64,000 bases of DNA from Lamellibrachia satsuma (taxonomy: Eukaryota > Annelida > Polychaeta > Sabellida > Siboglinidae). Below are positions 1 to 64,000 of the stretch, piece by piece. Position 1 is the first letter of the stretch; each line of letters begins with the position of its first letter. The notes beneath the pieces are model-generated. The model saw only the letters and a program-made list of their open reading frames with translations. It was not told the origin of the DNA and did not search any database. The position numbers and the translations under genes are program-made. The stretch is from the NCBI GenBank assembly GCA_033239005.1, contig BSQZ01000015.1:6761001-6825000 (forward strand), given 5' to 3'.

Positions 1-88
1 CAGATCTGGTAAAAATTCTGTGAAAAAGGGAAACAATGGTATGGCTCTATATATGTATCACAAGGTTAGTCATAATTTTGCAAGTTAT

Positions 89-172
89 ATGATCTAATGA
101 TACAAATTACATGATCTAATGATCAAAGTTACATGATCTAATGATCAAAGTTACACGATCTAATGATCAAAG
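89..172 (+). repeat. 22-bp minisatellite, about 4 copies
   Basis: Unit atgatctaatgatcaaagtt plus ac; the first copy is diverged. Confidence 0.8.
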
Positions 173-738
173 TAAATTCTTTTGATAATTTGTTTAAAGA
201 TGCTTAATCAATTTGATTTTTTTTGCTAGTTTTATTTCAAAGTAAGTTTGTGAAAAACCAAACCTAGCTAGTATCCACGGCAACATGCTAGCTCATTTGT
301 GCATCTTTTCTATGTAGTTTTTTGTGAAATCATCAGACAAACTATTAAATTAATTAATGCTTGTTCAAGCATTTACTGAAGTGAAAATCAAAATGCTGAA
401 AAATCACGATTTTGTTCCTTGGTTAAATTTTATAACTTTGTCATGTGATTGGCGAGTTGATGGAGGTCATGTCCAAGATCACCATTGACCCACATAGTGT
501 CTACCAATTTGGATATCCACTATTTTGATCCTTACCAGATCTAATGATTAAAGTAATTTGAACAAAAATATGCATAATTTTTTTAATAAATCGACTGTGG
601 ATAAACTATTCACACACTGTATTTGGACATCAATGAACCGGATTTGCGATAGGCTAAACCAGTTGAGGAAGCAGTTTTAATAATTAAAAACTGAACTTTA
701 TTTTTGTATTATTTTTTTTATTAAACAAACGGCGCATA
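173..738. other. AT-rich sequence, nothing recognised
   Basis: No coding, splice-consistent or repeat structure seen beyond one extra gatctaatgat copy near 536. Confidence 0.5.
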
Positions 739-782
739 TTACCCCCCTCCATACTGCTCACTGATCCATAAAGCCATTAATA

Positions 783-1041
783 TGTGGTAACAACAAATGT
801 AAACAAAGTAACACCAGATGGCAAGTGGACAAGGAAGTGGTAACAACAAATGTAAACAAAGTAACACCAGATGGCAAGTAGACAAGGAAGTGGTAACAAC
901 AAATGTAAACAAAGTAACACCAGATGGCAAGTGGACAAGGAAGTGGTAACAACAAATGTAAACAAAGTAACACCAGATGGCAAGTGGACAAGGAAGTGGT
1001 AACAACAAATGTAAACAAAGTAACACCAGATGGCAAGTGTG
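783..1041 (-). repeat. 53-bp minisatellite, 5 copies, derived from a LINE 3' tail
   Basis: The unit includes gtggtaacaacaaatgtaaa and agatggcaagtggacaagg. The latter also occurs in the 3' ends of LINE remnants near 57590 and 58797. Confidence 0.92.
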
Positions 1042-1280
1042 ACCTACCATCACGAGATATTGGTCAGATTTGTTTTTAAACATATTTACGCTGCTAGCAT
1101 TTACACAATCAGTGCCGGTAGATAAATTGTTCCACTCATTTTTCGTCTTCTGTGACAACGAATATTTTCTGATAACCACACTGTTAATGTTATTTCTTGG
1201 TCTCTAGTTCTTTTACTTTCCTTAATTGCACAAAACATATCTCTGTCAATATTTTCATAACCATTCAGTATCATAAAAAT
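1042..1280 (-). mobile_element. LINE reverse-transcriptase C-terminal remnant
   Basis: On the minus strand VIRKYSLSQKTKNEWNNLS, then NASSVNMFKN, matches the extreme C-terminus of the same LINE seen at 56640-57660. Frameshifted and dead. Confidence 0.65.
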
Positions 1281-2789
1281 GTTTATTTGATCTCCTCTTC
1301 ACCTATACCACATTCTTTTATGCACCTTTCATAACTATGGTCTCTCTAGAATCAGTTCAGTTGCTCTGCTCTGTATTCTGTCTAGTGTGTATGTGTCTTT
1401 CTTGAGGCCTCCAAGCAGGTAAGCAGTATTGTGCAAGCAGCAGTAAGAATCTGAGTCACTGTAGTGGCCTGGCTACATCTCGCATGGCCACCTGCCGTGT
1501 CATCTGACAGCTCAAGTAGGGCCTCATCCAGTCTCAATGTCTACTCCGTTTAATCCAGCAGCTCTATTTATGGTGACATTATTAGGCAAACAGCACATCA
1601 TTTCATGGCTGGGCTCCTGGGACTTGCCTTGCAAGCTCCTCACATCTTCAGGGATGTGTAGACGTGTGCTCCACTTACACTTTGACTGCCTCATGTGCAG
1701 ATAATTGCACATTTTGACAACCTCACCCAGTGTAAATTTTCATTCACAAATAGTGTTGTTTTTTATCATAGTTTTAAAGTTTTTTTATTATAATTCATCT
1801 TAGTTTTGTTCAACACATTTCTCTTTTGATTACTTTTATTCCCACAGTACAGTGTCATTCACAGTTTAAATATTCTCAATTAATTTGCATAAAATAAATG
1901 GGTATATAAATAGTATGTGTTGAATTAGCCATTGACTTGGTGATTATATCTCATTGTTACTGAATCATGGTGGGAAAGCCTATACCGATCTGGCCTGTAT
2001 GAAAAAAGACTGCACTTTATCAAATAGTTGCTTTATTTGGCTGGTTCAACAAGGTGGTTTAATCCCAAGCTGTAAACAGAACAGTCTGGAGACATTTGTC
2101 AAATCATTGCTGTATCATATAGCGTACCCAGGCGGTCCGGCCATGGGAAGTGAAGCCAAGAATATGTCACGTTATGATATAACAGAAACTTCAAAGCATA
2201 TCCCAAATAAGAAATAAATATTCTGTGATAAGCTGGGAATAAGTACTCAAAATAAGGAGTAGAAATTGGTTATAATTGTAGAGATTTGTTTTAAAAAGAT
2301 ACGGAGAAAGAACTGACCATTCTTACATCTCGCCTGTCCAGATAAACACCAGTAGAGGTGAACATAAACCAATCAAGTGTAGAATGGTAAGATTAATTAA
2401 TGTTAATTATTAATTATTTTGGAAGTTATGCTCATTAAGCATTAATCAAATTAATTGCCATTAAACAAGTGACCATGGTTGCTAGGCATTGTCCAGTGAA
2501 CACACACACAAGATACAGATGACAACAGTTTGGAGTGGCAAAACAACACCAAGGAAATGAGTTTGCATGTGAAGAAAACAGACAGTTTTGGCCATATTTG
2601 TCTTATTTCTCTGGATGTTTTCTGAAAGATCCCTCAGCAGACTTGAGACCATCCGGAACAGAACAGTCAGGACCATCGCTATGTCAGAGGTTTTTCTGTG
2701 CAGGAAAATAATCCAGCCTCTTGCCCAAAGAAGACCAGTTGGTGCACTGGTGTACCAATGCACCAACCCTACTCAACAGCATGCTAATC
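1281..2789. other. Non-coding, nothing recognised
   Basis: Short open frames only, none resembling a known family. ttaattaat-rich patch at 2390-2460. Confidence 0.5.
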
Positions 2790-2833
2790 CTCCTGCAGTA
2801 CGAATGACCACCAGGTCATTCGTACTGCAGGAG
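2790..2833. repeat. Perfect 20-bp inverted repeat with 4-nt loop
   Basis: Arms 2790-2809 and 2814-2833 are exact reverse complements around acca. It is a strong cruciform/hairpin with no T-run, so it is not a terminator. Confidence 0.9.
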
Positions 2834-2898
2834 ACATCAACTTCTCATTATTCAGTGGTTGTGGCAATTCTAACATTAAACACAGCTCACTAGTAAAG

Positions 2899-4210
2899 CA
2901 GGGGCAGATCTAGGATTTGACCAAATGGGGGTGCATCCACCATACTCTGGGGTCTGGGGAATGTATTTACTACTCTTAAAATGGTGTATTCCAGGGCATT
3001 ATGTGGTGAAAGTATGCTCAGGTGTGGATGATTTGTAAACCACCATGGATAATATTATCATCATATTAATTAAACGAACAAAACAAAATAAAATCAATAA
3101 TTGCGTTGATGTTGAGTTTGATGTCCTTGCATACATGAAGTAGCACCATCGCATTGAGGCGATCCTGGTGTGTGGTCCTCTCCATTGCGGTGTTCACCAG
3201 TTTGAATGAAAAAGAATAGATTTCGGAACATGGAGCTGGACGTTGCATTCATTGTTTCCTGTAGATTGTGGGGCTTTGTTTCTTCGGACGAATCCCATTT
3301 TTTCTTCCACAGTCTGATTTCAGCTGACATGGATGCTGGGGATGACAGGTCGTAGTAATAGCATTCTTGGAGTTTGGTTATGTTATCATATGTCAGCTTG
3401 CCCACGGTATTGGGCAGGAACTTCAGGCCAAGCATGTCTTTCCTTGTCATTGCACTGAATCTCGTGTCAAACTCCTGGAGAAAGTAGTCAATAAATGGTA
3501 GAAATAGCATCGCCAGTTTATTTCTGGGGTGTCTGCTTCCACGTTGTTTGTCATGGTCTGCATACCTCATGGTCTTTATATTGAAATTGCTGTCACTGTC
3601 CCAGCAATGCTGACCATCTCTGCAGTCATCTCATAGATCTCACTATACTCCGCATCTGCAATTTGTCTGATGTCAATAACGATGTCCTTTACCTGAGTGA
3701 CTTCTTCATAGGCTAGGAGAATATCCTGCGTAGAACCCTGGAGCAGCTTGATGTGACCTACCGCATACTCAAACATACTCCAATTTACCGGGAATGCAAC
3801 TTTCAATGCAGAGCTTGAGATCAGGCAATATAGGCCAAAAGCACCATCGTTGTTTTTGAACTCCATTGTTAGAAATTGTAGTCAGGCAATGAAGGATGGC
3901 TTCATACACATTCACAAAGCTCCTCCAGTGGAGTGTGTTGCTTCACCCACCTTGTTTAAAATCTTCGCACTTCCTCCAGATGTTGATCTTTTGTGTAGAT
4001 TGCTCTGCAGGGTAGACATCATGTTCTGTACTTCAGGACCTTTCCATGCCTTGGACAGTGCCAAATTCAGGCTGTGGTTGTACACAGTGGTAATAATATG
4101 ATCTCAGTTTAATAAAATTAATTATCAAATAAGAGTGAAGCCCAAAAACATTTTTTTCAAGCAAAACGGGGTGCATGCGCCACCCACGCCCCCCTCTGGA
4201 TCCACACCTG
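2899..4210 (-). mobile_element. hAT-like DNA transposon remnant (DUF4371/ZMYM-type transposase)
   Basis: The left end starts CAGGGGCAGATCTAGGAT. The right end, read in reverse, starts CAGGTGTGGATCCAGAGGGG, which fits degraded terminal inverted repeats of hAT elements. Inside, on the minus strand, are HSLNLALSKAWKGPEVQNMM (about 4080-4020), LMEFKNNDGAFGLY-like and FAYEEVTQVKD-like blocks (3866-3576) and DTRFSAMTRKDMLGLKFLP (about 3460). The order fits a DUF4371-hAT transposase broken by frameshifts and stops. No clear 8-bp target duplication was found. Confidence 0.65.
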
Positions 4211-4310
4211 AAAAGCTAATTTATACCAATTGCCTCTCATCTATGTAATAACATTCCAGAGAAAATAATCAACATTAGCGACAATAGTTGTGTGATATTT
4301 CCTTCGAGTT

Positions 4311-5470
4311 AGGCCCATTATGGCTACTTCCCATTACGAGTACTTCCCATTATGACTACGTTTTTTCCGTTATGGATACTTTTGTGGGAGCAACTAATTA
4401 GACATTGAAACTAGTCCAGTTATAGCTACTTCCTTGAGTCTATTCTTGAGCCAAGAGAGAATCAGAATCAATTATTTCAAATGGTATACAACATAAAATA
4501 CATGATGTGTATGCATTACAGTTTTAGTAAGACATAAATACATTAATTGTACAGAGTACTCAGTATAAGATACTCTATACATTATGCCCAACATTATGCA
4601 TTGAATGGAAGTCATGAAAGTCATGTATCACAAGTGAATGTCATTCTAACATCAACAAGTAACTGTCATCAATCACAAGTGAATGTCACTCTGATTTAAG
4701 AAAGTGTCCATCTACAAGCAGAAAACTCAGTACAGATCTTTCCCCCGTCACATACTCCTGTTTGAACTGAGCCAGACGCTGGTTCACAATCCAATACTTC
4801 CTCTTCGGTGGTATGGCTGCATCATGTGGAAACTTCAGCTCTGTTGCTGCCTGCTCCTTCCTCATCGCCTCCACAAACTTGACGATGTTGGGGTGATGTT
4901 TACCCACAAGTTTTGTGAACTTCAAGGAGGGTGGTCATGCTCACCACCCTACTTCATAAAGACACCAGCCTCACTGGTTGTCAGTGTTGACTAGTATTTA
5001 AAGTATTTAAAGTCATATCTGGAAGACACCCAGTACTTGTTGCCATTTGGCCCAGTACACCTACACCGGAACCTCTGCACATGGCAGACGGCTTCCCATA
5101 TTTGCTTGTCGCAAATACGACCACATCCATCTTCAATATTATTATGTAGATACAGATACAGAGTTCTCAGTAATACTAAACATAGAATTATTCATGGTGA
5201 AAATGTCTCAGTTTATAAGTAATAATCACTACTCCAAAGAAGCCATGTACAATACTGCCAGTCACATGCATCTAGGTAAAACCATTCATGCTTTAAACCG
5301 CATACAAATAAATTAATGCTCCCCCTCCTTAGCTGGCTAATTACTGGCTAATTCCAAAAGTAGCCGTAACGGGACTAGTTTGGGACTGATTGCTCCTCCA
5401 AAAAGCAGCCGTAATGGGAAAATAAAGTAGCTGTAATGGGAAGTAGCTGCAATGGGAAGTAGTCACCCGG
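4311..5470 (-). mobile_element. MULE-like DNA transposon with long TIRs and a transposase fragment
   Basis: About 115-bp inverted repeats flank the element (4311-4436 and 5357-5470). Each contains internal ctacttcccatta subrepeats and a shared gggagcaa/aactagtcc block. Between them, minus strand 4925-4686 reads HPNIVKFVEAMRKEQAATEL then PPKRKYW. That resembles the C-terminal tail of MULE/FLYWCH transposases. The transposase is mostly deleted, so the element is non-autonomous. Confidence 0.65.
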
Positions 5471-6300
5471 GAAGACTCCATTCCTTCACCAGAATAGCCC
5501 CATTCACCAGCTGTTCAATAATCCCTTCACCAGCTGTGGAATAGCCCCTTTACCAGCTGTGACACAACTCCTTTGCTAGTTGTAGAAAAGTTTGTTTACC
5601 ATTTGAGTGACTCAACAAGATATTCCACTATTTGTACCAGTGTGTTGGGCCCTAGACAGTGTGTTGTATTTGTCTGACCACTGCTGTCATGGCCAGTTGC
5701 CAGAGAGTAACTTGCAGGGACAAAGTTCACCACAGCGTATTGTAGCCAAATCTCTTGCTCAAACTGAAACATTGTAGTCACAGGTTAGTTCCAAATTTTT
5801 CTTGCATTTTGTGGTAATCTTAATCGTAAATGACCAATGAGAACAAGGTCAGAGTGTGTAACTTGAAGCATGGTTGTTGAGGGTGGCACTTTGTGAATAA
5901 GTACAAATGAACCTTAAACAAAACACCCATTATGAAACAAAGATGGCTGCCACACAACTTTGTCAACTTTGATGTCAGTTGAAGGTTCAAAGTATAATTC
6001 ACCTTCTTTAATTAATCTGGAAGAGAGCATATCAAACAGATTTTGTGAAAGTTGGTTTATTTATCCCCTGTGAACATGTGCTACGTGTTTGCTGGATTTG
6101 TTCGTACAACCAAGATTTCCCAAATGTTTTTTTCATCCATGTGCAGATCTAATAAAAAGGCAGTGCATTGATTGCCAATACTGCAGTCATCCAGCAAGGC
6201 AGTTGACACTATCTCCTTTCTATTATTGGTTCAATAAGGCTTAACTATAGATTTAAAACAAATATATATATTGAAACATGACACCCTCATTTCAATAATG
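5471..6300. other. Non-coding, nothing recognised
   Basis: Short degenerate ccttcaccagctgt repeats at 5480-5580; otherwise unique. Confidence 0.5.
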
Positions 6301-6620
6301 TTTGCTGTTACTCTGAATGTAATATTTGTTCCCCGAGTGTAATTATTAGATAGTTTCTATAGTTTGAAAATCATGACCTTGTCCTCTGAATCTGAATATT
6401 GATGAATCATGGTATAGCTGTAACAGCAAATTCGAGGCATTGGTGAGTTATGGTAATGTAATGTTTGCTGTTACTCCGAATGTAATATTTGTTCCCCGAG
6501 TGTAATTATTAGACAGTTTCTGTAGTTTGAAAATCATGACCTCGACCTCTGAATCTGAATATTGATGAATCATGGTATAGCTGTAACAGCAAATTCGAGG
6601 GATTGGTGAGTTATGGCCCT
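6301..6620. repeat. Direct duplication of about 160 bp, offset 162
   Basis: Copies begin tttgctgttactctgaatgt at 6301 and tttgctgttactccgaatgt at 6463, about 95 percent alike. Each starts tttgctgttac and ends near gtaacagcaaa, so each copy has 11-bp inverted ends. Confidence 0.85.
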
Positions 6621-6711
6621 CCATTGTCCTGACTGGCAACCATTCTGCTCAACTCTGAGGATTTATCATGGTTCTCCAATCTAATGATTTACGAAATATA
6701 ATCTTCTCCTT

Positions 6712-6895
6712 AGTTGATTGGCTAATCATGGTCCTCCAGTGGCTGAATGGCTAATCATGGTCCCCCAGTGGCTGAATGACTAATCATGGTCCTCCAGTGG
6801 CTGAATGGCTAATCATGGTCCTCCAGTGGCTGAATCGCTAATCATGGTCCTTCAGTGGCTGAATGACTAACCATGGTCCTCCAGTGGCTGAATGT
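6712..6895. repeat. 29-30 bp minisatellite, about 6 copies
   Basis: Unit approximately ggctaatcatggtcctccag plus tggctgaat. Confidence 0.88.
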
Positions 6896-7301
6896 CAAAT
6901 CATCAATTTCCATTTTAGTGATTAGTAATTTTTTCTACCACACATCAATGTTATCATTCCAAGATCGTTCTAGTTCTTCCTTGGCCTAGTTCTGTGTAAA
7001 TGGCATCTGACACAGTAGAAGCAGTGCTCCATGTGATCTTGTTTTCTTGTGCAAGTTTGTCACAGACTGCCTCTGACGTGTGTTCTTCTTGTCCATCTTA
7101 TTTTTTCTAGTCATCTGTCAGTTTGTATGCCCACATTTCAAAAGCTTCTATTTTATCCTCAAATGCCTTTTTTCATTCACACCCATAAATCTAGACTGCA
7201 ATTTTTTTTCCTTATGCCAAACATATCTATCTCATTTTAGCTAGTTGGAACACCTGCCTAAAGTGGTACTTATAAAGTTATACAATCATTGAGTCATTTC
7301 T

Positions 7302-7419
7302 GTCAGGATTAACCCTTGTATACATTACTAGTCACGATTAACCCTTGTATACATTACTAGTCAGGATTAACCCTTGTATACATTACTAGTCACGATTAAC
7401 CCTTGTATACATTACTAGT
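7302..7419. repeat. 29-bp minisatellite, 4 copies
   Basis: The units alternate between tcaggattaaccc and tcacgattaaccc starts, then ttgtatacattactag. The alternation implies a 58-bp dimer duplicated. Confidence 0.88.
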
Positions 7420-8520
7420 CAGCTTAGCCACTTTTGCTACTTAAAGCAATATGAGTAGATTTAAGTTTTCATCATAGAGCGGTATAACAAAGTTTTCCTG
7501 ATATACATCAGTTGTATGTATGTTTTCAAGGTAGCAAGGAAATAGAGCTGGTGACATCCATCTGTAAAACTTGTATAAAACTCCTGTTTTTGTCCTGGAA
7601 AAAGGCTGTGTGGAAAATATATTGTACGACAAACAACATAATATATTATGTGCTCCAGTGAGTTGAAATCTTGAAATGAGCTACATTTTTTTATGTAACC
7701 AAGAGTATTGATTTGGAAACTAGGACAAAGTTCAATTAAATTTTTTCAGGAGGTTTTACCAGGACTGATAACAATATCATCACAGGGTAATGATGCTGAT
7801 TTTTATGTGTTTTGTTTCAACTGTACATATACTACATGAATTAAAGTTATGCACTTGTCCATGGACAATGGTGTAGCAACGTGACTGTTATATATAGGCC
7901 CAGATTCTTGTCATGGCTTGGTAAAAACATGACTAATATAGGTCTGAATTCTTGTGGTTTGGTAGGATGTATCTTTGGCAATATGCAACTCATTATTGTA
8001 ATGGTACACCACAATTAGCCTCATTAGTTTATATACCAGAAACCGAGAGAGAAGGGAAACCTGTGTCACATTACGGATTGTGACAACACTATAAACTGAG
8101 GAAGATGATTAAATGACAATACATGTATAATTATTGTGTCATGTGGCCTAGGCCCTAGTGAGATGTCTGCTTAAATATTATCGTGTGAACCATGGTAATT
8201 TAGTTCTTGTTTTGTCAAATGTTCCACGAAATATACAATGAGCTATATTGTGTATAATAAGAAACCATAATGTTGTATGTTAACAGACCTGAAAATATAT
8301 GTTTTTCATTCTATATACAGTGTAACTACACACAGTTTATAATCACCCAAACTGATAATTATCTTTAACCAGAATAGCTCATGGCTTATCAGAAGAGGTA
8401 GCTAATGAGGGGGCATGGCAGGAAGTGGGAGGTTGGTTGGTGGGAGGCAGGAGGTTGACTTTCAAAAATTGTGGGAAGTGGGAGATTGGCCCCACAGACA
8501 AGTTGACCCCTAAAAACAGG
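7420..8520. other. Non-coding upstream flank or intron of TTC39
   Basis: No exon matching the TTC39 N-terminus was found here. GT-rich purine patch at 8400-8500 leads into the 49-bp array. Confidence 0.45.
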
Positions 8521-10240
8521 TGGGAAATGGGAAGTTGAGACCCCTGTCACACCCCACTAACTAGTCTCAGTGAGATGGGAGCTTGAGACCCCTGCCACAC
8601 CCCCACTAACTAGTCTGAATGAGATGGGAGGTTGAGACCCCTGCCACACCCCCACTAACTAGTCTGAGTGAGATGGGAGGTTGAGACCCCTGCCACACAC
8701 CCACTAACTAGTCTGAGTGAGATGGGAGGTTGAGACCCCTGCCACACACCCACTAACTAGTCTGAGTGAGATGGGAGGTTGAGACCCCTGCCACACCCCC
8801 ACTAACTAGTCTGAGTGAGATGGGAAGTTGAGACCCCTCCAACACCCCCACTAACTAGTCTGAGTGAGATGGGAAGTTGAGACCCCTGCCACACACCCAC
8901 TAACTAGTCTGAGTGAGATGGGAGGTTGAGACCCCTGCCACACACCCACTAACTAGTCTGAGTGAGATGGGAGGTTGAGACCCCTGCCACACCCCCACTA
9001 ATTAGTCTGAGTGAGATGGGAGGTTGAGACCCCTCCAACACCCCTACTAACTAGTCTGAGTGAGATGGGAAGTTGAGACCCCTGCCACATCCCTACTAAC
9101 TAGTCTGAGTGAGATGGGAAGTTGAGACCCCTGCCACACCCCCACTAACTAGTCTGAGTGAGATGGGAGGTTGAGACCCCTGCCACACACCCACTAACTA
9201 GTCTGAGTGAGATGGGAGGTTGAGACCCCTGCCACACCCCCACTAACTAGTCTGAGTGAGATGGGAGGTTGAGACCCCTGCCACACACCCACTAACTAGT
9301 CTGAGTGAGATGGGAGGTTGAGACCCCTGCCACACCCCCACTAACTAGTCTGAGTGAGATGGGAAGTTGAGACCCCTCCAACACCCCCACTAACTAGTCT
9401 GAGTGAGATGGGAAGTTGAGACCCCTGCCACACACCCACTAACTAGTCTGAGTGAGATGGGAGGTTGAGACCCCTGCCACACACCCACTAACTAGTCTTA
9501 GTGAGATGGGAAGTTGAGACCCCTGCCACACACCCACTAACTAGTCTGAGTGAGATGGGAGGTTGGGACCCCTCCAACACCCCCACTAACTAGTCTGAGG
9601 GAGATGGGAGGTTGAGACCCCTCCAACACCCCCACTAACTAGTCTGAGTGAGATGGGTAAGTTCAGACCCCTGCCACACCCCCACTAACTAGTCTGAGTG
9701 AGATGGGAGGTTGAGACCCCTCCAACACCCCACTAACTAGTCTGAGTGAGATGGGAAGTTGAGACCCCTGCCACACACCCACTAACTAGTCTGAGTGAGA
9801 TGGGAGGTTGAGACCCCTGCCACACCCCCACTAATTAGTCTGAGTGAGATGGGAGGTTGAGACCCCTCCAACACCCCTACTAACTAGTCTGAGTGAGATG
9901 GGAAGTTGAGACCCCTGCCACATCCCTACTAACTAGTCTGAGTGAGATGGGAAGTTGAGACCCCTGCCACACCCCCACTAACTAGTCTGAGTGAGATGGG
10001 AGGTTGAGACCCCTGCCACACACCCACTAACTAGTCTGAGTGAGATGGGAGGTTGAGACCCCTGCCACACCCCCACTAACTAGTCTGAGTGAGATGGGAG
10101 GTTGAGACCCCTGCCACACACCCACTAACTAGTCTGAGTGAGATGGGAGGTTGAGACCCCTGCCACATACCCACTAACTAGTCTCAGTGAGATGGGAGGT
10201 TGAGACCCCTGCCACACCCCCACTAACTAGTCTCAGCGCA
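8521..10240. repeat. 49-bp minisatellite, about 35 copies, with higher-order structure
   Basis: Unit ctagtctgagtgagatggga, then ggttgagacccctgccacac and cccactaa. Variant pairs (ctaattag; cacatccctac) recur exactly 833 bp, i.e. 17 units, apart. Confidence 0.95.
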
Positions 10241-10674
10241 CTATTAGTGGCATGCTATTACTAACCAAGTTACGTTGTTTGTCAGATATGTGAGTGACTA
10301 TGGTTAACAATTTGTCGTGATGTCCTATATCATAATTTACGTGATATTCTGTTCATAATTTAAGTGATGTCCTGTTCATAATTTAAATGATGATGTAGTC
10401 AAATTTTATCTTGAAATGTGTACCAAGTAGTATATATTCAAGATGGAACATAATTCATCTGACACCTGCTCATACACGGTAGGAATTGCATGTAATCTGG
10501 CCAAACTAGCATATTAGATACTGGAGTAACACTTGTAATGTGACAAATATATAATAATATTACAACTGTAGTACTAATGATTACCTTGGATAGTGTCTTT
10601 TAATAAAAATGTCACTGCTGTAGGTGCCAATTAAAAGCTGCTCAGACTGATTGACCTATGACCTGTTCTTGCAG

Positions 10675-10779
10675 TGCCTCCCAGATGGACCTCAACACAG
10701 CCATAGAGGAGGCAGTCGTTGCTCTCAATCTCTTTCTCAACAACAAGTTCTCCGAGGCACGGCAACGGGTTGAACCATG
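10675..10779 (+). CDS. TTC39: TTC39 visible exon 1
   Basis: It encodes MDLNTAIEEAVVALNLFL and then NNKFSEARQRVEPW, the conserved N-terminal helix pair of the family. A good acceptor (ttcttgcag) precedes 10675, so an upstream exon is likely; the first in-exon ATG is at 10685. The donor is ATG/gtgggt, leaving two bases of the Trp codon that the next exon completes. Confidence 0.85.
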
Positions 10780-13700
10780 GTGGGTACTCCAGGAAATACC
10801 ACAGACATTAAAATATAGAACATGTGACCAATGTTTTGAAGAATTATGGTGTCTTAGGAGTCAAGTAGTACAGTATTTAGCCTTGGACAAGCTATGTGAT
10901 TTAATTTATTAATTTATTAATTAATTTATTAAATTAATTACATTTTATTTCTGTGAATATTTAGAAAATTAGGGCAGTGTATCTACGCAATACATTTTGA
11001 TTATCAAATTCTAGAACGGCAAGAAACATAATGAGTAATCTTCGAAAATAATATGCATTTGGAATGTATTCTGCAAAGGTGTGCTTTCTGATCTCCATAG
11101 GCCTTTTCAATGACTAAAGTATGTTTACATTATTACTGATCACAACAGTTTCTGTTGAAAAAGAACCAATGCATGTGTTAATGAATGAGTGACTATGATA
11201 TGCCAAATACCATGTAGCCTTCCATATCTCATATATGGCACAAGATATTGAAGGAACCGGACCATTATTGATCTTTATTAGCAGTAATTTCTTTGTGGGA
11301 TCAGGCAGGATGCTAATTCCTGGTCACAGCTGCTAGGGACCGTCTGCCTTCTACCTTGTTAGTGACTTGTGTGTTTGTAGGGCTGACAGCAGTATGTATC
11401 ATGCTCTGTGCTATGGGACCATCATGTACCTTGTTAGTGACTTGTGTGTTTGCAGGGCTGACCGCAGAATGTATCATGCTCTGTGCTATGAGACCATCAT
11501 GTACCTTGTTAGTGACTTGTGTGTTTGCAGGACTGACCGCAGTATGTATCATGCTCTGTGCAATGGGACAATCATTTACTTTGTCAGTGACTTTTGTGTT
11601 TGCAAGGCTGACAGCAGTATGTATCATGCTCTGTGCTATGGGACCATCATGTACCTTGTTAGTGACTTTGCAGGGCTGACCGCAGTATGTATCATGCTCT
11701 GTGCTATGGGACCATCATTTACCTTGTTATTGACTTGTGCGTTTGCAGGGCTGACAGCAGTATGTATCATGCTCTGTGGTATGGGACCATCATGTACCTT
11801 GTTAGTGACTTGTGTGTTTGCAGGGCTGACCGCAGAATGTATCATGCTCTGTGCTATGAGACCATCATGTACCTTGTTAGTGACTTGTGTGTTTGCAGGA
11901 CTGACCGCAGTATGTATCATGCTCTGTGCAATGGGACAATCATTTACTTTGTCAGTGACTTTTGTGTTTGCAAGGCTGACAGCAGTATGTATCATGCTCT
12001 GTGCTATGGGACCATCATGTACCTTGTTAGTGACTTTGCAGGGCTGACCGCAGTAGGCATCATGCTCTGTGCAATGGGACCATCATTTACCTTGTTATTG
12101 ACTTGTGTGTTTGCAGGGCTGACAGCAGTATGTATCATGGTCTGTGCTATGGGACCATCATTTACCTTGTTAGTGACTTGTGTGTTTGCAGGGCTGGCTG
12201 CAGTATGCATCATGCTCTGCGCAATGGGACCATCATTTACCTTATTAGTGACTTGTGTGTTTGCAGGGCTGACCACAGTATGTATCATGCTCTGTGCTAT
12301 GGGACCACCATTTACCTTGTTAGTGACTTGTGTGTTTGCAGGGCTGACAGCAGTATGTATCATGCTCTGTGCTATGGGACCATCATTTACCTTGTTAGTG
12401 ACTTGTGTGTTTGCAGGGCTGACAGCAGTATGTATCATGCTCTGTGCTATGGGACCATCATTTACCTTGTTAGTGACTTGTGTGTTTGCAGGGCTGACTG
12501 CAGTATGTATCATGCTCTGTGCTATGGGACCATCATGTACCTTGTTAGTGACTTTGCAGGGCTGACCGCAGTATGTATCATGCTCTGTGCTATGGGACCA
12601 TCATTTACCTTGTTATTGACTTGTGTGTTTGCAGGGCTGACAGCAGTATGTATCATGCTCTGTGCTATGGGACCATCATGTACCTTGTTAGTGACTTGTG
12701 TGTTTGCAGGGCTGACTGCAGAATGTATCATGCTCTGTGCTATGAGACCATCATGTACCTTGTTAGTGACTTGTGTGTTTGCAGGACTGACCGCAGTATG
12801 TATCATGCTCTGTGCAATGGGATAATCATTTACTTTGTCAGTGACTTTTGTGTTTGCAAGGCTGACAGCAGTATGTATCATGCTCTGTGCTATGGGACCA
12901 TCATGTACCTTGTTAGTGACTTTGCAGGGCTGACCGCAGTATGCATCATGCTCTGTGCAATGGGACCATCATTTACCTTGTTATTGACTTGTGTGTTTGC
13001 AGGGCTGACAGCAGTATGTATCATGGTCTGTGCTATGGGACCATCATTTACCTTGTTAGTGACTTGTGTGTTTGCAGGGCTGACCGCAGTATGTATCATG
13101 CTCTGTGCTATGGGACCATCATTTACCTTGTTAGTGACTTGTGTGTTTGCAGGGCTGACAGCAGTATGTATCATGCTCTGTGCTATGGGACCATCATTTA
13201 CCTTGTTAGTGACTTGTGTGTTTGCAGGGCTGACCGCAGTATGTATCATGCTTTGTGCTATGGGACCACCATTTACCTTGTTAGTGACTTGTGTGTTTGC
13301 AGGGCTGACAGCAGTATGTATCATGCTCTGTGCTATGGGACCATCATTTACCTTGTTAGTGACTTGTGTGTTTGCAGGGCTGACAGCAGTATGTATCATG
13401 CTCTGTGCTATGGGACCATCATTTACCTTGTTAGTGACTTGTGTGTTTGCAGGGCTGACCGCAGTATGTATCATGCTCTGTGCTATGGGACCATCATGTA
13501 CCTTGTTAGTGACTTGTATGTTTGCAGGGCTGACCGCAGTATGTATCATGCTCTGTGCTATGGGACCATCATGTACCTTGTTAGTGACTTGTATGTTTGC
13601 AGGGCTGACCGCAGTATGTATCATGCTCTGTGCTATGGGACCATCATGTACCTTGTTAGTGACTTGTATGTTTGCAGGGCTGACCGCAGTATGTATCATG

Positions 13701-16700
13701 CTCTGTGCTATGGGACCATCATGTACCTTCAGGCAACGATGACATTTGAAGCTGTAAGTAGCCTTTTCATCCTTTGTCTTGTTAGTATTCTAAAGAAACT
13801 GGCAGTGACAGAGCCATGTTCTTTTTCATTGTTCACCTTTGCAAAGATTCCTTGTAAGATTAATCTGCAATTGTTTTCAACATTGTGAAGTGTGAAAGTA
13901 ATTTTAAAATAGAATCTGTTGACATTTTGAAAATGTATACCATATAATACGTGCATGCATGCACATGCAGCATGGACATGCATCTAAATTGACATGTCAT
14001 GCCAATCTTGTTAGCATAAATTGATTCAGTTTGCACTTGCTGCATTCAATTATGATTGAATGTGCATGTAAGGAAGCCATTCAGAGGCATCCACCTTAAA
14101 GGGACTAACAACAAGACACTAACTTAAATGCCTTTTCAGTGTGTACACAAAGTTTAATATTGTATGTACTATATGCCAAAATAAAATTAAAAAAAAAAAT
14201 ATTTATAGGTAAAATTAGATGTTTAATGTGTCTAACTCGCAAAGTGTGCGTAAAATTCAATAAAGTTGATGAGATGAATGATCACATGGTTTTGTGATAT
14301 CACTGATGATATGAGTTTACATTTAGTCACTGATTTCTATGCAATGCTTCAGTAGTTTCACTCGCGTCACAATTGTGAGTGATGGCGATGTCAATTTTTC
14401 AGAATAAAAACATACACATGTGACGTGGTCAAAACATTACTCTTACTTCCATATAGAGATCGAAATTTACAAAAACATGCCATCTCCTATGCCTAGCTTC
14501 GTGGAGCTAGGAATAGAAGATATAGCTAGCTTTTGTTTTTGTTATTTGTTATTGTTACATGGAAGTAAGGGTAATGTTTGACCACATCACATGTGTATAT
14601 GTGTGGTGATTTTGGCCCTTGGTGAATTAGGCCCAGCTGCCATGTGCATGAATCCGGTCACATTATAGTGTGAATGGGAGGTGAATTCGGCCGATGTTAT
14701 TTTGGCTTGGTGATTTCGGTGACTGAGGTGACTCACAAGATCTACTTTGTTCTAACTAGTAATGGATTAGCCTTCACTTTAAGGGTTTGTTATTCCTGTA
14801 CTTGTCAACAAAGAGACGCCAAGTTCAAGATACTGTAGAAGTGCAATGCTTTGTCTGTTTCATACAGTGAGCAGGTGTGAATAAAAGACCATGCTTCACA
14901 TTCAAAATGATCTGACGAAAAACACTGTTTAGATCAAAGACCATATGCAGGTGGCTCTGTTGTATTCACAATACAATAATCGCTTATCACTCTCGTTGCT
15001 CTGTATTTTATTTAATTGAGCAAATTTCTGGGGAGAATTTTCCCTGATGAGGGGAAATGCATGAAAATCTGAAATACAGAAACAAAATATGATAATTTTA
15101 ATTTAATTTATTAAAATTATTCAACTGTATATGATATTATAGTTTTTGGTGTAATATATTATATGCTATGAATTTTAAGGATACAACGAATTGTATAAGT
15201 TCTAATGATTGTCTTGCTGACTGCATATTAAATTGGTAAAATATAGCGCCGTATTTTATGCGAAAGGAAGCAAAAGCTATAAGAGTGGTTACAAAGTAAC
15301 ATTTTCGGGTTAATGTGGAACTAAATAAATTAACAAATGAGAGAATATATGCTTTATTCACAGTAAGACACACACTAAACTTCATATGCTCAATGCACTG
15401 AGACTGAAGTCACCAAAGTTGCAGGCTGAAGTTTCCAAAGAATGCTGTCCTAATTCACCAGGTTGAATTCACCGTGCACTGACATCACCTGTATCCCTGC
15501 TGACAGCTCACTTCAATCCGAGGTGCACCATGGTTATCGACGCCTGTGTCGCTGTCTGTGTTCTATGGATTGATGGCATCAACACAGCTTCCACTACTGA
15601 GAATAATGTTGACACAACATCCTCTTTCAATGAGATTCTAGCACCAGGAAACCCAGAGCCGCCATCTTCTCTGGTCCGAATCGCAGTTGAAACAAGTTTT
15701 CTTGAAGTGAGCAAAGCCAGCTGTGCTTCATCGACTTAGACCAACTACATGTCACTCTATTATTACTACAGTTTGCATTACAATCGAATGCTGTACAATA
15801 AACCATTCTGACGCTCGCTTGTCAACAAATGACATGAATGAATGAATGGAAAGTCTGTCATCAATGATGTCACATTAAAGCTTGCCAATAATCATGGGAA
15901 AATATGCGTAATCGAGGCACGCTGGTAGAACAGGGTATTATTTAGAATTATTAATTGAATTCTAATGAACTTTTTGGTGTTGTGGAAATAGATGTAAATA
16001 ATATTTTTTCAAGCAATCATTGTTTTTATTCCATTTAACAACCTGCACATCAATTTGTAGTAGTGACAATGGAAATTGCTTTACCAATTTCACACATAAT
16101 AATAACTTCTATGGTACCTATATCCTCAGGAACCTGAGGTCAGAGGCGCAACAAAACAGAATCTTAATGATCATGAACAGGGATGCGCAAAAGTCATTAA
16201 AAGAACGAGGGACGAGTTTTTTTGGAGATAGCTATAGTTTAAGATGTTTTCAGAGTGATGGGGAGGTCATTCCAGACCCTAGGTGCAGCTACAGAGAAAG
16301 CATGTTTGCCCAAGTTAGATCTGATCTGCCTAGGGATATTTGAAAGGAGACTAGCCAAGTAGGATGGTTGCTGTGTGATGTGAGAGTGGACAGCTTAAAA
16401 TTAATTTGATAAGTAACAGGAAGCCGGTGTAACTGCTGAATTAGTGGTAATGATGGTGAAAACCGAGGCACCCTGAGTACCACACGTGCCAGACAATTTT
16501 GTACTCATTGGAATTTAGCTAAGTCTCTTTTAGCAGTGTTATTTAGTAGTGAATTACAATAGTCAAAGTGGCTACTAATTAGTGCCATTGATATTGTTTT
16601 AGCTGTAGATATATATATGTGATGCCGAATTTGATAGAAACAGGATTTACATACTTCAGAAATATGCAGGTGAAAGTTGAAGTCACTATCAAAGACAACA

Positions 16701-19700
16701 CCTAGATTACAAACAGTATCTGATGGGAATGTATCACTGCCAAACAGTTTAACAGAAACATGGCTGATGACCCTATTTCATTGTTGCTTAGTGCCAATAA
16801 TTATAAGGTCTGTTTCATGTGGATTAAGCTTTAGCTTACTTGATTCCATCCAAAACAATATATCAGTAAGACAGTCACTTAATGTCGAAACAGATTCTTG
16901 TGCATTTGTTTGTGAAAGTGATATGTAAACCTGTGTGTCATCAGCATACAGGTGATGACTGAGATTATGATTATTAATGACTTGGCTGAGCGACATGGTA
17001 TGTAAGCTAAACAGAAAAGGGCCAAGGACGGATCCTTGAGGCACACCGAATGGAAGGTGTTGTGGGCAAGATAATGTGCCAGATATGTTAATGCTTTGGT
17101 GTCTGTCTGAAAAATATGATTTGAACCATCATACAAGATACATGAGCAGATCCCACACTTTCTACTAATTAGTTGTAGATTATCAGTGGTGAAACTACAG
17201 ATACTGTAGTATTGCATTAATGTGTATTCATGGAGCATGACGGCATGTGGTGAAAGATGCATAGATAGTGGTCTTACTCCTGGCTTGTAAGGCTATCTGC
17301 ACCCTTCTATGGATTGCTAAGTCTAGCCGAGCAGCCATCGCCATTCGTGACACACCTTTCCAAGAAGACTATATAGGCAACACAAATATGTTAGACCAGA
17401 CTAAGATTACTTATTACCCTAACAGTTAGCTGCATAATTATTACTTAGTAAAATTTTGACAGCATATGCTATAGTAGTATTATTTGAGACCAAGTTGTAA
17501 TTAATAATTTTTGTTTTTAAGAAAATATCCATGTTGAATCTATTATACACAGGAAATTTATTATTGTTAACTAGCTTACAACCATCCATGTAGCAAAAGG
17601 GGTGAAACCACATTTTATTTTCAAATACAGGTTTTCAACTATGATCTGACCTCATCGGAGTTTGATTTTCAAATTGGCAGCCATTATAACGTTTCTTAGG
17701 ATTCCTGCAAAATTTATCCTACAATTTCATTTTCTTCAACATTTTACAGCATACTGATGCTCCATTAACACACACTGATGCTCCATTAACACACATTGAT
17801 GATCTATTAACACACACGCTGTTGGTAATTCCACAAAATCAGATAAAAACACAACCAAAGCAGATACCCCTCAATTTCGGCCTAGCCCGGTGAATAATAC
17901 AGAAATGTTGGTACGTTGTTATTGAACGAAAGATCTAATGAAGTACCCGGTAGTAAAAAAGACATTAACTCTGCCAACATATCTGGTGTGAAAGTACTCG
18001 AAAAAAATTCACCCATTAAACAACAATGAAGGTAGTTATTTACAGTTATTTTGTACCTGTCGGACAAAGACAGACACAGTGAGCTATTTGAGTGTTGAAC
18101 CACTCTGTGGCTTTTGTTGGCCACAGACCATATTTATGATCCATATGCCATTGCCCACATAACAAGTCCCTAGGATAGTGACGAATGTGTGGCATTAGGA
18201 AATTTATGAGTGCATTTTTATCATCGCCGATTGGTAGATCAGAGGCGACTGGTGCAAGAAGGTGAAGGAACTTAGAGGCAAGTGGCAAGTGCCTGGGAGA
18301 AGATACTGCCTGATTGCCCCCAAACTTAGTATATTAAAAATATATAGCTGTACAGACAAAGAGCTCAGATAACAAGTGCACAGATAAGCTGCTGTGTGCT
18401 CTACATTTTCTTAAACATTTATGTAGATCTTGTGGGCTGTGTGAATGTGACCCCCTGTGTCCACTATGATCTGTCAGACAATATGGAGTACAGGGGTCTG
18501 TTGCGTTACTGCATTTCTATCTTCTTTTGTGAAACATGGGTACCTGTCTTTAAAGGCAAGGTACAGCAATCTTCATTGGTTCACTGAACGACTGTTTTAT
18601 GGTACATCGATTTTCATTGGTTAACTGAACGACTGTTTTATGGTACAGCGATCTTCATTGGTTCACTGAACGACTGTTTTATGGGACATAGAAACAATGA
18701 ATTTATAGTATTCATTACATCTCAGTTGTTTAAAAATAATATCCATACTAAACATGTTACTAGCGTGATCTTTCATCAATTGATATTTTTGAAAATACAC
18801 AACTTGGCAATTAATTAAAATATGCTAGTTTTACGACACATTTAAAGTTTACGACTGACCAGTAAAACTTCACATTTAAAGTTTATGACACACAGATACT
18901 GCATGACTGCATGGAAAAGCTGACAAGTAAAACTTCACATTTAAAGTTAAAATATAGTTTTTCACTGAATCATTTACTGGACTGTCATATCGCGTTTTGT
19001 ACAATTTCATAACATTATTAATTTAGTTTGAGACATTCAGAGTATTTCAACATTTTAATTATATGAAACCCCAACAAGCTGCAAATGAGTTAACCAGTGA
19101 AAATGGTTGTACGTTCCGTTAAACATAGACAACTCAAACATCTGGAGCATGACATCACGAATGGCTGGTCTGGAGCATGACATCACGTATGGCTGGTCTG
19201 GAGCATGACATCACGCATGGCTGGTCTGGAGCATGACACCATGCATGGCTGGTCTGGAGCATGACACCATGCATGGCTGGTCTGGAGCATGACACCATGC
19301 ATGGCTGGTCTGGAGCATGACACCATGCATGGCTGGTCTGTCATCATGAATCATCTGTGAATGAGTACCTGCTGTGTTTTTGGAGAGATGCCTAACCAGT
19401 GGGTTGTGTGGAGTAGCAGGCCGTGTGAGGTACTGTCTTGTAGGCAGGTGCATGTATGAATAAATTTGGTATCCTGCTGATGAAGTGTGATGCAAGTAAA
19501 GGTGATGTCTGCCAACACTAGCCACCTGTCTGTTTGAGCCATCACAGTGGGATGTTATGTTAACAGATTAGTAACAAGCCATCAATTTAAACTTTATAAA
19601 AAGCAAAATTTTAGTGACAGGAATGTTCAATTTGCAACAGTGTTAGAGAATGCTTATTTGTGTCTCCCTGTATTGGATGGCTACGCCGTGGCATAGTTAT

Positions 19701-22700
19701 GTTAAATCTGGTGTCTCCCTGTATTGGATGGCTACGCCGTGGCATAGTTATGTTAAATCTGGTGTCTCCCTGTATTGGATGGCTACACCGTGGCATAGTT
19801 ATGTTAAATCTGGTGTCTCCCTTTATTGGATGGCTACGCCGTGGCATAGTTATGTTAAATCTGGTGTCTCCCTGTATTGGATGGCTACGCCGTGGCATAG
19901 TTATGTTAAATCTGGTGTCTCCCTGTATTGGATGGCTACACCGTGGCATAGTTATGTTAAATCTGGATAAGTCAGTGACAATTTTACATGTCGACATTTA
20001 AAAAATTACAAATCGCCCACTGGTAGTAATAAAAAAAGGAATAAGATACGTTCTTAGATATCGCTGTATCCAAGTCAAAACACTACACTTCACCCCTGGC
20101 CTGTTCATTCCAACACCAACTCAACTTTTCTGGGAAGCTTTCAGCCACTGCTACCACGCACCACAATATATATAATATATAATGATACATCATTAAATTT
20201 GGTGTGCATTATAAGATATGTTGTCAGCGTTTTTTTTGAAGGACCACATTTTGTTTGTGACGTTAGTTAGCAGTACATTGAGGACATGTTATCTTCTGCT
20301 TATATTTAAGGCATTAGATAGCAACAGCATTCTGCAAAATGGTTGTCAAAAGTCTGATTTGTTGCATGTCAGTTCTATTCAAAAATATGCATATGAATAT
20401 AAACATCACTATCTGGTTATTTATATAAAAGATTCACAAGATAGTCATGTTTATGAAGTTTGCAACGTTTAATAATACATAGGCCCACCTGTGTGTTAAT
20501 GAAGCACTATGTGTGGGGGCAGTGGCTCAGTGGTTGGAGTGTGGGACTGTTAGTCAAGAGGACAGGACTTCAAATTCACCTGTTGCCATTTCAGAGCTTG
20601 AGCAACTTAATTTGCCCCACTTTGCCTTTGTCTTTTGGATGTAATACTAAAGGCCAGATCTACCTGATGCCAAGGGAAGTCAAATATCCCACACGAATAA
20701 ATGTCATGGAAAAACCTGCACTAGACCAAGAATGTGCTGCTTGGAATAAACAAACTGAGAATTGAGTATTGTGTGATTGTGTTGACAGAGAGACATACAG
20801 ACGGCCGTGACGGTGGTGAAGAGATCTCTGCAGGTCTGCAACCAATACCGCAAGAAGACGTCAGTGATTGGGTCACTCACTCCCGGAATGAAGACCAACT
20901 ACAACAGCTACACGGCAGGTGGGAACACTTACTTGCATGCGGGTCATCTACGTATATTTTGTTATGTTCAGGTACCACACCAGATACTGTTTCTAATTAT
21001 TAATCTTTTTGTAAGTCATTGTGTCTGCCAGGAGGTGAAGTGTTAAGTCAACGTGTCTGCCAGGAGGTGAAGCGTTAACTCAATGTATGTACCAGGAGGT
21101 GAAGTGTTAAGTCAACGTGTCTGCCAGGAGGTGAAGCATTAACTCAATGTATGTACCAGGAGGTGAAATGTTAAGTCAACGTGTCTGCAGGAGGTGAAGT
21201 GTTAAGTCAACGTGTCTGCCAGGAGGTGAAGTGTTAAGTCAACATGTCTACTAAGAGGTGAAGTGTTAAGTCAACATGTCTGCCAGGAGGTGAAGTGTTA
21301 AGTCAGTGTGTCTGCCAGGAGGAGAAGTGTTAAGTCAACGTGTGTACCAGGAGGTGAAGTGGTATGTCAATGTGTCTGCCAGGAGGTGAAGTGTTAAGTC
21401 AACATGTCTGCCAGGAGGTGAAGCGTTAAGTCAACATGTCTACCAGGAGGTGAAGTGTTAAGTCAACGTGTCTACCAAGAGGTGATGTGTTAAGTCAACA
21501 TGTCTGCCAGGAGGTGAAGTGATAAGTCCTAGAGAACAAGATAATCACTCTATATAGGAACCCACACCTTTACATGGAAGTCTTAAAATAGTAATGTTTT
21601 ATACATTATCATTCCTGGTTTGTCAATTAATAAGTATTCCATAAATTATTCAATTAGGCATGATGCTTCACAATGCAGGAAATCTAAGAGGTACTTACCT
21701 CCCATGAATGTCATTTACTGGTATTTCATATTATAAAATGCAAGTGTGTCCAAAATCAGTTGGACATATTTATACATTATCATTCCTGGTTTGTCAATGC
21801 TGTATAAACACCTTGGTAGTGTGTTGTTCTTTCTGGTTTCAAAAGCACTTTCTTAGATGACCTCACAACATTTCTTTCACATTGCCATAAATTTGCTGTG
21901 TCAGTATTAATGTTGTATGTCAGTTTGCTGGGTGGTCTGGTATTTCTTAAGGCTTTTTACATTGCTTCTGCTTTAGCAATGAAACATACAGTATCATTCT
22001 TGCTTGAGACCATCTTCTTATAATACTTAAGAAAATAATTAAGAAATTGTTTATATAAAATCTTGGGACATACCATACAAAAAATCTTCCCACTTGGTCC
22101 GTTGCGGGGGGGCACATAACTTACTTTGTTCCACCCACTCAACGAATTGTCTCCATCCATCACGCTCTTCTTTCATTCTAGATATATAATATTTATAAAA
22201 GTAGTATAATGTAATAACTCATATGTTTAGTGTTTGTCCTCTTTGTCCAGAATGTGTCACACAGTACATATTTCTGTCACCAGTGGTAATATGACCCTTC
22301 AGCTGTAGCAAATAAATATATGACTGTCTTGCTAGAGTTTGATAACAGCTTATTACATTCCCTATGAATATTCTTTCTTATGTATCAAAATGATTTAGGC
22401 TTTAGTTTAACATATGTCTAAGATATCTAACTGTAGGTTCCCATTATGTTGTTGTTGACTTGAGATCGTTATGTATTGTTTACATAAGATCTTTATATGT
22501 CTCAGTTATGTTGGTTTTTTACATCAGCAATATTGTTAATGTTTCAGCAGTGCATAGTTTATGTACTACAGTTTTCATAGGATATGTTTATAATGAAATC
22601 TTGGTAGTTCTGAGAAGCCTCCTGACCCCACAGCTTGTAAAGGTCAACCCATCTGAAGGTGTTTGTGGTAATGTCATATACTGATAGGTCATTTAATGGG

Positions 22701-25700
22701 TTGAATAATATCTGTAAATATAAGTTTTATGGCTGATGATGCAAGTGAAACATGTGTGAGAGAAGATATCAGGGATGTGTACCACACAACTGCTGTCAAC
22801 ATTTCCTCAAAATCCAGTCTTCTGCCACTTTCATAAAGTGCTGTTAATTAATGCATCATGTAATTCAAACAACCAACTAGACGAAAATTGTATCGACATA
22901 ATTGTAGGAATTAGAAGATTTTAATAAATTTTCAGACATTGTTCAAATGGTTTATTAGTTACCACATATTTGAGGTGTTTGTTGGATGAAAGTTGAGATT
23001 GTAATAAAATATTGTAACATATTGTAGCCGATGTTGTGTGCTTCTCAGACTGACAAAAGATGGTGTCATTGAAAACACCAAAAGTAAAGTAAAGGATTCA
23101 TGAACTAAGACTGTTAGCTGTTACTGCGCAACTGAATAAGAAAATAGTGATGCTATTTTATATTTTATATATTTGTTAAACATTCTGTTTCATGGTAAAG
23201 TGTAGTGAACCTCTTATTTATCTGACTGTATAATGACATTTTTTTGAGAAAGAAAATGTACAGGAATCATTATGTTTGTTGAATCAATTAGTTATTGAGG
23301 GTGTTAAAATTATTTAGTGACTTAGATAGTGAAAGGGGTGCAGTTGCAATAGACTAGCACAGTCATTCTAGACATCTTTGTTGCAGAGGAGATCCACGCA
23401 GAACTGTGCTATGCCGAGTGCCTAATAGAGAGAGCCATCCTCAGTTTCATCCAAGACGAGAACCTCATCAGCTTTGTCAAGGGCAGTCTCAAGATACGTG
23501 CCTGTCAGCAGTCCTACAAGTAAGTGTGTATGATGAGCATGTCAACACTCCTAGAAGTAAATGTATAAAATAGCCTGTCAGCAGTCCTACAAGTAAGTTT
23601 GTAACATGAGCCTGTCAACATTCCTAGAAGTAAGTGTGTAAGATAACCTGTCAGCAGTCCTACAAGTAAGTGTGTATGATGAGTCTGTCAGCAAGTAGAT
23701 ATGTATGATGAGCCTGTGAGCAAGTAGTTGTGTATGATGAGTCTGTCAGCAGTCTTACAAGTAGGTGTGTATGATGAGCCTGTCAGCAAGTAGACGTGCA
23801 TGATGAACCTCTTACCAGTCCAAAAAGAATACATCTATAGTGAGCTTGTTAACAAGCCTGACATTTATTTTGCTTTAGACCTTGTTGGTAAATCTGATAG
23901 AACACATGCAAACAAAACATTTTAGTAGAAACAGGCAATACAGAGTGCACACAGAATGCACACTGGTAAACATCCTGTCTCTATATATGCAGTAGCTTGG
24001 AGATGTCCTGCCTTCCAGGACAATTGATGTACATTTAATGACAAGTGTTTGACAATAAATAGTGGCAGTAGGACCAGAGTGCACTGTATCGAAGCAGTTA
24101 ATTTCATTTATGTTCAATCTAGCTGTTATCTGCTACAATAAAATCTGTACTGAGCTATGGAGTATACTTGTGTGAACATATGTGCATGCACGTATATGTA
24201 TTTACATTGTGAGTGAAAATGCAATTTATTATATCCAGACAGAAATATGATCAATGTTGACATTAAATGTATCATAGTTGTGACATCAATTGATCACATA
24301 AACATCACACCTATAGGCTCTGCTTGCAGGTACTACAAATTAAATATTGATTTCATCTGTGCTTCAAAATCAATCCATTTTGTAAGTAATTATTTATCTT
24401 GATTTGTTTATGTTTAATTACCTCGCCTGACGATGTTAGGAGTAAAGTAATAAACAAACAGACAGAAGTATTCCCTGGATCAGAGATCTTATGCATTCCA
24501 ACATTGTAACTGATATCGTGACTTGTCCAGGGGTAAATCAAACACCTCAACTGTTTATGTAGACATCCAGGTAGTCAACTTGTGATGTCTCAGTGGTGGC
24601 CTAACGTGTGGGACATCAACAGCTATAGGAGGAGTCCTGGGTCTGCTGATTAATGAAACTCATAAACCCATTTCTGCCAATACAGGAAGACACGATTTAT
24701 CATCGTAAACAGTTGTAAGCCAAACATGAAAGTGGTTCATTTGTCACAGGACAGAATCAGGCAGAAAAACAAACATTGCTAAAGCTACGTGTCCCTGTCG
24801 ACTTACAGATGATTCAATACAGCTGTTGTTTCATGTGAGAAAATAATACACCCCAAATCCTTCTGCTTCTTAGCATGCAGTGCTGTTCATTACATAAAAA
24901 CATACCTGGGTACTGCTTCACTAAGATTCTCATGAGTTTGTCAGCATGATTTTGCTCTTAAAAATGGATTTTACTCTTGCTTTTGATCAAAAAAGAAAAG
25001 TGTGTCATTTAGAATCATAAAAATCACTCCTAAGAATGCTTTTTATTAATGATGAGGTAAAGCTGCTCTATAGCTATTTTACATCCATCCTAAAACAGTC
25101 AAATGTCGCCAAGGTCAGTGTTGTTAGAGAAACATTTGCAATTCAATTCTGGGTCAATTTTAAGTTGTATCTAACTCTAAATGCACACAAGAAACATTTT
25201 CAACATAGTGCCCACTGTGGAGTTTATCATTGAAATTTCACTCCTCAAATTGTGGGTGGATTTTATGAGCACCTTAGTTTAAATGCATTTTGCAAATATA
25301 CATAAAAATGAACGACATATTCTGTTTATGATGGATTTTGCTTGACCTCTTTATCTTGGTGAAGTGGGCCCCGTACACAATAACTAGGAACCTCAAGATA
25401 ATGTGATTCACTTACTACGTTATTAATATATAAAAACTAGATATGATATTTGACCACAGGTACAAATGTCAATATAACCTTAACTTGACCTAGGAAAGAG
25501 CTCATTCCTAGTACACAATCACATGATGCCTTAGATAATACTATTTATCATCACCAATAAAGCTATCTTTTTGTCCAGTGAGTATTTGACTAAGTCTGAG
25601 TATTTGACTAAGCCCATGCTTAAATTGAAACATATATTGCTGGGATCAGTAAATATTAAAAGATGGTTAGTAACACTTTGTGCATCTTCTGACTCAGCCG

Positions 25701-28700
25701 AGGATATTTCAGGCCACTGGCAATGAGTGAAAAGGTCTTAAGCAGCAACTTGTATACAACATAATTCATTTTTAATACATATTAACCATTAACTCCCTAG
25801 TACAGATATAGAGCTTAACACCTTTGAGATAAATGTGCTATAATCTGTGAAACCCATTGTTATGCACCTATTATAGACAAGATATTACAATGTTTATAAG
25901 TGCTTAGATTATGACAATATGATCAGATGATTAGTGTAATATTGGTGTGATTACATAGTGTTCAAGAGTAAATATCTGAAACTGAAATGCACACCACCAA
26001 GGTTTTTAAGGCCAGTTGGTTCCAACCCCCGGCCAGTGACCCACCAAGGCGTTTTGTAAAATGTCCAACTGGCATATTGGAAGGATGTCGGAAACGAAGT
26101 TTTTTGGAAGAGACACTAAAAGTCGTAGGTCCGTGGTGGGTACACCAGGGGAAGTAACAGACGCCACACAGAAGGCTAATCTATAACCTGCGGTGCACTC
26201 ACAACCTTTCAAGTGCGTAAATACTTAATTATGAAATAGGCACACCAACCCATATGGAACACAGAACACTAATGTTTCACATGGATCTGTTCATTAGAAT
26301 GCTGTAATTTCCTAAATATTGTATGCTCTTATAGCAGTTTAGAAACATAAAAGCTGTTTGAAGCCACATGACAGTGGTGTCATGTTGCAGGGAGTGTGTG
26401 CGGATCCTGGAACGGCGGCAGTGGCAGGACACGGACAATAAGGTGCACTTTGAGAGTGGCGTGCGCATGGGCAATGGCATGTTTAACCTGGTAAGACTTG
26501 ATACTCTGGCATTGGAAAGCAGTTGCTGGAAGTAGGCAGTAGGCAGTCATTGTAGAGAGTATGCAATGATAACTGATGGGATAGTATGCAGTGACATTTG
26601 AGAGTATGCACTGGTAGTTGACAGTATACAGCTGAGAGTGTGCATTGACATCTGAGAGTATGCAGTGACAGTTGAGAATATGCAGTGACAGCAGAGAGTA
26701 TGCAGTGACAGCTGAGAGTGTGCATTGACAGCTTAGAGTATGCAGTGACAGTTGAGAATATGCATTGACAGCGGAGAGTATGCAGTGACAGCTGAAAGTA
26801 TTCAGTGACAGTTGAGAATATGCAGTGACAGCTGAGAGTATGCTGTGACAGCTGAGAGTATGTCGTGACATCTGAGAGTATGCAGTGACATCTGAGAGTA
26901 TGCCGTGACAGCTGAGAGTATGCAGTGACAGCTGAGAGTATGAAGTGACAGCTGAGAGTATGCAGTGACAGCTGAGAGTATGCAGTAACAGTTGAGAGTA
27001 TGAAGTGACAGCTGAGAGTATGCAGTGACAGCTGAGAGTATGCAGTGACAGTTGAGAGTATGCAGTGACAACTGAGAGTATGCAGTGACAGTTGAGAGTA
27101 TGCACTGACAGCTGAGAGTATGCAGTAACAGCTGAGAGTATGCAGTGACAGTTCAGAGTATGAAGTGACAGCTGAGAGTATGCAGTGACAGCTGAGAGTA
27201 TGCACTGACAGCTGAGAGTATGCACTGACAGTTGAGAGTATGCAATGACAGTTGACAGCATGCACTGAAAGTTGACAGTATTCAATGAGAGTAGACAGTA
27301 TGTTTTGTTGGTGTTGCCTAAACTGCAGTTGTATCAAATGTTCTTCTACTTTCAGTTAATATCGCTGCTCCCTGGTAAAATTCTCAAGCTGCTAGAGTTT
27401 GTTGGCTTCTCTGGCAACAAAGTGAGTGATCAGACATGGGGTTTTAGCAGAATGCATCCATCTAACACTGATGTACACCTATAGCTGTATGTTGGAACCA
27501 TCACCAGGTTTATTGCCAAAATGTATTTGTGAGGACTCACTTCAAATACGTGAGTGTTACAATCAAAGTGTAATTTTCTTGTTTTTGGGTGACTTGCATA
27601 AGCAGTAAATATGTAACAATATTAAAGATGATAGTGTAATTTTAATTAACATTGCTCCAGAACCTAAGCAAATTTATATTTAAAGCTGTTTCCTCAAATG
27701 GTTCAGCCCATCGCACATCTCCAGTTCACTTAGATGTGCAGTGTGTGTTTAAGTAATGGGTGCAGTCATGAATTAGCATTAATTAAAAGCATTAGTTAAT
27801 TTAGTAGTTTGATGATTTCACAAAAACTACATATAAAAGTAGCATAAATTAGCTAGCATGTTGCAGTGGATACTATGTTGGTTTGGTTTTTCGCAAAATT
27901 AATTTGAAATGAGACTAGCAAAATATTTAATTGGTTAAGCACCTTTAAAACCTTTTGGGTCTGCTAGTCATAATGTTATGCTATAAAGAGTAGAAGAACA
28001 TTTTTGAGAATTATGAAAATTTGTGAAGAAAAGCACAGAATGGACCAAGCATATTATACATACCCAGCAAAAACTAACCTGGGCTGCTGTATATGGCAGT
28101 TACTTTGGTGTTGCTAATGACAGACCCTTTATGAAGAGATTCATCAGACTGATAGTTCCAGTGTAATAATCTTTTTCTCATCACAGTCAATTTTAAACTT
28201 TTTCTTTGTTATGTTTCAGCAGCTTTCAGCTTTCTTCATCAGACTGACTACCACTAGATGGCAGCACAGAAGTCACTATCCGCAGATGCTGTCACTTGTG
28301 TGGGCCCCGGCCACGGCCGTCTCTCCCATGTCTATGACGACCTGCTGAGGAGCCACCCAACCCAAGGCCATTTCGTATAGTGACTGCTGTGCTGCCATCT
28401 AGCAGTAGTCAGTCTGATGAAGAAATTTTAAAGCTGCTGAAACGCAACAAAGGAAAAAGTTAAAATTGACTGATATATGAGAAAAAGAGTAATTTATGAA
28501 ATAAGCAACACAAGTCCAATGTAACTGTTAGAGAGAATTGAAATAGGCCAAATGATGATATTTATTATTGGAAAGTGGACTGCAGCCACTTTGGGGACAA
28601 CGATAATAGGAATGTGAGCTCTACAATGTAAACCAGGTACGATGCTGAACGCATGATATACAGCCTTGTCCAAAACTTGAGGTTTCTTAGAGCCCACATT

Positions 28701-30899
28701 CCTACATGCCAGAAGTGACACGTATTCATATACATATACCATACTTGCATCATCCCTATGTGGTAATGGAACTAAAACCATTATGCATATAGATATAAAC
28801 AAATGTGCACAGAATACACTCTTATAAGATGTAACCTTTACTTGCTAACATTCAACCACAAATATACAACTGTAACCACAAACAGGTGAGGCCATTTTGT
28901 CCTCCCCAAACTAACCCGTATAAACATAACTCAGAAATACCGAAGGAGGAGTAGAAAACCTGTCACCGCACTGAAACCCCGCGAACACTTGAGGGGAATA
29001 GACCCGTGTTCAATGCCAAATTGTTGAAAGCATAAAAAATCAGGCATTTTCTAACTTTCCTTCCTACCAACAATTTACAATAGTTCTTTAACTAATCACA
29101 ACAGTTCTTGAGCTAATTACAGCAACACAACGAAGAAAGTTGGGGAAGGAGGGCAGATTCAAAATCAGACTAATTAATAAGCCATAGGCAATCTAGAACA
29201 AAAATACCCATCTGTTATAGCTCATGCCCTGATATTTCTCCTGCAGTTAATTATAATTAATTGCAGAATAGTTTGTCACTTTTAAAACATGTGTAATCAC
29301 CGACACAACGTTACTGATTTAAACTGAACATACAAAACACGACTTATTCTGATGACACAACCTGCAGGATGAAAAGCCTGCCTAAGGCACCCAGGCCATG
29401 TATTGCTGATCTCATAAAAACAGTATGCAGCCATTTGCAGCTTGTTGTATACCTTCATATATAATGACTGACACATTGTATGTTGTTGTGTTTCAGAAGA
29501 AAGGTCTGACAGAACTGGAACTGGGCAGTCGGTTAGAAAAGAGTCTCCGCGGACCACTGTGTACACTCGCTCTACTGGGCTACCATACTGTCGTCACATT
29601 CGTACTGGGTGAGTTCTACATCTATCCCCCATGAAATGGCAATAGCACTGTGGACACACAAAAGAGTCTCCCATGAAATGCAGCTGTTATCAGACATTCT
29701 GCTACCTTTCACACATTAAACATCAATGTCTGCCATTCAGTGCTGCAAATCCTCATGTGTTTTGGTGTAGGTACGGCCACATTCTGTGTGTTTTGTTGTA
29801 GGTACAGCCGAGGGTGACACAAACCTTGCAGACAAATTATTAACAGCTGCTTTGAGAAATTACCCGAAGGTAAGAACTACATCAGTTGCAACTAAATTTT
29901 ACTGAAATAACATATGATATGTTATGTTTTGCATCTCATCAATTTGTAAAAAATGTGGCCTGTTAAAATATTTATGGATACTGATCCTATGGCAAAGTAA
30001 TAGTGCCAACCTGACACATCAATATTGTCAAAACATTGACAGAACAATATTGCCTTCCTGTTCACAAAAGATTTTCTAAAATTATAAATACTACTGAAAA
30101 TTGCAGATTTGATTTGTGGCAAAGGCATTACAAAATATTCTCAGTAAATTAGAATTTTTTTAATTGTAAATCTTGCTCAGCGGCAACTGAATACAAGTGG
30201 AGTCTTCTCCATCACATGGTGTGTAATTGTGTTTCGGGGAGTCTTCTCCATCACATGGTGTGTGATTGTGTTTCGGGGAGTCTTCTCCATCACATGGTGT
30301 GTGATTGTGTTTCGGGGAGTCTTCTCCATCACATGGTGTGTGATTGTGTTTTGGGGAGTCTTCTCCATCACATGGTGTGTGATTGTGTTTATGGGAGTCT
30401 TCTCCATCACATGGTGTGTGATTGTGTTTCGGGGAGTCTTCTCCATCACATAGTGTGTGATTGTGTTTCAGGGGGCAATGGTGCTGTTTTTTGCCGGACG
30501 ACTACAGCAAGTGAAAGGAAACATCAGAGAGGTGAGATACCTCTTCTTATCTGGTTGTCATGGTTACTCCTCAAAAATATTACGTTGTTTTAAGTCCTTG
30601 TGGAAGTAACAAAACCATCAGATTTACCTACTAAATAAGTCTTCTGAGATTCAGGTTTGTAAGATGCATGAGTATGTCAAAATCTTAATATGATTAATTG
30701 TCTGTGAACACCAAAATTTTTCAGATTACAGAATACACTTATAAGATGTAACATGTACTTGCTAACATTCAACATTCAGCCCTATTTGCCTTAACCCCCC
30801 GGTTAGGGTGACAAACCATGCCTAGTAATTTCTGCTATGTTTTAAATAACATATTACTGATGGTAACAAGGATTCCCTTCAGTAGTCTATAATATAACA

Positions 30900-30947
<48 letters not shown>

Positions 30948-33900
30948 CACACACAGACTGCTAAAAATCTTGGTATTCATTAGTAATTTGTTGTCTTTAA
31001 TTTGTAGGCGATATTGAAGTTTGAGGAGTCGATCAACTCACAGGAGGAGTGGTGTCAGTACCATCACCTGTGCTTCTGGGAGCTCATGTGGTGCCACAGG
31101 TCAGTTACATGTGTAGTGATACATCTAGTGACATGTCCATTGACACATCTCGTGACATTTCCAGTTACACGTCCTTTATCATGCATTTACAAATGTAGTG
31201 TTTGTTACATTATGTATGTTGTAGTTAAAATGTATTGTTTGTTATATTATGTATGTTGTAGTTGAAATGTTTTGTTTTCAAGGCACCCAACTAGTTGATA
31301 TGAAATTCTATTATTCTTATTTTTTAGTTTATTTGTTATGTTACAATTACTATAATTTATATCACATTGTCACCATGGTGATGGAACTTTATAGGTACGT
31401 GTAGTGCAGATACCAGTAGGTTGTCATGGAAATACATTGGAATGTGTAGTACAGATACTAATGCATTGCCATGGAAACATGTTGTAGTTTCCTTGGTGAC
31501 TGGTTGCTGGCGATGAAGTACGCTGAGAAGTTATGTCAAGAGAGTCAGTGGAGCAAGGCAATCTACACCTTCCAGAAGGCATCCTTCCTCATGATGTGTG
31601 ACGACCAGACAGTCGAGACACACGCACATATCACCTACCTCTTCAGGTCGGCTCATCCTTAATAATAATAAACATTGTTTATTCATGATAAACCTTATAA
31701 AATATTAACTTTGTAAGGGTTGTGTGTCTATAACATGAATATACTGGTAAATATATGTAGCATTGCCTATAATTAAATAATTACATAAGAGAGTATATTA
31801 TAAAATGCAGTAAAGGTACATTAGAAACAATGGATTCAAATATGTTTTTTTTTTTATGTATTGCTTGCCAAATTGGGAATTAAGAAAGATGAATATTCTG
31901 AGTCTGAGCAGTTGGCTAGCCACATGATGAAGTGGGTTCTTAAGTTGTGATGAACCAAGTTTAATAAACCTTACTGTTCTATAATTTCTTGACAAGAACC
32001 ACTATCGTGTTAAAAAATGTCACCCATAGTCACAAATAAAATTACTATCACACATGTTGTGGTTAGTTTCATAATGCAGATGGCGTTTATCTCTCGATGT
32101 TTATTGCTGTCTGCTAATACAAAAATTAGATCTGTGACTTGAACCATCTTCTTTTCTGTCTCTCAAAAATTTATTAAATTTATATCTAAAATTGTCATTC
32201 AATGTCATTCCTGCCACTCATTAATTTATCATAATCAGTTTAGATGAAACTACAGGAGAACTACCTTGGGGAACTGTTCAACTGTTCATCTTGTGTGATG
32301 TAATCCCTCAGACAGTGGCTCATAAGATGCTCTCCTGCTTCAGTGAGGTGCCACGACTAAAGCAGAAGATTGCAGGAAAGTCCATTCCCGTTGAGAAGTT
32401 TGCCGTCAAGAAGGCACTCCGCTACATCGAACAGAACCATCGACTCACACTGCCGGCTTACGTGAGTCTAGCATCACCTAAGGCATCACTTACTGTTAAT
32501 GTATTTTCTTACTAGAACCCTTGGAATGTCTGATCATAAATTACATTCTCTATAAGTCCAATAGTAATAATTTTCAATGTAAAAATGATAATCCCAGGTA
32601 AGGACGAAGCTACTGAATAGCCTGCTCCGCCAAGAGACTTTACAGCTTTCCGGTGAATCTTCCATGTGATTCTATGTGTCATAAGGGACTGAGACTATTC
32701 AGTTATACACATGACTGTTTGGGAGCGAGATGTGTTGTAGTTGTGGTGATGTGTATAGGTATTGCCCATTGCCTGCAGGAGATCATCTATGTGTGGAATG
32801 GCTTCAACATCTTGGGCAAGAAGGAGGGGTTGTTGAAGCCCATCATCAGCACCGTGGAACAGACACTCAATGTTATAGTGCAACATCCCGGTGAGGAACA
32901 TTGGTGGTTGCAGTTAGACAGCAAGACGGCCACCGAGGTCGAACTCCGCTGACTCCAACCATCTGTCTCCAGACGCCTGTGTCCCTCATTGCTGTGTGCA
33001 ACTCTCCAGGCTCCATACTCCTCTGTCCCTCATTGCTGTGTGCAACTCTCCAGGCTCCAGACACCTCTGTCCCTCATTGCTGTGTACAACTCTCCAGGCT
33101 CCAGACACCTCTGTCCCTCATTGCTGTGTGCAACTCTCCAGGCTCCATACTACTCTGTCCCTCATTGCTGTGTGCAACTCTCCAGGCTCCATACTCCTCT
33201 GTCCCTCATTGCTGTGTGCAACTCTCCAGGCTCCAGACACCTCTGTCCCTCATTGCTGTGTACAACTCTCCAGGCTCCAGACACCTCTGTTCCTCATTGC
33301 TGTGTGCAACTCTCCAGGCTCCATACACCTCTGTCCCTCACTGCTGTGTTCAACTCTCCAGGCTCCCAACACCTCTGTCCCTTATTGCTGTGTGCAACTC
33401 TTCAGGCTCCAGACACCTCTGTCACTCATTGCTGTGTGCAACTCTCAAGACACACATCTTGTTTTAGACAGTCAATCAGTGTAAATGCCAGTCTGCCTTG
33501 GCTTAATCTTGTATGTAACTTTGTTCATTCCACTGTAGAAGTTGCCAGTGAATTTTTACAGTGGTTCACAATATGCTTTATGTAATATCCATTTACTTGG
33601 TTTTTGAGTGCTTTTGTTCCAGTACTGGCTAATGTGACATTGCTTTCATGTAATAAATGTGAAAGAAGTATGTTCAATTAACGTAAAATATAATACAACA
33701 ATGTAGTTAGTATGTAAACTGTTGTAACGTGCCAGGTCACAGCATCGCAGCATAGAGTCAGAGACAGTGAGCTATACATGTCACTAGAATTTGTATCACA
33801 GTTTTATTATATTACAGTATTATTGTACTTATTAAAATGTTGACAGCTACAACATTCATCAGCTGTGATTGTTGTTGTTGCTACAGATGACTACATCTAT

Positions 33901-35200
33901 TATCATGATGACTACTGCCTTGCCCTACTACTCAAGGGTGTATGCCTGAGACATAGCAACAAGTTGTTCCAGGCAGAGCAATGCTTCAGAGAAATCTGCA
34001 TCCTGTAAGTAAATCATTTGCCTCGTTAAGTGGGCCCATGTTTCCATTCAGTGTTATGTTGTTAAACAGGTAACTAAGGAAAATCTCCAATAAGTAATCT
34101 ACTTTTGATTGCTTGCACTCATAGAAACAGAAGTGCTATGAGAGATTATCACTACTGCATCAATGAGGCTGCTTTACACGAATGATTTATGCCCCAATTG
34201 GTTGGGCAACAGTGTCACATGACAACGAGCAGCTAAGTTTGTGTGTGTTTAGACTAGCAACGTGTCTAGACACTATGAGTGCGACCTACTGACTCACGCC
34301 AATCCTGACTTTAGCTTTGATGACAGGTCATAGATAGATACACCAGCTGTTGATTGCAACGGTTGATGATTGGTCAATGCTTCAAAATTGCAACTGACAT
34401 CCATGGAACTGGACCTAGCCACAAATTGGTGTCACTAATCACAACCAGTTCTTGCACCGCGGTATTGCATGAAGCCGTCTCGGTCAACAAATAAAAAAAA
34501 TTTACTTGTGTAAACCAGCCTTGAAAGTTTGGATGTTTTGTGCCAACAGGGAGAAGATGTTGTCTCAAGACCTCTATCTCGTGCCCTACGCACTGCTTGA
34601 ACTGGCCGTGCTACAGACTACTTCGGGACGCCTTCAGGACGCCCGCATTACTCTTGACAAAGCCAGGTGAGCAGTCACATGATCTCATATAGTGTTTGAT
34701 GGTTTTTATGCATATTTGATATCTGGGCAATATATTTGTTTCAGATCTGGATTTATGAAATAACTAATGCTAATTCATGGAGATGATGCACAAAATTCTT
34801 CGTAAAGTTCTTTTCGGGTAAATATAAATTACAATTAATAAATCTAACAATGTTGAATTTTGAACAGGTTGATGCTTTAAAATGTAGAATGCATCTTGCG
34901 TAACTTGGCTGTAAACTGTGAACAAATTGTTTAAATGCTTCGCCAAACATGGATGTTCAGCCACAGTGCACCATTGTATCGTTGGATTTTAGACATAACT
35001 ACAAGGGCTACTCACTGGAGACGAGACTTCACTTCCGCATCCACTCGGCAACACTGCAGCTAGATGCACGTGAAAACAGTGACACACATAGTGACACGTC
35101 ACTCCAAGATATTCCCTCCGTGTCACCAGCAGACAGTAGCAAAACATTCTCCTTCCCCAGCAGCAACGGCAGTGGTGGGTCACCTGCTGAAGGTGTTTGA
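10675..35200 (+). CDS. TTC39: TTC39-family (Iml2/TPR-39) protein, 16 visible exons
   Basis: This is a tetratricopeptide-repeat protein 39 family gene (Pfam Iml2/TPR_39). Family knowledge: vertebrate TTC39B affects lipid and LXR metabolism, and yeast Iml2 acts at lipid droplets and in clearing inclusions; the role here is inferred only from the family. Coding exons: 10675-10779, 13678-13753, 20789-20918, 23387-23519, 26391-26490, 27356-27421, 29497-29608, 29802-29869, 30472-30531, 31008-31099, 31488-31646, 32344-32461, 32779-32890, 33887-34004, 34550-34666, 34993-35200. All introns are GT-AG and all phases agree. From ATG 10685 the product is 587 residues, normal for the family. Landmarks are SMYHALCYGTIMYLQATMTFE, LLPGKILKLLEFVGFSGN, HHLCFWELMWC, IAGKSIPVEKFAVKKA and YVWNGF. 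The C-terminal ~40 residues are Ser-rich and unique. An ATG at 10658 reads through the putative acceptor, and an upstream exon may exist but was not found. Which of the A, B or C paralogues this is cannot be decided. Confidence 0.93.
11348..13735 (+). repeat. 75-bp tandem array copied from TTC39 exon 2 and its acceptor, about 32 copies
   Basis: Most units are 75 bp; a few are 66 bp. Each has a pyrimidine-rich tract, tgtttgcag, 52 bases matching the start of exon 2, then gttagtgac. The last unit is the real exon. Units differ by a few substitutions (GAC AGC/GAC CGC, ATCATT/ATCATG, GCAATG/GCTATG). The long open frames here come from 75 being a multiple of three. Confidence 0.95.
13678..13753 (+). 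CDS. TTC39: TTC39 visible exon 2 (last copy of an exon-derived tandem array)
   Basis: It encodes ADRSMYHALCYGTIMYLQ and then ATMTFEA, matching the most conserved family helix. Only this final copy continues past TACCTT into the codons for QATMTFEA and a strong gtaagt donor. The preceding ~2.3 kb repeats its acceptor and first 52 nt about 32 times, so the true 3' splice site is not unique. The assignment to the last copy gives the family-length protein. Confidence 0.88.
14412..14600. mobile_element. Short foldback/MITE-like element in TTC39 intron 2
   Basis: About 38-bp inverted repeats: acacatgtgacgtggtcaaa at 14413 and its complement ending near 14597, both including ttacttccat. The total is about 185 bp with no coding capacity. 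Confidence 0.7.
16130..17060 (-). mobile_element. L2/CR1-type LINE remnant, 3' half of reverse transcriptase
   Basis: The minus strand reads PQGSVLGPFLFSLHTM, then HHLYADDTQVYISLS (catalytic YADD), KLKLNPHETD, and downstream GKHAFSVAAPRVWNDLP at about 16320-16265, the usual C-terminal signature. At least one internal stop and frameshifts interrupt it. It is 5'-truncated and lies in TTC39 intron 2, antisense. Confidence 0.85.
17750..17818. repeat. Short tandem repeat, about 3-4 copies of 23 bp
   Basis: cactgatgctccattaacac repeated with small changes. Confidence 0.65.
18560..18685. repeat. 41-bp tandem repeat, 3 copies, also dispersed
   Basis: Unit approximately cattggttcactgaacgact plus gttttatggtacagcgatctt. 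A diverged copy lies in reverse orientation near 44074-44120 inside the FKBP gene, so this belongs to a dispersed family. Confidence 0.75.
19140..19340. repeat. 28-bp minisatellite, about 7 copies
   Basis: Unit ggtctggagcatgacaccat plus gcatggct. Confidence 0.9.
19657..19965. repeat. 51-bp minisatellite, 6 copies
   Basis: Unit gtgtctccctgtattggatg, gctacgccgtggcatagtta, tgttaaatctg. Open in several frames because 51 is divisible by three. Confidence 0.93.
20509..20760 (+). mobile_element. tRNA-derived SINE in TTC39 intron 2
   Basis: Box A-like tggctcagtggttggag and box B-like ggacttcaaattc form a tRNA-type head. The body shares ccccactttgccttt with the copy at 59735. It ends about 30 bp before the exon 3 acceptor. 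Confidence 0.7.
20789..20918 (+). CDS. TTC39: TTC39 visible exon 3
   Basis: It encodes RDIQTAVTVVKRSLQVCNQY and on to NSYTA. It starts in phase 0 after gttgacag and ends one base into the next codon at gtggga. A tRNA-derived SINE ends about 30 bp upstream of the acceptor. Confidence 0.9.
21025..21530 (+). repeat. 32-bp minisatellite in TTC39 intron 3, about 16 copies
   Basis: Unit approximately gccaggaggtgaagtgttaa plus gtcaacgtgtct. It begins about 100 bp after the exon 3 donor, and every unit carries a donor-like gaggtgaag. Confidence 0.92.
21531..23386 (+). other. Rest of TTC39 intron 3
   Basis: AT-rich, no recognised feature; acatttatacattatcattcctggttt-like text occurs twice (about 21595 and 21768). 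Confidence 0.5.
23387..23519 (+). CDS. TTC39: TTC39 visible exon 4
   Basis: It encodes EEIHAELCYAECLIERAILS and on to KIRACQQSY. The donor is ACAA/gtaagtg. The last 19 exon bases and this donor are the first copy of a 37-bp tandem array that continues into the intron. Confidence 0.92.
23501..23850 (+). repeat. 37-bp tandem array copied from TTC39 exon 4 end and donor, about 9 copies
   Basis: The first unit is the real exon end plus donor. Copies ending at about 23592 and 23665 keep CAGTCCTACAA/gtaagt intact; others are 29-bp deletion variants or have lost the donor. The array decays toward 23850. Confidence 0.9.
23851..26390 (+). other. Rest of TTC39 intron 4
   Basis: AT-rich and unique as far as I can see. 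26005-26215 has a GC-richer, possibly transposon-derived block that I cannot assign. Confidence 0.5.
26391..26490 (+). CDS. TTC39: TTC39 visible exon 5
   Basis: It encodes ECVRILERRQW and then VHFESGVRMGNGMFNL, the conserved HFEGGV-like segment. Acceptor tgttgcag, donor gtaaga, ends in phase 0. Confidence 0.93.
26525..27300 (+). repeat. 20-bp minisatellite in TTC39 intron 5, about 38 copies
   Basis: Unit agtatgcagtgacagctgag with single-base variants. It fills most of the 865-bp intron between exons 5 and 6. It is open in several frames because the period is regular; it is not coding. Confidence 0.95.
27356..27421 (+). CDS. TTC39: TTC39 visible exon 6
   Basis: It has 22 codons, LISLLPGKILKLLEFVGFSG plus NK, a diagnostic family motif. 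Acceptor ctttcag, donor gtgagt. A partial copy of this exon with its upstream flank lies at 43830-43990. Confidence 0.95.
28155..28500. mobile_element. Foldback/MITE-like element with about 130-bp inverted arms
   Basis: The left arm (from about 28160) holds tttttctcat, cagtcaattttaaa, tttcagcagcttt, ttcatcagactgactac and tagatggcagcaca. The right arm is its diverged reverse complement up to about 28495. The centre is unusually GC-rich (gggccccggccacggccg). It lies in TTC39 intron 6. Confidence 0.8.
28501..29496 (+). other. Rest of TTC39 intron 6
   Basis: A segment near 28808 (cagaatacactcttataaga) recurs near 30727, so it is a dispersed repeat. Nothing else recognised. Confidence 0.5.
29497..29608 (+). 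CDS. TTC39: TTC39 visible exon 7
   Basis: It encodes KKGLTELELGSRLEKSLRGP and then LCTLALLGYHTVVTFVL. It begins in phase 0 after tgtttcag and leaves one base at the gtgagt donor. Confidence 0.94.
29802..29869 (+). CDS. TTC39: TTC39 visible exon 8
   Basis: It encodes GTAEGDTNLADKLLTAALRN and then YPK. The acceptor flank is duplicated: ggtgtag/gtacggcc ends at 29770 and the used ttgttgtag/gtacagcc ends at 29801. Using the upstream site would add 31 nt and bring a TGA into frame. Confidence 0.92.
30200..30471 (+). repeat. 39-bp tandem array ending at the TTC39 exon 9 acceptor, 7 copies
   Basis: The unit contains gtcttctccatcacatgg and tgtgattgtgtttcgggg. Only the last copy has cag in place of cgg, tgg or atgg, creating the acceptor used by exon 9. 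Confidence 0.93.
30472..30531 (+). CDS. TTC39: TTC39 visible exon 9
   Basis: It has 20 codons, GAMVLFFAGRLQQVKGNIRE, corresponding to the human LILFYAARI-type helix. The acceptor gtgtttcag terminates a 39-bp tandem array (30200-30471). Donor gtgaga, phase 0. Confidence 0.93.
30897..30955. repeat. (ACGC)n microsatellite
   Basis: About 13 tetranucleotide units followed by a short (CA) tail. Similar tracts occur at 37087 (GTGC orientation), 58553 and 60555. Confidence 0.95.
31008..31099 (+). CDS. TTC39: TTC39 visible exon 10
   Basis: It encodes AILKFEESINSQEEWCQYHH and then LCFWELMWCH, near-identical to the family signature. Donor AG/gtcagt leaves two bases. Confidence 0.95.
31399..31487 (+). 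repeat. Two-copy 45-bp duplication at the TTC39 exon 11 acceptor
   Basis: gtgtagtgcagatacca and gtgtagtacagatacta begin copies 45 bp apart, both continuing to catggaaa. The second runs into the functional gttgtag. Confidence 0.7.
31488..31646 (+). CDS. TTC39: TTC39 visible exon 11
   Basis: It encodes FLGDWLLAMKYAEKLCQESQ, then WSKAIYTFQKASFLMM and ITYLF, a TPR-like helix pair. Acceptor gttgtag. A two-copy 45-bp duplication (31399-31487) abuts the acceptor. Confidence 0.94.
32344..32461 (+). CDS. TTC39: TTC39 visible exon 12
   Basis: It encodes EVPRLKQKIAGKSIPVEKFA and then VKKALRYIEQNHRLTLPAY. The IAGKSIP-EKFAV-KA block is a family hallmark. Donor gtgagt, phase 0. Confidence 0.95.
32779..32890 (+). 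CDS. TTC39: TTC39 visible exon 13
   Basis: It encodes EIIYVWNGFNILGKKEG and on to VIVQHP, including the conserved YVWNGF. Acceptor cctgcag, donor gtgagg. A 44-bp tandem array begins about 60 bp into the following intron. Confidence 0.94.
32950..33445 (+). repeat. 44-bp minisatellite in TTC39 intron 13, about 11 copies
   Basis: The unit contains ctccagacacctctgtccct and cattgctgtgtgcaactctc. All three forward frames are open across it, so the open frames are artefacts. Confidence 0.93.
33887..34004 (+). CDS. TTC39: TTC39 visible exon 14
   Basis: It encodes DDYIYYHDDYCLALLLKGVC and then SNKLFQAEQCFREICI, a TPR helix pair. Acceptor gctacag, donor gtaagt. Confidence 0.92.
34550..34666 (+). CDS. 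TTC39: TTC39 visible exon 15
   Basis: It encodes EKMLSQDLYLVPYALLELAV and on to LQDARITLDKA, the C-terminal TPR. Acceptor caacag, donor gtgagc. Confidence 0.92.
34993..35200 (+). CDS. TTC39: TTC39 visible exon 16 and stop
   Basis: It encodes HNYKGYSLETRLHFRIHSAT (conserved) followed by a low-complexity Ser/Asp-rich tail to TGA at 35198-35200. Acceptor gattttag. The 3' UTR runs on from here; AATAAA-type signals occur near 37905 and 38070, but the polyadenylation site is not proven. Confidence 0.92.
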
Positions 35201-36237
35201 CCAAAGTGAAATGTTTCTGTTTCTTTACACAGGTCACATCTCCCAACTTTTGTCTCACCTTTCAGTGTTTGTATATTTCTTTATAATAATCACTGTTTGG
35301 CGACAAATTTCGAACAGGTGGTCAACTATGTGTTGTGAGGTATGACACTCGTAATTTACTGTGATTTTTTTTATTTATAACCTGTAATATGGGAGATCTA
35401 TTCATTACCTTGCTAAATGACAAAAACATTATTTGTATATAAAAGTACAGGTTTTGAGGCCATTGTATAACACAATATACCATACAATTGATCAACAATT
35501 TTCTAAATCTTTTGCTTACAGGCCGACACTTGAATTCTACGGTCCCAAATCGGGACCATAGATTGCCTTAACAAAATCACTGCAATTGATACATAAATGA
35601 TAACTAGTTAGATTAATAAGATTACCCACTTTTCCATGAGGACCAGTTTTGAAATAATTGTTCAGAGTTGCTCATTTTGGCACCTTCCTGGGAGGAGACA
35701 TTACCTGCCGGTGAGGTACTTACATGGGCAGTTGAAATGTCCACGTGTCATTGTGTCCGGTTTTATTGATGTCTCTTTTGGCAGAGTACATTAGTTAGGA
35801 TTCACAGCACATCACCCACTCGTGTATGTGTTATTTATAGGGACATGCTGCCAAGTTTTTTAAATGAAGTGTTGACCGTGGTGTGTGCAGATATGATGTA
35901 ATATATCAAAATGGCATTTGTATTTCCTGGAGCCAGTTGTTATCATGCACTGTAATCCTGCAGACTTTGTCACTGTCAAATTTGTTGCAGAATGTTAAGC
36001 AATATTATTGTTGTTAAGAGTTTAAAAAACAGACATTTGCTCAGCAGATACACGGTTCTAAACAATTTGAAACAGCTTGTTGCATTGCGAGACATTTTTT
36101 TATACTTCTACATGGCACAAAACATTATTCAGTAAAAAAAATTAGGACGTCTTTACTGGCAATACAAATTATTTCTATACCTGACGCAGTTGCTTGGTTA
36201 CCGTAATGTAACATAAGTGGTGTTTAACACAAGTAGT

Positions 36238-36332
36238 GTAATTTGGGGACTAGTGTTGAACAACTGAAAAGTGGTGCCAACTGTTTAGTACCAGATGGCG
36301 TCACTTCAGTTGTTCCACACTAGTCAAATTAC
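36238..36332. repeat. 95-nt imperfect hairpin downstream of TTC39
   Basis: Arms gtaatttg-actagtgt-gaacaactga-agtg-gcca pair with their complement around a 16-nt loop, with small bulges. Pre-miRNA-like in size, but a MITE is equally possible. Confidence 0.7.
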
Positions 36333-37086
36333 AATAATTATGCTGATTAAAAAAGGGGTTTACGCTAATTAGGGCATGTATGTTTAATAGGTCGAATGCG
36401 GTATTTCTTTTCAAAGCACCGTGCCATTATATTTACTGATTATGTACACTTACCATCTCTTCAACCAGGGTTTTTGAAAGTTTAAAATGTACTAAGCAAC
36501 AAGGTCAAAGTGGAAGGAATCATTAACATTTTAATGGAGTGAACATTAAAAATTGCACAAATGTTCATTACCAGCACATTTAAACTTTGGGTTTTTGAAC
36601 AGTTTTTTCCAACGATGTGGTTATATATATATATCAAATAATTCATTTTAAATGTATCTTTTAATACATTTACATCATCTTGAATCACGTCTTCAACCAT
36701 GTAGTTGAGGAATATGTAACAATTGTGAATGTGAACAGCAAACACAGTTTCTTGTTCAACTGTTTATGTTTTAACTACCAATTCCATGTTTTTAGTAAAG
36801 AATAAACAAAATAATGTCATTGGCAAATAAAAATGCAGTAAATTTACAACATATTTATGTAGCCTTGAGAAACAGATACGTGTAAAATGTGATCATTTCG
36901 ACACACCCATATCGTGGCTGAAAATGTCACATTTAAGAAAAGTTGTGTTGTGTCTGACTGAGATCAAAGTTACAATTTCTGCAACATGTTTCACAATGAA
37001 GCATACTGTGAAAATAATCAGATTGTAGTAATACATGTGTATACACGTGTACCATGTTGATGTATACCAAGTCAGCTATAAACCAG

Positions 37087-37132
37087 GTGTGTGCATGCGT
37101 GCGTGCGTGCGTGCGTGCGTGTGTGTGTGCGT
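37087..37132. repeat. (GTGC)n/(GT)n microsatellite
   Basis: gtgtgcatgcgtgcgtgcgt followed by a gt run. Confidence 0.9.
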
Positions 37133-38246
37133 TGTGTACTTAGCCATCATTTCCTTACGACTGTTTGCTCCTGTTGGGAGTGCCAACTTGGATCTTCATC
37201 CACGGTGACACCCGTCTGTGTAAAGGGTTTTCTAAGTAGAATCTTAAAATGCATTATGTTTTGGAGAAAAATAGAATCATGTACTGGTCATGTGAATAGG
37301 TTTAAGTTTTTAAAGGCATTGTTTTAGCAGCATAATGCCAGTAACATTGTTGAAACCAATTTGTTTTGGTGTATCCTGTTCTTCATAAGGTGTCAGGTTG
37401 TTCTGTCAGTTTACAAGGTGTTATGACTTCAGTAGATGGTGCTAATTCATGCAGTGCAGTAAAGTCTTGCTGCAAATGAAAATATTTTACCAAATATATA
37501 GTCCCGTCATTTCATGTATACATAGTCCCTATGCCATACTTGTGTATATAACTCTGGGGTTATTCATGTCTACGTGATCTTTCTACTTGTACAGTTGTAT
37601 GACCTGGTGGTGCAACTGCTGTATAACAAACAGGCAGGTAAACTGGTAATTTGTAGTCAAAATTTAAAATTGCTAGGAGGAGGATATTGGCTACCGATCA
37701 TGATCCGTCATCCTAGCTGAAACATATTGGTTGTTGATCATGATTTCTGTGATTGGTTCTACTGATGTGTGTAACTTGCAGTGGTACACTGTTGCATTGG
37801 ACAGAATAAGTTATAGTGTTATCATCTGCTACATTTGCTCGTGTCAAATAATCAGACGGAATAAGTTATAATGTTATTATCTACTACACTTGCCCTTGTG
37901 TCAAATAAATAAATGAATGAAATTGTGTTATCATCAGTTGCGGTGTTAATTACATCCCAACTTCAATGGAATTTATTAAATTTCATCTTGTTAAAATTAT
38001 GTGTATATTGTAAATGGAACATTAAGGTAAGATTATACTTTATAAATAACAAATCCTGATGTTTGTGAAATAAAGGCATATCCAGCTGCTTTCAGTTTTA
38101 CTGTTATGTTTGAGGGTACTATACCAGTTTCACCTTTAGAAAGAAAATATCTGGTGACATTGTAAAATATGCCTTGAGGCACTGGCAGATATTGTGCTGG
38201 ATTGGTGAAGATAGTTTATAGAAATAACGAGTATTTGTGAGTATTT

Positions 38247-40165
38247 GAATGAGTCAACTAGAGAGTAGTGGACAAGACCAATAGCAGGGGGTGATGTTAA
38301 TTACTGCATCATGGCACAGGATGATTATACAATGAGTCAACTAGAGAGTAGTAGACAAGACCAATTGCAGGGGGTGATGTTAATTACTGCATCATTGCAC
38401 AGAGTGATTATACAATGAGTCAACTAGATAGTGGACAAGACCAATAGCAGGGGGTGATGTTAACTACTGCATCATGGCACAGGATGATTATACAATGAGT
38501 CAACTAGAGAGTAGTGGACAAGACCAATAGCAGGGGGTGATGTTAACTACTGCATCATGGCACAGGATGATTATACAATGAGTCAACTAGAGAGTAGTGG
38601 ACAAGACCAATAGCAGGGGGTGATGTTAACTACTGCATCATAGCACAGGATGATTATACAATGAGTCAACTAGAGAGTAGTAGACAAGACCAATTGCAGG
38701 GGGTGATGTTAATTACTGCATCATTGCACAGGATGATTATACAATGAGTCAACTAGAGAGTAGTGGACAAGACCAATAGCAGGGGGTGATGTTAACTACT
38801 GCATCATGGCACAGGATGATTGTACAATGAGTCAACTAGAGAGTAGTAGACAAGACCTATAGCAGGGGGTGATGTTAACTACTACATCATGGCACAGGAT
38901 GATTATACAATGAGTCAACTAGAGAGTAGTAGACAAGACCAATTGCAGGGGTGATGTTAATTACTGCATCATTGCACAGGATGATTATACAATGAGTCAA
39001 CTAGAGAGTAGTAGACAAGACCAATAGCAGGGGGTGATGTTAACTACTGCATCATGGCACAGAATGATTATACAATGAGTCAACTAGAGAGTAGTAGACA
39101 AGACCAATAGCAGGGGGTGATGTTAACTACTACATCATGGCACAGGATGATTATACAATGAGTCAACTAGAGAGTAGTAGACAAGACCAATTGCAGGGGT
39201 GATGTTAATTACTGCATCATTGCACAGGATGATTATACAATGAGTCAACTAGAGAGTAGTGGACAAGACCAATAGCAGGGGGTGATGTTAACTACTGCAT
39301 CATGGCACAGGATGATTATACAATGAGTCAACTAGAGAGTAGTAGACAAGACCAATAGCAGGGGGTGATGTTAATTACTGCATCATTGCACAGGATGATT
39401 ATACAATGAGTCAACTAGAGAGTAGTAGACAAGACCAATATCAGGGGGTGATGTTAATTACTGCATCATTGCACAGAATGATTATACAATGAGTCAACTA
39501 GAGAGTAGTAGACAAGACCAATAGCAGGGGGTGATGTTAATTACTGCATCATTGCACAGGATGATTATACAATGACTCTGTCAATGAGTCAACTAGAGAG
39601 TAGTGGACAAGACCAATAGCAGGGGGTGATGTTAACTACTGCATCATGGCACAGGATAATTATACAATGAGTCAACTAGAGAGTAGTAGACAAGACCAAT
39701 AGAAGGGGGTGATGTTAACTACTGCATCATGGCACAGGATGATTATACAATGAGTCAACTAGAGAGTAGTGGACAAGACAAATAGCAGGGGGTGATGTTA
39801 ACTACTGCATCATGGCACAGGATGATTATACGAGTCAACTAGAGAGTAGTAAACAAGACCAATAGCAGGGGGTGATGTTAATTACTGCATCATTGCACAG
39901 GATGATTATACAACGAGTCAACTAGAGAGTAGTGGACAAGACCAATAGCAGGGGGTGATGTTAACTACTGCATCATGGCACAGTATGATTATACAACGAG
40001 TCAACTAGAGAGTAGTAGACAAGACCAATAGCAGGGGGTGATGTTAATTACTGCATCATTGCACACGATGATTATACAATGAGTCAACTAGAGAGTAGTA
40101 GACAAGACCAATAGCAGGGGTGATGTTAATTACTGCATCATTGCACACAATGATTATACAACACC
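38247..40165. repeat. 83-bp minisatellite, about 23 copies
   Basis: Unit gagtcaactagagagtagtg, gacaagaccaatagcagggg, gtgatgttaattactgcatc, atggcacaggatgattatac, aat. It lies between the convergent TTC39 and FKBP genes. An aberrant junction (atgactctgtcaatgagtc) occurs near 39575. Confidence 0.95.
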
Positions 40166-41808
40166 AGACTCTGTTATGAGGTTTGTCTTTCATTTCAATA
40201 TAATGGCACTGAGCCGTTTCTAGTGAGACAACAAAAACATGGATTAAGGATTTAATCTTTAAAATTTCAACAAATAACAGACATATGCTTCATAAGATCA
40301 CCATGGTTTAGCCAGGCGGTCCCCCAGCCAGGTGACCCCTGTAAAATTGGTGCTACATTCTTTTACACATGGCAGATTCTGAAAAATTACACTGGTTACA
40401 CACATACTCATTCATTCATACTAGCAAATGAAGTACTTTACAATGCAAGACTACTACATTACATGTTCCTGTGCTATCATGTAGGAAATTATGAAGTGGC
40501 TTCATATTAAAAAAAGTAGATGAGATGTATTACAAGACTGGAGCTACTGACACTGACAACGCAGATAAAACATTTAACCATCATTGCTGAACTGTGACTG
40601 AGGCACTGGAAATGGCATCCACAGTCTGCAAAATGTCCCATACTGTAAGCATGAAACAAACTGCTGTTAAGGGAACATGCTAGTCGACGTACACTACACC
40701 CTGCACAAGATAACCAATAGTCAAGATGTCATGCAAGTGTAAAATGACTGTTAATTATAAACATTTAAATCAGTCACATAACAGTAAACCAGATTACACC
40801 AATTCAACATTTCTGGGAAATTCCACAAAATATACCCTCAGATAGTAACCATCTATGTAAAAATCATATTTTCTGCACAACACTTATAAGTTGAATAAGT
40901 ACACGTCTGGAGGTCTGCAAGATGACAGTTGTATAGCAGTTAGGGTGGTTACAGACACGGTCTGTCCGTCATTATCGTAAAGCCATGCTATATGGTATGA
41001 ATTATATCTATTCCACCAGCCCAACTACCCAAATGTGTTTTAATTAATTTTTTTTTAATGTGAACGATTCAAGTGGAACTGCATGATGAACGAAGCAACC
41101 TAATAGGCGGACTGGGATAGCCATCTCTTATTTCATTTATTTATTACTCCCAATTGTTCCTACGATACCAGTATGGAAATATACTTGTTTTGTAATATAT
41201 TTGTGTAATCACTGTTCCTACAAGGCTCCTACGGGTGTTATCTATATCACTCAGTCCACCCATTGGGCGGGCCCTGTTGAACGGCAAGGTCAATATTTGT
41301 AAATAGATAACAGTCAAACTATATTTTTAAATTGTGGTTTGTTAAAAAACATTTGGGCCGTCGCGATGTTAGAAACATTATAGTTTATGCTGTATAATAT
41401 GAGTTCACGATAAAACTAATTAGACTTTGTACCTTTAGATACAGTCCAGTCATTTCCCAACAACATCAATATACAAGCAAACTTAAAACACACCAGCAAC
41501 AAAACATGTTAAGATCCTGCTTTAACATTTGTTTTAGTTAAGTGCTAAATTCATAACATTGAACATAATTTGCCCGATAGCAGAACTTACACAGGACAGT
41601 TTTGTACTAAAATAAGATAATTTGTGATTTTCAACTACCAAAGCAATATGTTTGTATGGCGAGCAAACCACAAACTTCATGACATAATCCCCAACATAAA
41701 ATACTAACAAAAGGCACAATATTGCTGAAGATGCATTAGATAGAATATATTCCTATAGCCTGTGAAATGCTGGTTGTGAGAAGTGAAGGCAACAGTGTCC
41801 TGACGTCC
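40166..41808. other. Intergenic and FKBP 3' flank
   Basis: No coding sequence. tttatttattactcc near 41145 gives AATAAA on the minus strand and is a plausible FKBP polyadenylation signal. Confidence 0.45.
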
Positions 41809-41887
41809 TTAGCTGACAGCCTTCAGTTCAACCTCAAACATCAGGGTACTGTTTGGTGGAATTGGTCCAATACGTTGTGATCCATAG
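41809..41887 (-). CDS. Fkbp39: FKBP exon 12 (catalytic domain C-terminus)
   Basis: It encodes YGSQRIGPIPPNSTLMFEVE and then LKAVS, ending at TAA. It includes the equivalents of Tyr82 and Phe99. Acceptor gttgacag. Confidence 0.95.
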
Positions 41888-43773
41888 CTGTCAACAGAAG
41901 CTTGTTTGTAAAGGGTTTTCATTTGTTAACTGATTCTTTAATATTCAATTTTGAGTAAATTTTACGCTGAAACTAGCTTCAAATGTACACCTCTAACTTT
42001 CATAACATTTCAGGTAAAACTCAAAAACATAACTTTGGTTGAGGTTGTTGGCGCTCTAAGCAAGCTTGTTATTGAAAACTGTCAAGTCTTCTTTTCTAAT
42101 ATAAATTTTTTCTCATTACCCAGTGAACAAATAAGTCAAATGTGGTTGAAAAGTGATCAATGGAACGATTATCAGACAATTTTCTACTTATTTTGTCCAA
42201 TTGTGTACAGTGGAGATATGAAGAACAATTTTGTTCCTTACCATATGATGGATTTCAAGAGCATCTTAGTAAAATGATCACTAGGCCATATAATACACCA
42301 AACAATGTAACCACGCTAACTATGGAAAGAAATGAAATTAAAGCACCAGACACCTGCAAGATCCAACTCACCCCATTGTGGGAGGAACGGTCAGCTTTCT
42401 CTTACCACCAACTTTCATCCCTACAAGCAAATACAGCAGAGATTGCTACTCAGAAAGCAGGCAATCGAAGGGGGGGGGGGGTGGTACTGGCTGGATTGTT
42501 CAATTGGGGACATGCTTTTGTTGAACAATCCAGAATTAACATGGATCATTGTTTTGGGTAACTTACTAAAGTGTTAATAGCCTTATGTCGTGGCATAGCC
42601 TTATGTCGTGGCAAAGCCTTATGTCGTGGCATAGCCTTATGTCGTGGTATAGCCTTATGTTATGGTACAGCCTTATGTCGCATAGCCTTATGTTGTGGTA
42701 CAGCCTTATGTCGTGGCATATCCTTATGTCGTGGTATAGCCTTATGTCGTGGTATAGCCTTATGTCATGGCATAGCCTTATGTCGTGGTAGTCTTATGTC
42801 GTGGTAAAAATTTAAAAACTCATTTTATGTAGACCTGTAGAATCAGATGGGACACATTCTTTATCATCAAATAGCTAACACATCACTCTACCTCTGGATA
42901 CATACTTAGCAATTTAGCACTTTTTTAAATTAGATTTTGTTTGCTTGTCTCGTTTCACACTCATTTCACAATAAATTGAATCGTCTGGTACCCACCATGA
43001 CAGGCTAACTTGTTGTACAAACTGGTTATTTGGACTGGAACCAGTCAAAAATGGCAAAGTGGCCCGGTTTATATATACTATAACAAAAGACTTTTCACAC
43101 TTGCAATCAAAGTTAATTCTTTCAAAGATTAAACCAACTTCACATATTACTTAAACAATTCTCACACTAGATTTAAAAATCGGCGAACCCAATTTGTGAT
43201 GGGCTAAATCAGTTGACGAGGAAGCATTTAAATGAATATACCATTCAAAAAGTCTTACATTATAAAGTATTTAATTGGCTGGTATCAATGGATGAGTATG
43301 TAACCAGTGTAATTTGTAAGCCACTAAACAGACTAAGGAGTGCTGCAACCTACCACGCAGGCCAACATCCCAGCCTTTGATCACTTCACTCTTGCCAAGT
43401 CGGAACTTGAATGGTCTCGACCCAACATTGGAGTCAAACAACTTGCCACTGCTCTTCACACGACCACTGTAGTAAACATGCACCTGTAAACAAACAGATA
43501 TTGTAAACAGATTGACTGTAAATATAATGTAAATGGATACCTGTAAACAGAGTATGTAAAAATGCCTCAATTCTCTTAATTTTTTATCTCAAAGTTCATC
43601 AGTTAAGTTAGCAATGTTTCATGTGTTATTCTTTATTGCTGTAGTAAATTAACCAACACAAATTGTATAAAACGAGAATTTTATTGATCAATAAACTAAC
43701 TGATAAAAAACGTTATATTTCACCTTCAACGGCGAAGATTTATTGGTCTGTTTTTTATTGCAGCACAGTGGAC

Positions 43774-43831
<58 letters not shown>

Positions 43832-46800
43832 GACAGTTGAGTATGCAATGACAGTTGAGAGTATGCAGTGACAGCTGAGAGTATGCAGTGACAGTTGAGA
43901 GTATGTGGTGACATGTAGAGAAAGCGAAAAAAATGTTCTACTTTAAGTTAATATCGCTGCTCCGTGGTAAAATTCTCAAGCTGCTAGAATATGCAGATAT
44001 GAAACACATTCCGCACGGAAATTATTTTAAAGCAAATGAAATGTTATAAATGCCAATAAATTCAATGGTGCAACTTCCATAAAACAGTCGTTCAGTTAGC
44101 CAATGAAGGTCGTTGCACATTTCCTTTAAAATTATAAGAAACAAATTTGATTACTCTCGTATGTTTTTAACTGTTTTTAGTATTACGATTGTGATATGTA
44201 ATGTTTAGTTCAGTGTGTTATTGGGTGCATGAGTGTATGTTCGTGCTAACGCCACAACACTACAAATTCCTTGTACTTGCTACTTGGTAATAAAATGTAT
44301 TTTTATCTTTATCTAAAGACAAAACATCAATACAGTGGAACCTCGTTATTAGGGTCCCCCACAGGACTGGGCCAAAGTGACGCTAGTAGCGAGGTGATCT
44401 TAATACTGAATGTGGGCACTGAAGCATTATGGGAATTGGAAAAATTGCCCAGATGCATGTTATTTTAATAGTAATGCATATTAAGCAAATACACGTGCAG
44501 TGTAGTGTCTGAATTATTTATAATCAATCAATACGATTTTTTTCTGTTAAACTCAGCTTGTTACTACGTGTTTTTGCTTTCACTTCCATTTCGCACATAT
44601 CAGGGCATCATGTTTGAGGCGAGCGATCTCTCTCGCTCCCTATATCAGGGCATCATGTTTGAGGCGAGCGATCTCTCTCGCTCCCTATATCAGGGCATCA
44701 TGTTTGAGGCGAGCGAACTCTCTCGCTCCCTATATCAGGGCATCATGTTTGAGGCGAGCGATCTCTCTCGCTCCCTATATCAGGGCATCATGTTTGAGGC
44801 GAGCGATCTCTCTCGCTCCCTATATCAGGGCATCATGTTTGAGGCGAGCGATCTCTCTCGCTCCCTATATCAGGGCATCATGTTTGAGGCGAGCGATCTC
44901 TCTCGCTCCCTATATCAGGGCATCATGTTTGAGGCATATCAGGGCATCATGTTTGAGGCGAGCGAACTCTCTCGCTCCCTATATCAGGGCATCATGTTTG
45001 AGGCGAGCGATCTCTCTCGCTCCCTATATCAGGGCATCATGTTTGAGGCGAGCGATCTCTCTCGCTCCCTATATCAGGGCATCATGTTTGAGGCGAGCGA
45101 TCTCTCTCGCTCCCTATATCAGGGCATCATGTTTGAGGCATATCAGGGCATCATGTTTGAGGCGAGCGATCTCTCTCGCTCCCTATATCAGGGCATCATG
45201 TTTGAGGCGAGCGATCTCTCTCGCTCCCTATATCAGGGCATCATGTTTGAGGCGAGCGATCTCTCTCGCTCCCTATATCAGGGCATCATGTTTGAGGCGA
45301 GCGATCTCTCTCGCTCCCTATATCAGGGCATCATGTTTGAGGCGAGCGATCTCTCTCGCTCCCTATCGCTCGCGCAAATCAATAATCTAGGGAGTGATTT
45401 ATCGCTTGCATGAATTGCTAAAATCGCTCGCTGCCTGCAAGTGTTCGTCTTGACAAGTAGTTTCCTGAGTACTAGATTCACTAGGAAAGTCTACCCTCTT
45501 TATAACGCAGTATTCGGAGTTCACATATCATCCATCACCGGGGATTGCGATCACAAGATTACAAGAACTCCATCAAAGCCACGATGTGCTGGTCACGTGG
45601 TTTATAAAAAAGTAATCAAATGAGTGGACTAGTATCGATGTATATCATGTTTAAATGTCACATACTGTTGTATCTTGAACTGAATAAAATACATGTATAC
45701 ATGTACAGTTATGGAATAGTTAAGGGATCAACAATACTTCACTACGGTCTGATTGACCGACTACGCTGTAATGGGAATCAAAGATAATAACCTGGATCTG
45801 AGCCACTGAACTCGCATGTGTTGATATGGAGTGTAAAAGTTCATTAAACATTGAAAACAACAATTTAAATAATTGTGCCACTTCGTATTTCAACCGCTCT
45901 GAACACACAAATTCAATTCATCTCCGGTACCACTTAACACTGATTCCCAATTTCATGTGCGGATGACGAATTCATATTTTTGCGCACCGAGTTTGAGTTG
46001 TGCATTTGGCATTATGATGCAATGGAAGCAAGCCATTTCACCCTGGTTTATATTATATAGCTGCATTTATAACTATACATGGCGTATTTGTGAATCTCAG
46101 TCACACATGAAACCAGTGCCATGTCGTGGCCACTGCCACGGGGCCCATGGCAGTCACAGGCACAGCACACTGCCACGGCACTGGCTTTGCCTAAGCTATG
46201 CTTACGGTGATCGATGACATGTTGCAATTCAAAACCGTTTGATCAATTGCAATGTATGGGGTTTACTAAAGTAAACATATATTTCATTGTACAAAAGTCA
46301 TAGCGCCAACAAGTAGCAATTAAAATTTCATGGCAACAACGACAGACTCTGAATGGTAAATGGTGGCGCAACCACATGGTAAAAAACAACTGACAAATCG
46401 CTCAACTAAATTTGGCATATTTAGGCGAGCAATTTATCGCTCGCCTGTTGTTTTCAAACGTGAAACTCTGATACACCGGTAATAATCTAACAATTCGTAA
46501 ATTATACTGTTTCATTTATTGGTTCATCTGGCTTCTGACTAAAGAAAACAGCTTTAGTTTGCCCTGACTACATTTTGCCACCTGAACCTACCACTCCAAT
46601 TGAGCTCAGCTTTGATTTTATTGTTAGCGTCGAAGACCGAGCCGTCATGTTTATCTATAAAATCTACTCATACGGTTAGAATTTCAGTTCAGATGATGAC
46701 TGAGGATCTTCCTGCTTTTTTTTTAGTTTTCTAAAGTTTACTGGTTACTGGTCCGTGGCTTAGACCACTTAGAGACAGTACTGTTATCAAAATGGTCGGT

Positions 46801-49800
46801 GTTGCCTTTAATGGACGTATGTCGAGTTGATAGTTTGTTGGTTCATATGGCTGGTTTGATCATTATCGAACAAATCGAGAAACTTCGTTTTTCAAAATTG
46901 TCTCCATTTTGGATCGGCCGATATCGAATCATTCAGCCAACTGCCAATGGTTTCTGATCAAATCTATATTTGTTTGTAAACCCAACTTATTCCTAACACG
47001 TCTTTTCACTTTTGTTTCCATTTCGCATACACCGGTAATAATCAAATCATAAATTAAACTGCATAGTCTTCCTTTATTGGCTCATTTGCCTTCATTGTAC
47101 AACATTTTTCCATGTTAATTTACTCTAATAGAGCTCTTCAATCATTAAGCAAATAATCAAGCGCATATTGGCAGCATCAAAGATGGTGTTTTTCTGTAAA
47201 TCTACTCATCCGCTAAGAATTTCAGTTCAAAGTGTTACATACTTAAGATGACTGAGGGTCTTGTTTCTTTCATTGTTCTCCAAAGTTTACTGGCCTCTGT
47301 GTAAACATGCCAAGATCATGGCTTCTTATTGCTACTGAGTGTTGGCGGTGCCTTCTAGTCTGATTAAGGGGCGGTTGGCCAGCCCGCCAGCGCTACGAAA
47401 CAGATCGTATCTGCTCAGCCGTGACTGTCTGTAACTGTGGGGTTCATCTGTGGGTAATCTGGCAGTTCTGCACTAAGTTACTGACCATATTCCAGAAGGC
47501 AACTGCAGATGCCAAATGCTTCAGAGATAGCATAAACACGTTTACAAGGCACATGCATATTTTATAAATTTTTTTTCTATAGTATTCTCACCATTTTTCC
47601 AGCTTTAGCCTCTGGTCCGTGACCCATTTTAACATCCTCTGATGTAACGTTGCCGTCAAGAACTCGCTTCTGTGGTTTCTCTACACTGTCATTAGGCGTC
47701 TGTTGCTTTGTGTTGTTGGCTGAATCAACCTAAGACGAACAACAAATATAACCAGCTGGCAAGGCGAGAACAACTGGATCACAGAATGAGAGGCAGGATG
47801 ACTACCACAGAATGTAGAGGCAGGATGACTACCACAGAATGAGAGGCAGGATGACTACCACAGAATGTAGAGGCAGGATGACTACCACAGAATGAGAGGC
47901 AGGATGACTACCACAGAATGTAGAGGCAGGATGACTACCACAGAATGTAGAGGCAGGATGACTACTACAGAATGAGAGGCAGGATGACTACCACAGAATG
48001 TAGAGGCAGGATGACTACCACAGAATGAGAGGCTGGATGACTACCACAGAATGAGAGGCAGGATGACTACCACAAAATGTAGAGGCAGGATGACTACCAC
48101 AGAATGTAGAGGCAGGATGACTACCACATAATGAGAGGCAGGATGACTACCACAAAATGTAGAGGCAGGATGACTACCACAGAATGCAGAGGCAGGAGGA
48201 CTACCATAGAATGTAGAGGCAGGATGACTACCACAGAATGTAGAGGCAGGATGACTACCACAGAATGAGAGGCAGGATGACTACCACAGAATGTAGAGGC
48301 AGGAGGACTACCATAGAATGTAGAGGCAGGACTACCACAGAATGTAGAGACAGGAGGACTACCATAGAATGTAGAGGCAGGAGGACTACCATAGAATGCA
48401 GAGACAGGATGACTACCACAGAATGTAGAGGCAGGATGACTACCACAGAAGGAGAGGCAGGATGACTACCACAGAATGTAGAGGCAGGATGACTACCATA
48501 GAATGTAGAGGCAGGATGACTACCACAGAATGTAGAGGCAGGATGAATACCACAGAATGTAGAGGCAGGATGACTACAATAGAATGTAGAGGCAGGATGA
48601 ATACCACAGAATGTAGAGGCAGGATGACTACCATAGAACGTAGAGGCAGGATGACTACCACAGAATGTAGAGGCAGGAGGACTACCATAGAACGTAGAGG
48701 CAGGATGACTACCACAGAATGTAGAGGCAGGAGGACTACCACAGAATGTAGAGGCAGGATGACTACCATAGAATGTAGAGGCAGGATAACTATCATAGCA
48801 TGTAGAGGCAGGAGGACTACCATAGAATGTAGAGGCAGGAGGACTACCATAGAATGTATAGGCAGGATGACTATTATAGAATGTATAGGCAGTATGATTA
48901 TCATAGAATGTAGAGGCAGGACTACCATAGAATGTAGAGGCACGATGACTACCATAGAATGTAGAAGCAGGAGGACTACCATAGAATATACAGGCAGGAT
49001 GACTATCACAGAATGTAGGGGCAGGATGACTATCATAAAATGTAGGGGCAGGATGACTATCATAGAATGTAGAGGCAGGATGACTATCATAGAATGTAGA
49101 GGCAGGATGAGTATCATATAATATAGAGGCAGGACTACCACCATAGAATGTAGAGGCAGGACTACCATAGGATGTAGAGGCAGGATGACTACCATAGGAT
49201 GTAGAGGCAGGACTACCATAGAATATAGAGGCAGGACTACCATAGGATGTACAGGCAGGATGACTACCATAGGATTTAGAAGCAGGATGACTACAATAGG
49301 ATGTAGAGGCAGGAGGACTATGATATAATGTAGAGGCAGGAGGACTACCATAGAATGTAGAGGCAGGAGGACTACCATAGAATGTAGAGGCAGGAGGACT
49401 ACCATAGGATGTAGAGGCAGGAGGACTACCATAGGATGTAGAGGCAGGAGGACTACCATAGGATGTAGAGGCAGGAGGACTACCATATGATGTAGAGGCA
49501 GGAGGACTACAATAGAATGTAGAGGCAGGGGAACTACCATAGAACGTAGAGACGATGAAACAGCCAGGCCGTAGGAAAAGGGGAGGCCCACAACTGAGAT
49601 GGGGAGAGAGTGAGATGGGAAGAAGTGAGATGGGGAGAGTGAAGTAGTCCTGCCTCTACATTCTATGGTAGTCCTCCTGCCTCTACATCCGTAGAGTGAG
49701 GTGGGAAGAGAATGAGATGGGTAGAAAGTGAGATGTGGAGAGAGGGAAAGGGAAGACAGCCAGGGCCATGCAGCAGTACAAGAACTAGTCTCACCCCTTA

Positions 49801-52800
49801 ATAAAGAACTAGTCTCACCCCTTAATAAAGAACTAGTCTCACCTCTTTATAAAGAACTAGTCTCACCCCTTAATAAAGAACTAGTCTCACCCCTTAATAA
49901 AGACCTAGTCTCACCTCTTTATAAAGGGAGCAATGAGGAAAACTCATTACTACAACCATCCCAACTAGTAAACAGTAGTATACTATGCAATAGTGGTAGT
50001 GTTGAAGTTTCTTTTGAGAGGAGCAGGATTCAAATTGTCTTACTGTCATTCAAAGCTTGGACAATTTTTTTCTCATATGTACCTGGCTGAAGTGGTGGAT
50101 TAATAGGTTTTGCATAGTAATTGCTGTATAGCTGAAAACTTCCAAGAGGAGTAGAGTTGGTGGTTGAATAATATGTGAAGTGTTTTGAGCAGTCCTAGAG
50201 AGCAGGTAGCGGCTATATAAATGCTTGCCTTTTTAAAGTTGCTACCAGAAAAAAATAACAAACCGTTGCACTAACACATTTATTTTTTACACAGCGCAAT
50301 TTTCTTGAAAGCTCAATGCACCTGATATAAAAAGCTTGAAATAATATACATACAAAACTGTGTTAAAACTAATAAAGTTGATATAAACTAACTAAATATG
50401 TAATTAAAAATTAGAACTAAAATCTAACTCAATGTAGCTAAACACAACTATTTTATCTGAAATGTCTTCAACAAGATAATTAAAACAAACTTCAGTAGGA
50501 ATAAAAAAATTATTCTTAAGGTAAAATTTATTTTAAAATGAGTTAGTCAACAATAGTCTTGACGGAAGAGGAAGAAAACAGAAGTGGGAGGGGGGCCAAC
50601 TAACCTGTTTCTTTGTCTTTTTCCCAGTAGATGGCGTTTGACTCTTTTGTAAGGATTTATTTGGAGTTTCAACCTAATAAACATTGAAAAACGTGTTCAA
50701 TGGAAGAGCACCATCGTTCACACAATCAGTTTGGCTAATAACAAAACAATCAATGTTATTTTGTTGTTTGTTTACTCCACCAGTTTCATTGCTTTAAAAA
50801 CCATCAATTCATTTAGCACATCACAAATCAGGTTTGTTGATATTCAAATCTAAAATCTTGATTTGAAGTGATATAGTTGATTTTCTAACAAAGTCACTGG
50901 GAATGCAGTATTCAGTGGTTATAAAATATGAGGGCCATAGTACTGAAAAGGTTAAAAAGAAATGTTTCGTTATGAAACCAAATTAAATAAATATGACAAG
51001 TTGACCGTCAAATGTTGCAGTTAGACTTAATGAGCTTCATGTGATAACAAACACGATCTTTCAAAGACTTGCTTAACAACTATTGTTATCAAGTAATCGG
51101 GCAAACTAATAAAAAATGACTAAAGCATCAGAGCTGTACCGGCTGTTTCTTAGATTTTTTCTTTGTTTTATCTTTTTTCCTTTTTTTTCTGTCACTAGTG
51201 TCTTCATTGTCAGCCGAGCTGTCACTGCTGAAGTCAATCCGCGTCACTATGTCCTTCTGGTCTGAAAACATATATTTTATATTTTGTTAACATTCCTGTC
51301 TGAAAAACAATGTATTCTATCTATTTCATGCTGACACCAACCAAAATATATAAGACGAAGAACCCCAAGTGACTGAATGAAATCACATCATTTATACAGG
51401 TTCCTGATGTGTGCTTGGTTTAAGGTGCATGTTTTCTGCCTGAGTAAAACATATTAGACTTTGAATATTTATTCCCTCAAATTCTGAAAATAGAACTACA
51501 AAACAGTATATTCCATCCAATTCACATTTTCTCCATGAGTAAAATACAGTGGTACGAACTATATATACAGAATCACAGATTGGGTCAAACCACAACAAAT
51601 CCCACCTTGTGACAAGTGACTGACTATTTAGTAGATTACAAATCATTGGCATCATATATTTTCAGAATACCATATTCTTAGTTCAATAAAAGATAACACT
51701 GCCAGTGTAAAATTCTAACAAACTTCACAGTCAACAAATTATTCTACAGCACACCTGAATACAACAATAGTGATAGGGTCTTCCTAAACATTCCGACAAT
51801 CCACAGATGCAATTTCACAAACCTTCATCATCATCAGCCTCCTCATCCTCATCCTCCTCATCTACAAACTGTGACAAACAAAGGTCAGTGGAAGCAACTG
51901 GGGACAAGATGCTTAAGGCTGGTTTATATGAGTGATTATTCCACCAACTGGTCAGCCGACAAGGGTCGAAGTGCAAGAGTTGGTCATGTAGACACCCTCC
52001 AAGAGACCAAATAATAATACCAAATTGTGGTGTTGCAATTATTCGAATTGAAGCAAGGCCCAGTTCCACGGACTGTCAGTCACAATGTTGAAGCAGTAGC
52101 CATTCAGCGACTGCTGTAGCCACCAGCTGGTGCACCCGCTGTTACCTTTCATCCAAGCACAAGTCAGTCAATAGGTTGGTCAGTCAGTCAATAGGTTGGA
52201 CTCGCAGTATCTAGACATGTCGTTCGCCTAAATACACACAACAATTAGCTGAACATTGTCATCGGACACGATCTCGCCCGACCGGTCAATCATATCAACC
52301 ACTACTCTCCAGCAATTCTGTTCAGGCAGACGTTGCCACAGAACACACAGTAATTGAAGAACAGTACAGGCCACGGGGCATTTGGTAATTATAATAACTA
52401 CTTTCAGGACCTAAGAATTAAGATAACAATAACTCAGATAAGAAACCTGCAATTCTGAAAATACTGATATATCCAGTCTGAATCCAAATTTATTTACATT
52501 GTTTTCCTCTTCATCATCTTCATCCTCTTCACTGGACTCATCTTCATTCATCTCTACCTTCACCTTCTTGTTTGAACCCAATGTCTGCCCTGTCTTTTTT
52601 CTCTTTCCTAGTCGTTCTGACATCAAAACAAACATTTGTATTCATTATATTAATGAATAGTTCTGATTATGGAAACATGTCAAGTTTACTTTCTCATATC
52701 CCAAACATCAAAAATATGCTAGTAATAAGCCAGTAAAAAGTAGAGCATTTATAAAAGATTTCACATTACATAAACATCTGCCTTTGTGAATAACCATAGA

Positions 52801-55800
52801 CATGTGCATTCACTCACTGAGTGGATGGGTGAAAAACATGCCATGGAATGATTAGGGATGTCTGGTGTATAATAATAATATAGCATTTTTAAAAGCGCTA
52901 ATTCCCACTATATGGATCAATGTGCTGTACATGGTATAAAATACTACTCACATGGTATAAAATTATTTAAATATAAACACACATGTGTAAACACTGAATA
53001 AATAAATAGAATTACTTTAGAAATAAATAAAATTATTTAAAAAATCTTAAAATCTGGTGAGAATCCTAATGCAAAATTAATGTATACCACAAATAGTCCA
53101 TCCATAGTGTCCATCACATAATATTATCTTCATTTACATATATTTGAAGTGACTAATAAAAAGGTGAGTCTTTAAAGGCTTCCTAAAAGATCTGCGGGCA
53201 ATGAATTCCAAAGTCGAGGTGCTGTTGTTCCAAATGCAGATTCACCAATGCTCTTCTTAGTGATGCATTGGTGCAGTGTTGGTGCATAGTCCTTGCGTAG
53301 ACGCCCATCAGGGGTTCGTATGTGTATATGTAGTAACTAAGAGATAACAGCCATTTCTTTGCATCCATTTTGAGAGTCAATGCAAATATAAAAACCTTAC
53401 CCCAATAGTGTGTAAGAAAAACAAAACCGGTATGTGCATAATAGCACTGTATGTATGTGAGGGAATGAGATAAACTAATGTACCATCTTCAATTTCTGCC
53501 TCCTCGATCGACTCAAGGGAACTGGTGTCTGACAGGTCAATGTTATCATCATCGTCGAGCAGGTAACCAGTCAGGTGTACGACACCTACAAGAACACAGC
53601 TAATGTATGTCATCCTCTCGAGCCAGGGCCGCTGACTACACACTGAGCACACCTTTGGCAGATCGACCCATTCAAATGTGTATCTGTGTTAACCAAAGAT
53701 ATTATTAGCATTCAGTTCTTAGCTTTCGGGAACATAACTGGCTGTGGTCCAATCATCACTGGTCAGCAGATGGGTAATGACGGAAATTTCTTTGAATTGT
53801 TTTAGAAGTAAAGCGTGCATGCTGGTTCGTGGAATCATGGGACCAAGAAAGAAGGTGGCACAAAGTACAAATGATTCAGAGCACAGCCACACATTGCATG
53901 GGTTAATGGCAGGCGTGGTGCAGTAGCAGTACGACTACCACCCTGGCTCGCGAGGATGACGTATTTTAAAGGCTGTTGTATTAAAAACGTACAAATAGAG
54001 TGTATATAAAAACTACACATTTAAAGGCACAAAGTCTGATCATTATTATAATAAAAATCATGTTATACAGAATAAATTATATTATCTTGACTGCCTAAAA
54101 TATGTTTTAATGAATGAGTTTTAAATAAAAATTTACCATTATCTGTTTATGAATTAAAAACTTTGTTGTATAGCATACAATACTTACCACTCCTACACAA
54201 CCTCGAGACAGACGTACCTGACCCGCTAAGGTAGAAGCTGACGTGCTCGCCTTGGCTGAAGTTCAACTCGAGTGGTTGCTGTAGCAGTCGGTTGTGTTCC
54301 AGTGTACATATGAGGAACTCAGCCTTGTTGTGCCTCAGCATCAGTGAAACAAAGCGGCTCTGCTTCAGTTTCTCTGCACAGTCACAATTAGCTAGGGTCA
54401 TTCCATGCCAAATCACCCACAGGTCCTGGGTGACCATCTCAGATTTTTATGAAATTTCACATTTGTGCATATATGTCTAAATGATGGCTGCCTGCAACAT
54501 TTCAGTGCCCGATTCAAATTAGCTATGAAGTCATGGTTGATGGAATGTGACTCCGGCAAGTCGTTAATGCTAAAAACACTACTAATGCTAGGGTTATTCA
54601 AAGTATAACTATTTGGAGAACGGGAAGCACTTTTATTAATGATGTCTTATTACTAAATAAAGTCATCCATCTTTGAAGTAAAAGTCATGTAGCTACCTGG
54701 TCCTCCAAATCAAATCCAATCCAATTAATTGTAACTCTTTACAATACATATAAATCAAATCAAGGCAAATCCTCTATAATAATGTAAAGAGAACAATAGA
54801 GGAAGAACATTGTATAATGTTATACTCCCTATTGTGTATATAATAAAAAAATGCAAAAAAGGAGCTGTAGCCAGATTTTATTAGCCTGTGGCACACTGAC
54901 CTTTATCTAGCTCTGGTTCGACAGCAGCCATTGACACGTGGAAGGCATGTTCCACAACCTGTGTATACTGCATTCCACCGTCCAGTGTCACCCCTGCACA
55001 AGAAACAAACGCATCTCACCACTGGCCACTACAATCTAAACAGAAACTAGTTTGGTCAGATGTCTTTCCTCAACAATATTTGCAAATTGTTTGTTGCAAC
55101 AAATATTATAAATAATCTGTGAGTTTGCAAAACACATTAGTTCTTACACAATTTAAATTATGCACATTACAATCAACCGTCACGAACCGTGTCAAGTCAA
55201 CCAACAGTCAAAAAGTCGATGTCTCAGAATTTGCTTAAATTTGGAACACAGACTGCTGAAATCCTTCTTGGAAATTTTTTTAATGTTATTTTCCATTTTC
55301 ATGCACCCAGTATAACCATTGTCCTATCATACTTGAATTTTGCATAGACAATCTGCACCAACGTCTTTACATTCAGCAAATTTCAGCTTGTAAACTTCTT
55401 AAGTTCGATGCACTTGAAAACAGATAAAAATAACGGGTGCACGGGTGCATTTTGGGGCACATACCTCCTCCGTTCACATCACAGGGCATTACAGACACAA
55501 TTTACATGTAAATGCTTAGTTCTTTTGCAGAAGTGCTCAGGTATAGTTACTTATTCATTGGTTAAACTTTAAGCAAATTTTTAGACATCAACTTTTGAAA
55601 TTTCCTGAAAACTGGTTGATTTGACACAGAATGACCCAATAATTATTACTTCAATGAAAGATGCCAGTACGATTAGCTTTCCGTTTTATTTCCATCATTA
55701 ATGTCAATGACATATTGGCCAACAAAGTCCCAATGAGGTTTTCGTTTAGGAATTACCCTACACATGGGCTACCAGATATGTCTGTGGGCTACCACGTTTC

Positions 55801-56341
55801 AGCCAGGTAGCCCTGCTGGCTACCTGTATTTTTTTATAATTAGTTCTAGCACCCCTTGATAGGACATACACTGAGATCATCAAGCCAAGTTGATTAAGTC
55901 TAAAATCGTTATCATACGGTCAAGTGCAATGGTAAATGCATGGTGTGGATGCATGAGCCGTTACTGGCTACTGCTCGTCTCAGCCAGCTGGCAAGCGCCA
56001 GAGTCAGAGACCGAGAGTAATGTTTCGATGACTGATCAATGCAATGAAAATTCCCGATTAATAAATAGGGTTGCATAATCACACATATCGGCATTTTATG
56101 CCCGAAACAAAGTTTAGATCCCACAATGGTAGTGTAATAAAATTTTAAACTACTAAACTACTGATCAAATTTCAAACTTCATTAACGAATGAAAGGGAGT
56201 GTTACTATTACATTTAGGTACAATTAGTCTAATTTTATGAAAAAATAACACCATCGCAACCTTTATAATAATTTTGGTATAAAATTTGTATTGTCAATTT
56301 GTTACGAAAAATTCTACTTATTCAAACTTGCCCCAAAACAT
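41809..56341 (-). CDS. Fkbp39: Nucleoplasmin-like FKBP peptidyl-prolyl isomerase (Fkbp39/FKBP46 type), complete, 12 exons
   Basis: This is a nuclear FK506-binding prolyl cis-trans isomerase with an N-terminal nucleoplasmin-like domain. The family acts as a chromatin or histone chaperone and in nucleolar functions. Coding exons in transcript order: 56341-56332, 54993-54901, 54373-54218, 53585-53484, 52616-52498, 51868-51823, 51261-51140, 50673-50605, 47729-47592, 43483-43354, 42420-42372, 41887-41809. They total 1113 nt, 370 residues plus stop, and all phases agree. The nucleoplasmin-like domain is ~1-105 (starts MFWG; ends GSGVVHLTGYLL). Acidic tracts and basic NLS-like runs (RLGKRKK; RKKRKKDKTKKKSKK) fill ~97-240. 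The FKBP domain is ~270-370. Active-site residues equivalent to FKBP12 Tyr26, Phe36, Asp37, Phe46, Val55, Ile56, Trp59, Tyr82 and Phe99 are all present. Length fits Drosophila Fkbp39. Intron 1 has a GC donor; the rest are GT-AG. The gene is convergent with TTC39. Confidence 0.94.
42372..42420 (-). CDS. Fkbp39: FKBP exon 11 (49 nt, catalytic domain)
   Basis: It encodes MKVGGKRKLTVPPTM plus split glycines, the invariant GMK-GGKR-L--PP strand. Acceptor cttgtag, donor gtgagt. A poly-G run lies 50 bp away in the intron. Confidence 0.94.
42583..42806. repeat. 18-bp minisatellite in FKBP intron 10, about 12 copies
   Basis: Unit atagccttatgtcgtggc with variants, starting about 160 bp from exon 11. 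Confidence 0.92.
43354..43483 (-). CDS. Fkbp39: FKBP exon 10 (catalytic domain)
   Basis: It encodes VHVYYSGRVKSSGKLFDSN, then FKFRLGKSEVIKGWDVGLR. It carries the residues equivalent to Tyr26, Phe36-Asp37, Phe46, Val55-Ile56 and Trp59. Acceptor tttacag, donor gtaggt. Confidence 0.96.
43772..43829. repeat. (TA)n microsatellite
   Basis: About 26 TA units, directly abutting the transposed TTC39 fragment at 43830. Confidence 0.95.
43830..43990 (+). pseudogene. Partial copy of TTC39 intron 5 array plus exon 6, inside FKBP intron 9
   Basis: About five 20-bp units (agtatgcagtgacagctgag) are followed by gttctactttaag and ttaatatcgctgctccgtgg, then taaaattctcaagctgctag. This reproduces the array, the acceptor region (cag changed to aag) and the first ~40 bases of TTC39 exon 6. 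Similarity stops mid-exon. It is antisense to the host gene. Confidence 0.9.
44598..45370. repeat. 45-bp minisatellite in FKBP intron 9, about 17 copies
   Basis: Unit tatatcagggcatcatgttt, gaggcgagcgatctctctcg, ctccc. Units are almost identical; two truncated copies near 44935 and 45137 lack the gagcga-tcgctc half. A 302-codon open frame spans it only because 45 is a multiple of three. Confidence 0.95.
46465..47300. repeat. Diverged duplication, segments 46465-46760 and 47020-47300
   Basis: Shared blocks in the same order: acaccggtaataatc, tttattggttcat/ggctcat, aaatctactcat, agaatttcagttca, gatgactgagg and aaagtttactgg. Offset about 555 bp; function unknown. Confidence 0.75.
47592..47729 (-). 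CDS. Fkbp39: FKBP exon 9 (linker and start of FKBP fold)
   Basis: It encodes VDSANNTKQQ and on to KMGHGPEAKAGKM; the G-GPEAK-GK segment is the usual entry to the FKBP domain. Donor gtgaga. A 1.8-kb minisatellite starts about 50 bp upstream of its acceptor on this strand. Confidence 0.92.
47783..49550. repeat. 24-27 bp minisatellite in FKBP intron 8, about 65 copies
   Basis: Unit aggcaggatgactaccacag plus aatgtag, with ggactaccatag and deletion variants grouped regionally. Long open frames on both strands are artefacts of the period. Confidence 0.95.
49643..49692. repeat. Inverted fragment of the preceding array
   Basis: tagtcctgcctctacattct and ggtagtcctcctgcctctac are reverse complements of the array unit, separated by about 90 bp from the array end. 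Confidence 0.85.
49783..49926. repeat. 24-bp minisatellite, about 6 copies
   Basis: Unit aagaactagtctcacccctt plus aata, alternating with a ctctttat variant. Confidence 0.88.
50020..50245 (+). mobile_element. SINE-like remnant in FKBP intron 8
   Basis: Box B-like aggattcaaatt, then a 3' end with gagcagtcctagagagcagg and ctatataaatgcttgcc, typical of SINE/LINE tails. The tRNA head is mostly lost. Confidence 0.4.
50605..50673 (-). CDS. Fkbp39: FKBP exon 8 (basic linker)
   Basis: It has 23 codons, VETPNKSLQKSQTPSTGKKT plus KKQ. Acceptor ttattag, donor gttagt, phase 0 at both ends. Confidence 0.85.
51140..51261 (-). CDS. Fkbp39: FKBP exon 7 (acidic then Lys-rich)
   Basis: It encodes QKDIVTRIDFSSDSSADNED and then a Lys-rich run to KKSKKQP, probably nuclear/nucleolar targeting. 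Acceptor tttcag, donor gtacag. Confidence 0.88.
51823..51868 (-). CDS. Fkbp39: FKBP exon 6 (46-nt acidic exon)
   Basis: It encodes FVDEEDEDEEADDDE in phase with exons 5 and 7. Acceptor tcacag, donor gtttgt. Too short to call alone, but it is required to join the frames. Confidence 0.85.
52498..52616 (-). CDS. Fkbp39: FKBP exon 5 (NLS and acidic linker)
   Basis: It encodes RLGKRKKTGQ, then KKVKVEMNEDESSEEDED and EEENN. The basic run resembles a nuclear localisation signal. Acceptor atgtcag, donor gtaaat. Confidence 0.9.
52870..53345 (-). mobile_element. LINE remnant, reverse-transcriptase C-terminus and 3' tail
   Basis: The minus strand reads SIGESAFGTTAPRLWNSLPA at about 53255-53195, the AF-x-APRLWNSLP ending of LINE proteins. 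It is a different family from the 16-kb and 56-kb copies. It lies in FKBP intron 4. Confidence 0.7.
53484..53585 (-). CDS. Fkbp39: FKBP exon 4 (end of nucleoplasmin-like domain, acidic)
   Basis: It encodes VVHLTGYLLDDDDNIDLSDT and then an acidic stretch to EAEIED. Acceptor cttgtag, donor gtacat. Confidence 0.92.
54218..54373 (-). CDS. Fkbp39: FKBP exon 3 (nucleoplasmin-like domain)
   Basis: It encodes KLKQSRFVSLMLRHNKAEFL and then QPLELNFSQGEHVSFYLSGS. The LNF-xGE-VSFY-xGxG pattern is the core strand set of the domain. Donor gtacgt. Confidence 0.94.
54901..54993 (-). CDS. Fkbp39: FKBP exon 2 (nucleoplasmin-like domain)
   Basis: It encodes VTLDGGMQYTQVVEHAFHVS and then MAAVEPELDK. Acceptor tgtgcag, donor gtcagt. 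Confidence 0.92.
54994..56331 (-). other. FKBP intron 1 (1.3 kb)
   Basis: GC donor at its upper end, AG at 54994-54995. No repeat or exon recognised inside. Confidence 0.6.
56332..56341 (-). CDS. Fkbp39: FKBP exon 1, 10 coding nt with GC donor
   Basis: ATG TTT TGG G gives MFWG once the next exon supplies GG, the exact N-terminus expected of nucleoplasmin-like FKBPs. The intron starts gcaagt, the favoured GC-donor context. Start and intron are inferred from homology and phase; the 5' UTR lies above 56341. Confidence 0.8.
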
Positions 56342-56639
56342 GTTTTTTGATTCTTCCTCAACCATGTTTTCCCGCATGTGTAACGCCAACACGTGAAGCA
56401 AAGTTGGCCAATACTAGGACTTATACAACCGCATAAACGGACTCCCAGAGCCGAACACCACATTCACTACAACGTGGCGCCACCAGCCTGAAACAGACCA
56501 TTACACTGGCGACTCTTAAAAACAACTCGACGAACATCACCACTACACGTGAGAACATTAATTAAGTATACTGTACCCAATTTAATACAAACAGTTAAGT
56601 ATATGTTCTCAAACCAATTTTGTTTTAATTAGGCTGCAT

Positions 56640-56983
56640 TATATATTATTTGGGGAAGTTATTTGTAACTCCTGATGTGATAGCAAAGAAAATTAAGAAG
56701 ATTAAAGAAAATAAATCACCTGGAGTTGATGGGATACCACCAAAACTTGAAATTGTAGAGCAAGTTGTAAGCCACTTGCAAAAGTGTTTAACTCGTTAGA
56801 AGAAGGAATACTTCCTTCAGAATGGAAAGAAGCAAACATTAATTAAGTCATTATTTAAGAAGGGATCGAGGAACAAGTCACAACATTACAGACCAGTGTG
56901 TTTAACATTAGTTGTCTGCATATTACTAGACACATTAATTAGAGACTTCATGGTGGAATTCCTTGTAAAACATAAATCAATAA

Positions 56984-57023
<40 letters not shown>

Positions 57024-57660
57024 TAGGTAGAACCACAAAAAAGGCGTAATGTTTAGTGCTGACATGAAAGTTTCTGAGCAATGCGGGATTGCTGCTCCAA
57101 AAGGTAATCAAATTCTAGGGCTAATTCGGTGAACCATCATATACATATGGAGAAACAGCTAATTGTGCCACTGTACAAAACAATAGTTAGAACACATATT
57201 GTTTACAAGCATGGAGGCCATATTGTAAGAAGGACATAGACAAGCTAGAAAGAATACAATGAAGAGCAAGTAAAATGAGGGGAGACCAACTAGAAGTGTT
57301 TAAAATAGGTTATGAGGATATTGATAGGAATATGTACTTCAAACTTAAATAAGGCAGTAGAACCAGAGGACACAAAGCAGCATTACTGGTAGTTAAGGAA
57401 CATTGTAGGTTGGACACGAGAAAGCACTAATTCTCACAGAGGGTGATAAATGAATGGAACAAACTGTCAAATGATTGTGTTAATACTAGTAGTGTGAATA
57501 TGTTTAAAAATAGAATTTACAGATATCTGATAAGGGCGGATTATACATAGATGATAAAATTGTTGGACTCTCGATAAGCCAATGGCTTCCTTGTCCACTT
57601 GCCATCAGGAACTTGTAGTTTGGGATGACAATCTTGTTAAATCTTAATAATGAAATAAAA
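56640..57660 (+). mobile_element. CR1/jockey-like LINE remnant with internal deletion
   Basis: In order: KSPGVDGIPPKL (about 56714), GILPSEWKEANI, YRPVCLT, a (TA)n tract at about 56988-57020, then ADMKVSEQCGIAAPKGNQIL (about 57058), RRTRGHKAAL-type text and VINEWNKLSNDCVN (about 57449), ending near aataaaataaa. The catalytic YADD region is deleted, and stops and frameshifts are present. The clade assignment is tentative. Confidence 0.82.
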
Positions 57661-57800
57661 TAAACACAAACATGGTTATAACGTAGCCATATTATATTAT
57701 AACCACGTTTGTGGTTATCAATGATCAATGTGACTGGTAAAGCAACAGTTTTATCTATGTATGTTTATAAATACCACAAATGTGACACAACAACACACTA
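57661..57800. repeat. Dispersed palindromic repeat, copy 1
   Basis: aacacaaacatggttataac faces ttataaccacgtttgtggtt, then gtgactggtaaagcaacag and atgtttataaata. The same order recurs at 60425-60590. Confidence 0.75.
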
Positions 57801-58217
57801 TAGAGCTTAGGGAAGAATGGCTTGGTCCATTCTTTCAGTTAAACATATGCCATTTTGTTGAAATTGATACTCCTTGTGGCTTCTTTTTCAGACATGTAAC
57901 CCATACAAACCCACACAAACCAATACAAACTCCTCCAAAAGAGTGCAGCACTGAACAGCCCAGTTTGTTTAAAAGGTCCATGGATGACAAACAAACTTGG
58001 CTAGCTGACTTAATAACCAATCTTACGTGACGAGACCTTGATACAATATTATCTACATCAATCAACTGCAGCACTACTTACACAGTTACACAGTTGCTTA
58101 AATGAATCAGTCTATTCATCCAACACTGAGCATTCTGAATAATATGAATACTATTCTCACAACAATAACATAAGAAATCAGGAGGCTTTTTAGTTTGTGG
58201 TGAAGCCTGCAATTCGC

Positions 58218-58318
58218 CACCTCCATCCTTGTGGTCATCTCTAAACAGCCACCTCCATCCTTGTGGTCATCTCTAAACAGTCACCTCCATCCTTGTGGTC
58301 ATCTCTAAATAGTCACCT
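58218..58318. repeat. 32-bp tandem repeat, 3 copies
   Basis: Unit cacctccatccttgtggtca plus tctctaaacagc. Confidence 0.88.
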
Positions 58319-58407
58319 TAACAAGAAAGCAAAGCAGAACATCATCAAAACACTGGCTATTGTCACTGCGTGCTACTTCATTTGTTGGACACACATGCAC
58401 AGAAATG

Positions 58408-58483
58408 CCTTTATAACCATACTTATGGTTTTAGGTGGAAGGTAATTAAAAATACAGTAAAACCATAAGTATGGTTATAAAGG
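58408..58483. repeat. Perfect 26-bp inverted repeat with 24-nt loop
   Basis: Arms 58408-58433 and 58458-58483 are exact complements and contain ataaccatacttatggtttt. Related in wording to the palindromic repeats at 57661 and 60425. Confidence 0.93.
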
Positions 58484-58552
58484 TAACCTTTTCTTGAAAC
58501 ACATTTCTCTTTGATTTTGCTTTGTGTGTACCTGTAGCTTGCAAGTGGGAAA

Positions 58553-58600
58553 CATGCACGCACGCACGCACGCACGCACGCACACTCACACACACACATC
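58553..58600. repeat. (ACGC)n/(CA)n microsatellite
   Basis: gcacgcacgcacgcacgcac followed by a ca run. Confidence 0.93.
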
Positions 58601-58789
58601 ATTAATCTTTAGTAGAGTCAAAACTGCACAGGTTATTTGAGGGAGAGGATGGCTAACTTACAAAACCTTTCACATTAGACTCATATTTAAACATGCAGTA
58701 AGTCTGGCAGCACGTATAAGTTTCACATGCAATTCTGTGCGCTGATTTTTTTTAACAAGCTTTAACAAGATTGCCATCCAAAACTACAC

Positions 58790-59115
58790 GTTCCAGATGG
58801 CAAGTGGACAAGGAAGCCATTGGCCAATTGCGAGTTCAACAATTTTATCATCTATATATAGCCTGACCATGTCAATTCTATTTTCAAACATACACTACTA
58901 GCATTAACACAATCATTTGACGGTTTATTCCATTCATTTATCACCATCTGTGAGAATGAGTACTTTCTCATGTCCAACCTACACCGTTCCTTGACTACTG
59001 CTGCTTTGTGTCCTGGTTCTACTACCTTCTTTACGTTTGAAGAACATATTCTTATCGATATCCTCATAAGCCATTGGCTTGTTAAATCTTCTTATGCACT
59101 GGTTAAACTCACTGA
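58790..59115 (-). mobile_element. LINE 3' end, same family as 56640-57660
   Basis: The minus strand reads GHKAAVVKERCRLDMRKYSF, then VINEWNKPSNDCVNASSV, followed by the cttccttgtccacttgccat tail. 5'-truncated. Confidence 0.8.
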
Positions 59116-59734
59116 CTTTGCACTGTGATACCTCTGCATGCTACAACCAGGGGACATGAGAACTTCTACAAAGGTAACAAATGGTAGCAACGAATCTGGG
59201 ACATAATCCCACAGGATAAATTCCACAGAACATAATCCCTATGGATAAAATTAAAACACTCTCAAGTGCTCATTAAAACCATTAAAAAAATTTAATTGGA
59301 TTTTGTCCATTTTTCATTATATCCTGTGTGATTATGTCTAGATGCCAATAGGAAGGTGTGGACCTATTAGTTTCTTTTTCTATGTTACATTTAGGCCTAT
59401 GTGTGGTTAAGAATAGATTTAGCATTATGCCTTGCAGCAGGTCAAAACAACAGATTAGTATCAATACATTGATAGTGGCAGCAGGTAAACACTCAGTGAG
59501 GCAACAACAGAACATATCACCACATCCTTAGAGGGCTTTGTGTGCGGTCACTCGTGTGTGTGGTCTCTCAGTCTGCCATGGCCACTGCTTCATAAACCTA
59601 GCAGTCCAGATCTTAGCAATGTTGCTTCTATACTATCCACATAATCATCAGATAATAGACACATCTAATATTGTACACAAAGGACTGTGGAGTACAGGCA
59701 AGGCTTACATGGCATATAAAAACTCTGATAGCAC

Positions 59735-60060
59735 AGTTAGAGAATTGTGGGGCACTGTTGTCATGTGGTAGAGCGTCGGAGCTTCGGTTGAAGGAACCGG
59801 GGTTCCAAACTACCTGTGGTAGAGGATTGGACTTTTGGTCGAAGGGACCAGGGTTCAAAACCATCTGCTGCTGTTTCAAAACTTGGGTAACTTCATTTAC
59901 CCCACTTTGCCTTTTCAGAAAAGACAGTAAAAGCCGTTGGTCCCTTCTATCTGGTGCCTATGCACGGGAAAGTAAAAGACCCCACACAAGGAAATGGAAA
60001 ATACCTGAAGTGGACTCACTAATTCTAGAGAAGGAAAACTCTGAAAATAAACTACTCCTA
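59735..60060 (+). mobile_element. SINE with two tandem tRNA-like heads
   Basis: Two heads, gtggtagagcgtcggag with gggttccaaac and gtggtagaggattggac with gggttcaaaacc, lie about 52 bp apart. The body carries ccccactttgccttt, shared with the copy at 20509. Confidence 0.7.
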
Positions 60061-60424
60061 CGTTAACTCAAGACAGCGCTGTTTGCAATTAAATGTCATA
60101 AGTGACAGGAGGCAGTGGAACTAGTGGCAGGGTAATGCTGGCAAAATGGCTGTGCTACCAACACTATGCCAGGTGAATTTTATATAAGATACGTTCAGCC
60201 TCCAAAGATATTTACAAACAGAGCATGTTTAGACTTTCAATGCTACAATGTGCTAATGTCAATAGGAAAAATAGAATTATTCAATTGGTTTTTGCTTTGA
60301 ATTATAATTTTGACGTCTAGTTAATATGTCATAATACTGCACAAATCTTTCAGCTTAGCTGTGGTCTTTGGACCTTGGAATGTTTCCAACCAAGTACTTG
60401 CAAACAGGACATGTTAGAATTCGT

Positions 60425-60590
60425 ATAAACACAAACATGGTTAAACTATAACTGGTACATGCACTATAACCAAGTTTGTGCGTATCAACGTGACTGGCAA
60501 AACAACAGCTATAAGTATTACCTATTTATGTTTATAAATATTATAGATTTAACATAACACACGCATGCACGCACGCACACACGTACACAC
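60425..60590. repeat. Dispersed palindromic repeat, copy 2, ending in a microsatellite
   Basis: aaacacaaacatggtta faces taaccaagtttgtg, then gtgactggcaaaacaacag and atgtttataaata; collinear with 57661-57800. A (ACGC)/(CA) tract follows. Confidence 0.75.
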
Positions 60591-61069
60591 ACACATCTAT
60601 GCCTAGCTAAATTCATTGTGGATATGTATTCACTTCCATTTCAACCAAAGATACAACTGCATGCATGTGTTACCTTCACTTGAGAGGACAGATCGAAAGA
60701 ATATACTTTTATTTTTGAGGAAAAAACATTCATGTGCACATTTATCTCATCCTGTTTGGTGCTGATTTTTTGGCTATTAAAGACCGTTAAACCTTTGTAA
60801 ACTGACTATCTGACTTGATCACACATGATGAAAACAATAAAGAATAAACACAAAATCTAATTGATTTAATACTGGGTATATGATTAAATCAACATTTACT
60901 TGAACTTGAAGAGGCAGAAAGAAGCTGTGGACTATTTTAATTAACTCACATCTTCAAGTTTCACATGTTTCATAATTATCTTTTTATCATGATTCACTCA
61001 TATCAATTTTATTGACAATTAAGTTCTTCACTTTGTTTTATATTATTAGAGAATGTATGTCAGCAATGG

Positions 61070-61510
61070 TGCAGTGAGCCAATCAATGGTGGGGTAGTGA
61101 GACAGTCAGTGATGGGACTGTGAGCCAGTCAGTGATGGTGCAGCGATACAGTTAGTGATGGGGCAATGAGCTAGTCAGTGATAGGGCAGGGAGCCAGTCA
61201 GTGATAAGGCATTGAGTAAATCAGTGATAATGCATTGAGCCAGTAAATGATGGGGCAGAGAGGCAGTCAATGATTAAGCAGCAAGTCAGTCAGTGATGGG
61301 GCAGTGAGCCAGTCAATGATGGGCAGTGAGCCAATCAGTGATGAGGCAGTGAGTCAATCAAAGGTGGGGCAATGTACCAGTCAGTAATGAGCCATGAGCT
61401 AGTCAGTGATGGGCTGTGAGCCCGATATTGATGGGGCAGTGAGCCAGTCAGTGATAGAACAGGAAGTCGGTGAATGGTAGGCTGACAGGACAGTCAGTCA
61501 GTCACTGACC
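61070..61510. repeat. 23-bp degenerate minisatellite, about 18 copies
   Basis: Unit approximately agccagtcagtgatggggca plus gtg; strongly diverged, so older than the other arrays. Confidence 0.85.
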
Positions 61511-62197
61511 AACAGGCGTATGCTGCAGTTGTGGAGATGATTTAGTGGGAACGCAATGATAAAACTGAAGAAACCATGTTGGAATTTTAAACATTTATTG
61601 TGAAGCACAAATTTACTATGTTAGATGGTATGCATCTTCTCTTCTTGTTTGACCAGTCAATTTTACAATTTCATTTTTAAAAAGTCATTATTTCAATACA
61701 ACAATCTTTGTATAAACAAAAGTAACATAAACGGGTAAGTAAGCCAGGTTTGTTCTTCTGTGTATCAAAGAAGAAAAAAATCACACACATGATTTACTAA
61801 TTTGTTGAATCTTTCCAGACATACAATTATAGCAAAATACATCAGCGGCCTTAACTATTTTACTAAGTGCACATCCAATGTCATCCATCAAACAACAAAA
61901 ACAACACCCAATGGCTACCTAATACCCTATCACTTTTAGTGATCGCTATGTTAACTCATTCACACTCACTGTTTGTGTTACATGCTGTAACATTCTAAAT
62001 ACCATCATTCGATCATTCAGAATTAGGTTAATTAGTCAATTTTACTTTCAGTATACATGAGTAAGAGTTAACACTAATAACATATGTATGCCATATAATC
62101 AGCATACGGTAAACACACAACTGACACAGTTTGCTCCATGCAACACCCAAGATGGCAAACCTGAAAGTTGTATATAAAATATACCTACAAATATATG

Positions 62198-62245
<48 letters not shown>

Positions 62246-62643
62246 TATTGTTTCTATCACAAAAAGATTATGTAGTTAAGATCAAGCTAGATTCACACAA
62301 GAGGCACGCTGCTATAATATCTACAACAGTACAGTTTCAACAATGTCTCCAACAATGTTTCAGCAGTCAGGTGACTTGCTGCTGTCATTAATGTCATTGT
62401 ACTTTTATGGATCACTGTAACAATGTTTTATCTCCTCCGTTGGATGATGTGTGTACACTGGTGATTCTACCATCATCAAAGTGAGCACAAGCATCTAAGA
62501 AGAAAGAGTTAGCTGCCAATACAGTATATCCACACATAACATTGGTAAGTTCACCCATTGATCTGCTGAACCACCAGCCACTAATCTGCTCATTGCAACA
62601 GCAGCACAATTCCAACGATGTTTCACCATCCTTAGACTGCTGC
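61511..62643 (-). other. Ro60 3' flank / probable 3' UTR
   Basis: Contains a (TA)n tract and, near 61592, an AATAAA on the Ro60 strand. No other feature. Confidence 0.5.
62198..62250. repeat. (TA)n microsatellite
   Basis: About 23 TA units, interrupted near the end. Confidence 0.93.
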
Positions 62644-64000
62644 TTAGTTGGCTGGTCTTGGCTGCATTCCATTCATGATGAAAGTACTCATCACTTCTGG
62701 GCCGTTTGTGTCAAAGCCTGGCATATCCATCATGTTGGCATCATCTGGATCAGCAATGCTGAAGTCAGTAACGGACATGGCACACACGATGAGTTTCGCA
62801 TCGTGGATACCAGACCACTTGCGATACTCTCGAAGCTCCTCTGCAGGATGAATGTAGCCACAGTTGGTCTCGTTGTCAGTGTAGACAATGAATACATCAA
62901 ACTCCTTTTTGTGCTGCAGTGCGTATTGCATGGGTAGTGCACAGTCTGTCCTACCCATTCGCACTCTCTTTATGACGTTCTCGACCTCAGGCAGCTTCAT
63001 GTGATCGCCTATTGCAAGTGGAACCAACTCGTGTGAAAAGCCAACAATTTCACACTGGCGTTCGGTTCTCGCAGTGATGAGTGACAGGGCTGCGGCTGCC
63101 ATTCCAGGAGTGATGCTGTTGCAACCATTCACTGGGCCGAAGTACATCGAGCCACTGACATCAACAGCCAGCAGGTACCTCTTGTTGGTTGGTTCTACCT
63201 GCTTGAAGGTCAGGTAGAATGCATCATCAAGGGCTTGCAAGATTGCCATGTTGGGGGACCATGTCAAGCTTCCGACATCACCCTTCCCTTTTTTGTATGT
63301 CAGCAGGGCAACAAGCACATTGAATGGGTGAATCTTGGCTTTCTTCAGGATATCCAGATCACCAAGTCTGGTTGTAATCATTTGCTCGTATCTGCTGCCA
63401 TGTGTCAACATCCCGATAGACGACATTTTGCCCAGGTTGCGGATCATGGCAGTCATTGGCATGTGTTCAAGAAGTGCTTCCCATATGTCTGGGAACTTGA
63501 GCAGTTGAGTGTTGACATGTTCTCTCACTAGGCGGTGCTGTCTGATCATGTCCACCAACCCAGATACATTAACGGTATCTGGATCTCTCTGTGCTTTGAC
63601 ATCTTCTACAGCCTGAATGTACTCCAGTAGGCCGCCATTCTCTAGGTCTTCTTTAGAAGCATCAAATCCTCTGACAATGTACTTCAAGATTGCTGCCACA
63701 CCATTATCATTGATTCCTTGGTTCGGTTTCGGATGTGCCAGACGCACCACATCCTGGTGACTCCATCCATTTCGAGTTTTGTACTTCGTCACCAGCATTG
63801 CCAATCGTCTCGCCTGTTGTGGACTTTCCTGACATCGCAAGTACCAGTTGGAGATGGCTCTGCGGTGGGCACGCCCCCACCCTGTGCCGGTACTTAGTGC
63901 CTCACAGTAGCAGAGGAACATAAACAGGTGTGTTGGGATGCGGCAGACTTCGTGCAAATGTTCATAGCACAATTTCTTTGTATCTGGATCTACTGACTGT
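62644..64000 (-). CDS. RO60: Ro60 (SS-A/TROVE domain ribonucleoprotein), 5' end beyond window
   Basis: This is the 60-kDa Ro autoantigen, a ring-shaped HEAT-repeat TROVE protein that binds Y RNAs and misfolded small RNAs. 452 residues are visible, open to the window edge. By comparison with the 538-residue human protein, about 85 N-terminal residues are missing. Markers are CYEHLHEVCRIPTHLF, SNWYL, HPFNVLVALLTYKKGKG, then a C-terminal von Willebrand A domain. The MIDAS motif DVSGSM is at ~residue 281 of the visible part, with GRTDCALPM and VYTDNET completing the metal site, and IADPDDANMMDMPGFDT near the end. Stop TAA is at 62644-62646. No intron interrupts the visible 1.36 kb. An AATAAA-type signal lies near 61592 on this strand. 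TROVE proteins also occur in bacteria, but the C-terminus here is metazoan-like. Confidence 0.96.
   Translation of the reverse strand, partial: QSVDPDTKKLCYEHLHEVCRIPTHLFMFLCYCEALSTGTGWGRAHRRAISNWYLRCQESPQQARRLAMLVTKYKTRNGWSHQDVVRLAHPKPNQGINDNGVAAILKYIVRGFDASKEDLENGGLLEYIQAVEDVKAQRDPDTVNVSGLVDMIRQHRLVREHVNTQLLKFPDIWEALLEHMPMTAMIRNLGKMSSIGMLTHGSRYEQMITTRLGDLDILKKAKIHPFNVLVALLTYKKGKGDVGSLTWSPNMAILQALDDAFYLTFKQVEPTNKRYLLAVDVSGSMYFGPVNGCNSITPGMAAAALSLITARTERQCEIVGFSHELVPLAIGDHMKLPEVENVIKRVRMGRTDCALPMQYALQHKKEFDVFIVYTDNETNCGYIHPAEELREYRKWSGIHDAKLIVCAMSVTDFSIADPDDANMMDMPGFDTNGPEVMSTFIMNGMQPRPAN

What the first reader, a model, noticed from the sequence alone, without database searches (positions are those of the whole stretch)
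11348..13753. A splice acceptor and exon body amplified about 32 times in front of the real TTC39 exon
Each 75-bp unit holds a pyrimidine tract, tgtttgcag, and the first 52 bases of TTC39 exon 2, and only the last unit continues into a full exon and strong donor. In nearly all units I read, the AG is intact. The spliceosome therefore faces dozens of near-identical 3' splice sites for one essential, highly conserved exon. Minisatellites born from an exon-intron junction and kept inside a working gene are not something I know to be described as a class.
Basis: partly seen in the sequence, partly recalled or inferred. Interest (0 to 1): 0.9.

Follow-up and report, generated by a model that had tools for sequence, protein, structure and literature searches.

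The report
Thirty-two copies of one splice boundary
In a gene of what is likely a deep-sea tubeworm, the DNA at the start of one exon, with its splice signal, is repeated 32 times in a row; splicing is predicted to use only the last copy, and such repeats were already named 'mirages' in amphioxus.

Summary
At 11352-13729 lie 32 head-to-tail units (28 of 75 bp, 4 of 68 bp), each with an intron end, its acceptor and the first 52 bp of a TTC39 exon; only the last runs on into the full exon (13678-13753) and a donor. The AG is in place in 29 of 32 units. The gene is no relic: a 16-exon model gives a 587-aa TTC39 without internal stop, GT-AG at all 15 introns. A second array in the gene (23500-23820) repeats a donor boundary.

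The claim that the class is undescribed is wrong: repeats spanning exon-intron boundaries are known in amphioxus as 'mirages'. New here are the phylum (nearest named relative Ridgeia, an annelid), the copy number, and a natural control: acceptors 31 and 32 are identical over 150 nt upstream and 52 nt downstream, so only more distant sequence, nearest the last 24 exon bases and the donor, can single out the real site. I favour pairing across the exon (exon definition). A 6-bp repeat at both edges suggests birth by slippage. No transcripts or reads could be examined; splicing outcome and copy number are inferred.

The parts
10675..10779 (+). TTC39 exon A of the model (contains the ATG of MDLNTA...), donor CATG|gtgggt at 10780
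   Evidence: tblastn with TTC39 relatives and splice-consistent model
11352..13729 (+). Acceptor mirage: 32 tandem units (28 x 75 bp, 4 x 68 bp), intron end plus first 52 bp of exon B; TACCTT at both edges
   Evidence: TRF and unit decomposition
11374..11380 (+). Acceptor TTTGTAG of unit 1, the copy that keeps the old upstream intron context
   Evidence: sequence
13505..13729 (+). Units 30-32, identical to each other; unit 32 is the authentic one
   Evidence: unit alignment
13678..13753 (+). Authentic TTC39 exon B (76 bp), (W)ADRSMYHALCYGTIMYLQATMTFEA, donor GCT|gtaagt
   Evidence: model and tblastn
20789..20918 (+). TTC39 exon C, after a 7035-nt intron
23387..23519 (+). TTC39 exon D, authentic donor TACAA|gtaagt
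23500..23820 (+). Donor mirage: about 8 units spaced 36-37 or 29 bp holding up to the last 20 bp of exon D and the start of the intron; decoy donors equal to the real one over 9 bases at 23593 and 23666
30199..30474 (+). 39-bp x 7 array abutting the exon I acceptor; the six upstream copies lack the CAG of the real site (not counted as a mirage)
26391..35200 (+). TTC39 exons E-P (12 exons), stop codon at the end of exon P

Best explanation
The array is a minisatellite of 32 head-to-tail copies of the intron-exon boundary of one TTC39 exon, and splicing likely passes over the 31 upstream copies by pairing the exon's own donor with the nearest acceptor across the exon. It has the structure of the amphioxus 'mirages'. 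Shown: structure, intact gene model, near-identity of decoys and real site, drift of the exon copies without sign of protein constraint, a donor counterpart in the same gene. Inferred: (1) birth by a tandem duplication between two TACCTT copies, one in the intron and one in the exon; (2) growth by unequal exchange or block duplication, most recently at the exon edge; (3) silence of the decoys through exon definition: flanking introns are long, the last acceptor gives a 76-nt exon, and the donor-like sites after the decoy exon copies score somewhat lower than the real donor; (4) tolerance because arrays at either end of an exon grow into the intron and leave the exon-side site authentic.
For: Structure. 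Gene intact: 16 exons, 587 aa, no internal stop, GT-AG at 15 of 15 introns. Local signals cannot discriminate: 150 nt upstream and 52 nt downstream of acceptors 31 and 32 are identical, and 28 of 31 decoys score at or above the real acceptor with a matrix from the 14 other acceptors of the gene. Introns around exon B are 2898 and 7035 nt; unit 1's acceptor lies 601 nt from the donor. A cross-exon proximity rule for sites flanked by long introns is reported in PMC9225289 (abstract and passages). Decoys not under protein constraint: distinct base changes in the exonic parts are 17 nonsynonymous to 2 synonymous (possible: 117 to 31, plus 8 stops), and 4 units carry a 7-bp deletion. The Ridgeia TTC39 entry joins exon A to exon B without inserted repeat, 172 of 179 identical, no gaps; that gene set combined homology, ab initio and RNA-seq evidence (PMC9921365 passages). 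Edge repeat TACCTT, chance about 0.0017 under a simple model. Mirages do not seem to disturb splicing in amphioxus RT-PCR.
Against: No RNA data. The matrix rests on 14 sites and gives the real acceptor only 2.6 bits, near the low end of the others (2.3-14.4 left-one-out); 65 of 949 other intronic AGs score as high. The real donor (4.4 bits; others 4.0-11.6) is not far above the decoy donor-like sites (23 at 2.8, 3 at 3.7, 5 at -3.3), and 30 of 31 decoy exon copies are followed by GT, so 52-nt decoy exons cannot be excluded. The classical cross-intron rule (Reed and Maniatis, as described in PMC9225289) would favour unit 1. The Ridgeia entry is a gene prediction, and whether Ridgeia has the array is unknown.
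Confidence: 0.72

Rival explanations
1. Assembly artefact: the array is real but its copy number is inflated, or it is absent in the animal.
For: Blocks of the array are nearly identical (units 5-11 and 17-23 match at 506 of 511 bases; units 1-5 and 6-10 at 361 of 368), which can confuse assemblers. No reads were available.
Against: 20 distinct unit sequences among 32 with nested variant patterns look like true minisatellite turnover; 49 merged arrays cover 23% of the window, so such arrays are common here.
Confidence: 0.12
2. The array is exonic: an upstream acceptor is used and the 75-bp units add 25-residue repeats to the protein.
For: 75 is a multiple of three and the read-through frame is open near the exon; acceptors 22-31 (10 of 31 decoys) would give in-frame, stop-free exons of 151-826 nt.
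Against: Acceptors 1-21 (21 of 31) run into at least one stop; the exonic parts drift without protein constraint (17 nonsynonymous, 2 synonymous); none of the four TTC39 relatives whose sequences I read (P0121, P0134, P0151, P0241) carries the repeat. The search with the 322-aa array frame found 1 protein, the Ridgeia TTC39, matching 12% of it.
Confidence: 0.06
3. The decoys are regulatory: partial use of upstream acceptors makes frameshifted, degraded transcripts and so tunes TTC39 level.
For: 21 of 31 decoy acceptors would give premature stops, and 28 of 31 are at least as strong as the real one by matrix.
Against: I found no sign of selection keeping the signals; near-identity is explained by recent duplication. 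No RNA data.
Confidence: 0.08
4. The array derives from a transposable element or a pseudogene rather than from the local exon.
For: A copy of exon F's start does lie elsewhere in the window (43934-43993), so TTC39 pieces can move.
Against: The last unit is collinear with the intact exon; blastn of the unit plus exon found no match longer than 21 bases outside the array in the window.
Confidence: 0.02

Closest known systems
Amphioxus 'mirages' (Adh3, globin BflGb6 and BflGb9, TnC, PGBD5)
   Same: Tandem units spanning an intron-exon boundary, authentic exon intact at the end, AG/GT kept in many but not all units, both acceptor and donor versions; BflGb6 has this very design, intron 3' end plus 5' part of the exon (PMC3087553 section 16 read; PMC3902484 passages).
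   Different: Here an annelid-like genome; 32 units against 6 and 3 in the two BflGb6 haplotypes (copy numbers of Adh3 not seen); acceptor and donor mirage in one gene; the boundary unit belongs to the most homogeneous group (30-32), whereas in BflGb6 the cluster edge is excluded from homogenisation.
Internal tandem repeats at exon-intron boundaries of human genes in segmental duplications (PMC2812944, passages)
   Same: Minisatellite-like repeats at exon-intron boundaries that can change splicing.
   Different: Those alter transcripts and can create introns through the repeated sites; here use of the decoys is predicted to be avoided.
Polyubiquitin UBC array of dual-specific splice sites (PMC10809524, abstract)
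   Same: Tandem array with a splice signal in every unit.
   Different: Coding units bounded by AGGT sites used stochastically; here acceptor and donor-like signals are separate, 52 nt apart, and four units carry frameshifts.
Earthworm metallothionein exon-4 duplications, clone Lr6F14 (PMC12783039, passages)
   Same: Annelid gene with exon duplicates reported absent from the final transcript.
   Different: Two duplicates, one inverted, not a boundary-spanning minisatellite.

Membership tests
Mirage (boundary-spanning minisatellite) | Tandem repeat unit spans an exon-intron boundary | tested here: met
   All 32 units hold intron end plus 52 bp of exon; 31 cross-boundary matches for exon B's acceptor
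Mirage (boundary-spanning minisatellite) | Lies in a gene whose authentic exon and frame are intact | tested here: met
   587-aa model, 16 exons
Mirage (boundary-spanning minisatellite) | Many but not all units keep the splice dinucleotide | tested here: met
   29 of 32 keep AG in place
Mirage (boundary-spanning minisatellite) | Units evolve by tandem turnover (shared variants, block duplication) | tested here: met
   Variant map ABCDEFBCDGHIJKKLEMNODPHQKRKKSTTT; block 5-11 against 17-23 506 of 511
Mirage (boundary-spanning minisatellite) | Does not disturb splicing of the mRNA | not testable with these tools
   No transcripts; the Ridgeia gene prediction is only suggestive
Mirage (boundary-spanning minisatellite) | Length polymorphism, somatic instability | not testable with these tools
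   One assembly, no reads
In-frame protein tandem repeat | Open frame through the whole array under protein constraint | tested here: not met
   21 of 31 upstream acceptors run into stops; 17 nonsynonymous to 2 synonymous changes
Dual-specific splice-site array (UBC type) | AGGT at unit borders acting as both site types | tested here: not met
   Unit reads TTTGCAG|GGCTG...TACCTT|GTTAGT; no AGGT at either border

The most novel reading that the evidence does not exclude
Mirages are a general way in which minisatellite-rich animal genomes load exons with decoy splice sites, in annelids as in amphioxus; this TTC39 array is a natural 32-way contest between near-identical acceptors, showing that distance across the exon alone can select the last of 32, with the ten nearest decoys all in frame so that slips there add 25-residue modules instead of destroying the protein.
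Probability: 0.3. Interest if true: 0.7.

Novelty: new member of a known kind. Interest (0 to 1): 0.5.

Why it matters
How the spliceosome picks one site among look-alikes is an old question; the classical tests used a few competing sites in constructs. Here nature supplies a series in which two decoys (units 30, 31) equal the real unit base for base over 75 bp, and acceptor 31 equals acceptor 32 over 150 nt upstream and 52 nt downstream. RNA reads from one tubeworm would test cross-exon against cross-intron proximity directly. It also suggests that mirages, which I have seen in print only from amphioxus (searches in Tried and rejected), arise in other minisatellite-rich animals, and it offers a birth signature (a short direct repeat, one copy in the intron and one in the exon) for a class whose origin was called unclear.

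Tried and rejected
RNA structure over 13580-13760 (units 31-32 and exon B): no more stable than shuffles (z 0.84, 162 of 200 shuffles at least as stable), so no fold is proposed to hide the decoys. Rfam at gathering thresholds and ARAGORN on the window: no match. Amphioxus as source: my first guess from the mirage literature; set aside after Ro60 and TTC39 matched Siboglinidae best. In-frame protein repeat: rejected as the main reading. Exon I array (30199-30474) as a third mirage: not counted, because its copies do not cross the boundary and lack the CAG. Whole-genome questions (a second TTC39, other mirages): the genome search was busy and never answered. Literature for mirages outside amphioxus: searches, open-licence papers only, and for only the top of a longer list was shown (20 of 757, 12 of 878, 8 of 34). 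Passages of an amphioxus huntingtin paper (PMC2206037) mention tandem repeats but none at splice boundaries in what I saw. The founding 2002 Adh paper and the 2007 PNAS tandem-array paper are not held and are known to me only as cited in other papers and from recall.
Full report
What is there. TRF reports one array of period 75, 32.1 copies, at 11352-13729. Splitting it at a conserved exon motif gives 32 units, 28 of 75 bp and 4 of 68 bp (units 5, 10, 17, 22, which lack 7 bp before the acceptor), with 20 distinct sequences. A full unit reads 23 bp of intron end, GTTAGTGACTTGTRTGTTTGCAG, then 52 bp of exon, GGCTGACCGC...TACCTT. The AG is in place in 29 of 32 units (28 of 31 decoys); units 4, 9 and 21 have TTTGCAAG. 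Only unit 32 runs on to the end of the exon and a donor (13678-13753, GCT|gtaagt).

The gene. With TTC39 relatives from the protein search I placed exons by tblastn (6 relatives) and fixed splice sites by frame. The model has 16 exons over 10675-35200, all 15 introns GT-AG, 587 residues and no internal stop. It is 62% identical to Lingula TTC39B and 96% (172 of 179, no gaps) to a partial Ridgeia piscesae entry that covers exons A to E. That entry shows no insert between exons A and B; it comes from a gene set built from homology, ab initio and RNA-seq evidence (PMC9921365 passages). Exon A has an acceptor before it, so a further upstream exon may exist. The array therefore sits in an apparently working gene. 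A second TTC39 elsewhere in the genome could not be searched for.

The organism. Its Ro60 gene (62647-63999, minus) is 98% identical to an unnamed ENA protein and 83-84% to two Ridgeia and two unnamed ENA proteins; among the 120 listed of 7467 hits, one at 82% is labelled a Chromatiales MAG (perhaps host DNA in a metagenome), and the next named ones are Lamellibrachia, then other invertebrates. Ridgeia is a siboglinid annelid. I take the source as a vestimentiferan tubeworm, species unknown (inference).

How the array evolved. TACCTT stands at both edges: once in the old intron (TCTACCTT) and once in the exon (TGTACCTT before CAGG). A match of 6 bp or more at a duplication edge has a chance of about 0.0017 under a simple model. 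This fits a tandem duplication between two short repeats (inferred; a partial unit at the array's end would look the same). The variant map ABCDEFBCDGHIJKKLEMNODPHQKRKKSTTT shows block copying, for example units 5-11 against 17-23 with 506 of 511 bases equal. Units 30-32 are identical and 29 differs by one base; difference from unit 32 grows with distance (Spearman 0.41, p 0.02; chance that the three most similar units are 29-31 is 1 in 4495; units are related, so these values are a guide only). In amphioxus BflGb6 the cluster boundary is left out of homogenisation; here it is not.

Are the decoys under constraint? Distinct base changes in the exonic parts are 17 nonsynonymous and 2 synonymous, against 117 and 31 possible (plus 8 stops, none seen), so there is no sign of protein-level selection. 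If a decoy acceptor were used with the real donor, units 22-31 would give in-frame open exons of 151-826 nt, and units 1-21 would each meet a stop; units 5-8 keep the frame at the end but hold stops (for units 4, 9 and 21 I used the shifted AG). This polarity follows from where the four 68-bp units lie and need not mean anything.

How splicing may cope. The 150 nt before and 52 nt after acceptor 31 equal those of acceptor 32; the nearest difference is the next 24 exonic bases and the donor. No acceptor feature within that stretch can separate them. With a matrix from 14 other acceptors of the gene, 28 of 31 decoys score at least as high as the real site, and the three without the AG in place score -8.9. 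The matrix is small and 65 of 949 other intronic AGs also reach the real site's score, so it only says that the decoys are not weaker. Decoy exon copies are followed by GT in 30 of 31 cases: 23 are CTT|GTTAGT (2.8 bits), 3 TTT|GTCAGT (3.7), 4 CTT|GTTATT (-3.3), and the one without GT also scores -3.3; the real donor has 4.4, low among the gene's donors (4.0-11.6). The intron piece between neighbouring units (23 or 16 nt) is too short to be spliced, by general knowledge. Flanking introns are 2898 and 7035 nt. In a database of alternative splice sites and in minigenes, sites flanked by long introns are chosen by nearness across the exon, while in short introns nearness across the intron rules, as Reed and Maniatis had found (PMC9225289 abstract and passages; the minigenes shown there tested donors). 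The first rule predicts unit 32, the second unit 1. Since the gene is intact, and RT-PCR suggests that amphioxus mirages leave splicing undisturbed, I favour the first. This is inference; no transcript was seen.

A second case in the same gene. Array 23500-23820 begins inside exon D and repeats up to the last 20 exonic bases with the donor; copies at 23593 and 23666 have the same 9-base donor as the real one at 23520, six further copies score lower (0.6-8.3 bits against 9.6). Of 31 boundaries tested in the model (16 acceptors, 15 donors), exon B's acceptor (31 copies) and exon D's donor (6 at this threshold) have nearby boundary-crossing copies; exon F's acceptor has one distant copy; exon I's acceptor has five matches that do not cross the boundary; the remaining 27 have none. 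Both real sites lie at the exon-side edge of their array. Arrays cover 23% of the gene span, so an array meeting a boundary is not in itself surprising.

Known or new. PMC3087553 (section 16 read) and PMC3902484 (passages) describe the class under the name mirages in amphioxus, including the acceptor design seen here; the former calls the mechanism of origin unclear. My one paper search for annelids gave one paper, on earthworm metallothionein genes with intronic minisatellites and exon duplicates absent from the transcript (passages). The searches cover open-licence papers only. I therefore file this as a new member of a known kind, in what seems a new phylum and with 32 copies.

Noticed in passing
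43831-43993: A partial copy of the start of TTC39 exon F with its acceptor region (94.6% over a 37-bp core, AG read as AAG), next to the same 20-bp minisatellite that precedes exon F at 26583-27281.
   Followed up: partly
58216-58318: Three 32-bp copies ending in CAG or TAG directly before a short GPCR-like fragment (7tm_1 E 0.0032, below Pfam's cut-off); the copies and the fragment share CACCT at the join, so it may be a small further mirage.
   Followed up: partly
30199-30474: 39-bp array abutting the exon I acceptor in which the six upstream copies read TTTCGGGG (4), TTTTGGGG (1) or TTTATGGG (1) instead of TTTCAG, the opposite of the exon B array.
   Followed up: partly
1-64000: 49 merged tandem arrays cover 23% of the window (14877 bp), several over 1.5 kb (8527-10233, 38248-40161, 47783-49551).
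   Followed up: partly
62647-63999: Open Ro60 (TROVE plus vWA) frame on the minus strand running off the window end; Ridgeia has at least four listed relatives of it, so the family seems multiplied in tubeworms.
   Followed up: partly
43274-54446: Exon-like pieces with nucleoplasmin-like and FKBP domains on the minus strand, possibly one nuclear FKBP gene with long minisatellites in its introns.
   Followed up: no
28172-28484: Inverted repeat, arms of 132 nt (80% complementary) with 49 nt between, inside a TTC39 intron.
   Followed up: no
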